A stretch of DNA of 34,137 nucleotides from positions 1-34,137 of IMG/VR virus record IMGVR_UViG_3300009034_001919, one strand, 5' to 3'. This stretch comes from a virus. A program made the translations under genes and the position numbers. Under the pieces are notes generated by a model that was not told the DNA's origin, did no database searches, and saw nothing but the letters and a program-made list of their open reading frames with translations. Within the stretch, counting starts at the first letter, position 1. Each line of letters begins with the position of its first letter. Below are positions 1-34,137 of the stretch, piece after piece.

Positions 1-1
1 T

Positions 2-139
2 GATGGGGAAGTCCTTATCCTCTGGGATGAGTGGACGGATGTATTCGAAAGTGAGTCGGCAAATGGGTTGGCCTATATGTTCGAGAGCTATGAAACAGAT
101 GACCCTAAATACTGTGAGCCGATAGAAGATGAATCCTAG
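2..139 (+). CDS. 3' end of an unrecognised acidic protein (partial)
   Basis: An open frame enters from the left edge and ends at TAG 137-139, giving 45 visible residues that are strongly acidic (many Asp and Glu) with aromatic residues. No domain is recognisable. Its stop codon is the first base triplet of the boundary motif that leads into the next gene, so it appears to be part of the same plus-strand row of small genes. The start lies outside the window. Confidence 0.55.
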   Translation, partial: DGEVLILWDEWTDVFESESANGLAYMFESYETDDPKYCEPIEDES

Positions 140-164
140 TTCTGTAGGAAAGGTGAATTAAATG
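137..164 (+). repeat. Recurring gene-boundary motif (first of five copies)
   Basis: The stretch begins TAGTTCTGTAGG, where TAG is the stop of the preceding gene, and continues into the ribosome-binding site GGTGA and the next ATG. Similar stretches start at 612, 812, 1629 and 2646, each beginning TAGTT(C/T) and followed by a purine-rich ribosome-binding site and the next gene. The 812 copy lies inside the end of a gene, out of frame. The copies could be remnants of gene-cassette duplication or a shared translational or RNA-processing signal. Confidence 0.5.
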
Positions 165-614
165 AAGTTTAAGCGAATCTGCCCCAAGATAGCGGAGGAG
201 TGCGTGGGAGAAGACTGCGCCGCCTTTAACACCTACATTCGTGAAACATATTTCTATGACTTCGAGGATGAAAAAATCATAAACTATGTGGGTTTAAATT
301 ATGAAAAGAAAAAGACGGATTGTTACTACAAGATAGTTGAGAGACACTACAACCTAAAGAAGATTACAAAGAACTTCAAGTGCTCGGAGTATCCCCTTCT
401 AAAAAAAAGCGATGTCACGAACGAAGAAATCGACTTGAATGAGGTCTTTCAAGGATGTTCCACTCGCGATCGGGATAGATATGTTACCTCCATCCGTAGT
501 AAATATGATGCACGAGGAACATATAGTCCCGACTATCAACTCCCCTATAGAAGCTTCACTTGTAAGGCGGAGGACGGAGAATTCAGGAGCGAGGTTATAA
601 ATGAAAAATCTTAG
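162..614 (+). CDS. Unrecognised Cys-containing small protein
   Basis: 150 residues; I do not recognise the family. Four cysteines lie in the first 60 residues (C7, C14, C19, C54) and two more in the second half, with no paired CxxC. The middle is rich in Tyr, Lys and acidic residues, and there is no membrane segment. The start is well set by GGTGA five bases before ATG. It is in the same orientation as the following small genes and is separated from the next by 21 nt that form the second copy of the boundary motif. It is probably a viral accessory protein. Confidence 0.75.
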   Translation: MKFKRICPKIAEECVGEDCAAFNTYIRETYFYDFEDEKIINYVGLNYEKKKTDCYYKIVERHYNLKKITKNFKCSEYPLLKKSDVTNEEIDLNEVFQGCSTRDRDRYVTSIRSKYDARGTYSPDYQLPYRSFTCKAEDGEFRSEVINEKS

Positions 615-635
615 TTTGCAGGGAAGGATGATTAA

Positions 636-845
636 ATGAAGCTTAATCAGATGCCGAACTGTCATTGTGGGGCGCCGATGGTTCCGCTAGAGATTAAACA
701 GAGGATGAAGGAGACGGATGATGGGATGGAACAATCAATTGAGTGGATGTGGAAGTGCACCAAGTGTGGAAACGAAGTTGAAAAGACTCAGGCTAGGAAA
801 GCCAAGGATGATAGTTTGTCAGAAAAGGTGAATAAAAACGGGTAA
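636..845 (+). CDS. Small zinc-ribbon protein
   Basis: 69 residues with CHCG near residue 10 and CTKCGN near residue 42, a two-knuckle zinc ribbon. Such small ribbons are common in archaeal virus accessory regions and can bind nucleic acid or protein; no specific role can be assigned. The start follows GGATGA with four-base spacing. The last dozen codons run through a copy of the boundary motif (812-840), in which the expected TAG stop is out of frame. This suggests that a small indel extended the C-terminus into the former intergenic region. Confidence 0.75.
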   Translation: MKLNQMPNCHCGAPMVPLEIKQRMKETDDGMEQSIEWMWKCTKCGNEVEKTQARKAKDDSLSEKVNKNG

Positions 846-1008
846 GTATAGCAACTGGTGGTATCTTCTAAACGCGGGGTTTGCCACATTAGGAACCTTT
901 CTTGTTTGGAACACCTATAAACAAACGGGTGCCGAAGGGGGGGCATTCATGGCATTATGGGTAATTCTTTTCACTCTATATTGGATACGGAGCCAGCAAA
1001 ATGACTGA
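838..1008 (+). CDS. Two-helix membrane protein with an apparent ACG start
   Basis: An open frame follows TGA at 829-831 and ends at TGA 1006-1008. It encodes about 56 residues with two clear hydrophobic helices, one around WWYLLNAGFATLGTFLVW and one around FMALWVILFTLYWI, joined by a short polar loop. The frame has no ATG, GTG or TTG before the second helix. Aligned with the other boundary motifs, the ACG at 838 sits exactly where ATG is expected, six bases after GGTGA; ATA at 832 is a weaker alternative. The stop overlaps the next ATG (1001), implying translational coupling. The topology resembles small holins, but that is speculation. Confidence 0.6.
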   Translation, partial: TGKYSNWWYLLNAGFATLGTFLVWNTYKQTGAEGGAFMALWVILFTLYWIRSQQND

Positions 1009-1207
1009 TTCTCGGGGTTCATACCCAAGGGTGACACGGGCGACGGTGGAGCTAGAGTTTGACAAGCCAATAGGAGCAGAGGGAGTATCCTTGTTCTTCA
1101 TGGCTTATGACTCTGAGTTCCAAGAAATGACGGGGGCAAGCATAGTGTGTGCAAAGGTGAAACCAGACTATAATGGTTCACCCACAACAGTGAGGGAAGA
1201 AGAATGA
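1001..1207 (+). CDS. Unrecognised small protein
   Basis: 68 residues of alternating hydrophobic and charged character around VTRATVELEFDKP, suggesting a small beta-rich fold. No known motif is visible. The start overlaps the preceding membrane protein gene by 8 nt, and its own stop overlaps the next gene in an ATGA junction, so it is translated as part of a coupled set. Confidence 0.7.
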   Translation: MTDSRGSYPRVTRATVELEFDKPIGAEGVSLFFMAYDSEFQEMTGASIVCAKVKPDYNGSPTTVREEE

Positions 1208-1452
1208 CAGGGGACGCCGTTCAAATTGCTGATGTTTTGAGGGACTTAGTGAAGGACATAGAGAACGCCTCATCAAACGAGGAGTGGAGTTTTGAGTTTG
1301 AACAAGACGCACAACCCGTTTTTCCCTTTGTTGGGCGTGAAGCTGTTGGCATTCAAGTAAATAACAGAACTTATAAAATAAGCGTACATTATCGAAGACC
1401 CGTTGTTAAATATAATAGTTCAACACCAACTACAAAGGAGGTGGAAGAATGA
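1204..1452 (+). CDS. Unrecognised small acidic protein
   Basis: 82 residues: an N-terminal amphipathic helix (VQIADVLRDLVKDIENA) followed by a probable beta region (AVGIQVNNRTYKISVHYRR). No family is recognised. It is coupled at both ends by 4-nt overlaps. A strong GGAGGTG near its 3' end serves the next gene. Confidence 0.7.
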   Translation: MTGDAVQIADVLRDLVKDIENASSNEEWSFEFEQDAQPVFPFVGREAVGIQVNNRTYKISVHYRRPVVKYNSSTPTTKEVEE

Positions 1453-1628
1453 GTTGGATTGAGGAATTAGATGAGGAACTGTTCAAGGAGTTCATGTTAG
1501 AGCAGTATGAAGCGTGGCTTGAGAGATTGGTTCGAATGTATGTTACCGCTCGGGTGCGAAGTGACGCCTCAAAAAAGCGACGGAAGAAGATTCTACAGGA
1601 GTTTGAAAAGGTGCGCGAAATGCAATGA
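1449..1628 (+). CDS. Small helical protein with basic stretch
   Basis: 59 residues, predicted almost fully helical, with an acidic first half and a strongly basic centre (SKKRRKK). The start ATG overlaps the previous stop (ATGA) and follows a strong GGAGGTG ribosome-binding site, so the call is well supported despite its size. The charge pattern would suit nucleic-acid or protein binding, but the function is unknown. Confidence 0.65.
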   Translation: MSWIEELDEELFKEFMLEQYEAWLERLVRMYVTARVRSDASKKRRKKILQEFEKVREMQ

Positions 1629-1654
1629 TAGTTCTGCTAGAAGGATGAAAACAG

Positions 1655-1810
1655 ATGAGTGACGAGGATATGCGTGAACGACTCCTTAAACTGATGGAGA
1701 ACTTCAGAACGATTCAGAAAAACTTCGTGAAGGTGGGAAACCAGCTCCTAAAGATTGATAGGGAGATGTCTGACTTTCTCTATGACTTGGAGTTAGATGA
1801 TTTAAGGTGA
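1655..1810 (+). CDS. Small coiled-coil-like protein
   Basis: 51 residues with heptad-like spacing of Leu, Met, Phe and Ile over most of its length and a high content of charged residues, typical of a short helical oligomer. It follows the fourth boundary motif copy. Its stop is embedded in the AAGGTGA that serves as ribosome-binding site of the next gene. No family is recognised. Confidence 0.6.
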   Translation: MSDEDMRERLLKLMENFRTIQKNFVKVGNQLLKIDREMSDFLYDLELDDLR

Positions 1811-1814
1811 TTAA

Positions 1815-2036
1815 ATGAGTGCCAAAACAATTCCAATAAGAGGAATTTTATGTGGAAAAACGCAGATTTTCTGTACTTTCTGTGGCACGCTAATGCGACG
1901 AACCTCTCAACTAGATGAAAGACCTAGATTTGAATGTCTAGAATGTGAAACCATCCATAATTGGACAGAATTTTTGGTTAGTTATGGCGATAAAATTCAT
2001 GTGGGAACGACCTTTGTGGTTTCTACTAAAGGATGA
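1815..2036 (+). CDS. Small zinc-ribbon protein
   Basis: 73 residues with CTFCG at about residue 20 and CLEC at about residue 41, a classical two-CxxC zinc ribbon. An additional Cys (C13) precedes the first knuckle. GGTGA four bases before ATG sets the start. Function unknown; the ribbon could bind nucleic acid or host transcription components. Confidence 0.75.
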   Translation: MSAKTIPIRGILCGKTQIFCTFCGTLMRRTSQLDERPRFECLECETIHNWTEFLVSYGDKIHVGTTFVVSTKG

Positions 2037-2040
2037 TAAA

Positions 2041-2304
2041 ATGAAACTATACCATTGGACTAGGAAAGAAAACCTTGAGAGTATACTTAGAGAGGGTCTT
2101 CGACCTAGCGGACTTGGTATAGTTTATCTTACCCCTAGACCTGAATGCTGGAAAACACGGAAACAAGGACAAGAACAAGGCGAAGTCTGCTTGGAGGTTG
2201 AGACGGGAGACTTGAGGCTTTCAGCGTTTGAGGATTGTAAGGAATGGGAGGTTCTGTGTTGGGGGCACATTCTCCCAGAAAATATCATGGTTAGTAAAAG
2301 GTGA
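2041..2304 (+). CDS. Small ADP-ribosyltransferase-like protein
   Basis: 87 residues from the ATG preceded by GGATGAT. The layout resembles the ADP-ribosyltransferase fold of DarT and related short enzymes: an N-terminal LYHWT with His5, a helix NLESILREGLRP, a GIVYLT strand with Tyr29, and a C-terminal EWEVLCWGHILPENI with Glu70, giving a possible H-Y-E triad. Known members transfer ADP-ribose from NAD to protein, RNA or DNA. Viruses use such enzymes to reprogram hosts or as toxin-like effectors. The protein is short for an active enzyme, so it may be a minimal or degenerate member. A longer frame opening at 1945 overlaps the previous gene and is less likely. Confidence 0.5.
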   Translation: MKLYHWTRKENLESILREGLRPSGLGIVYLTPRPECWKTRKQGQEQGEVCLEVETGDLRLSAFEDCKEWEVLCWGHILPENIMVSKR

Positions 2305-2309
2305 GTCGG

Positions 2310-2450
2310 ATGGAACCACATGAGAAATACGCCCAAATCATTGAGCGAGCATTGAAACAAATAGAGTATGATATTCACTGTCTCGATGATGAATCCATAC
2401 TTATGCTGAGTAAGATGATCCATGCCTATCGGGAGAAACACTTCAAATAA
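2310..2450 (+). CDS. Small helical protein
   Basis: 46 residues, rich in charged and helix-forming residues (EKYAQIIERALKQIEYDI), with no known motif. The stop of the previous gene is part of an AAAGGTGA placed four bases before this ATG, supporting translation. Confidence 0.6.
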   Translation: MEPHEKYAQIIERALKQIEYDIHCLDDESILMLSKMIHAYREKHFK

Positions 2451-2477
2451 TCAGGGTTTAACCAGAAGGGTGATTTG

Positions 2478-2648
2478 ATGTCTGATGTTAAATGTAATTC
2501 TTGCGCTTGGAAGGTAAAGATGAAGGAGTATTGGAAGACGAATTGGTTCTACGGTCTTGAGAAAATTTATGAGCAAGAGTGCGAGCACTGTACTTCAAGC
2601 CCATTTCCAACGCCAGATAACAGAGATAACTACAGAGAAAAATCATAG
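2478..2648 (+). CDS. Small zinc-ribbon protein
   Basis: 56 residues with CNSC at residues 6-9 and CEHC at residues 35-38, plus an aromatic-rich linker. It probably forms one zinc ribbon. GGGTGA precedes the ATG by four bases. Its TAG stop starts the fifth boundary motif copy (2646-2682). Confidence 0.65.
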   Translation: MSDVKCNSCAWKVKMKEYWKTNWFYGLEKIYEQECEHCTSSPFPTPDNRDNYREKS

Positions 2649-2679
2649 TTCTAGGTAAAGAATTAGAGGGGGTGATTGA

Positions 2680-2865
2680 ATGAGTAGGTTTTGGGATGGA
2701 GTTACTTCAACCCTTCTGGGGATAGTGTCTCTCGTGGGGGTGGGTCTGTTAATTGACGGAGGACTTCACCCTAAGCACCATTCCTTCTCAGAGGGTGCTC
2801 TGATTATGTTGTGGACGACGTTAACCATTATTTCCACTGTCTTAGTGGCGTGGAATAAGGAATGA
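2680..2865 (+). CDS. Small two-helix membrane protein
   Basis: 61 residues with two hydrophobic segments, roughly residues 9-26 and 40-57, separated by a His-rich polar loop (HPKHHSFSEG). A strong GGGGGTGA ribosome-binding site precedes the ATG. The size and two-helix layout are compatible with a holin-like or envelope-modifying protein, but no sequence family is recognised. It may be a functional parallel of the other small membrane protein at 838-1008. Confidence 0.65.
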   Translation: MSRFWDGVTSTLLGIVSLVGVGLLIDGGLHPKHHSFSEGALIMLWTTLTIISTVLVAWNKE

Positions 2866-2908
2866 TTGTTTATTCAACATCATCGGGTATCCTTATGGGG
2901 CGCCGTCT

Positions 2909-3475
2909 ATGAATCCGCTTGTGCCCACGATACCCCGCGTGAAACCTCAACCAATCTGGTTCACGTCAGGTATGTGGGGTTACAGAGATGCTGTGAAGCT
3001 GGCTTATGGATACATTATTGACGCAGGCGATCACTCCGTTTCACTAGGGGTGGAGTACGATCAGGGAAATATACAAATAGGATACCGCGATAAATGCCCT
3101 CTGCCTACCCACTTATATGTGAAGGGCACAATCAAATTGGCGAGGGCGTGTTTTGTTGGTGGTTGCTGGGGAAGACTGGCCTTCATCAGTCGTGTAAAGA
3201 GAAGCGACGGTGTGATGGGTCATCTAGAGTTTGATGTGTGGCGTTCCTCATTAAGCCCCACTCATACACGAGAGCATAAACACCAACTTGAAGTCGGAGT
3301 TTCACAGGAGTTTGTGTTTGACCTTGTAGAGGAGCATCGGCAGACACATTCCAATCATGACTGCTCGATGACGACAGTGGAGTCGTACTTTATGTTTGAG
3401 GCCAGAACAGTTCGCGGGGGTGGATGGATAATATCATATTCTATAGATGATATGGGCTACCTAGTTGTAAATTGA
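2909..3475 (+). CDS. Unrecognised protein, last of the plus-strand row
   Basis: 188 residues with predicted mixed alpha/beta content and several His and Cys residues; no recognised domain. No upstream in-frame start exists after TAG 2843, and the chosen ATG lacks a good ribosome-binding site. It ends only 4 nt from the convergent tail spike gene, leaving no room for separate terminators. That makes overlapping transcript ends likely. Confidence 0.65.
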   Translation: MNPLVPTIPRVKPQPIWFTSGMWGYRDAVKLAYGYIIDAGDHSVSLGVEYDQGNIQIGYRDKCPLPTHLYVKGTIKLARACFVGGCWGRLAFISRVKRSDGVMGHLEFDVWRSSLSPTHTREHKHQLEVGVSQEFVFDLVEEHRQTHSNHDCSMTTVESYFMFEARTVRGGGWIISYSIDDMGYLVVN

Positions 3476-3479
3476 GTGA

Positions 3480-5327
3480 TTACGGAGCACCATCATGGAA
3501 GCCGCTGGCGTCCACATATCCTATGGCGGTGTCCCCGATGCTGAAGAGGTAACGGTTGTTCACTCGGTCGTATTGTATGTTGTCGCCTCCATCGAAGAGA
3601 TATTTTTGTCCGCTGTCCACATATTTGTGTCCTGCTCTGTCAAATTGTTGTATCCACAGCCCGCTCGTCGTGTTGTAGAAGCCTATCTCGTCGGGGCTGA
3701 ACTTGTTCGTGATGGTTACGCTTATCCCGCTCTTATTATCCAGCAGTATCATGTCTGGCTTGTCGCTCTCAAGCTCTAACACGTTGGTGTTGCCCATCTG
3801 CGTGACTATTAAAGCCTCCTGCAATGTCATCACGTTGTTGAGATAGTTTATGGTATATATGTTCTCCCCACTCGTATCGTTGTAGAGGGCAAACTCTTGG
3901 GGGGTTCTCTTGTTGTGGAGGCTAATCGTGACTCCACTCCTGTTCTCCAATTTGATGAATTCGTCTTTGTCGCCTTTTATCGTGAGCAGGTGGCTGACGT
4001 TGTTCCGGTCTATCTCCGCCCTTCGCCGGAACTTATGGTACTGTGCCCCCGAGGTTTCGGTATATGGAAGAGTGTATGTTGGGTCTGGCTCCATAATGTG
4101 TATAAATGTTTGGTCTTCATCTACCAAAGCCGTTCGAACGTCAACGGGGACATCATCCTTGAAGATTCCCGTTACATAGAGAGGTCCAGCCACCCCGTCG
4201 GGGGCCGCATGGGCGTTGATGTCGAGTCCCGCATCCTCGTTGTCGTTGGTGAAACAGTTTGAGATTATGACGTAGTCCCACGAGTAGAGGCTGAAGCCCC
4301 AGCCGTGTTCCACCGCGCCACATGTTATGTTGTGATGTGAGAAGCAACTGTCGAATATGATGCCCCAGCATGGGTCGCCGTTGGAGTTGATGTTGTGAAC
4401 TGAGAAGCCTGGACCCCAGTTGTCGCGTGCAACACACTCTTGAAAGATTATATTGTATGGCCTGTCAGAGGTTGATGACCATGCATCTAACTCTACGCCA
4501 CCATTGTTGGCATCTTGGCAGTCTCCCTCATTATGGGTGTTCGTTCCACAGTCTTGAAAGTGGGCGGCTCTTACGAGGTAGTGGTGAACATCCGCCATCC
4601 ACAAGCCATTGTCGGGGGCCTCCTTAGCGACCACATCTTCAATATCACAGTATCCCTTGGAGGCTCCCTCGACATTTGAACCTATCTCAATGCAGGCATA
4701 ACCTGTACCACCGACATTATGTCTTTGCCCTTTCACTGTGAGGTGGGCAAGTCTCAGTCGATCCTCCTCCATACGTAGGATGCTGTTCAACCCCAAAGTA
4801 GAGGAGTAGGTGATTTCCGTTGACCTTCCCGCTCCGCAGAGGTCTATGTCGGGATACGCCAACTTGAGTTTGCTTGCCTGAGGGTAGGTTCCGTCATGCA
4901 CGAAAACTCTTCCACCAGGGTTCACCAAGCTGACGCAGTCTGGAAGTCTCCAAGCGTAGAAGGGTCTAACTGAGAAGCTGTCCTTGGGCCACCCCACCCA
5001 TCTGCGGAGTTTCAAGTAGTTGTAGAAGCCGTTGCTGAGGAACTTCGCCATCCAATTACGAGTCCACCTCATTCGGCTGTGTTCCCCTTGATTCGAGAAA
5101 TGAGCCTTATCGATCTTCTTCTGTATGTCCTCACCATCGTAGACCTTGTTCTCGCTTCTCCTGTTGAGATCCCTCATCGAGAAGTTACTCTTAGACAGGA
5201 AGCCCTTATCTATAGCTTGACCAATGTGGTTCGCATTGAAGTGCTTCACTATCTCGTCGAACCATGGTTCAATAACCTCTCTATCTTCCCTTTCTACCCT
5301 TTTCTCTTTTTGTATCTTCCATTCCAT
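3480..5327 (-). CDS. Beta-helix tail spike / receptor-binding protein
   Basis: 615 residues. Residues 1-110 are charged and helical, probably the virion-attachment part. Residues about 135-395 show the pattern of a right-handed parallel beta-helix: a GTYPQ-type entry, then recurring I/V-x-N/D turns and Cys- and Asn-rich rungs (IIFDSCFSHHNI, VIISNCFTNDN). Residues about 454-566 hold two copies of a shorter repeat, followed by a C-terminal beta-rich tail. Such proteins bind or cleave surface polysaccharide. It is the last gene of the tail module, directly after the hub gene, as expected for a tail-tip fibre or spike. No catalytic site can be assigned. Confidence 0.8.
   Translation of the reverse strand: MEWKIQKEKRVEREDREVIEPWFDEIVKHFNANHIGQAIDKGFLSKSNFSMRDLNRRSENKVYDGEDIQKKIDKAHFSNQGEHSRMRWTRNWMAKFLSNGFYNYLKLRRWVGWPKDSFSVRPFYAWRLPDCVSLVNPGGRVFVHDGTYPQASKLKLAYPDIDLCGAGRSTEITYSSTLGLNSILRMEEDRLRLAHLTVKGQRHNVGGTGYACIEIGSNVEGASKGYCDIEDVVAKEAPDNGLWMADVHHYLVRAAHFQDCGTNTHNEGDCQDANNGGVELDAWSSTSDRPYNIIFQECVARDNWGPGFSVHNINSNGDPCWGIIFDSCFSHHNITCGAVEHGWGFSLYSWDYVIISNCFTNDNEDAGLDINAHAAPDGVAGPLYVTGIFKDDVPVDVRTALVDEDQTFIHIMEPDPTYTLPYTETSGAQYHKFRRRAEIDRNNVSHLLTIKGDKDEFIKLENRSGVTISLHNKRTPQEFALYNDTSGENIYTINYLNNVMTLQEALIVTQMGNTNVLELESDKPDMILLDNKSGISVTITNKFSPDEIGFYNTTSGLWIQQFDRAGHKYVDSGQKYLFDGGDNIQYDRVNNRYLFSIGDTAIGYVDASGFHDGAP
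3630..3968 (-). repeat. Two-copy internal repeat in the tail spike
   Basis: Residues about 454-497 and 523-566 of the spike align: FIKLENRSGVTISLHNK and MILLDNKSGISVTITNK, then TPQEFALYNDTSG and SPDEIGFYNTTSG. The DNA has diverged, so the duplication is old. It probably forms a repeated beta-sandwich or stem module. Confidence 0.7.
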
Positions 5328-5330
5328 AGT

Positions 5331-6947
5331 TTACGCCCCCGATCTGAGTTCAAGAATTGCCTTAGGCATGGTTCTGAAGTGCCCCCTTCCCGACGTGTCC
5401 ACCACGTATGTGGCTGCTCTGAACTGCTGGCGTGTGAGGAAGCTATGTGACTCTGTCGCGTCTTTCTTGATGTTGCTGACGACCTCTGGGGCGGGCGTGA
5501 AGGCGGGAGTCTTGGCGTTTGAAATCTGTAGCTTGGTCACGGCATCCCCCCTCTTCAACTTGACGATTGTGAATGTCCCCGACAAGTCCCATGTAGCATT
5601 GGTGAGTGCCACTGTGTCACCAACCTCGAACCCCGATGTCTTGGTGGTGGGAGCCATCAGCTCCGCCTTGACTTCACCCTTGCTTCTCGCTATATACCCA
5701 CTTGCATAGGCTCTAAGTGTTGCCACGTCGAAGGCGGACTCATAGTTCACCACCTTCTCTATTCTGCCGTAGGTTGCGATGTGTGAGGAGTCCGTGACTG
5801 TCACCTCTATGGGCATCCCCGTCTTATCCACACTTCGCGCTATTATGGCATTGGCGAAGCTGTCGTCCTCCGACCTGCTGAGAATCTCGTAGTCCACCGC
5901 GGCAAGTGTCACGCTTGTACCCTTGTCTCCGATGAAAACGTCGGTGCCGTCAAACCATAGGTCTTTCTCTAAGATGTCTGCCACCGATCTCAGTGCCTCA
6001 TGCTTGGTCACATCTTCAAACTTCACCGCTATTGACGTTGACGGACATGAGGCAATTGAAAAATCTTCTTCAAACCATATTCTGTCAATCCCCCACACTC
6101 CGCTAGTAACACAGGCTCGTCCAGCATCGGTGCCATCCGTACATCCAAAGTAGACTAGGATGTTGTCGAACTTGGTTGAACTCCATCCCGAAGTTAAATC
6201 TGGACTTGTTAAGTCAAAGGATTTAGTCGCCCACCCACTCCAATCATCTACGGGCGACCATTGAGCATATCCCTCAGACCAGTCAAATAACCATATCTGC
6301 CAATAACTGCTTGTATCTCCACCACTAAGCTCCATTTTCATTGTTTCGTAGTCAGTAATATCAACGCCACTTAGATATTGTCTTTCTGCTCGAACTCGAC
6401 TGTACAGAGCGGCTGAGATAACTGTAACTTTCATGGAGTCCTCTCCAGATTCCTTGTATGTAGAATCATCTGAAATTGAAATGGAGTATGATCCTGCCAA
6501 TGATCCAATTCCAGACCAAAGGGTTGATTGACCATCCTCCATCAAGACGATTCCCACTATGTCCTTCGCTATGGTGTTTGCGGGTGCCGTAGCCATCAAG
6601 ACGTTTCCCCCGCCTCCAGCGGCACCTGCTCCATAGTCATATATGTCACCCTGCTCCGCTAACTCGTTCCACTCTACATACCTGTCCAAGAGGCGAGTCG
6701 CCTTATCCCCGATGACGAGTTCGATGATGTCGCTCTTTATCACTCTGCCCCGTATGTAACCGTCGAGAACTACCACTGAGTCTGCCTTGACCTTCACGTT
6801 GGCATTTATGATGTGGTCGGCGCGGTTCTGCGTCGTGTTCTCTATGATGACGCTCCACCCGTCTATTCCCCGCAGTCCATGTGTTCTCTGCTTACGGGCT
6901 ATGGTGGTGGTTCTGGAGGATGCGACGTGTTCAAGAATATCAACCAA
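5331..6947 (-). CDS. Baseplate hub / tail-associated protein with inserted beta-sandwich domain
   Basis: 538 residues. The N-terminal (1-105) and C-terminal (305-510) parts resemble phage hub proteins that cap the tail tube: a DGYIRGRVIKSD strand pair, then KHEALRSVADILEKDLWFDG and a beta-rich region with GFEVGDTVALT. Between them, after a Gly-rich linker (107-114), residues about 140-300 look like a separate galactose- or carbohydrate-binding beta-sandwich, rich in Trp, Ser and Asp. The start is TTG, supported by GGTGA five bases upstream and direct abutment to the previous TAG. It lies after the distal tail gene and before the spike, matching a tail-tip role. Confidence 0.75.
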   Translation of the reverse strand: MVDILEHVASSRTTTIARKQRTHGLRGIDGWSVIIENTTQNRADHIINANVKVKADSVVVLDGYIRGRVIKSDIIELVIGDKATRLLDRYVEWNELAEQGDIYDYGAGAAGGGGNVLMATAPANTIAKDIVGIVLMEDGQSTLWSGIGSLAGSYSISISDDSTYKESGEDSMKVTVISAALYSRVRAERQYLSGVDITDYETMKMELSGGDTSSYWQIWLFDWSEGYAQWSPVDDWSGWATKSFDLTSPDLTSGWSSTKFDNILVYFGCTDGTDAGRACVTSGVWGIDRIWFEEDFSIASCPSTSIAVKFEDVTKHEALRSVADILEKDLWFDGTDVFIGDKGTSVTLAAVDYEILSRSEDDSFANAIIARSVDKTGMPIEVTVTDSSHIATYGRIEKVVNYESAFDVATLRAYASGYIARSKGEVKAELMAPTTKTSGFEVGDTVALTNATWDLSGTFTIVKLKRGDAVTKLQISNAKTPAFTPAPEVVSNIKKDATESHSFLTRQQFRAATYVVDTSGRGHFRTMPKAILELRSGA

Positions 6948-7343
6948 CTACGTCACCGTTCCAGAAATTACCAATATCTTCCCCGACAGGTCGGGCTTCG
7001 CGAACTCCATGACGTAGTCGAAGCTAACGGTGTAGCCTCCCCGCTCCATGCAGTCGAACCCCGTCATCAAGTAGGTTCCGCTGTAAATGTTCGGACAGGC
7101 TATGCCAACCTCTGTTCCGACCATGCCCTCGTAGACCGTGATGTATGTGCTCGTCAACGCCTCCGCGTCTAAACCCGCTGAAGCGATGGTTCCCTCGATT
7201 CTGAGGGCGTCGCTCTTTCTAGCCCATGAAATTATCCACGGGTCGCTTCCAGGCACCTGTATCTCCCGCGTCTGCTGGCTGAACCTGATTCGGGCACGTC
7301 GAGGAGCCAAGGGAAGCTGGGTTCCACCTATCGTCCAGCTCAA
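6948..7343 (-). CDS. Distal tail-like protein
   Basis: 131 residues, beta-rich (RIRFSQQTREIQVPGSDPWIISW, YTVSFDYVMEF). The position between tape measure and hub is where siphovirus distal tail proteins lie, and the opening resembles the N-terminal strands of that family. It overlaps the tape measure stop in an ATGA junction and ends at TAG immediately before the TTG of the hub. The assignment rests mainly on order and fold impression. Confidence 0.6.
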   Translation of the reverse strand: MSWTIGGTQLPLAPRRARIRFSQQTREIQVPGSDPWIISWARKSDALRIEGTIASAGLDAEALTSTYITVYEGMVGTEVGIACPNIYSGTYLMTGFDCMERGGYTVSFDYVMEFAKPDLSGKILVISGTVT

Positions 7344-8662
7344 GGCGTGTACCTCCCGTGCACACCCCTCGCTAACGCGCGTTCCTGGGCGTCCATGTAG
7401 TCCTCTAAATCCATGTCGCTACTCATGGTTCCAATTGAGACGGGGGCGTAGACGCTGATGTTCTGCCCTGGCTCTCTGAGTCCAACCTGCTGTCTGAACG
7501 CTCTTCCCCGTTCCTGGAGAATCCTCTGGGTTTCTGGTTCTCTCATGTACCCTGCGAGGCCCATGGCGAGTAACCCGCCGAAGCTTGCTCCCGCCACCAA
7601 TCCGCCCGCGGTTATCCCCGCGGCCGCTCCTGCGGTGAGGGTCGTCTGTCCTGCGGCCCCTATGCCCGTCGCCTTGGCTCCAGCTCCGAGTCCACCAAGT
7701 GCCCCAGCCAGTTTTATTCCACCAATTACCTTGAGGATGTTTCCCAATATGGTCAGAGGTATACCGACAACGGTTAATATTTTTCCCAATGTCTGAATTT
7801 TAGGTATTAGGCGACCTAGTTTCTCTACGAAGGCATCGAACTGTGGTAGGTGTTCTATTAACGTGTTAAAGAAGTCTATCATATCCGATTGTCCTTCAAC
7901 GAGACCCGCGGAGAAGCTACCGAGGGTTCCAGCAAGTCGCTCTATCTTGTCCAACACATCGGGGGCACGATCTATTAAGTCAATTATCGCGGGAATGAGC
8001 CTGTCGAAGAACGCTTCAGCCGCATCCCTTACCTTCTGAACGAGCCCTTCTAATCCCTCCTTGGCGATCATATCCTGTATTGCACCGACTACAATGTCAA
8101 TGTTCTCCGCAGCTACCTCTAGAAGCGTCGTGATGAAGGGTTCAGCCTCTATCATAAGTTTGGCGAACGCCGCCTGAAGCTTTGCGCTTGCATTCCACCA
8201 CCGCCAGAAGCCATCTGTGATTCGACCCACCATGTCTGGCGTGAGTTCACCCGTCAGCGCCAAGGCTTCAAGACTCTTCGTCAAGAAGTTAAGGGCGGCA
8301 TCGGTTGTCCCCATATTTTTGACGAAGCTGACGGCCTGCCTTCCAAACTGGTAGAAGACCCTCATTATCCGCGTTACCGTGAAGTCCATTATAAATCCCG
8401 TGAACCCGATAATCCTTCCCGCTCTGGCTAGTTTACCACCCCAATCCACCATCCGCTGGCTGAGTACCCCCGTAGCGTCTGCGAGATCCTTTGTCTTCTT
8501 CTTCACGCCTTCGAGTCGTCCCTGCATCACAATCAGGTTTTGTTTAACGAGTTCTAGCTTCGGCTCAAGCTTCTCAGAGGCTTTACCCATCACGGCTAGG
8601 CTTTTTGACAGTTTGTCCTCAACGGTGAAACGTATCTTCACGTCGCGCGTTGCTAACGCCAT
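7340..8662 (-). CDS. Tail tape measure protein
   Basis: 440 residues. Residues 15-75 are coiled-coil (repeated Lys/Glu/Leu helices), and a hydrophobic patch lies near residues 84-105. Amphipathic helices follow, and then a long Gly/Ala-rich hydrophobic region (about 285-375) typical of tape measure proteins, which sets tail length and helps DNA entry. It is the longest tail protein before the hub and directly follows the chaperone pair. With the usual 0.15 nm per residue, 440 residues would predict a tail near 65 nm. The ribosome-binding site is GGAGATGGG. Confidence 0.85.
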   Translation of the reverse strand: MALATRDVKIRFTVEDKLSKSLAVMGKASEKLEPKLELVKQNLIVMQGRLEGVKKKTKDLADATGVLSQRMVDWGGKLARAGRIIGFTGFIMDFTVTRIMRVFYQFGRQAVSFVKNMGTTDAALNFLTKSLEALALTGELTPDMVGRITDGFWRWWNASAKLQAAFAKLMIEAEPFITTLLEVAAENIDIVVGAIQDMIAKEGLEGLVQKVRDAAEAFFDRLIPAIIDLIDRAPDVLDKIERLAGTLGSFSAGLVEGQSDMIDFFNTLIEHLPQFDAFVEKLGRLIPKIQTLGKILTVVGIPLTILGNILKVIGGIKLAGALGGLGAGAKATGIGAAGQTTLTAGAAAGITAGGLVAGASFGGLLAMGLAGYMREPETQRILQERGRAFRQQVGLREPGQNISVYAPVSIGTMSSDMDLEDYMDAQERALARGVHGRYTP

Positions 8663-8907
8663 TGTCCCATCTCCTTAAGCTCCCTTTTGACCTCCTTCGG
8701 ATATCTGTCACGTTTACGCTGTATCTGTCCAGAGAGTGTGTTCTCCTGCTTCAACTCCTCCGAGACTACACCTAATATCTTGAGGTCGAATAGGATTGAC
8801 TTTCCCTCATTGGGGCTGATTCCAGCTATCTGTGAGGGTCTCACGCCGTAAGCGCGACCGATTGAATCAAGCATCAGGGCTGCCCTCCTCATCGGGAAAG
8901 GATTCAT
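8653..8907 (-). CDS. Tail assembly chaperone, downstream (T-like) frame
   Basis: 84 residues: two helical regions ending in a highly basic tail (QIQRKRDRYPKEVKRELKEMG). It overlaps the preceding chaperone frame by 41 nt and the tape measure by 10 nt. In most tailed viruses this position holds a C-terminal extension made by ribosomal frameshifting (lambda G/GT). The frame is offset +1 relative to the upstream gene, so a fusion would need a +1 or -2 shift. An independent ATG at 8907 also exists, with GGTGA 11 bases upstream, so separate translation is possible. Confidence 0.65.
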   Translation of the reverse strand: MNPFPMRRAALMLDSIGRAYGVRPSQIAGISPNEGKSILFDLKILGVVSEELKQENTLSGQIQRKRDRYPKEVKRELKEMGQWR

Positions 8908-9238
8908 CTGTCATCTCTTCACCCATCACTCCGCTCAGATCCATAAGCTCCGTTAGAAGGTCTATTACATCTGAGAAGAATATTTGCTCTGGCTTTATCT
9001 TCGGCGCTATGATGTTCGGCTGTATGATGTGCTCTGAGACGACGACAAGGTTCTCCTTAACGAAGTTCACAAAATCCGTTCTATCGACAAAGCCATCATC
9101 AGGCCAGATGCTCAGCCAGTAGACCATTGACGAGGCGTTCATGGCGTTGATGTGGAATACTGCGCCGCTGGTGACTTTGAACTTTCTGGTGGTGAGCTTC
9201 ACGTAGTCCTCAGGTGTTGAAACTGTCAACTCTTCCAC
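8867..9238 (-). CDS. Tail assembly chaperone, upstream (G-like) frame
   Basis: 123 residues, acidic at the C-terminus (EEMTDESFPDEEGSPDA), with the compact alpha-helical character usual for tail assembly chaperones that bind the tape measure during tail assembly. The start is GTG with a strong GGGAGGTGA ribosome-binding site. It sits immediately before the T-like frame and the tape measure, the canonical order. The family is inferred from order, size and overlap rather than from a recognised motif. Confidence 0.65.
   Translation of the reverse strand: MEELTVSTPEDYVKLTTRKFKVTSGAVFHINAMNASSMVYWLSIWPDDGFVDRTDFVNFVKENLVVVSEHIIQPNIIAPKIKPEQIFFSDVIDLLTELMDLSGVMGEEMTDESFPDEEGSPDA
8894..8902 (-). 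other. Candidate frameshift site in the tail chaperone overlap
   Basis: In the upstream frame the codons read TCC TTT CCC followed by GAT. Slipping forward one base at CCC-G would move the ribosome into the downstream frame. The shift must occur between the last downstream-frame stop (TGA just upstream of ATG 8907) and the upstream stop at 8867-8869, so the window is only about 45 nt. Confidence 0.35.
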
Positions 9239-9262
9239 TCTCTCTCACCTCCCTATCCTTTA

Positions 9263-9787
9263 TCACCATTTAATTCCCACCCTTCGTCCTGAGCGTTTCA
9301 CCAAGTGTTCAACCCGTCCATTCACGAATCTGGCGGTGTCTCTGAAGATGTGGAACGCCCTTGTGCCTGGATGGTCGAAGAAGTATCCATACGCTTTTCT
9401 ACCACCGTAACGTGTACCATACCCCCTCGTTCCATGTGCGGTGGCGACCTTCGCTTTAACTAACATGGGATAGGCGGTCATCAGTTTATCACTTGTGATT
9501 GGATGTGCCTCTGTTCCCCTCTCCACGGCTCTGGCCCATTGATGATCATTGTAAAGCTCGGACACTATTTGCCAACGTGTTTTCAAAACCCTCCGCCACT
9601 TAATGTGCCCTCTATAACTGTCTCCGCTAGGCATTCTGGTTTTTGAAAGGTTAAACGAGTATGTGCGACTGACATTCTTGAACTGGCGCATCAACTCCTC
9701 CTTCCAGTCATCTATGGCTTGTTCTAGGTCTCCGAAGAATCCGCTAAGCTTGTCTACTGGTATCTCTGCGTGGACTTGGAAGGACAT
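9263..9787 (-). CDS. HK97-gp10-like neck/tail completion protein
   Basis: 174 residues. The middle RAVERGTEAHPI and the later FFDHPGTRAFHIFRDTARF match the pattern of HK97 gp10-like proteins (an ERGT loop, then HPGT and a helix near the C-terminus), which take part in head-tail joining. It lies after the tail tube gene, whereas the usual order places it before the tube, so the order here is slightly rearranged. The ribosome-binding site is GGAGTG. Confidence 0.7.
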   Translation of the reverse strand: MSFQVHAEIPVDKLSGFFGDLEQAIDDWKEELMRQFKNVSRTYSFNLSKTRMPSGDSYRGHIKWRRVLKTRWQIVSELYNDHQWARAVERGTEAHPITSDKLMTAYPMLVKAKVATAHGTRGYGTRYGGRKAYGYFFDHPGTRAFHIFRDTARFVNGRVEHLVKRSGRRVGIKW

Positions 9788-9806
9788 CTTTGGGCACTCC
9801 GAGGTT

Positions 9807-10844
9807 CTATAGGATGTTCGCTAGGGCCGTGTAGCTTGAAGTGTCGTTTATCACCGTCACTTGGCAGGCGTGTCCGCTGAGGGCGTGGTAGTTTCCTCGG
9901 AAGTTCACTGTCTGTGTGATTCTGTCCCTGCCAGTCACCGCGGCTTCGGAGGCGGTGTAGTGTGTCTCAGGGATGCTGAACTGCACCATCGAGGGAACGC
10001 CGGACGTAAGCGCGTCGCCGTGAAGGGCGAACAGTGTTATAAACGAGGACTGTGTACCCGTCGCGGTTCCGCCGACGATGCTGAGGAACCGTTCGTGCTC
10101 ATCCTCGCTGTCGAAGGTGAACTCCATGCTGCCGTCAACCGTCGCGAAGCCGTGAAGCGTCTGAGCTGCCAGATATTCTTTGCCGAGTACGTAGTGGTCG
10201 GTGTCGTAGCCTCTGCCGAGTCTGAGTCTGAATGCTTCGATGGTCGGTGCCGTGGCTAGTCTGTCGGTTCCCCCTATGCTTCCACTTGTCATGTCGGCGA
10301 AGGTGAGGTATCGTTGCCCCGAGTACATATGATAGTCCGGTATCTTCGCGGTTATCAGGTTCTCGGTGCCGTCTCCCGTGACGGATACGGTGCATCCGAC
10401 GACTTCCCTCGCCCGCGCCTCTACCTCTATGGCGGTGATGAAGCCTCCGTCGAACTGTCTGTCCTTCTCTATGCCCACGCCCTTGTAGATGGTGAATGGT
10501 GTTGGACCTGGACCTGAAGTGGTGACTGCTTCAGTGCCTCCGAAGGTGAACACATGGCTGTAGCTCGACGTTACTGCGCTGGTTGTGGGGTCTCCAAGGA
10601 AATACACCAATAGTTTGGGCCACTGGTTGGGATCCATTAGGACTTCGAAGTCTCCGCCAGCCCTGAAGAATCCCTTGACATGTGTATCGGGCGTCCAGTA
10701 TTCAACGGTTTCGGGGTAATAGTCCTCTCTGGTGGTCTCGATGGATTCGCTTAGAATCTTGAAGTAGACGATGTCCCCAGATAAGGCGGTGACAGTGCTA
10801 TAGCCTGAGCTTTCCTCCCCTAATCCAATGTACTTGCTTGCCAT
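9807..10844 (-). CDS. Major tail tube protein
   Basis: 345 residues, strongly beta-rich with Thr, Ser and Gly, starting MASKYIGLGEES-GYSTV as in many phage tail tube proteins. The central FRAGGDFEVLMDPNQWPKLLVYFLG segment is typical of the tube domain. The C-terminal region may carry an added Ig-like or decorating domain. A dedicated promoter and an AGGAG ribosome-binding site precede it, as expected for a protein needed in many copies. It lies between the tail terminator and the chaperone/tape measure block. Confidence 0.8.
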   Translation of the reverse strand: MASKYIGLGEESSGYSTVTALSGDIVYFKILSESIETTREDYYPETVEYWTPDTHVKGFFRAGGDFEVLMDPNQWPKLLVYFLGDPTTSAVTSSYSHVFTFGGTEAVTTSGPGPTPFTIYKGVGIEKDRQFDGGFITAIEVEARAREVVGCTVSVTGDGTENLITAKIPDYHMYSGQRYLTFADMTSGSIGGTDRLATAPTIEAFRLRLGRGYDTDHYVLGKEYLAAQTLHGFATVDGSMEFTFDSEDEHERFLSIVGGTATGTQSSFITLFALHGDALTSGVPSMVQFSIPETHYTASEAAVTGRDRITQTVNFRGNYHALSGHACQVTVINDTSSYTALANIL

Positions 10845-10891
10845 CTCTCATTCTCCTATTCATTTCAGGCTAGAACACTGTTGTTCAATGA

Positions 10892-10904
10892 TTTATAGTT
10901 TATA
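10892..10904 (-). promoter_or_regulatory. Archaeal TATA element before the tail tube gene
   Basis: The minus strand reads TATAAACTATAAA in a 66-nt gap of otherwise tightly packed tail genes, about 48-60 nt before the ATG. A start site 25 nt downstream would leave a leader of about 30 nt containing the AGGAG site. This fits a separate strong promoter for the tail tube. Confidence 0.5.
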
Positions 10905-10910
10905 GGGGTG

Positions 10911-11339
10911 TCACACGTTTCGAGTTATCTCAACCTGAATCTCGATGTAAGCAAAATACTTGACGAAGCTCGGTAACTCACTCATTGAGTAATCCACGGA
11001 TGCGATTTCCGAGTTCAACACGTAGCTACTTCCCAGCGTTCTATCCGACTCTACCTTGTCAACTATCTCCCCAACGTATTGAACCATCTCATTGAGGTTC
11101 GCCTTCGTCCCCATTCCCTGATGATGGATGACCGCCCTGAATGTGACTACATGTCGTGTTTCCTTCGGACCGATGGCGGATACGTCATCCCTGACAATGC
11201 GGAGGAGGCATGTCGGATGGGTGTCGATGGTTTTCACATAGTCGAAATGAACTGTGGTGGCGACGAAGCTGGAGGTAGCTTCCACGGCGGTCTCAAGCTT
11301 GTCAATCACATCATCGAGAACTGTTTCATAACTGACCAT
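10911..11339 (-). CDS. Tail terminator / tail completion protein
   Basis: 142 residues with an N-terminal helix (VLDDVIDKLETAVEA), beta strands and a second long helix (NLNEMVQYVGEIVDKVESDRTL), the alpha/beta layout of lambda gpU-like tail terminators. The C-terminus is a strand pair (YFAYIEIQVEI). Its place between the adaptor and the tail tube agrees with this. It starts in a TAATG overlap with the adaptor stop. Confidence 0.65.
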   Translation of the reverse strand: MVSYETVLDDVIDKLETAVEATSSFVATTVHFDYVKTIDTHPTCLLRIVRDDVSAIGPKETRHVVTFRAVIHHQGMGTKANLNEMVQYVGEIVDKVESDRTLGSSYVLNSEIASVDYSMSELPSFVKYFAYIEIQVEITRNV

Positions 11340-11878
11340 TAAATCCCCTGCATCGTCGCGATGGGAACTTCAGTTGGAAAGTGGTCTTTCTCAAGCTTCT
11401 CACAACGCTGCGCTATCCACGCTAACTGGGCTTCATACTGCGTGTTCACGTAGCTGTTGATATCCCCGCCCGTGAAGGATGCGAGGTTCATAGGGTTGCC
11501 GCTGAACAGCCGTGCCAGTATCACCTTCTCACAGACTTTCAGCGTCGCGTATTCCTGCAATATCTTGGAGTCGAGGTTGTAGCCGTAAACCCAGCCGCCA
11601 GTCACCCTTCGCCTGCCCGCTGTGGGGATATCATGGTAAAAGTAGAAGGCGACACCATCGTAGTTCCCCGTCTTATGGTTGTACCTCTTGACAGTCATAA
11701 AATCAGTTTCGTCAGCGCCGAATAGGTTGTCCTTGCAGATGAGTATCTCCCAATCAGGCGTGTCGCTCAACGTCGCCTTGTTCCTGTAGAAGCTTCCACT
11801 AGTCACGGATACGACGGGCTTGTACGGGGGAACGACCACTCTACCATACTGAGACTCAGGCAACCCTCTAGAAACCAC
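11339..11878 (-). CDS. Head-tail adaptor, C-terminal part (second frame)
   Basis: 179 residues from GTG 11878. The early YGRVVVPPYKPVVSVTSGSFYRN matches the strand normally found in the middle of head-tail connector (adaptor) proteins. The rest includes helices (ILQEYATLKVCEKVILARL) and a C-terminal helix. The frame is -1 relative to the preceding frame 11803-12099, which carries the typical N-terminal half. Either the full protein is made by frameshifting, or the gene is broken, or the two halves are separate proteins. The true start in this frame is uncertain; the frame is open upstream to a TGA near 11980. Confidence 0.6.
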   Translation of the reverse strand: MVSRGLPESQYGRVVVPPYKPVVSVTSGSFYRNKATLSDTPDWEILICKDNLFGADETDFMTVKRYNHKTGNYDGVAFYFYHDIPTAGRRRVTGGWVYGYNLDSKILQEYATLKVCEKVILARLFSGNPMNLASFTGGDINSYVNTQYEAQLAWIAQRCEKLEKDHFPTEVPIATMQGI

Positions 11879-12099
11879 GCGACACTTCCAGGACTCGACG
11901 CCGCCGTGGGAAGAACCGTCATAACTGTGCCGGACACAGCCGTCTGAGTGCCCACCCCCTGCTTCAACATACTTGTCTCAACTTCCTCTATAAAGCTGAG
12001 AACTTCACCGTCGCTGGGCTTCGTATCCGCGTCGAGGTCTATCTGAAGATACCGCTCCACAGACTCAATTTGCGTATATTTCGGGGTATATTCACTCAT
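11803..12099 (-). CDS. Head-tail adaptor, N-terminal part (first frame)
   Basis: 98 residues. IESVERYLQIDLDADTKPSD then EVLSFIEEVETSMLKQG has the form of the N-terminal helices of gp6/gp15-like connector proteins. The last 20-25 residues (after SSPGSV) look unlike the family and are probably out of the natural frame. The frame overlaps the C-terminal part by 76 nt. The start is firm: AGGTGA five bases before ATG. Confidence 0.6.
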   Translation of the reverse strand: MSEYTPKYTQIESVERYLQIDLDADTKPSDGEVLSFIEEVETSMLKQGVGTQTAVSGTVMTVLPTAASSPGSVAWFLEGCLSLSMVEWSFPRTSPSYP

Positions 12100-12108
12100 T
12101 TATTTCAC

Positions 12109-12411
12109 CTAAAGTGTTCTCCCAACATGGATTGCATAGGTTTCCGTTTCCACCAGTTCACTTCCCTTCACCAACTCCAACTCATAATTGTATTTTCCCG
12201 TGTATGGAAAGTCCCCGCTTTGAACCGTGTAGTAGATGTAGCCAAGTGAGCCGCTGGCGATGGTGACTGAGCCACTTACCAGCAATGTAGTTCCCTGTTT
12301 GACCTTAAGGGTGATTGTGTAGCCCGACACGTTCTTAGCCGTGCCGTCGGCATCCTTCACATTCCAGAATTGGTTGAAGGCCCTATTCCATTTCTTTACG
12401 GACCAGCTCAC
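12109..12411 (-). CDS. BppU-like baseplate or fibre N-terminal domain protein
   Basis: 100 residues, all beta. The pattern W-V-K-DADGTAKNVSGYTITLKVKQG, GSLGYIYYTV and GKYNYELELV resembles the N-terminal Ig-like domain of BppU baseplate proteins that bind receptor-binding modules. The start is GTG, overlapping the stop of the LamG gene by 4 nt and preceded by GGTGA, so the two proteins are probably co-translated and may act together. Confidence 0.55.
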   Translation of the reverse strand: MSWSVKKWNRAFNQFWNVKDADGTAKNVSGYTITLKVKQGTTLLVSGSVTIASGSLGYIYYTVQSGDFPYTGKYNYELELVKGSELVETETYAIHVGRTL

Positions 12412-13220
12412 CTAAGCTTCACCTCTAAATCCCTTCTCAGGAGAGAGACATCTAAATCCTTTCTTAAAAGGTTTATATCCAAGTCCTCTCTTAAGAGATT
12501 TACGTCCAAGTCTCTTCTTAAGAGGTTTATGTCCAAATCTTCTCTTAATAGTTTAACGTCTATCACTTCATCTCTGTCAAAGTCTGAGTAAATGGTGTTG
12601 TACTCGTCAAGCACCTCGTCGGCACTAAGAGCGCGGTCGTAGATGCGAACCTCGTCGATGACACCATCCAGTGGTTGATCTACTAATGATTTATGGATTC
12701 CTAAAACATAGTCTCCGGTTGCTCCCTCATCTATAGCCTGTGTATTCTGTGCTTTGAGGTCTCCATTGATGTAAAATATTAGGTCTGCGCCATCGTAGAC
12801 TAGAACGATGTCATACCATTCACCAGCAACAATGGTGACTCCTGACGAGAAGTCTGCTCCACTTAAGTAACTGCATATGTTATCGTCAGTCTTACGCCCA
12901 AAAAGGATTGATCTTCCTGTTCCCGCTCCATCTTGTTGAGAAATAAGGATTTGATCGACAACGTTTACAGAAGGCAGTGTAGTCCACTTAGCCTTCATGC
13001 AGATTGTAAAGGCGTCGATGATGTCAAGGCTGGAATCCCAAGATATTATCACATAGTCGTTTGTCGTGAAGCTCAGGGCCTTCCCAAACTTTCCACCCGC
13101 CCAAGATGCGCCTGTGATGGTGCCGTCGTTTCCATACCCTGATTTATCGACAGCCGTACTCCCCGTTCCCTCGTCTAGGGGAAGGCGAAGAACTAAACCA
13201 TCAAGTATCACGTGAATCAA
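12408..13220 (-). CDS. LamG/concanavalin-type lectin protein with C-terminal 9-residue repeats
   Basis: 270 residues. Residues about 8-205 form a LamG-like jelly roll: LVLRLPLDEGTGSTAVDKSG, then NDGTITGASWAGGKFGKAL, GEWYDIVLVYDGADLIFYING and the closing IDEVRIYDRALSADEV. Known members bind carbohydrate. From residue 221 come five 9-residue repeats of the form D-(V/I)-x-L-L-R-x-D-L and a partial sixth. It probably decorates the virion or tail and binds glycan. It opens the neck/tail unit. The frame begins with TTG; GTG at 13211 is an alternative. Confidence 0.8.
   Translation of the reverse strand: MIHVILDGLVLRLPLDEGTGSTAVDKSGYGNDGTITGASWAGGKFGKALSFTTNDYVIISWDSSLDIIDAFTICMKAKWTTLPSVNVVDQILISQQDGAGTGRSILFGRKTDDNICSYLSGADFSSGVTIVAGEWYDIVLVYDGADLIFYINGDLKAQNTQAIDEGATGDYVLGIHKSLVDQPLDGVIDEVRIYDRALSADEVLDEYNTIYSDFDRDEVIDVKLLREDLDINLLRRDLDVNLLREDLDINLLRKDLDVSLLRRDLEVKLR
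12426..12560 (-). repeat. 27-bp tandem repeat coding for a 9-residue motif
   Basis: Five head-to-tail units of 27 bp encode DVKLLREDL, DINLLRRDL, DVNLLREDL, DINLLRKDL and DVSLLRRDL, followed by EVKLR. The units are similar but not identical in DNA and appear AT-richer than the LamG part. Spacing of Leu and Asp every nine residues suggests a helical or solenoid stalk. Confidence 0.8.
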
Positions 13221-13233
13221 AGATGGAAGAGGA

Positions 13234-13248
13234 TATACTATTAAATAA
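13234..13248 (-). promoter_or_regulatory. AT-rich TATA-like element before the LamG gene
   Basis: The minus strand reads TTATTTAATAGTATA at 14-28 nt before the TTG start, in the 42-nt gap between the sugar cassette and the tail unit. No ribosome-binding site is seen before the start, so a leaderless mRNA is plausible. The position would give the neck/tail genes their own promoter. Confidence 0.4.
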
Positions 13249-13262
13249 GATAATGGATAGCC

Positions 13263-14342
13263 TTACCACGGATTGTTCTCATATACGATTCTTTTATAGA
13301 GGGCTTCCATGCGTTCTGCCATGGCTTCCTTTGAGAAAACCTCAGCACGGCGCCTACAGTCAAGCGGGTTGATTGTATCAACGCGTTCAACTGCGCTTGC
13401 CATTTCTTCCATGCTATCACATATGAATCCTGATTTTCCATCCTCAATTATCTCAGCCACTGCTCCGTCCCTCAACGATATCACGGGGGTTCCCGATGCA
13501 AGTGCCTCGCAAAAATGAAGCCCGAATGGTTCTCCGAAGGAGGAACAGGCAATTAAGGCTTTGGCGTTTTGAAGATATTTTACCTTATTTTCATGACTTA
13601 CCTCCCCTATGAATGTGGCATATTGGGATTGATTGCATTTCTGTCTTACTTCTTCAATGTACTGAGTGTTGGTTACGAAGCTGGTTGCCCCTACGATGTC
13701 AATGGGAGTCTTGGACTTCTCCGCTACTTGGATGGCGGTGTGTGGTCCTTTGATTGGGTCTATGCGTCCGAGGAAGAGAAGTCTCTCCGATTTCTCTTTC
13801 ATAAAGGGGTAATCACCGAGTTCAATCCCGTTGTGACAGCATTCAGAGGAAATGGGCGGGGCGTTGCCATTATACCCTGTGTCGTATAATCTCTTCATAT
13901 GTTCAGAGATGGCTATGAGGTTCAATTTAAAGGGAGAGGGTCTAGCCCACCAAGGGTTTTTTCGTTCCCGATCTAACCAATAATTGATGTGACCATGATG
14001 CGTGTGTGTGCAGAGGATCGAGGGATTGCGGGTCTTGGAAGCATAACAAAACGAGAACCAATCATGGCTATGAACAATGTCGAAATTATCAAGGCATTTA
14101 TCATATTTCATCCACCTTTCCCTTTCTGCCTCAAGCCAATTCACTCCGAGGGTGTTTATTCCCTTACCTACCTTATAGAGATACCCGCCTTTTGGAGTGG
14201 AAGATTCATCAGGTGCAAAGGCAACAACCTTATGACCGCGTTCAATAAGACCACACCATAAATTCCAGACAATTAATTCTAAACCACCATACCTCATTGG
14301 AGGCAACTTAAAGAAAGGAGTTGAAATAAGGGCAATCTTCAT
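13263..14342 (-). CDS. Glycosyltransferase family 4 (GT-B fold)
   Basis: 359 residues. The N-terminal MKIALISTPFFKLPPMRYGGLE is the usual GT4 opening with the Gly-rich loop, followed by CTHTHHG. The C-terminal half has LLFLGRIDPIKGPHTAIQVA and the EX7E motif (GEPFGLHFCEALASGTPVI) that binds the sugar-nucleotide donor. It transfers a sugar from a nucleotide donor to a growing glycan in the cytoplasm. Donor and acceptor cannot be told from the sequence. It is the last gene of the cassette and overlaps the endonuclease gene in an ATGA junction; GAGG precedes its ATG. Confidence 0.88.
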   Translation of the reverse strand: MKIALISTPFFKLPPMRYGGLELIVWNLWCGLIERGHKVVAFAPDESSTPKGGYLYKVGKGINTLGVNWLEAERERWMKYDKCLDNFDIVHSHDWFSFCYASKTRNPSILCTHTHHGHINYWLDRERKNPWWARPSPFKLNLIAISEHMKRLYDTGYNGNAPPISSECCHNGIELGDYPFMKEKSERLLFLGRIDPIKGPHTAIQVAEKSKTPIDIVGATSFVTNTQYIEEVRQKCNQSQYATFIGEVSHENKVKYLQNAKALIACSSFGEPFGLHFCEALASGTPVISLRDGAVAEIIEDGKSGFICDSMEEMASAVERVDTINPLDCRRRAEVFSKEAMAERMEALYKRIVYENNPW

Positions 14343-15052
14343 TGGTTTTTTCCTCTTTTGTTCAGCTTGGAAATTTGTTTTTGAATTTTATATTCCTTTT
14401 CTGTGTAGGGCATCCTCCAACGATTTAATCTGCTCTCCAAAAACTCTAGTAGTAGTTTTCCCTGCTCTCTTTTTGCGGGAAGATATTCTATGATTTGAGA
14501 AAGTAAAGCATAAGCCTCTGGGATGCTTCTCACCTCCCACTTCCTTACGGGCTTGTTATTAGTTCCTCTGTGCCAGTTTGTTCGCTCACAACGACCATAT
14601 CCAGACTCTTTTTTTAGACGTTTTAGTAGTTTAAAATTGGTATTACCAATTGAAATCGCGGGGTGCAGGGAACTTACCCCCCGCTTGGTCTTTTCTTGAT
14701 AGTGGAGCATGATTGATCCCTCCCATGCAATACTCCAAGATAGAATGTGTTTCCACAACTCGCTAAGTCGTGGGAACTCTTTTTGTTTCCTAGATTGCGT
14801 CTCTCTATAGATTCCATGTCTATTGGCTTGAAGTTTTATGGCGATCCAAGTTCTTCCAGTAAAGGCTTTCATTATTTCCTCTTTTGTACCCCGCGGATAA
14901 AGCCGTCGAAGTTTATCTATTTTTTCCCTGGTCCATATATATCTCATACCACACCAGTTCTCGGTTTGGGTATGTATCTTTCTATTTATTAAGTGTTTTG
15001 TGGTTTTTGGAGAGCCCCCAAAGAAACTTGTGGTAAGGATGCCGATTTTCAC
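14339..15052 (-). CDS. LAGLIDADG-type homing endonuclease behind a glycosyltransferase-like leader
   Basis: 237 residues from GTG 15052. Residues 38-80 form a DNA-binding helical domain (WTREKIDKLRRLYPRGTKEEI, then GRTWIAIKLQANRHGI). Residues about 100-215 match the LAGLIDADG fold: SWSIAWEGSIML, with the acidic residue in WEGS, then PAISIGNTNFKLLKRLK, KPVRKWEVRS and IIEYLPAKREQGKLLLEF. Only one motif copy is visible, so it would act as a dimer. Residues 1-16 (MKIGILTTSFFGGSPK) instead look like the start of a GT-B glycosyltransferase. An internal ATG at 14947 with GGTG upstream could be the true endonuclease start. The segment looks AT-richer than its neighbours. Confidence 0.75.
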   Translation of the reverse strand: MKIGILTTSFFGGSPKTTKHLINRKIHTQTENWCGMRYIWTREKIDKLRRLYPRGTKEEIMKAFTGRTWIAIKLQANRHGIYRETQSRKQKEFPRLSELWKHILSWSIAWEGSIMLHYQEKTKRGVSSLHPAISIGNTNFKLLKRLKKESGYGRCERTNWHRGTNNKPVRKWEVRSIPEAYALLSQIIEYLPAKREQGKLLLEFLESRLNRWRMPYTEKEYKIQKQISKLNKRGKNQ

Positions 15053-15156
15053 TTATTTACCTCCTTTATTTCATGACCGCAGTTTGAGCATTTATAAACT
15101 TCTCCAAACTCGAATAAGGTGTTGAAGTCACACTCGGAGCACTTTCTACTTCTCAT
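15049..15156 (-). CDS. Tiny zinc-ribbon protein
   Basis: 35 residues with CSEC at residues 6-9 and CSNCGH at residues 24-29, a complete minimal zinc ribbon. It overlaps the preceding glycosyltransferase by 8 nt and the next GTG start in a GTGA junction. Its last codons carry GGAGGT, the strong ribosome-binding site of the next frame. Function unknown; it may bind a partner enzyme of the cassette. Confidence 0.65.
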   Translation of the reverse strand: MRSRKCSECDFNTLFEFGEVYKCSNCGHEIKEVNK

Positions 15157-15931
15157 TTTCTGAAAGTGTTCCCCGTTTATGTTCTTTCAAGTTGAAACAG
15201 TTCTCTCTTTCAATCAATTTTCCCATGCCTCCTTTCGCGGCTTGATGCCAGAGCGCACCACCCCAACCTCGATGATCAAGGTGATATCCCGCATTCTCTT
15301 TATCAACATAGATGTTGCCCTTGACCTCTTTAATTTTCTTTGCGAGAGGAACTATTTGATTTGCCTTGTGATAATCATAGCATTCAGGAAAGCCATTTGT
15401 CTCTAGTAGAAAGGGGTAAGGAAACGCCGCGTAGAATAACTCAAATGGGCTTCCTACCCAAAGTGGACCCCCTTTGGGTTGACCCGTCCAGTGTTTTTCC
15501 CAGATTGATAGAGGGTGATCCATGTGTTCACCCTTTGGACATGGAGAATAGAAGGCACTAAGGGAAATCATGGTCATGTCTCCCCTTTCCTCGCTACATA
15601 AAGCGATTTTTTTCAAGCTGTCTGGAGGAAGCCAAATGTAGTCGTTTAATAAGACGACAACGTCTCCCCTACTTAAGAGAACACCAGTGTTATAGGCGTT
15701 GATAAGGTTAAATGGTAGTTCTGGAAAACATTTTTTCTTTGAGGAACCAACGTATGAGGTTGGAATATCGTGTTTCTCAAGGTAGTCGTAGACGGCATCC
15801 CGTCGTTCGGTCATTTCATCCACGCAGATAAGTTCATAGTCCGTAAATGTCTGACCCTTTAATCCATCTACCAACACATCGTAGCCCCCAGGTCTGTATG
15901 TTAAATATACCAAACTAATTCGTGGTGGCAT
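15146..15931 (-). CDS. Glycosyltransferase family 2 (GT-A fold)
   Basis: 261 residues. ISLVYLTYRPGGYDVLVDGLKGQTFTDYELICVDE is the GT-A nucleotide-binding opening. NAYNTGVLLSRGDVVVLLNDYIWLPP holds the region of the usual DxD motif, here ND-Y rather than a perfect DxD. Further on come LLETNGFPE and a YHLDHRGWGG motif with His residues near the metal site. It probably adds a hexose or similar sugar in the cytoplasm. It overlaps the pyruvyltransferase gene by 17 nt. Confidence 0.8.
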   Translation of the reverse strand: MPPRISLVYLTYRPGGYDVLVDGLKGQTFTDYELICVDEMTERRDAVYDYLEKHDIPTSYVGSSKKKCFPELPFNLINAYNTGVLLSRGDVVVLLNDYIWLPPDSLKKIALCSEERGDMTMISLSAFYSPCPKGEHMDHPLSIWEKHWTGQPKGGPLWVGSPFELFYAAFPYPFLLETNGFPECYDYHKANQIVPLAKKIKEVKGNIYVDKENAGYHLDHRGWGGALWHQAAKGGMGKLIERENCFNLKEHKRGTLSENEK

Positions 15932-16802
15932 CCAAAATCTCCTGCACCATTTCCTTCAAACCAGTTCTAACTCCGTCTATTCGATATTTAAGGTTTTTCC
16001 TTTCATGGCTCCAGTTTTGCATAAGATGACCGTACACTTCAATTATGTTGTCTCCAGATTTAACCCAGTGAGGATACTCAATGGTAGAGCACACGTCCTC
16101 CACCTTTCTAAACTCCATCTCCACAGCAATCGCGGGAATGTTATTTATTAACGCGATACAGAAGGGATGAAGTCTGTTACCAAACCAGAAGGAGGACTTA
16201 CATATTCCATAATAGGCTTCCTCTAAGGTAAACGGAAAGCCCTTATCGCCTTGAGCCGAAGAGAACTGGATAAGCATTGGTGGTTCTCCCCTAAGTTCTT
16301 GTATGGTATCAAAGGCGTGATCCAACCACGCCGAATCCACGTTCCTATGGGGTCTAAATACACCGCCCATAACTGGGTTCTTATCGAGTTGTTCGTCCTC
16401 AAACAGGAAAATAGGATCTCCACATACACTTATCTTAGATGTATTAAACCCTGCTTCATCTAATCGCTCTAGACTCACTGCACCCCTAACCGCTATTAGA
16501 GATGCCCTATCCCACAAATACCGTAGTCCCCCCATGTCTTGGAACTCTCTCACGCCAGTCCCAAAGATAACAAACGGCGTTTCACTAGACTTTAAATAGT
16601 TTTGCAATTCGGAGAATGGATGACCAAGAAGGCTTCCTCCGCCCAAGATGACCAAATCCAAGTCTTTATAGCTTCCGTGACCAAGTGGCAGGATTTGCCA
16701 TTTTATCTCTGCGTGTCTATTGAACTCGTCTTGAATTGCCTTGGCGAGAAACTCGTCACTATAGGCATTAAACCCGTAGAAGCCCACCAGACCTATCTTC
16801 AT
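15915..16802 (-). CDS. Polysaccharide pyruvyl transferase-family protein
   Basis: 295 residues. MKIGLVGFYGFNAYSDEFLAKAI opens a GT-B-like fold. DLDLVILGGGSLLGHPFSELQNYLK, the FGTGVREF stretch, AVRGAVSLERLDEAG and SFWFGNRLHPFCIALINNIPAIAV are the signature segments of the family that transfers pyruvate from phosphoenolpyruvate onto sugars as ketals. Such groups give surface glycans negative charge. Some members of the fold have other roles, so the substrate is uncertain. It starts in an ATGA overlap with the methyltransferase gene. Confidence 0.8.
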   Translation of the reverse strand: MKIGLVGFYGFNAYSDEFLAKAIQDEFNRHAEIKWQILPLGHGSYKDLDLVILGGGSLLGHPFSELQNYLKSSETPFVIFGTGVREFQDMGGLRYLWDRASLIAVRGAVSLERLDEAGFNTSKISVCGDPIFLFEDEQLDKNPVMGGVFRPHRNVDSAWLDHAFDTIQELRGEPPMLIQFSSAQGDKGFPFTLEEAYYGICKSSFWFGNRLHPFCIALINNIPAIAVEMEFRKVEDVCSTIEYPHWVKSGDNIIEVYGHLMQNWSHERKNLKYRIDGVRTGLKEMVQEILDATTN

Positions 16803-17494
16803 GACCCCACCTTCTGAAGGTTAATTGTTATCACAGTGAAAGGTTTTACAATCCCCGTTTCGGTTGAGTGCCCGATTACTGATGTTGAGGGGGGATTCAT
16901 CCATTGTAATCCTAAATCATCACAAATTGTTTTAGTTGTCACCATGGAAATGGCGCTACCATCCTCAGACAAGTCAGTGAATACATCGAAGGTGAAGCAA
17001 ATAGACCCCCCCATTTTCGTAACACGTATAACATCCTCTACATATCCTCCATATGGTGGGTTAAGGTGCTCTAGGACGCTTACACAGGCAACCTTGTCGA
17101 AGAAACAGTCTCTATAGGGAAGCCCCAACTCTATGTCCCCCAAATGAAAAGTGACGTTATTCACCCCTAGTTTGCGCCTTCCCACTTCCAAGAAGGGAAT
17201 CACAGCTTCATCTATGTCAAAGTTATATATCTGCTTGCACGCTCTCGCCAAGATGAATTGAAGTGGTCCCCATCCGCTGGCTAGGTCTAGTATGATGTCG
17301 TTCTTCTTAGGGCTCAATATGTTGTACGCCCAAGGATACTCGAAGATCCTGCTCCAATGAAGAGATGCATAATATTTAGGGTCATGATATTCCATGGTTT
17401 CCTCTATCTTCAGCAATTCATGTATTACGCGGAAGAAGTATGGTCGACACGCGGTCGCGGGGTCATACCACCCGATGAAACCCTTTACTCGCAT
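16799..17494 (-). CDS. Class I SAM-dependent methyltransferase
   Basis: 231 residues from ATG 17494. IILDLASGWGPLQFILARA is the SAM-binding motif I, FDIDEAVIPFLE carries the acidic residue for the ribose, and VACVSVLEHLNPPYGGY is motif IV/post-IV of the Methyltransf_11 type. It probably methylates a sugar or lipid-linked glycan, though the acceptor is not visible. The frame is also open to a GTG at 17506, but that GTG lies inside the GAGGTG ribosome-binding site, and the same GAGGTGCATAG context precedes another ATG in this window, so 17494 is preferred. Confidence 0.8.
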   Translation of the reverse strand: MRVKGFIGWYDPATACRPYFFRVIHELLKIEETMEYHDPKYYASLHWSRIFEYPWAYNILSPKKNDIILDLASGWGPLQFILARACKQIYNFDIDEAVIPFLEVGRRKLGVNNVTFHLGDIELGLPYRDCFFDKVACVSVLEHLNPPYGGYVEDVIRVTKMGGSICFTFDVFTDLSEDGSAISMVTTKTICDDLGLQWMNPPSTSVIGHSTETGIVKPFTVITINLQKVGS

Positions 17495-18588
17495 AATTCT
17501 ATGCACCTCTTCTTGAAGGCATTATAATTTTCGTCTTCGTCTGGGTAGAACCACTCTCCACTTGGCGCGTATCTAGAAATCGTTACCTTATCTGGCTTCG
17601 TTCTTTTTATGAATTCCAGAGTCTTCTCTCGGTCCTCATCTTCTTCCCTAGGAAAACCATACATTAGATACACCTTTGCAACTATACCAACATCTTTAAT
17701 CTTCCATATGGCATCTTCCAGAACCTTAATGGTTGTCTGCTTATTCATCAAATCCAAGACTCTCTGAGAGCCGCTTTCAACTCCGATGTGAACTTCCCCG
17801 CATCCAGCCCATCTCATCCGTTGTAGAAGATACTCGTCGAGGGCATCAGCCCGAGTTATGCAAACCCATGTAGCGTCAATTCTCCTGTTCCTCTTTAGTT
17901 TACAAAATTTTATTATGCGTTTACGGCTGAGGGTGAAGATATCATCCACATACCTGAAGTGGGTCACATCAAAATGATTTATCACGTCGCTCATTTCCAT
18001 GACCATTCTCTTTGGGGAGTGAAAGCGTACTTTACTGGTTTGGGGAATCTTAGTGCAGAACGAACAGTTATATGGACATCCTCGTGATGATATGAGCGTG
18101 GTGGCGCCAGTGCCACATTCCTGTCCATGAATACCAGTGTAGTCCACAACATTTGAAAAGAGGTGTCTCGCTGGGAGAGGTAGTGAATCTAACTCCTTAA
18201 TATATCCCGCGTCTATGATTGGTTTGTTCAACTCTCCACAGACTATGTCGCTGAACGCATGTTCTCCCTCTCCAACTATGACGTGATCACAGCCAGTGTC
18301 CTGTAGAACTTGATTTGGGTAGAGAGATGGATGGATGCCCCCTAAAACCACCTTTCCCCTTTCCATTAACCTAATCGAAGTTGTTCTTGCAGAGGGATAT
18401 GTTGCCGTAACCGCTGTGACTCCATACACATCTGCATCGAGGATTCTGGGCGATTCATTCACGTCTGCAACTGAAACAGAGTGCCCTTTTTCCTCTAATA
18501 CCGCGGCGATGTAGGCAAGTCCTAGTGGGAGATATGCTCTTGGTTGTCTCAGTTGTTTCTGGAGGGGAACCACTAAGACGACATTCAT
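17485..18588 (-). CDS. B12-binding-domain radical SAM enzyme
   Basis: 367 residues. The N-terminal 1-130 is a cobalamin-binding Rossmann-like domain (LPLGLAYIAAVLEEKGH, then VVLGGIHPSLYPNQVL, HVIVGEGEHAF); the classical His ligand for B12 is not evident. The radical SAM core follows with CPYNCSFC (C171, C175, C178) binding the 4Fe-4S cluster, then EVHIGVESGSQRVLDLMNK and YLMYGFPREEDEDREKT. Relatives methylate or rearrange unactivated carbons in cofactors, antibiotics and lipids. In this cassette it may methylate a sugar or polyprenol carrier. Activity needs anaerobic conditions and host-supplied cobalamin, suggesting an anaerobic host. It overlaps its neighbours on both sides. Confidence 0.85.
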   Translation of the reverse strand: MNVVLVVPLQKQLRQPRAYLPLGLAYIAAVLEEKGHSVSVADVNESPRILDADVYGVTAVTATYPSARTTSIRLMERGKVVLGGIHPSLYPNQVLQDTGCDHVIVGEGEHAFSDIVCGELNKPIIDAGYIKELDSLPLPARHLFSNVVDYTGIHGQECGTGATTLISSRGCPYNCSFCTKIPQTSKVRFHSPKRMVMEMSDVINHFDVTHFRYVDDIFTLSRKRIIKFCKLKRNRRIDATWVCITRADALDEYLLQRMRWAGCGEVHIGVESGSQRVLDLMNKQTTIKVLEDAIWKIKDVGIVAKVYLMYGFPREEDEDREKTLEFIKRTKPDKVTISRYAPSGEWFYPDEDENYNAFKKRCIELCE

Positions 18589-19127
18589 GTCTTATACGCC
18601 TCTATTATCATATCCCAATAACAGCCTGGAAGGGGTTTAACCATCACCCTCGTAAAGCCTACGTCCCTAAATAGTTGCTTAGCATAATCTGGGGAAAAAG
18701 CGGATTTATGATAGTTCCCCGTCTCATCCCATGTACCCTCTTGCCCCCCATATAGAAGAGCATTCTCCTCAATTCCTATTTTATTTCTTCTAATTATCTC
18801 CTTACATTGCTCAAACGTGTTAGGACCGATAAGAACGACAGCCCCATTTGGTTTGAGAATTCGATAGATTTCCTTGGCAAAGTGAGAACTGTATCTCCAT
18901 CCTATGTGTTCTATAACCATGTTGCCGAACACCCCGTCGTAGCTTTCGTCCTCTATTGGAAACGTCTTCTCCAAGTCGGCTACTATGTCCACCGTCGGAA
19001 GCTCCCTGAAGTCCACGTTAGGTCTGAAAATTGGGGTCTCTCCACCGCCTAGTTCCAGTATCTTCTGGTCGAGTTCAAATGGGGTAGTATAGCTCTGCTT
19101 CGTCGTAGGGATGATTATGCTCACCAT
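18585..19127 (-). CDS. SAM-dependent methyltransferase paralogue
   Basis: 180 residues. QKILELGGGETPIFRPNVD is motif I; PTVDIVADLEKTFP, YDGVFGNMVIEHIGW and EIYRILKPNGAVVLIGP are the following Methyltransf_11 elements. ALLYGGQEGTWDETGNYHKS is shared with the first domain of the preceding gene, so the two arose by duplication. It starts 7 nt inside the previous gene with no ribosome-binding site, directly after an A9 run. Its translation may depend on coupling or on frameshifting from the upstream gene. Confidence 0.82.
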   Translation of the reverse strand: MVSIIIPTTKQSYTTPFELDQKILELGGGETPIFRPNVDFRELPTVDIVADLEKTFPIEDESYDGVFGNMVIEHIGWRYSSHFAKEIYRILKPNGAVVLIGPNTFEQCKEIIRRNKIGIEENALLYGGQEGTWDETGNYHKSAFSPDYAKQLFRDVGFTRVMVKPLPGCYWDMIIEAYKT

Positions 19128-20377
19128 TGTTTTTTTTTAGATTCGTCGTCCAATCCTTGCAAATAGCGTTGGTAGGGTTGTAGTTCTTGTACTTCTTCCT
19201 GAACTGTGATAACTGGTTTTCTGACATAAACTTTTTCTGGCTCGCCTACAAGCACCCTATCTTCTGCCTTTACATGAAAATCTGGTTTCTCAGCTTCAAT
19301 ATACAGGGAGTGGTCAGGAAAGCTGTCCACGGTTTCTCTCATAATCACGTCTGAGCGGGACTTTCCATATTCTGGGTTAGTTATATTGATGAAGCCGACA
19401 CTCTCCATTTTCTTGGCTAACGACCAAAAGTTGTAAAGGGTCTTATGTCCCATGAATGCTAGTCTAAAGAAAGCGTCTGCGTTATCCTCAGCATTCTTAA
19501 CTTCAAACTCTTCGGCATAGGTTTCCTTGAATATACCCAGCTTCTCTATGAACGTCTCCAAGTCAGGCGTGGACAGCCTTATCACTCCGTTGGGCTTCAA
19601 TATTCTGAATGATTCACATAGAAATTGACTTCCCTCTTCCCGAGTCAAGTGTTCCACGAGGTGATGCGCCGTAATCAAATCCACAGAGTTATTCGCCCAT
19701 CGTAGGGGTTTGGTTACGTCACAGTATTCAAAGATGTGTCCTTTAGCTTCCACTGCCTTTTTGATGTCCCCACGGATGTCGCAGTTTATCCACCCGTCGC
19801 CTGTAGTCACAGTGAAACTTCCGAAGTTGATTTTTGTCAATATATCCGATTTGTCGTCAACCTTATACGCGGACACTATCATGTCCTGTGATTCGGGATT
19901 TGGATAGTCAATTATCTTCACGTCCTTGAACCCCGCCTCATTCAACAGCTTCGTAATGAACGGACGGCTGAAGAAGACCTTATGTGTGTCATCTGAGTAG
20001 CCTTGTCCCCCGTATAGGAGATTACTATCATCAAGGTTAATCTCCTCAGGGGGCTTCTGAAGTATCTTCTTTATCTGCTTGTAGGTGTCGGGAACCACGA
20101 ACACTGCTGGCGAGCCTGGTTTCAACACGTTATAGCACGACTTGAAGTATCCCTCGATTTTACGCCATGACATGTGCTCAGCATTCCAATTGCTGAATAT
20201 TCCGTCGAACTTACCGAGGTCGGAGAAGTCACCCTCAAGGTCGCGTACTATGTCCACGGTGGGAAGTGCTCTGATGTCCACGTTTGTTGTCTTCAACCCT
20301 TGAACTCTTAGAGGACGTTCCCCCCCGCCGACTTCGAGTATGTGGTCGCCCTGATTGAAGGGTAGTTGGAAACTCAA
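19121..20377 (-). CDS. Two-domain SAM-dependent methyltransferase
   Basis: 418 residues. Domain 1 (1-175): HILEVGGGERPLRVQ as motif I, PTVDIVRDLEGDF, EHMSW and LLYGGQGYSDD. Domain 2 (about 180-330): INFGSFTVTTGDGWINCDIRG, DLITAHHLVEHL and FRILKPNGVIRLSTPD. Both are class I methyltransferase folds. Domain 1 is paralogous to the next gene, while domain 2 is a different subfamily. The last 70 residues are charged, ending DDESKKKQW, where the three Lys codons form an A9 run. Acceptor substrates are unknown; glycan methylation is most consistent with context. Confidence 0.82.
   Translation of the reverse strand: MSFQLPFNQGDHILEVGGGERPLRVQGLKTTNVDIRALPTVDIVRDLEGDFSDLGKFDGIFSNWNAEHMSWRKIEGYFKSCYNVLKPGSPAVFVVPDTYKQIKKILQKPPEEINLDDSNLLYGGQGYSDDTHKVFFSRPFITKLLNEAGFKDVKIIDYPNPESQDMIVSAYKVDDKSDILTKINFGSFTVTTGDGWINCDIRGDIKKAVEAKGHIFEYCDVTKPLRWANNSVDLITAHHLVEHLTREEGSQFLCESFRILKPNGVIRLSTPDLETFIEKLGIFKETYAEEFEVKNAEDNADAFFRLAFMGHKTLYNFWSLAKKMESVGFINITNPEYGKSRSDVIMRETVDSFPDHSLYIEAEKPDFHVKAEDRVLVGEPEKVYVRKPVITVQEEVQELQPYQRYLQGLDDESKKKQW
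19130..19138 (-). other. A9 slippery run at the methyltransferase gene junction
   Basis: In the upstream frame the mRNA reads TCT AAA AAA AAA CAA TGG TGA. A -1 slip on A-AAA-AAA continues as ACA ATG GTG AGC, which is the frame and start of the downstream methyltransferase. The site is 7-15 nt before the upstream stop and would yield a fused three-domain protein. Polymerase slippage on the run could have the same effect. Confidence 0.4.
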
Positions 20378-21435
20378 GATGTCAGCTCCGCGTATAGCTT
20401 CTCATATTTCAATTCTATCTTCTCCCAGCTATTTTGCTCCGCCGTCTTTCTAGCGTTCATCGCCATATACTTAAGGTTGTCAAAGTTGTTTTTAAGGTCA
20501 TCTATACACGTAGCCAACGCGTCCACATCTCTGACGGGAAAGGTGAATCCACTACGTCCATTTTCGATTAACTCGGCTGAACCCGCCCCCACTGAACCAA
20601 CAATAATTTTCCCATAAGCCATTGATTCAAGAAGGGTTAAACCAAAGCCTTCAGAGACGCTTGGGTGCACATAAACGGAGAATAAAGGCATTATTTCATC
20701 TAGGCTGTTGAATCCACCGTAGAGGTGATATTTGCCTCCTGTAGCCCATTGTTCTAAGATAGGCTTCATTTGTTTGGAACCTCGTCCGAAGAATATGAGT
20801 GTTGAATCATCATAGTTTAGTTTACTCCATGCCTCCACAAGATAACGAAGTCCCTTATCAGGTCCGAGTGCCCCTATGTAACCGATGTTGGTAAACTTCT
20901 TTGGGTAGTTCACCTGTTCTGGTAAACTAACTCCGTGTCGAATGACTTCTATTCGTTTAGGCTTGATATTCTCCCTTATCCACTTTGCACTTCGACTGGA
21001 CGGCGTTATCACGGCGTCCGCCTCTTTCAGATGACTCCACAGGGCTTCTCGGAGGTATGGATCGGTGTTATGTTTGAAGGGGTAGGTTCCTTGTCCGTAC
21101 ATTCGCTCGTGTTCCTCTATGCTCTCCTTCAAATTGTGGGCGGGGCAGTTGACCACATACTTCTTTGGAGTGAGCCTGTTGAGTATCGCTGTCGCGGGGG
21201 AGCAACTAAGGTGAGCTATATCAGGGTTTTTAACTTTTAAAAGGAGAGATGCAAAGTAGTCATACAGAAACGGATTGAATGGATAATACTTGTCTATCTT
21301 TTCACCTATCTCTGCCCTCGTAATAACCTGGTATAGGAGGGTGGGCTTCCTTAATGCCTCTATTTCATGGTGACATACTAATCCAGCGCCTGTGGTAGGG
21401 TTAACGTGATCGAAGGTTACATAGACCGAGGATAT
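20374..21435 (-). CDS. Glycosyltransferase family 4 with an apparent AUA start
   Basis: About 353 residues. The C-terminal half is classical GT4: IGYIGALGPDKGLRYLVEAW, LIFFGRGS and SEGFGLTLLESMAYGKIIVGS with EX7E. The N-terminal GT-B half is encoded upstream of the first GTG (21156): VTFDHVNPTTGAGLVCHHEI, then KPTLLYQVITRAEIG, and ending KNPDIAHLSC. That half has no stop and no ATG, GTG or TTG. An ATA at 21433-21435 stands seven bases after GGAGG and three bases after the stop of the preceding small gene, so it is the likely start. Role: transfer of a sugar in the cytoplasm. An ATGA-type overlap links it to the next gene. Confidence 0.75.
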   Translation of the reverse strand: MSSVYVTFDHVNPTTGAGLVCHHEIEALRKPTLLYQVITRAEIGEKIDKYYPFNPFLYDYFASLLLKVKNPDIAHLSCSPATAILNRLTPKKYVVNCPAHNLKESIEEHERMYGQGTYPFKHNTDPYLREALWSHLKEADAVITPSSRSAKWIRENIKPKRIEVIRHGVSLPEQVNYPKKFTNIGYIGALGPDKGLRYLVEAWSKLNYDDSTLIFFGRGSKQMKPILEQWATGGKYHLYGGFNSLDEIMPLFSVYVHPSVSEGFGLTLLESMAYGKIIVGSVGAGSAELIENGRSGFTFPVRDVDALATCIDDLKNNFDNLKYMAMNARKTAEQNSWEKIELKYEKLYAELTS

Positions 21436-21437
21436 TG

Positions 21438-21572
21438 TTATTCCTCCTCAAGGTCATATAATAAACCTAGTCTCTTCAATTCCTCTCGAATCACATTTCT
21501 AACGCTCCAAGTAACAAAATGTGATACCAACAATGCACAAACTATTACCACCATAATGAGAATCCAATCCAT
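21438..21572 (-). CDS. Single-span membrane micro-protein in the sugar cassette
   Basis: 44 residues. One N-terminal transmembrane helix (WILIMVVIVCALLVSHFV) is followed by a charged amphipathic helix ending LYDLEEE. GAGGTG six bases before the ATG supports the start. Its last codons GAG GAG GAA TAA provide the ribosome-binding site for the next glycosyltransferase, so the pair is translationally coupled. It may tether cassette enzymes to the membrane. Confidence 0.65.
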   Translation of the reverse strand: MDWILIMVVIVCALLVSHFVTWSVRNVIREELKRLGLLYDLEEE

Positions 21573-21575
21573 TCA

Positions 21576-22400
21576 TTACACCTCTGGAACCCTGACATTT
21601 CCACCAGTTTCTATGACGAGCATTCCCGCGTGTGAAAGGCGCACATCTGCCAGACACCAAACTCGGTGTCCCAGCGTCTTTGCCTGAGTCATCATCCAAA
21701 AATCCTCTGACATGCTATCCGGCGTCTCCCAGTGAAAGTAAGAGTATTCGCCAGCCTCATCCCTTGGAACTATTTGTTGAAGGTCTTCAAAAACCTTTCG
21801 TCGCATAAGGCAGAATCCAAGACCTGCCACTGAAACGGTGAACCAGTTTCCCGACCATCCGCCGATGTGGACGAATCCTGTCTTCTTCTCAATTACTCCT
21901 TTTTTACACTTTGGACACGGCGTGCCCCACTCTGGTTGAGTTTGATGCTCCTTGTTAGGGAAGTCGGTCTTGCATTCTCGGCAGTACCTTCTCTCCCCCC
22001 TGTTCCAGATGGCGTAGTTGAAGCCGTGCTTCTGCTTCGCACGGTACAACCCCGTGACTATACTCTCCCCACTCTGTTCCATAGCCTCGTAGAGGACACG
22101 CAGGGCCTGATTGGGGTCACGGTTCTGCGTCTCGACTACGTTGTCGCCATCCACCCACAGAAAATGTGTGGCGTCGGTGGCTAAAGCCTCCCTTACGAGA
22201 GTGTTACGGGCTACAGGAAGTGATGGCACGCGGCAGAGGAAGTGAAGCTTCTTACACCAGTCAAGGGGTCGGGCGACAAGGGGAATCCACTGCTTCTGCA
22301 CAAACTCCGCGAGCCATCCATTTCGGTGAGGATATAGGATGGCAATAACTGGAGGGGCGGCGGCGGTTGTTTTCACTGGTGGGGGTAAATGCCATGCCAT
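21576..22400 (-). CDS. GT-A type glycosyltransferase with zinc-ribbon insert
   Basis: 274 residues. FLWVDGDN (DGD at 84-86) is the metal/nucleotide-binding motif, and SVAGLGFCLMRRKVFEDL with SEDFWMMTQAKTLGHRVWC and LSHAG complete a GT-A glycosyltransferase. Between strands, residues 140-165 carry CREC and CPKC, a zinc ribbon inserted in the catalytic domain. VPSLPVARNTLVREAL resembles GT families common in viruses. It is the first gene of the sugar cassette. There is no ribosome-binding site, but a TTAAATA box stands at -25, so translation is likely leaderless. Confidence 0.8.
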   Translation of the reverse strand: MAWHLPPPVKTTAAAPPVIAILYPHRNGWLAEFVQKQWIPLVARPLDWCKKLHFLCRVPSLPVARNTLVREALATDATHFLWVDGDNVVETQNRDPNQALRVLYEAMEQSGESIVTGLYRAKQKHGFNYAIWNRGERRYCRECKTDFPNKEHQTQPEWGTPCPKCKKGVIEKKTGFVHIGGWSGNWFTVSVAGLGFCLMRRKVFEDLQQIVPRDEAGEYSYFHWETPDSMSEDFWMMTQAKTLGHRVWCLADVRLSHAGMLVIETGGNVRVPEV

Positions 22401-22424
22401 ACGGGTATAGAGGTGGATTAGATG

Positions 22425-22431
22425 TATTTAA
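22425..22431 (-). promoter_or_regulatory. TATA box of the sugar cassette
   Basis: The minus strand reads TTAAATA 25-31 nt before ATG 22400, preceded by an A-rich stretch that may serve as the TFB-binding element. The gap is 72 nt and lacks a Shine-Dalgarno sequence. The same TTAAATA spacing is found before the gene at 34037. Confidence 0.6.
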
Positions 22432-22472
22432 CTATTTTTGTACTTCGGTTCAAAGGATGATTGTGTCTATGG

Positions 22473-23072
22473 TTAGTCTAGTTGGAACGTGCTTTTGAAG
22501 GCTGCGCGGCTTCTGGCTTGTCCCGCGCGGGTTAATGCTTGGATAAGGGGTTCAGCCACTTCAACTGCCACTGGTGTGTAGGTAGCATAGATGCTGGCTG
22601 TCCAGTCGTTTAAACCGCCGACAGTACCATAGGGATCCTCTGCCCCATCATCATATTCATCCTCCGCCCTCAAATCAAACTGATTGGTCCCTCCAGCATC
22701 AGAAGAGATGAACGTGCTGTAAGCCACAATTTGATGAACCGTATCATCTCCAACGTGAAGAGTCAGCCAATAATCGCCAGCCGTAAGAGAAACCGCCGTC
22801 GCAAACGTGAAGTCTCCCCAGTCTCCGCTCGTCCAATCAACCAATACCTCATTCGTCTCGCCCTTCAAGGCTCCGGGGGAACCAGCATCATCCGCATATA
22901 TGTCACACTTACAGTACCCATCATAGGAGTTACCTGGATCTCTGTAAATGTGAGCCGTAATCTTTGATACCAAGCCAGCCTCAGATAAAGTGAATTTAAC
23001 GGCCGACTTCGTATCTCTAGACGTGAACCTTGTGATTCCAGTCTCGATGCTCGTATTTCCAAAGGTCGCCAT
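22473..23072 (-). CDS. Beta-sandwich virion protein (decoration or fibre)
   Basis: 199 residues. ITRFTSRDTKSAVKFTLSEAG, VSKITAHIYRDPG, CKCDIYADDAGSPGAL and GDYWLTLHVGDD make a jelly-roll-like domain often seen in surface proteins, followed by an Ala-rich basic C-terminal tail (LTRAGQARSRAAFKS). It probably binds capsid or glycan. The ribosome-binding site is GAGGAT. It is last in the head/accessory unit before the sugar cassette. Confidence 0.6.
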   Translation of the reverse strand: MATFGNTSIETGITRFTSRDTKSAVKFTLSEAGLVSKITAHIYRDPGNSYDGYCKCDIYADDAGSPGALKGETNEVLVDWTSGDWGDFTFATAVSLTAGDYWLTLHVGDDTVHQIVAYSTFISSDAGGTNQFDLRAEDEYDDGAEDPYGTVGGLNDWTASIYATYTPVAVEVAEPLIQALTRAGQARSRAAFKSTFQLD

Positions 23073-23119
23073 TACTTTGTTACATCCTCACTGACACCAT
23101 GCTCTGACTGATAATCATT

Positions 23120-23368
23120 CTAGGTTGTCCAAACCTGTCCTATGAACTGCTCAAGATCCTCTTTCCGGTCGTATCGCGCCTTCATCAAAGTGAGGAGGTC
23201 GATGATTCTCTGATTCATGTGGGAAGTGCTCCATCCCTCGGAGACTGTCCACGACTTTTCAAAGGGCGTGAAAACCTCGGTGTCCGTCGGTCTTATCTGG
23301 AAGGTCGCCGTTATCTGAAAGTCGTTTATGATTCCAGAGCTTTCAAGGCTTATTAACTCTGCTTCCAT
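23120..23368 (-). CDS. Unrecognised small virion-module protein
   Basis: 82 residues: an N-terminal beta part (IINDFQITATFQIRP) and a C-terminal helix (MNQRIIDLLTLMKARYDRKEDLEQF). A strong GGGAGGTGA precedes the ATG. No family is recognised. Its position suggests a structural accessory. Confidence 0.65.
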   Translation of the reverse strand: MEAELISLESSGIINDFQITATFQIRPTDTEVFTPFEKSWTVSEGWSTSHMNQRIIDLLTLMKARYDRKEDLEQFIGQVWTT

Positions 23369-23386
23369 TCAGCTTTCACCTCCCTT

Positions 23387-24223
23387 CTAGTTCACTCCTA
23401 TGAACGTTAGGTTGTCGTATCCGCTTACCGTGGACATAATGTAGACGGCGTCAAAGTTGGCTACGTCGAGGTTTATACCCTCACCTGCCTCCAGCGCGAA
23501 GCCATATCCCGAGTATGGGGCGGAGTCTCCGCTTCCGCCCACGTATATGAAGCCTGAGTTGTCGCTCATAGCCTTTATCGTCACGGTTTTCGTGGCTCCG
23601 CTTCCAAGTACCACTCCTGCGGAGGCTCCGGTGAGGTCTGTGTGTATGCCCCCTGTCTTCACGAGGGTTGGAACTTGCACGTCCACGGTTTCGCCTGAGA
23701 CTTTGACTACGAGGGGATCTTGGGCGACCACCTGTAAGCCGGATAATAGTTCTCTGTAAACGGTGATGCCTGAGGCTATGACTACGGTGTCTCCGCTTAT
23801 CTTCACAACTTGGGTGTCTGGTAGAAAAACGCCTTGACCCGATATTTGCACGATGTCCCCAGAGGCAATGGAGACGGTTTCACCCGATATCTTGACGACA
23901 AGGGGAACCTGAACAACTACTTGTAGTCCTGAGATGGGTGCCTTGTCTAGGACAGCGCCAGATGCGATAACAACTTGGTCTCCACTTATCTTAACTACCT
24001 GTGTTGAGGGGAGTGTGACCTCGCCTGAGAGGATGTGTGTTTCAACCCATTGTCCCGAAACGTTGGCGGTGAAGGATCCAACTATTCCGAGACCAGATTG
24101 AACCATTACGTTGAGACCTGATTCGACGGTGACGAGTCCCGACTCTAGGGTGACAATGCCCGACTTGACGTGAACTCCATAGTCCCGTGCGCCCACTTCT
24201 AGTTGGTAAGGACTAACCGTCAT
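23387..24223 (-). CDS. Repeat-rich fibre protein with C-terminal beta-sandwich
   Basis: 278 residues from ATG 24223, placed six bases after GAGGTG (the frame extends three codons to a GTG that lies within the ribosome-binding site). Residues 15-195 consist of short V-x-x-SG strands, suggesting a beta-solenoid or triple-stranded fibre, and include a tandem duplication. The C-terminal domain (FIYVGGSGDSAPYSGYGFAL, then GINLDVANFDAVYI) is a compact beta-sandwich common on phage decoration and fibre proteins. A capsid or tail fibre role is likely. Confidence 0.65.
   Translation of the reverse strand: MTVSPYQLEVGARDYGVHVKSGIVTLESGLVTVESGLNVMVQSGLGIVGSFTANVSGQWVETHILSGEVTLPSTQVVKISGDQVVIASGAVLDKAPISGLQVVVQVPLVVKISGETVSIASGDIVQISGQGVFLPDTQVVKISGDTVVIASGITVYRELLSGLQVVAQDPLVVKVSGETVDVQVPTLVKTGGIHTDLTGASAGVVLGSGATKTVTIKAMSDNSGFIYVGGSGDSAPYSGYGFALEAGEGINLDVANFDAVYIMSTVSGYDNLTFIGVN
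23636..24013 (-). repeat. 189-bp tandem duplication in the fibre gene
   Basis: Two adjacent 189-bp units (23825-24013 and 23636-23824) encode 63-residue copies beginning LPSTQVVKISGDQVVIASG and LPDTQVVKISGDTVVIASG. Both continue through LSGLQVV or ISGLQVV and LVVKxSGETV. The match is near-complete in the first two-thirds and lower at the end. Confidence 0.8.
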
Positions 24224-24224
24224 G

Positions 24225-24575
24225 CTATGCACCTCTGTTGATGTATGCTTTCACCTGTGCCACCTGCCCGCTCTTGAAATTAATCGTCTGGAAGCGGACG
24301 GCGTCCCACGGATTCCTGTCTAGGATGAACATCCTCTGGTCTCCGCTGTATATGGCGCTTCCCGAGTATATGGTGAACCACCTGATGGCTGAGTCCTCGT
24401 AGTTCGGCGTGCCCTGGAGGATGTAGACGCATCCTGAGCCTCCGCCACCTGAGTTCTGACCTATGTTCTCGATGTAGAACATTATTCTGCCGTAGTCGAG
24501 CACGGTAGCTTGCCTGCTGACAGTGAAGCTGTTCGTCACCGCCCCGGATATGGCCCACTCCTTCTTCCCCTGCAT
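24225..24575 (-). CDS. Small beta-rich virion protein, paralogue of 25241-25579
   Basis: 116 residues from ATG 24575, five bases after GGTGA; the frame extends to a GTG inside that site. NSFTVSRQATVLDYGRIMFYIENIG, then GSGCVYILQGTPN, RWFTIYSG and VAQVKAYIN form a beta-sandwich. The neighbour at 25241-25579 has the same order (TNSYVERTATVQNF, TIMFETVKG, VAYYVRGQP). A head decoration or fibre-joining role is likely. Confidence 0.65.
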   Translation of the reverse strand: MQGKKEWAISGAVTNSFTVSRQATVLDYGRIMFYIENIGQNSGGGGSGCVYILQGTPNYEDSAIRWFTIYSGSAIYSGDQRMFILDRNPWDAVRFQTINFKSGQVAQVKAYINRGA

Positions 24576-24580
24576 TTCAT

Positions 24581-25057
24581 TCACCCTCTAAGCGTTATCG
24601 GCGTCAGGTCTATCACTTCGGCACTTTCCATTTTACGTGGCTGGAAGGGTTTTCCCATTGCTTTCACCGCCGTCATCTCCTCCTCCAAGCCTTTTATCAT
24701 CTCCATCAGAACCCCATAATTCCTATTCAGTGTTGCCGTAACCCCGTCGAATGACTTGAAAAGCCGTGTCTTCTCCGTTAACTCGTTTCTCAGTTGTGCC
24801 ATCTCTATGATCAACTCGTTCGCCTCATTCTCATCCAAAACGAAGCTGGGGGGTTTTGAGAGGCTTAGAAGCGTGTCAAGCCTCTTGTTGACGGTGTTGA
24901 AGGATTCCTCGTAGTCTCCGCTCGGTTGTTCCACGGGTTTCTCGACGTGGGGTTCAACGATGGGGGGTTCTGAAGGGGAGCGATGTTTAATCCTCTTCAA
25001 ATAGGAAGCGGATGGTAGGGAAACGAATCTATCATTTCTCACGCCCCACCACTCCAA
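24581..25057 (-). CDS. Coiled-coil protein
   Basis: 158 residues: a basic, Pro-rich N-terminus (PSEPPIVEPHVEKPVEQPSG), then helical heptads from about residue 50 to 135 (FNTVNKRLDTLLSL, then ANELIIEMAQLRNELTEK and VLMEMIKGLEEEMTAVK). It overlaps the previous small coiled-coil gene by 26 nt. It may be a fibre stalk or assembly factor; no family is recognised. Confidence 0.65.
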   Translation of the reverse strand: MEWWGVRNDRFVSLPSASYLKRIKHRSPSEPPIVEPHVEKPVEQPSGDYEESFNTVNKRLDTLLSLSKPPSFVLDENEANELIIEMAQLRNELTEKTRLFKSFDGVTATLNRNYGVLMEMIKGLEEEMTAVKAMGKPFQPRKMESAEVIDLTPITLRG

Positions 25058-25190
25058 ATAGCTTGGACTCTATGATTCGTATCCTCGCCGCTTCATCCCG
25101 CCACAGCATGTTGAGAACGTCAAGCAGTTTGCCAAGGTTCTCGTGTCTGAGCAGGAGGTCGCCGTACTCGTCTCGCAGTTCTTCGCTCAT
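25032..25190 (-). CDS. Small coiled-coil protein
   Basis: 52 residues, helical throughout: EELRDEYGDLLLRHENLGKL then VLNMLWRDEAARIRIIESKL. AAAGG lies directly before the ATG, a short spacing that makes the start less certain. It fills the gap between two well-supported genes and overlaps the next by 26 nt. Function unknown. Confidence 0.55.
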   Translation of the reverse strand: MSEELRDEYGDLLLRHENLGKLLDVLNMLWRDEAARIRIIESKLFGVVGREK

Positions 25191-25240
25191 CCTTTCATCA
25201 CAACCATGATTCCAGTTCTCCCCTAAATGTCTATCGCCTC

Positions 25241-25579
25241 TTAATGCCTTCTCCTGGAGATTAGGATGGTGACGGCGCCCGAACGGTTGCTCTGTCTGGC
25301 CTTGACGCCAACATTCAACTGCTCGTAGGCGTCGTCCAGTCCAGAAGTCAATATGGTGTAGGATCCTGACGTGAGTATCTCGCCGCTTGCAATTAGTTGA
25401 TAAGCGGTGTACCCTATGACGGGTTGACCTCGGACGTAGTAGGCTACGCCGCTTTCTCCCTTCACGGTTTCAAACATGATTGTGGTTTTGGCGAAGTTCT
25501 GAACGGTCGCAGTTCGTTCTACATATGAGTTTGTTAATGCTAAGCCAGATGCCAGACACATCGACTTTCCAATGGGCAT
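25241..25579 (-). CDS. Small beta-rich virion protein
   Basis: 112 residues starting in a TAATG overlap with the preceding gene. It is beta-rich, with strands LTNSYVERTATVQNF, TIMFETVKG, VAYYVRGQPVI and a basic C-terminus (SRRRH). It is a distant paralogue of 24225-24575 and probably a decoration or joining protein. Confidence 0.65.
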   Translation of the reverse strand: MPIGKSMCLASGLALTNSYVERTATVQNFAKTTIMFETVKGESGVAYYVRGQPVIGYTAYQLIASGEILTSGSYTILTSGLDDAYEQLNVGVKARQSNRSGAVTILISRRRH

Positions 25580-25809
25580 TATTTTATCACTCCAACCAAC
25601 TTTCCTAGTTGGATGAGAAGGGTGAATGCTACGGCGGGTGACACGAAGTATTTGAGTATCGTGATGGACGTGTTCACCATCGCCTTGAACTCGACGAACT
25701 CCAGTTCGAGCCGACTGTGGTTATCATTTAGAACCCTATAGGACTTAGCGAGGTCTGTAATCCTGTCCCTCATCGATTCATACAACTTATATTCTTCCGC
25801 ATTCATCAC
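25579..25809 (-). CDS. XhlA-like coiled-coil membrane protein
   Basis: 76 residues: an N-terminal helical heptad region (YKLYESMRDRITDLAKSYRVL, then HSRLELEFVEFKAMV) and one C-terminal hydrophobic helix (ILKYFVSPAVAFTLLIQLGKLVGVI). This is the layout of XhlA/holin-associated proteins that sit at the membrane during lysis. A virion anchor or host-membrane function is an alternative, since it lies in the head module rather than near an endolysin. The start may be GTG 25809 or ATG 25806. Confidence 0.55.
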   Translation of the reverse strand: MMNAEEYKLYESMRDRITDLAKSYRVLNDNHSRLELEFVEFKAMVNTSITILKYFVSPAVAFTLLIQLGKLVGVIK

Positions 25810-25894
25810 CCATCACATTGAACATGATTGCGACGTTTAAAAAAACGGCACGTCGCCAGCCCCTTGGAACCTTCTTTTTCAAAGCGACTCACCA

Positions 25895-26239
25895 TCAGAT
25901 TTTTCCCCTTGCCTTCCAGAATATCGGTCCAGCAGTGCTCGTGAACTCGATTGTGAAGTGTCCGCTGTTAATATACTTCTCGCCGGAAGTTGTGCTGGCG
26001 GCGCTACGGTCGATGGCAGGCCAAGACGTAGGATATGTACACCGTGGCTCGGCGACTCCGCTGGTCGGCGAAGCTCGTGTCTGACTCCAGGTGTCAAGTG
26101 ACTCGACCACACGTAGCCCAGTCTGTAAGGTTCGTGTCGCGACTTCTGCGCTGGTCATGGTGAAGCTGCCGTAGTGTACGTGTTTGTTGCCTTCAACGGT
26201 TTTGTAATCGATTGTATACGTGATGGTCACATGAGTCAC
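25895..26239 (-). CDS. Head-module accessory protein
   Basis: 114 residues, beta-rich at both ends (VTITYTIDYKTVEGNKHVHYG and YINSGHFTIEFTSTAGPIFW), with a Ser/Thr-rich centre. It starts with GTG immediately after the capsid TAG. A position just behind the major capsid gene is typical of decoration or head-stabilising proteins. The 85-nt gap that follows holds no gene I can see. Confidence 0.6.
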   Translation of the reverse strand: MTHVTITYTIDYKTVEGNKHVHYGSFTMTSAEVATRTLQTGLRVVESLDTWSQTRASPTSGVAEPRCTYPTSWPAIDRSAASTTSGEKYINSGHFTIEFTSTAGPIFWKARGKI

Positions 26240-27385
26240 CTACTTGATGTCCCTTAACTTGCCTTGCACAGCTAGGTTGTAGCACCTGAGTTCTCCGACG
26301 GTGTAGAAGTGTCCTTCCATGCCGTGTCCGTCAAGCGCTATGGTGTCGCCAGGGTACGCGGACTCCACGTAAACCGTAGGCATCCTCATTCCCATACGGA
26401 TGAACCGCGTGTCGGCGAACATCATTGGCGCTATCTCGTTTGTCCTGACGGCTGCTATGCTGGAGTCGTAGTCTTGGCATTCTATGATGGGTACGCCATT
26501 GTAGGTTGCGACGTTGAATCCAGCCTCGTAGCCTGCGGTGACTCCCGCGGCGCCTCCGAAGCGGGGTATGTACGTTGCAGCGCCTAGTACGTTGAAGCGT
26601 CTCTCAGCCTCAAGTAGTGCAGCCCACTGTTTTTTGGTGTTGTGTCCCGTGAAGATTACCTGTGGCATTCCGCCTGCTTTGGTGACGCTGGACCATACTC
26701 CGTCGATGAGAGTTTGGGTCAGGTCTCGTAGGGTGGCGGCTGTGCTTCCTGAGCTGGATACCTGCGCGTCGTAGGCGGTTGTTCCGTCTCTGTCCAAGCC
26801 GTAGATGTCGCCGTCGCCTGAGGTTATGCCGTTGGCTCTGCTCGCGGATGAGCAGGCTATTCTGTCGAGGGATTCGAAGCCGTTGCCTGCTAGGGTGTCT
26901 ACGTCCTGTACGAGGTAGGCGGATATGGCTCTCGCGTGTGCCTTTGCGAAGGTCTGTCTCATTTCGTCGGCTGATACTACGTCGTCGGTGCCCTCTAGCA
27001 TTACGGTTTTCCAAGTCTTGCCGAAGCCGTGGTCTATGAGCTTTGGTGCGGCGGAGGCGCTTGCCCATGTTGGGTGTACGCTGTCAGCTATGTTGGTGAA
27101 GTTGGATGCGACGCCCTCGGCTAGTCCACCGCTGGGGTAGGTTATGCCTGAGGCGGTCTCTATTCTCCAGCCTGACTTGACCCAGGGCTCCTTAGGTATG
27201 GCTGCGAAGGCGTTTGCCTCGTAGTTGACTTGGCTCCAGACTTTGGCGCCGTATACCTTGTTCCAGTACGCGGTGTCGCTTGACAGCAGTGCGTCTTTGG
27301 CTTTCAGTATTGTGTCTGCGTTGATGTCTCCGTAGAAGAATCGCTCCATCTGCTCGATGGTTTTGAAGGTTGGTATTTCCCACAT
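26240..27385 (-). CDS. Major capsid protein (HK97 fold)
   Basis: 381 residues. The N-terminal DALLSSDTAYWNKVYGAKVW and PWVKSGWRIETASG, the central helix ARAISAYLVQDVDTLAGNGFESLDRI, then PQVIFTGHNTKKQWAALLEAERRF and the C-terminal FIRMGMRMPTVYVESAYPGDT follow the order of the HK97-type capsid: N-arm, spine helix, A- and P-domains. It assembles the icosahedral shell. It directly follows the protease/scaffold gene, with a GAGGTGA ribosome-binding site. Its base composition is more GC-rich than most neighbours, as often seen in highly expressed genes. Confidence 0.85.
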   Translation of the reverse strand: MWEIPTFKTIEQMERFFYGDINADTILKAKDALLSSDTAYWNKVYGAKVWSQVNYEANAFAAIPKEPWVKSGWRIETASGITYPSGGLAEGVASNFTNIADSVHPTWASASAAPKLIDHGFGKTWKTVMLEGTDDVVSADEMRQTFAKAHARAISAYLVQDVDTLAGNGFESLDRIACSSASRANGITSGDGDIYGLDRDGTTAYDAQVSSSGSTAATLRDLTQTLIDGVWSSVTKAGGMPQVIFTGHNTKKQWAALLEAERRFNVLGAATYIPRFGGAAGVTAGYEAGFNVATYNGVPIIECQDYDSSIAAVRTNEIAPMMFADTRFIRMGMRMPTVYVESAYPGDTIALDGHGMEGHFYTVGELRCYNLAVQGKLRDIK

Positions 27386-27403
27386 TTCTTTTTTTCACCT
27401 CTT

Positions 27404-29089
27404 TTACATTCTTACTTTCTTTCTTTCCCTTCGGATCTCGTCCCAAGACACGGGGTGGATGCTGGCTATGTCGGGTTTGGCGGGTCTGTCCACGACCTGT
27501 ACGGCTACTCCCCGTGTCTCGATTTTCTCCGGCTCAACTGGTTCAGGCTTTGGCTCTGGTTTTGGTGCTGGCGTGGCTTCTAAGGGTTTGACTTGGGCGA
27601 CGGTCGGCTCAGGCGTCACGGGCATCTCAGTTTCTGGAATCTCCACTGATTTGGCGCCCTCTATGACCTGTGGCTTCTCCTCGGGAGGCAGCCTTGCCTC
27701 AATCGACACTATTTGTGCCTGAAGTTGCTCCATGGTCAATGCCTCTGGCTTAACTGGCTCTGTTTCGACTGGTTTTTCCCCTGTCTCCGCGGATTTTTCG
27801 ATTTTTTCGGTGTTTATCGCTATCTCAATCGCCTTGTCCAAGGTGTAGGAAAATAACTCGTCGTTTTCCGCTTTGTCTAGGATGAAGTCATATGCCTCCT
27901 TATCCGTTTCGAATCCATGGAACTTCTTGGCGTGGCTCACGGTTCTAGCGCGTATGGAGCCACATATTTTTCTCGCCCTTTCCTCGCTGTATCCTTCTGC
28001 CTGTCTGTCCTTCATGCATTTTCCCCAAGGATATTTGGCTTTCTCCTCAGGCAGGTTCTTTTCCATGTTCTCAAGTCTTTCGATGACTCTGGCTAGGTCG
28101 GCGGCTAGTGTCTCTATGGTTATTGGGGCTATGGCTGGTTCGTCAACTTGTGTCTCGGGTGTTTCAGACTCTTGCGAGTCGCTTGTACTCTCCTCGATCA
28201 CTTCCTCTAGGTTTTCACTCAATGGGGTTTCCCCCTTTTTTGGCTCCTCTTCTAGGGGAGAAGGGTTAAAGCCACCGTTCCGCTTCTCCGCCGATAAAAC
28301 CCCGTGGGGTCTTAACAATGCTAGGTCGAAGAGGGTTACGTATTCTTCCCCTTCGACGGGTTCAGTTATGATTGTGAATGACTCGTCGTTGAGTATTGTT
28401 TCAAGTCCGAAGCCGCTTTTGATAAGGACGTGATAGTGTTTTCCATTGGGACATGGCTTCTTACTGACTTTCGCAAAGTCCTCGACGAGAATCTTCTCTG
28501 TGAGGTGTTTCGTGTCCTCGGCGAGCTTTGCCAAGTCGTCGCATTTCAATACGTTGAATATGCTTACCTCGTTTGCGGGTTGATCCACTATTCCCACCTC
28601 ATATAACTCAAAGTCTGTGATGTCCTTCGTGCAGACGCCCGCCCTACATATTTCTGGTTGTGGATTGAGGTTTTTCCCACCAATACTGAAACCACGGTAT
28701 TTACCGCTCTTGATATCATTCCATACATCATCGGAGAGCGTCACGTCATCCCTTACCTGTGCGACGATGTAAAGCCCCCGCTCATCCATCCCGCTCCGAT
28801 GTGTTCTTCCCGCGGTGTCCGTTACCTCGTCGAACCACACTTTCGCCATCGGAACGTTGGTGTGAAGTAGGCTCAGGATACAGAAGTCGGGGTTGCTCTT
28901 CCACTTACTCCACGCGTTCTGCAACGCCTCAAGCGTCACAACATCATCTTGACTGTCCTTTATTCCCGCTATATTGGCGTAGCCCGCTATGAACCTCTTG
29001 TTTCCCTCATGTTCACTGAGGTCGAGCTTCTGAATAACGGCGTCTCGGTTTATAATCCGTTCTATGGGCGACACCACGAAGTCAGGCAT
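27404..29089 (-). CDS. Prohead protease fused to a scaffold-like C-terminus
   Basis: 561 residues from ATG 29089. Residues 30-180 match XkdF/HK97-type prohead proteases: FIAGYANIAGIKDSQDDVV, LLHTNVPMAKVW (likely catalytic His76), KYRGFSIGG (likely catalytic Ser135) and DFELYEVGIVDQPANE. The remaining part is Glu/Pro-rich and helical, suiting a scaffold removed at maturation, and includes YPWGKCMKDRQAEGYSEERA with CGSIRA, a motif frequent in phage head proteins. The frame extends 12 codons further to 29125 with a hydrophobic stretch, but a TATA-like box 24-32 nt before 29089 makes that stretch more likely untranslated. Confidence 0.78.
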   Translation of the reverse strand: MPDFVVSPIERIINRDAVIQKLDLSEHEGNKRFIAGYANIAGIKDSQDDVVTLEALQNAWSKWKSNPDFCILSLLHTNVPMAKVWFDEVTDTAGRTHRSGMDERGLYIVAQVRDDVTLSDDVWNDIKSGKYRGFSIGGKNLNPQPEICRAGVCTKDITDFELYEVGIVDQPANEVSIFNVLKCDDLAKLAEDTKHLTEKILVEDFAKVSKKPCPNGKHYHVLIKSGFGLETILNDESFTIITEPVEGEEYVTLFDLALLRPHGVLSAEKRNGGFNPSPLEEEPKKGETPLSENLEEVIEESTSDSQESETPETQVDEPAIAPITIETLAADLARVIERLENMEKNLPEEKAKYPWGKCMKDRQAEGYSEERARKICGSIRARTVSHAKKFHGFETDKEAYDFILDKAENDELFSYTLDKAIEIAINTEKIEKSAETGEKPVETEPVKPEALTMEQLQAQIVSIEARLPPEEKPQVIEGAKSVEIPETEMPVTPEPTVAQVKPLEATPAPKPEPKPEPVEPEKIETRGVAVQVVDRPAKPDIASIHPVSWDEIRRERKKVRM

Positions 29090-29112
29090 CGAAACTAATA
29101 AAAGCAATACAA

Positions 29113-29121
29113 TCAAATAAG
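29113..29121 (-). promoter_or_regulatory. Promoter element of the head module
   Basis: The minus strand reads CTTATTTGA 24-32 nt before ATG 29089, the usual TATA spacing for a leaderless archaeal mRNA. No Shine-Dalgarno sequence precedes that ATG. The divergent gene at 29142 shares this 52-nt region; its own promoter may lie in the same AT-rich stretch. Confidence 0.4.
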
Positions 29122-29141
29122 ACATATCATGGTGTTTCCCC

Positions 29142-29882
29142 TTGTTGGAGCAATATGACTTAATTCATGGCACAGATTGGTCAACTTTAGTCATTCTCGA
29201 TGCGGCGCGCCATGATGTGTTCAAGAAGGTTATCAGGAAATTCAGCCTTTCGGGTAAACTGCAAAAGTGTCGTAGCATGGGGTTTCATACTTATCCGTGG
29301 CTTGAGAAGACATTTCCCGATTATTATCCGTGGACGTACTTCTCGGCTCATCCATACATCGGGGATAAGATTCGTCGCGGGCAGCCGTTCCAAGCTATTC
29401 ACCACTTTGAGAGAGTAATTCCCGTCTGGGCGACTGCGTGGGATGATAAACTGGGTACCGTTCACCCCGACAGCGTGGGAGAGGCTGTGAAGAATACGTC
29501 TTACGAGAAGGCGATAATCCACTATCTTCAACCACATGGTCCATGGATTGGCTCCCCCAACCGCTGGGTGATTCCGTGGACCCTGCTTCAACACGATCAG
29601 CGTCAGCTTATGGCGGATTGGAAGGCGATAGTGATAAAACCCAACCCCAAGTTCTTCCGCAAGTGCTACCGTGACAATCTGAGGCTTGTGCTGGGATCGG
29701 TGGAGAAATATCTTCCCTACTTCAGGAAGCCCGTTGTGATCTCGGCTGATCATGGGGAGATGCTGGGGGAGAAGGGGTTATACCTGCATGGGGCCGTGCT
29801 GAAGTCAAAGGAGCATCTAGGCTACCCTAGGTGGGCGATAGATTTTCTGAGGCAAATTCCCTGGTTCACTGTTCAGGAGTAG
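29142..29882 (+). CDS. Alkaline-phosphatase-superfamily (sulfatase-like) hydrolase
   Basis: 246 residues from TTG (GGTG seven bases upstream). STLVILDAARHDVF gives the first metal ligand (Asp20), GFHTYPWLEKTFPD the probable nucleophile region, IIHYLQPHGPWIG a conserved His/Pro motif, and PVVISADHGEMLGEKG the second metal site (Asp203, His204). Relatives hydrolyse or transfer phosphate, sulfate or phospho-alcohol groups, and in archaea often lie beside glycosyltransferase genes. It may modify a surface glycan or lipid. It lacks a signal peptide, so it acts in the cytoplasm or is virion-bound. It is divergent from the head module. Confidence 0.75.
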   Translation: MLEQYDLIHGTDWSTLVILDAARHDVFKKVIRKFSLSGKLQKCRSMGFHTYPWLEKTFPDYYPWTYFSAHPYIGDKIRRGQPFQAIHHFERVIPVWATAWDDKLGTVHPDSVGEAVKNTSYEKAIIHYLQPHGPWIGSPNRWVIPWTLLQHDQRQLMADWKAIVIKPNPKFFRKCYRDNLRLVLGSVEKYLPYFRKPVVISADHGEMLGEKGLYLHGAVLKSKEHLGYPRWAIDFLRQIPWFTVQE

Positions 29883-30057
29883 CGTCGTAGTCCTTCCATT
29901 CACCCGTGCAATATCTCTGGATGGTCTTAGGGGATATACCCGTTTTCCACGCTATCCACGTGTAGCTTTTCCCCTCTTCACGAAGGTCTCTTATCCATAC
30001 TATGTCGCCAACGCAGATTCTCGGTCTCCCCACGGAGTCTGGTTTAGGATATTTCAT
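29866..30057 (-). CDS. Small HTH DNA-binding protein
   Basis: 63 residues. GRPRICVGDIVWIRDLREEGKSYTWIAWKTGISPKTIQRYCTGE is a resolvase/Hin-type helix-turn-helix (GRP arm, GKSY, GIS-KTIQR recognition helix). It has no dimerisation or catalytic domain. The 3' end overlaps the hydrolase gene by 17 nt. It is divergent from the beta-helix gene at 30124, and a palindrome lies between the two, so it probably regulates that gene and itself. Confidence 0.75.
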   Translation of the reverse strand: MKYPKPDSVGRPRICVGDIVWIRDLREEGKSYTWIAWKTGISPKTIQRYCTGEWKDYDATPEQ

Positions 30058-30092
30058 GTCATTATCCTAGAACATTTTCAATCCCTTAAAGG

Positions 30093-30109
30093 TTTGTATA
30101 GTGTACTAT
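30093..30109 (+). promoter_or_regulatory. TATA element overlapped by a palindromic operator
   Basis: TTTGTATAG at 30093-30101 stands 23-31 nt before ATG 30124, a TATA position. ATAGTGTACTAT at 30098-30109 has 5-bp arms (ATAGT/ACTAT) around two bases. A repressor bound here would block the promoter. The HTH protein encoded on the opposite side is the obvious candidate. Confidence 0.45.
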
Positions 30110-30123
30110 GATGTGGAAAGAAA

Positions 30124-31125
30124 ATGGTAAAAACAAGAACATCAGACTGGATTGGAGCAAACTGTAGAAACGCAGAATCATTTAAACCACTTGCACGCAG
30201 AGCAATGGCATCTCACATCGGCGACGTTTACTATGTTGACCTCGCAAACGGAACGGACGCGGGGGACGGAGATAGCTGGGCGAAGGCGTTCCTGACATTT
30301 AACCATGCGATAGACGAGGGTACAGCATATAATAACGACTACTTCCTCGTGAAGGGATGGAAAACCGAGACGGGCACAGGTGTCATAGCCACCCTCGACG
30401 TAGGGTACACTCATTGGCTCGGCGCAGCGGGCATTATGAACCCCTACTATCCAGAGAAGGGAACACTATACCGTTCTGGCGCAGGAGATGCACCACACAC
30501 ACTTATTGACAACGAGTTCATCGAGGTCGGCGGATTCGCTATTAACGCGAAGCAGAGCACTGGAACAGAGTCCTCATCAGTATCTAAGGGTGCCCTTAGA
30601 ATCGGCTCGTACACAGGAGCTACAACCCCCAACAAAGCCTTCATACATAACATCATGTTCGCAGACTGGAACGTCGCTGCCAACACAACCGGGATGACTC
30701 TGTCAGGATGTCACTACCCAACGCTGAGAGACATCACCATAGATAACGTCTACGGCAACTTTGATAGTGGAATCTACATTCACGGCTCAAGCACGGCTAA
30801 CTGTGCATATGGAACCTTTGAGGACATCCACTGCCAAGGCGGAGTTGCTGGGGCATTCACTCAGGGGATTAAACTGAATGGTGGAACAACGCTTCAGAAC
30901 AGCCGAATCAACGGATTATGGATAGGGAGAACCACTAATGCAATCGCCCTCGGGGGCGCAGGTGGAGGATACTGTACCCTCGACAACGCCGTCGCGGGAT
31001 GTGCAGAAGCCGTATTTTTCGCAGGTGGAAGCGCCTGTGATGCACGGAACGACCTCTGGACTAACTACAAGTGGACCGTTGGCAACAACGTCGCTGGAAA
31101 CGACAATGAGTTCCAAGCTACTTAG
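30124..31125 (+). CDS. Beta-helix surface protein
   Basis: 333 residues. DVYYVDLANGTDAGDGDSWA followed by LTFNHAIDEG is the classical opening of a right-handed beta-helix repeat protein; rungs with I/V-x-N and G turns run to the C-terminus (MTLSGCHYPTLRDITIDNVYG, SGIYIHGSSTANCAYGTFEDI). It lacks a signal peptide. It may be a second receptor-binding or virion surface protein, apart from the tail module. Codon use favours AAC, CTC and GGA, consistent with high expression. Confidence 0.7.
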   Translation: MVKTRTSDWIGANCRNAESFKPLARRAMASHIGDVYYVDLANGTDAGDGDSWAKAFLTFNHAIDEGTAYNNDYFLVKGWKTETGTGVIATLDVGYTHWLGAAGIMNPYYPEKGTLYRSGAGDAPHTLIDNEFIEVGGFAINAKQSTGTESSSVSKGALRIGSYTGATTPNKAFIHNIMFADWNVAANTTGMTLSGCHYPTLRDITIDNVYGNFDSGIYIHGSSTANCAYGTFEDIHCQGGVAGAFTQGIKLNGGTTLQNSRINGLWIGRTTNAIALGGAGGGYCTLDNAVAGCAEAVFFAGGSACDARNDLWTNYKWTVGNNVAGNDNEFQAT

Positions 31126-31135
31126 GTGACTTGAT

Positions 31136-31237
31136 ATGGTGTGCAAGAAGTGTGGTATGCCGCTCGGCGAGGCCGTTCGGATGGGTGCTGAAGAGCATAA
31201 ATGTCCAAGAGGCGTCAAGAAGGGCATATACAAATAA
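31136..31237 (+). CDS. Tiny zinc-binding protein
   Basis: 33 residues with CKKC at residues 3-6 and a second His/Cys pair (HKC, residues 21-23), enough for one zinc site, and a basic C-terminus. AGGTGA is six bases before the ATG and overlaps the previous stop region. It is followed by an 84-nt gap containing a T-run terminator and a promoter-like site. Confidence 0.55.
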   Translation: MVCKKCGMPLGEAVRMGAEEHKCPRGVKKGIYK

Positions 31238-31274
31238 ATCCTAAAAAATCCTAAACACCCAAAAACTTCCAACC

Positions 31275-31282
31275 TTTTTTTT
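31275..31282 (+). terminator. T-run archaeal terminator
   Basis: Eight consecutive T residues, after an A- and C-rich stretch without a stable hairpin, about 38 nt behind the small zinc gene. This agrees with the intrinsic U-tract termination used in archaea. Confidence 0.5.
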
Positions 31283-31290
31283 CAATAACC

Positions 31291-31297
31291 TTAAAAA
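31291..31297 (+). promoter_or_regulatory. TATA-like element before the zinc-ribbon pair
   Basis: TTAAAAA stands 25-31 nt before ATG 31322, preceded by AACC as a possible TFB element. A GAGGT lies close to the ATG as well, so the mRNA may be leaderless or have a very short leader. Confidence 0.4.
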
Positions 31298-31321
31298 GCC
31301 TAGGAGAATGAGGTATATAGA

Positions 31322-31672
31322 ATGAACTTGCGGGACATACAGAGGAAGTTCATCCCGAAGCCCCGTTTAGGAACCGTAAGTTTTGACCATAGAAACTATC
31401 ATCCAGACGCGATAATCCCACAGCCCCCTCACAGGATAACCCGAGACGGCGCGGTTGTCTCCAAACTAAGCGGTGTATCGAAAGTATGTCTTGTATGCAA
31501 CGGCGAGAAGGTGATTCCGATGCGCCTCCCCGGTTTGACATTATACGAGTGCCTAACGTGTGGGCATAAATGGCGTGACTCATATGATAAGCCGGGGCAG
31601 GTTCTTCGTCCGAGTGAGTGGCGCGCCATTAGGAGGCGGGTTGGAAATAAGTATGGGCGAATCATCATATGA
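31322..31672 (+). CDS. Zinc-ribbon protein
   Basis: 116 residues. CLVCNGEK and CLTCGHKW form one zinc ribbon in the second half (residues about 57-86), and the C-terminus is basic (EWRAIRRRVGNKYGRI). The N-terminus is Pro-rich. This is compatible with DNA or RNA binding. It overlaps the next gene in an ATGA junction. Confidence 0.7.
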   Translation: MNLRDIQRKFIPKPRLGTVSFDHRNYHPDAIIPQPPHRITRDGAVVSKLSGVSKVCLVCNGEKVIPMRLPGLTLYECLTCGHKWRDSYDKPGQVLRPSEWRAIRRRVGNKYGRIII

Positions 31673-32172
31673 CCGTCAAAGTTAAGGATGATGAAAGTCC
31701 GGCGGGGCTTACCGTTAAATGGGTGAAACATCCTCAGTGTGCGAAGTGTGATGACGACCTAGTTCTCAGGGGAATTCACGTTGAGGACTACCCGTATCTT
31801 CACGCCGATGTTAGACTAGAGTGTTTGACCTGTGGCGAGATCTATCTCTTCGGTATCCCGAAGCGTAAGGACATTGGATTAGCCCTCCACGTCATGGACA
31901 CAAATCCAAAGGATGTAGTAGCCTATCAGATGAGTCTCAGCCCTCGAAGATGTCCTTATCGAGGACATGGAGAGATGCTTCCGACAAAGATATTCGGAGA
32001 CTGGGTCTTCAACGTTGAAAAGGTGGAGTACCAATGGAAGTGCCCCGTCTGCTTCTTGACGAGACATGAAATACATGACAGAAAGGCACCTCATGGCGAT
32101 GGTTATAATCCTACTGAGGAAGAAGTGGAAAAAACCATGGAGCGACTTCGTGCTCTCGGATACATCGAGTAA
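31669..32172 (+). CDS. Two-zinc-ribbon protein
   Basis: 167 residues. CAKCDDDLVLRG with CLTCGEIY is the first ribbon; CPYRGHGE with CPVCFLTRHEIH is the second, with His residues that may also bind metal. A C-terminal helix (EEEVEKTMERLRALGYIE) follows. It is coupled to the preceding zinc-ribbon protein, suggesting a joint function. No family is recognised. Confidence 0.7.
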   Translation: MTVKVKDDESPAGLTVKWVKHPQCAKCDDDLVLRGIHVEDYPYLHADVRLECLTCGEIYLFGIPKRKDIGLALHVMDTNPKDVVAYQMSLSPRRCPYRGHGEMLPTKIFGDWVFNVEKVEYQWKCPVCFLTRHEIHDRKAPHGDGYNPTEEEVEKTMERLRALGYIE

Positions 32173-32174
32173 GT

Positions 32175-32182
32175 CTTAATAG
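32175..32182 (+). promoter_or_regulatory. Possible TATA element before the small gene at 32209
   Basis: CTTAATAG lies 27-34 nt before ATG 32209. The region after the previous stop has no ribosome-binding site. The match is weaker than at other promoters in the window. Confidence 0.3.
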
Positions 32183-32208
32183 GTAGTTCAGCGATAGGTT
32201 AAAACAGA

Positions 32209-32373
32209 ATGGGAATCATAGTAAAGATCAACGACGCGACCATCATCTCAGACTCCACCATTGAGGACACCGACTTAGCGGATGCGATGATGGGAATAGC
32301 TGTTCGAGGTTGGGCATCACGATTCTTCGCGGACCACCCAGAAGTCACCAAGATAGAAGTCGAGAAGACCTGA
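32209..32373 (+). CDS. Small unrecognised protein
   Basis: 54 residues, acidic, with an early beta pair (IIVKINDATIIS) and a helix (DADLADAMMGIAVRGW-like segment). It ends at TGA 32371 and is convergent with the nucleotidyltransferase gene 8 nt away. The call rests on an open frame with a TATA-like element upstream. Confidence 0.5.
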   Translation: MGIIVKINDATIISDSTIEDTDLADAMMGIAVRGWASRFFADHPEVTKIEVEKT

Positions 32374-32380
32374 TAATAGT

Positions 32381-33103
32381 TTATGCTGAAAGCTGATTTC
32401 GGCGCCACTTAGACGCTTGGTAGATGTCCTCGAAGGTTCCAAGATCGTACCATTGTCCTCCATAGCCCATCCAGTTTAAATCCATCAGTCTCAGCGCGTC
32501 CATTATCTCATATTCACCCCTCTCAGAGGGGAATATCAGTTCGAAGGCTTCGAAAAACGTGTTGTCCAAGAAGTATGCACCGACCACCACCCATTCGAAG
32601 GGTGAGGTCTCCCTCTGGGGTTTCTCAACTAAGTCGCTTACCTCGTCAAACTCGTTGAAGTATGCCACGCCATAGTTCTTAGCCTTAGCCCAAGGCATCC
32701 TCTTAACGAGAATCATAGGTGTCTTCTTCTCCTTGAAGCATTTCACCTGAAACTCTAATCCCTCGCAGAACAGGTTGTCGCCAAGGTGGACGATGAAGGG
32801 TTCGTCGCCTATCTCGTTTTTTGCAGTGTAGATTGCATGGGCTATGCCCTTAGGTGCTCCCTGATAGACGTAGGTTATTCTGACGCCAAGTTCGCTTCCG
32901 TCACCTAACAACTCAAATATTTGCTCGCAGCCGTGTTCGCCCAAGGTTACTATGATGTCGGTGACTCCTGCGTCTCTAAGCGTCATTATCGGATAGAAAA
33001 TCATGGGTTGATCGAAGATGAGTAGTGCGTGTTTGTTAATCACTTGTGTCGTGGGATGTAGTCGTGTTCCATGCCCACCCGCCAGAATCACGCCTCTAAC
33101 CAC
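32381..33103 (-). CDS. Sugar-1-phosphate nucleotidyltransferase (RmlA-like)
   Basis: 240 residues. GVILAGGHGTRLHPTTQVINKH is the nucleotide-binding signature (GGxGTRLxP), IVHLGDNLF holds the catalytic acidic site, and DLVEKPQRETSPFEWVVVGAYFLD and GQWYDLGTFEDIYQAS complete the family pattern. It couples a sugar-1-phosphate to NTP (probably dTTP or UTP), forming an activated sugar. It starts 8 nt inside the epimerase gene. It probably works with that enzyme to feed the glycosyltransferases. Confidence 0.85.
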   Translation of the reverse strand: MVRGVILAGGHGTRLHPTTQVINKHALLIFDQPMIFYPIMTLRDAGVTDIIVTLGEHGCEQIFELLGDGSELGVRITYVYQGAPKGIAHAIYTAKNEIGDEPFIVHLGDNLFCEGLEFQVKCFKEKKTPMILVKRMPWAKAKNYGVAYFNEFDEVSDLVEKPQRETSPFEWVVVGAYFLDNTFFEAFELIFPSERGEYEIMDALRLMDLNWMGYGGQWYDLGTFEDIYQASKWRRNQLSA

Positions 33104-34037
33104 GAGAAACCAGACCCCACGGTGTGTTGATCAACCATATCGCCGTCTTTCTGAGACCCTCTGTGAGAGTGTGCTTCGGCTCCCAATCCAGTAGTCGGTA
33201 TGCCTTCCCATAGCTTCCCAGCAGGCAGAACACATGTCCCCACCTGTCGTCAACATGGTCAACCGTCACGGTTTTGCTCTTGTTCTCATAGCCAAGCTCC
33301 CACATCACATCTTTAATGAATTGCACCAACTGTAATACAGAGTAGTTCGTGCCCGTGGCAAGGTTCACCGCCTCAGCGGGGGGAAGCTTCTGTAGGGCAG
33401 ACCATATTCCGCTAACCGTATCCCCTACGAACACCCAGTCCCTACGGGCTTTTCCCTCCCCATAGACGGGGATGGCTTCACCCTTCATGATTCTGGTCAT
33501 CGTCTTAGGTATCATCTTCTCTAACTGCTGGCTTGGACCATACTGGTTGAAGGGGCGAACAATCGAGGCATTCAAGCCATAGGTGTTGTTCCAACTGTAG
33601 ACGGCACGATCTTGACAAACCTTCGTCCAAGCATAAGGAGAGTGTGGACACAGGGGATGGTCTTCAGTCATGGGAACTGTTGGGTCTTCATACAGGCTTG
33701 TGCCATAAACCTCGCTACTGCTTATCTGAAGCAGGCGCGTATCATATTTGCGACAGGCTTCTAGAACGTTAACCATGAGACCTAAGTTGTTCTCGGTGAA
33801 CATTCGGGGGTTCTTTATACTCGTGTCGATGTGGGTGTGGCTGGCAAAGTTTATACAGGCGTCTGGTTCAAATCTGGTCCAAGCCCGTTCCACGTCCTCC
33901 CAGTTGCACAGGTCGCCTCCATAACGCCTATCAAACAGCCTTATGTCAGGTTCCTCTTCAAGAGTGGTCAGATATTGGAAGAGGTTCTGGGCGATAAACC
34001 CTGACGCCCCGGTAATAATGATTCTTTGGTAGTTCAT
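33096..34037 (-). CDS. NAD-dependent sugar-nucleotide dehydratase/epimerase (RmlB-like SDR)
   Basis: 313 residues. IIITGASGFIAQNLF is the GxxGxxG dinucleotide motif, QISSSEVYGTS the conserved Ser region, and SPYAWTKVCQD the catalytic YxxxK (Tyr135, Lys139). NQYGPSQQLEKMIPKTM and YGEGKARRDWVFVGDTVSG follow as in dTDP-glucose 4,6-dehydratases and related epimerases. The product sugar cannot be fixed from sequence. A TTAAATA box at -26 to -32 and a missing ribosome-binding site suggest a leaderless start. Confidence 0.85.
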   Translation of the reverse strand: MNYQRIIITGASGFIAQNLFQYLTTLEEEPDIRLFDRRYGGDLCNWEDVERAWTRFEPDACINFASHTHIDTSIKNPRMFTENNLGLMVNVLEACRKYDTRLLQISSSEVYGTSLYEDPTVPMTEDHPLCPHSPYAWTKVCQDRAVYSWNNTYGLNASIVRPFNQYGPSQQLEKMIPKTMTRIMKGEAIPVYGEGKARRDWVFVGDTVSGIWSALQKLPPAEAVNLATGTNYSVLQLVQFIKDVMWELGYENKSKTVTVDHVDDRWGHVFCLLGSYGKAYRLLDWEPKHTLTEGLRKTAIWLINTPWGLVSRG

Positions 34038-34055
34038 TCCAAAGGATGATAGGCA

Positions 34056-34136
34056 CTACGGGTATTTAATTTTATCTATGTCAATTAGCTTTTTCACGGC
34101 TTCGGTAATACTGTGTAGTTCGGGATGAACGTAGAC
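34056..34136 (-). CDS. C-terminal end of a further minus-strand gene (partial)
   Basis: The frame enters from the right edge and ends at TAG 34056-34058, with 26 visible residues (VYVHPELHSITEAVKKLIDI and on). Helical and charged; too short to classify, though the place beside sugar-nucleotide genes suggests another sugar enzyme. The stop lies 18 nt before the start of the dehydratase gene, and the dehydratase TATA box is inside this coding end. Confidence 0.55.
   Translation of the reverse strand, partial: VYVHPELHSITEAVKKLIDIDKIKYP
34063..34069 (-). promoter_or_regulatory. TATA box of the sugar-nucleotide pair
   Basis: The minus strand reads TTAAATA 26-32 nt before ATG 34037, flanked by ATTAAATACCC. 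The sequence and spacing match the box before 22400, which suggests co-regulation of the sugar-nucleotide genes and the glycan cassette. Confidence 0.55.
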
Positions 34137-34137
34137 C

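Follow-up and report, generated by a model that had tools for sequence, protein, structure and literature searches.

A virus-encoded glycan cassette between the head and tail genes of a probably archaeal tailed virus

A tailed virus, probably of archaea, carries a late operon of glycan enzymes which, rather probably in our view, build a virus-specific glycan and attach it to the virion. The operon occupies positions 22400-13263 (minus strand) of IMG/VR virus record IMGVR_UViG_3300009034_001919 (34,138 bases), of which positions 1 to 34,137, the whole stretch analysed, are called the window here. It was compared with five related contigs: IMGVR_UViG_3300009034_000052 (G001), 3300033064_004529 (G002), 3300009034_002976 (G003), 3300031578_003644 (G004) and 3300038422_000050 (G005). 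Scans with a single protein (capsid or pyruvyltransferase) returned no relatives; alignments of two to four rows found the capsid relatives.

Position and gene content of the cassette

From 29125 down to 3480, the minus strand carries the protease, the major capsid protein, small head/neck genes and the cassette. The same series continues downstream with the LamG protein, neck genes, a minor tail protein (phrog_290), the tape measure and tail genes. This gene order bears out the position between head and neck genes proposed in a first-pass annotation. The four glycosyltransferases, PS_pyruv_trans protein, four methyltransferase domains and B12-binding radical SAM enzyme that it placed in 13263-22400 were all recovered with Pfam, phrog and NCBIfam (the GT-A enzyme via phrog_1574 and a structure model), as was its sugar-nucleotide pair at 32381-34037 (Pfam, NCBIfam). 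Its zinc ribbon and membrane micro-protein are both present in the sequence, and the overlap that it called operon-like is real: most adjoining genes share 4-22 nt, with one run of 4, 7, 4, 22, 4 and 17 nt. The features are as follows.

34057..34137, minus strand: 3' end of a GT2-type glycosyltransferase, cut by the window end; the frame reads VYVHPELHSITEAVKKLIDIDKIKYP-stop
33096..34037, minus strand: RmlB-like sugar-nucleotide 4,6-dehydratase, satellite locus (Pfam; NCBIfam dTDP_gluc_dehyt 6e-63, below cut-off; 72% identical in G004)
32381..33103, minus strand: RmlA-like sugar-1-phosphate nucleotidylyltransferase, satellite locus (Pfam NTP_transferase 7e-46; 45-62% identical relatives in G001-G004)
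29142-29882: sulfatase/phosphoethanolamine-transferase-like gene, near the cassette
26240..27385, minus strand: major capsid protein, HCTV-1 type, given for context (phrog_24667, E 3e-29)
22424..22431, minus strand: TTAAATAC, TATA-box-like element 31 nt upstream of the first cassette gene
21576..22400, minus strand: GT-A-fold glycosyltransferase with internal zinc ribbon, first cassette gene (phrog_1574, E 9e-12; structure model; orthologues in G001-G005)
21441..21572, minus strand: 44-aa single-span membrane micro-protein (sequence)
20374..21435, minus strand: GT4a, GT4 family glycosyltransferase, apparent ATA start (Pfam Glycos_transf_1 2e-26; 46-68% identical in G001, G002, G004, G005)
19121..20377, minus strand: tandem methyltransferase, two domains (Pfam Methyltransf_11/23; 50-63% identical in G001, G002, G004, G005)
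18585..19127, minus strand: methyltransferase (Pfam; separate gene, 65% identical, in G002 only)
17485..18588, minus strand: B12-binding radical SAM enzyme (Pfam B12-binding 1e-19, Radical_SAM 2e-20)
16799..17506, minus strand: methyltransferase (Pfam Methyltransf_31 1e-13; 31% identical to a G005 cassette gene)
15915..16802, minus strand: polysaccharide pyruvyltransferase-like protein (Pfam PF04230, PS_pyruv_trans, 5e-20, above cut-off)
15146..15931, minus strand: GT2 family glycosyltransferase (weak Pfam match, E 9e-5, just under cut-off; 31-36% identical orthologues in G001, G004, G005)
15052..15156, minus strand: 35-aa zinc-ribbon protein (CxxC...CxxC)
14339..15052, minus strand: homing-endonuclease-type gene (phrog_5046, E 8e-11; no Pfam hit)
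13263..14342, minus strand: GT4b, GT4 family glycosyltransferase, last cassette enzyme (Pfam Glycos_transf_1 2e-24; orthologues in G001, G002, G004, G005)
12408..13220, minus strand: LamG lectin-like protein with C-terminal repeats (Pfam Laminin_G_3 3e-22; follows GT4b in G005 too)

The first cassette protein has no Pfam hit. Its predicted model (mean pLDDT 66) matched GT-A glycosyltransferases, with the archaeal virus protein STIV A197 as the best solved match (E 3e-7); other viral glycosyltransferases were also matched, among them, at a lower rank, that of Che8. In STIV the capsid protein carries glycans. The gene has the composition of the flanks (53% GC). GT4a has no ATG, GTG or TTG at the homologous start; an ATA (21433-21435) stands behind GAGGAGGA, where the relatives have ATG. 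In the tandem methyltransferase, SAM motif I of the second domain appears degenerate, in the relatives as well. The GT2 protein, in spite of its weak profile match, aligns with its orthologues in three relatives. The LamG protein, with a GC3 of 45.8%, low as in the cassette, is a possible acceptor or fibre.

The radical SAM protein combines B12-binding and Radical_SAM domains with the CX3CX2C motif (CPYNCSFC, residue 171), and thus belongs to the cobalamin-dependent class. Its closest solved sequences are AprD4 (6fd2, E 6e-18) and, more weakly, OxsB; the best NCBIfam match, to ApyD, gave 128 of 750 bits and reached no equivalog cut-off that would name a subfamily. The pyruvyltransferase-like protein scores 73.1 bits against PF04230 (curated cut-off 25.3) and 47 of 213 bits against the CsaB equivalog TIGR03609, below the cut-off. 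It has no solved relative by sequence, and pyruvyl transfer from PEP to a sugar is a predicted activity. NCBIfam equivalog cut-offs were reached by none of the cassette proteins tested, and for no cassette enzyme does a close named relative settle the substrate. For the sulfatase-like protein the predicted model was unusable (pLDDT 48).

The window holds exactly two copies of the element TTAAATAC, each 31-32 nt ahead of an ATG, that of the first cassette gene and that of RmlB (chance expectation 1.0). The first-pass annotation had read the second copy as a matching TATA box. That copy is coding, being part of the last codons (DKIKYP-stop) of the upstream glycosyltransferase, so only the cassette box counts as promoter evidence, and the idea of a promoter common to the cassette and the Rml pair is rejected for the Rml copy. 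In the relatives the cassette box reads TTAAATAC in G001, G003 and G005 and, with one change, TTATATAC in G002. Its distance to the ATG is about the same in G001, G003 and G002, and the box lies further upstream in G005.

Judged from its sequences, the virus group is probably one of tailed viruses with archaeal hosts. By its phrog_24667 match, the window has the HCTV-1-type capsid protein of certain archaeal tailed viruses. HCTV-1 and HVTV-1 (Druskaviridae) and the Methanofastidiosa virus vir519 share this capsid family but at low identity only (28% for HCTV-1, HVTV-1 and relatives, 26% for vir519), and the vir519 portal was matched by a portal from the window's group. G002 encodes a Rad51/RadA-type recombinase (Rad51 3e-72 versus RecA 3e-9). 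An archaeal host is suggested by the nearest named relatives (capsid and portal), which are archaeal, by the RadA/Rad51 type of the G002 recombinase and by the TATA-like box before the cassette. Scans of genome contigs for a host gave no match, and comparison of the window proteins with vir519 and with the HCTV-1 head-tail region gave no cassette match. The window contains no Rfam match and no tRNA. A repeat (22436-22475 / 34025-34064, 73%) was discarded as one among many pairs at chance level.

Constant ends and variable middle in related viruses

The capsid proteins of the five relatives are 61-65% identical to that of the window. G001, G002, G004 and G005 each have a cassette between their head and neck/tail genes, which links the block to related viruses; G003 ends inside the first cassette gene. 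Conservation as a block holds for the ends (GT-A gene, GT4a and tandem methyltransferase on one side, GT4b on the other) and fails for the middle, including the radical SAM and pyruvyltransferase genes. PF04230 and B12-binding domains were found in the window and gave no match in the records of the five relatives, which have DegT, epimerase and mostly UGDH genes instead. GT2 orthologues are present in four of the five cassettes (window, G001, G004, G005). The middles of G001 and G005 hold hexapeptide transferase, methyltransferase, UGDH-like, epimerase and DegT genes, and G004 adds to these kinds a second GT2 and, judged by eye, a formyltransferase-like ORF. That of G002 contains an HNH gene, a GT2 to which a methyltransferase-like end is fused, an epimerase, a glycosyltransferase of RGP-like type, a methyltransferase (65% identical to the window gene at 18585), a PglD-like protein and DegT. 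These differing middles suggest a particle coat whose glycan is particular to each virus. GC drops from 51% to 45% in the window's cassette. In every virus the cassette lies 2-6 points below the head genes and tracks that virus's own GC, so that its head-tail position is probably old in the group.

The history of single genes was compared in tree tests (five taxa, 15 topologies). The capsid and protease tree groups G001 with G002, and GT4a is compatible with it. GT4b rejects this tree (delta lnL 27.6, pAU 8e-34), and a recombinant history of this gene is thereby shown at the sequence level. The GT-A gene is marginal: pAU is 0.03 for the best core tree, and the tree that this gene itself favours most ranks second among the core trees. 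The Rml pair looks mosaic too, RmlB being 72% identical to that of G004 though the capsid proteins share 61%, and RmlA 62% identical to that of G002 and 45% to that of G001. The VYVHPELHSITEAVKKLIDIDKIKYP end of the truncated frame at 34057..34137 resembles the C-termini of the satellite glycosyltransferases of G004 and G005.

The homing-endonuclease-type gene at 14339-15052, absent from the first-pass gene list, is no sugar enzyme. The first ~45 nt of its ORF match the 5' end of the G001 GT4b DNA; they do not match GT4b of the window, which comes next and has an ATG of its own. We read this leader as the leftover of another GT4b allele. Most simply, this would mean that the GT4b allele then resident was cut close to its start and exchanged for another, with its first codons left behind. 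The endonuclease gene of G004, 56% identical, adjoins GT4b at this junction too and has no GT4b-derived leader, and G002 has the HNH gene and a second gene, of LAGLIDADG type. The motif reads LAGLMDGDG in the G002 relative and has diverged to SIAWEGS in the window; phrog_5046 is named HNH. We tentatively suggest, as a possibility, a form of serotype switching. An O-antigen-like locus in the virion gene series would set the glycan coat of archaeal tailed viruses, and a homing endonuclease cutting near the GT4b start would aid allele exchange. One recombination could then change the coat chemistry (amino-sugar versus pyruvylated and C-methylated).

The first-pass annotation had called a B12 radical SAM enzyme uncommon in a viral sugar cassette. 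This rarity is not borne out, since at least four other viral contigs carry one among sugar genes: L004 and L005 (GT4 and other glycosyltransferases), L006 (methyltransferase, GT8, NeuB, SIS, cytidylyltransferase) and L011 (two GT4, GT2, aminotransferase). Relatives of the enzyme, at 23-32% identity, occur in fourteen other viral contigs, and one is found in Streptomyces phage SF3; in L002 the radical SAM part shares a 1276-aa ORF with a GtrB-like part. The glycosyltransferases and B12 radical SAM gene of L004 are flanked by a phrog_29 major head protein and, by a weak match (E 0.001), a tail assembly chaperone, so a virus whose capsid protein belongs to a different family shows a similar placement. 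Misclassification may affect some of the IMG/VR contigs; the viral identity of L004 is safe because of its head protein. A pyruvyltransferase in L004 is only suggestive: the protein matches Pfam at 5e-5, below the cut-off, is absent from a DNA-level search at E 0.001 and has no BLAST similarity to the window protein. These contigs suggest that B12 radical SAM enzymes recur in viral glycan clusters.

Proposed role of the glycan and alternatives

The first-pass annotation had left the virion and the host surface as alternative sites of the glycan. A virus-encoded glycan cassette is strongly supported by synteny and domains. The virion is favoured, short of proof, by the late operon, the missing matches to an oligosaccharyltransferase, flippase or integrase and the lack of membrane spans in the glycosyltransferases. 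With glycosyltransferases and modifying enzymes linked to virion genes, the locus is a candidate virion glycosylation system. The RmlA/RmlB-like pair would supply an activated 4-keto-6-deoxy sugar, and the soluble GT-A, GT4a, GT2 and GT4b enzymes would build a short chain straight onto a virion protein in the cytoplasm, for which the major capsid protein, the LamG protein and fibre-like proteins beside the cassette are candidates. Methyltransferases would cap hydroxyls, the pyruvyltransferase would add a ketal, and the B12 radical SAM enzyme may carry out C-methylation or another carbon-centred change on a sugar. We infer the substrates, the order of action, the virion as target and an effect of glycan variation on particle recognition.

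In eight viral records no match was found to STT3 (PF02516), Polysacc_synt (PF01943), integrase or thymidylate synthase, with positive controls (archaea for PF02516). The AglB/STT3 enzyme of archaeal N-glycosylation (agl) and the Wzx flippase of O-antigen and capsule systems were therefore not detected in these records. All of them may be fragments, so such absences carry little weight. The window proteins tested include no multi-span membrane protein. The lack of flippase, oligosaccharyltransferase and integrase matches favours glycosylation of virion proteins in the cytoplasm. N-linkage is not obvious since the major capsid protein has one N-x-S/T site.

The same enzymes might instead rebuild the host surface (S-layer or lipid-linked glycan) via host lipid carriers and AglB, and so block superinfection or alter adsorption. 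The sulfatase/phosphoethanolamine-transferase-like gene nearby and the CsaB-family pyruvyltransferases, whose known substrates are cell-wall polymers, would fit such a role. PMC9723712 proposes host-surface modification where viruses of methanogenic and methanotrophic archaea carry O-antigen genes. The lack of flippase, oligosaccharyltransferase and integrase matches in every record, the span-free glycosyltransferases and the place of the cassette within the late structural series make it rather unlikely. Sugar hypermodification of viral DNA is very improbable: viral glycosyltransferases can glycosylate DNA (Pyle et al. 2024, as cited in PMC12619734), but the eight records gave no match to a thymidylate-synthase-type hydroxymethylase, the cassette adjoins head genes, and pyruvyltransferase, RmlA/B, hexapeptide transferases and DegT are the mix of a glycan locus.

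Two further explanations deny the virus any use of the cassette or its ownership. A mobile island carried passively by a homing-endonuclease-type gene, with no glycan function for the virus, would account for the endonuclease genes at the GT4b junction of the window and G004 and for the HNH and LAGLIDADG-type genes of G002. We consider it improbable, as the reading frames of the enzymes are intact and most of the group has retained the end genes at 45-68% identity, a pattern suggestive of selection. A host genome segment joined to the contig by misassembly could explain the fall in GC. This is refuted by synteny, since position, order and conserved end genes are alike in four other contigs, each with its own GC dip, and the block begins in a fifth; its probability is close to nil.

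Comparison with known systems

The viral cassette shares conserved end genes, a variable middle, lower GC and recombination with bacterial O-antigen and capsule loci. Unlike these, it yielded no Wzx flippase and sits in a virion gene series. Glycan coats made by the virus itself have precedents in giant algal viruses and in some mycobacteriophages. In chloroviruses, virus-encoded glycosyltransferase and methyltransferase domains produce methylated capsid glycans, and the capsid protein of PBCV-1 bears methylated sugars (PMC9614988). PBCV-1 is a eukaryotic algal virus, and the accessible text of that source describes no B12 radical SAM enzyme or pyruvyltransferase, whereas the window has a compact, variable operon in a tailed virus. 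The mycobacteriophages Che8 and Rita are tailed prokaryotic viruses with their own glycosyltransferases and glycans on the capsid (Che8 type) or tail tube (cited in PMC11256854 and PMC12619734). Their glycan is demonstrated; the window is known from genes, with a full locus that includes sugar-nucleotide genes and varies in its middle. For viruses of methanogenic and methane-oxidising archaea of anoxic settings, the reported genes include GT2, GT4, epimerase and dehydratase genes and B12 radical SAM enzymes, as in the window's group; these are presented as auxiliary genes modifying the host surface, and the accessible part of PMC9723712 describes no head-tail cassette with conserved ends. Within the literature covered, which is partial, we found no account of archaeal tailed viruses that have, between head and tail genes, a glycan cassette whose middle varies. 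In these probably archaeal tailed viruses, the glycan locus between head and tail genes is complete, positionally fixed and modular. It carries sequence traces of allele swapping, and it allows the diversification of virion glycans in prokaryotic viruses to be put to the test.

Start codon and junction of the GT4 genes

GT4a (20374-21435), a GT4 family glycosyltransferase of the cassette, apparently starts at an ATA codon (21433-21435, - strand) preceded by a strong GAGGAGG. Relatives carry ATG at this position; the ATA of the window may stem from a point mutation or a sequencing error, or AUA may genuinely serve as the start. At the junction with GT4b, the last enzyme, the endonuclease ORF 14339-15052 (- strand) carries, fused to its start, the ~15 initial codons of a foreign GT4b allele. 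Its counterpart in G004, a contig of the same virus group, is 56% identical and lies at the same junction (L051:7035-7631).

Neighbouring genes

The following genes were observed outside the cassette:
12408-13220, - strand, LamG protein with C-terminal repeats of about 11 residues each (LLRxDLDVN)
29142-29882, + strand, Sulfatase/phosphoethanolamine-transferase-like protein, ADHGEMLGEKGLYLH

A gene similar to the former comes after GT4b in G005, another contig of the group. The latter is oriented divergently from the protease gene and is conserved in G004 (51%) and G005 (63%).

Variants in other viral contigs

The tandem methyltransferase contains an inserted FkbM methyltransferase domain in G004 (L035:16658-18685) and an additional N-terminal domain copy in G005 (L037:10001-11809). 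In the related contigs G002 (L021:6392-7441) and G001 (L025:4977-6215), the satellite sugar locus, apart from the cassette, includes a SPASM-type radical SAM gene flanked by a GT2 gene and RmlA. A single 1276-aa ORF of another viral contig (L002:7319-11149) combines a GtrB-like glycosyltransferase part with a B12 radical SAM part. Finally, GT4-GT4-methyltransferase runs are present near 8000-11600 in L038, L039, L041 and L042, from large viral contigs (91-235 kb), and share about 30-44% identity with the ends of the cassette.
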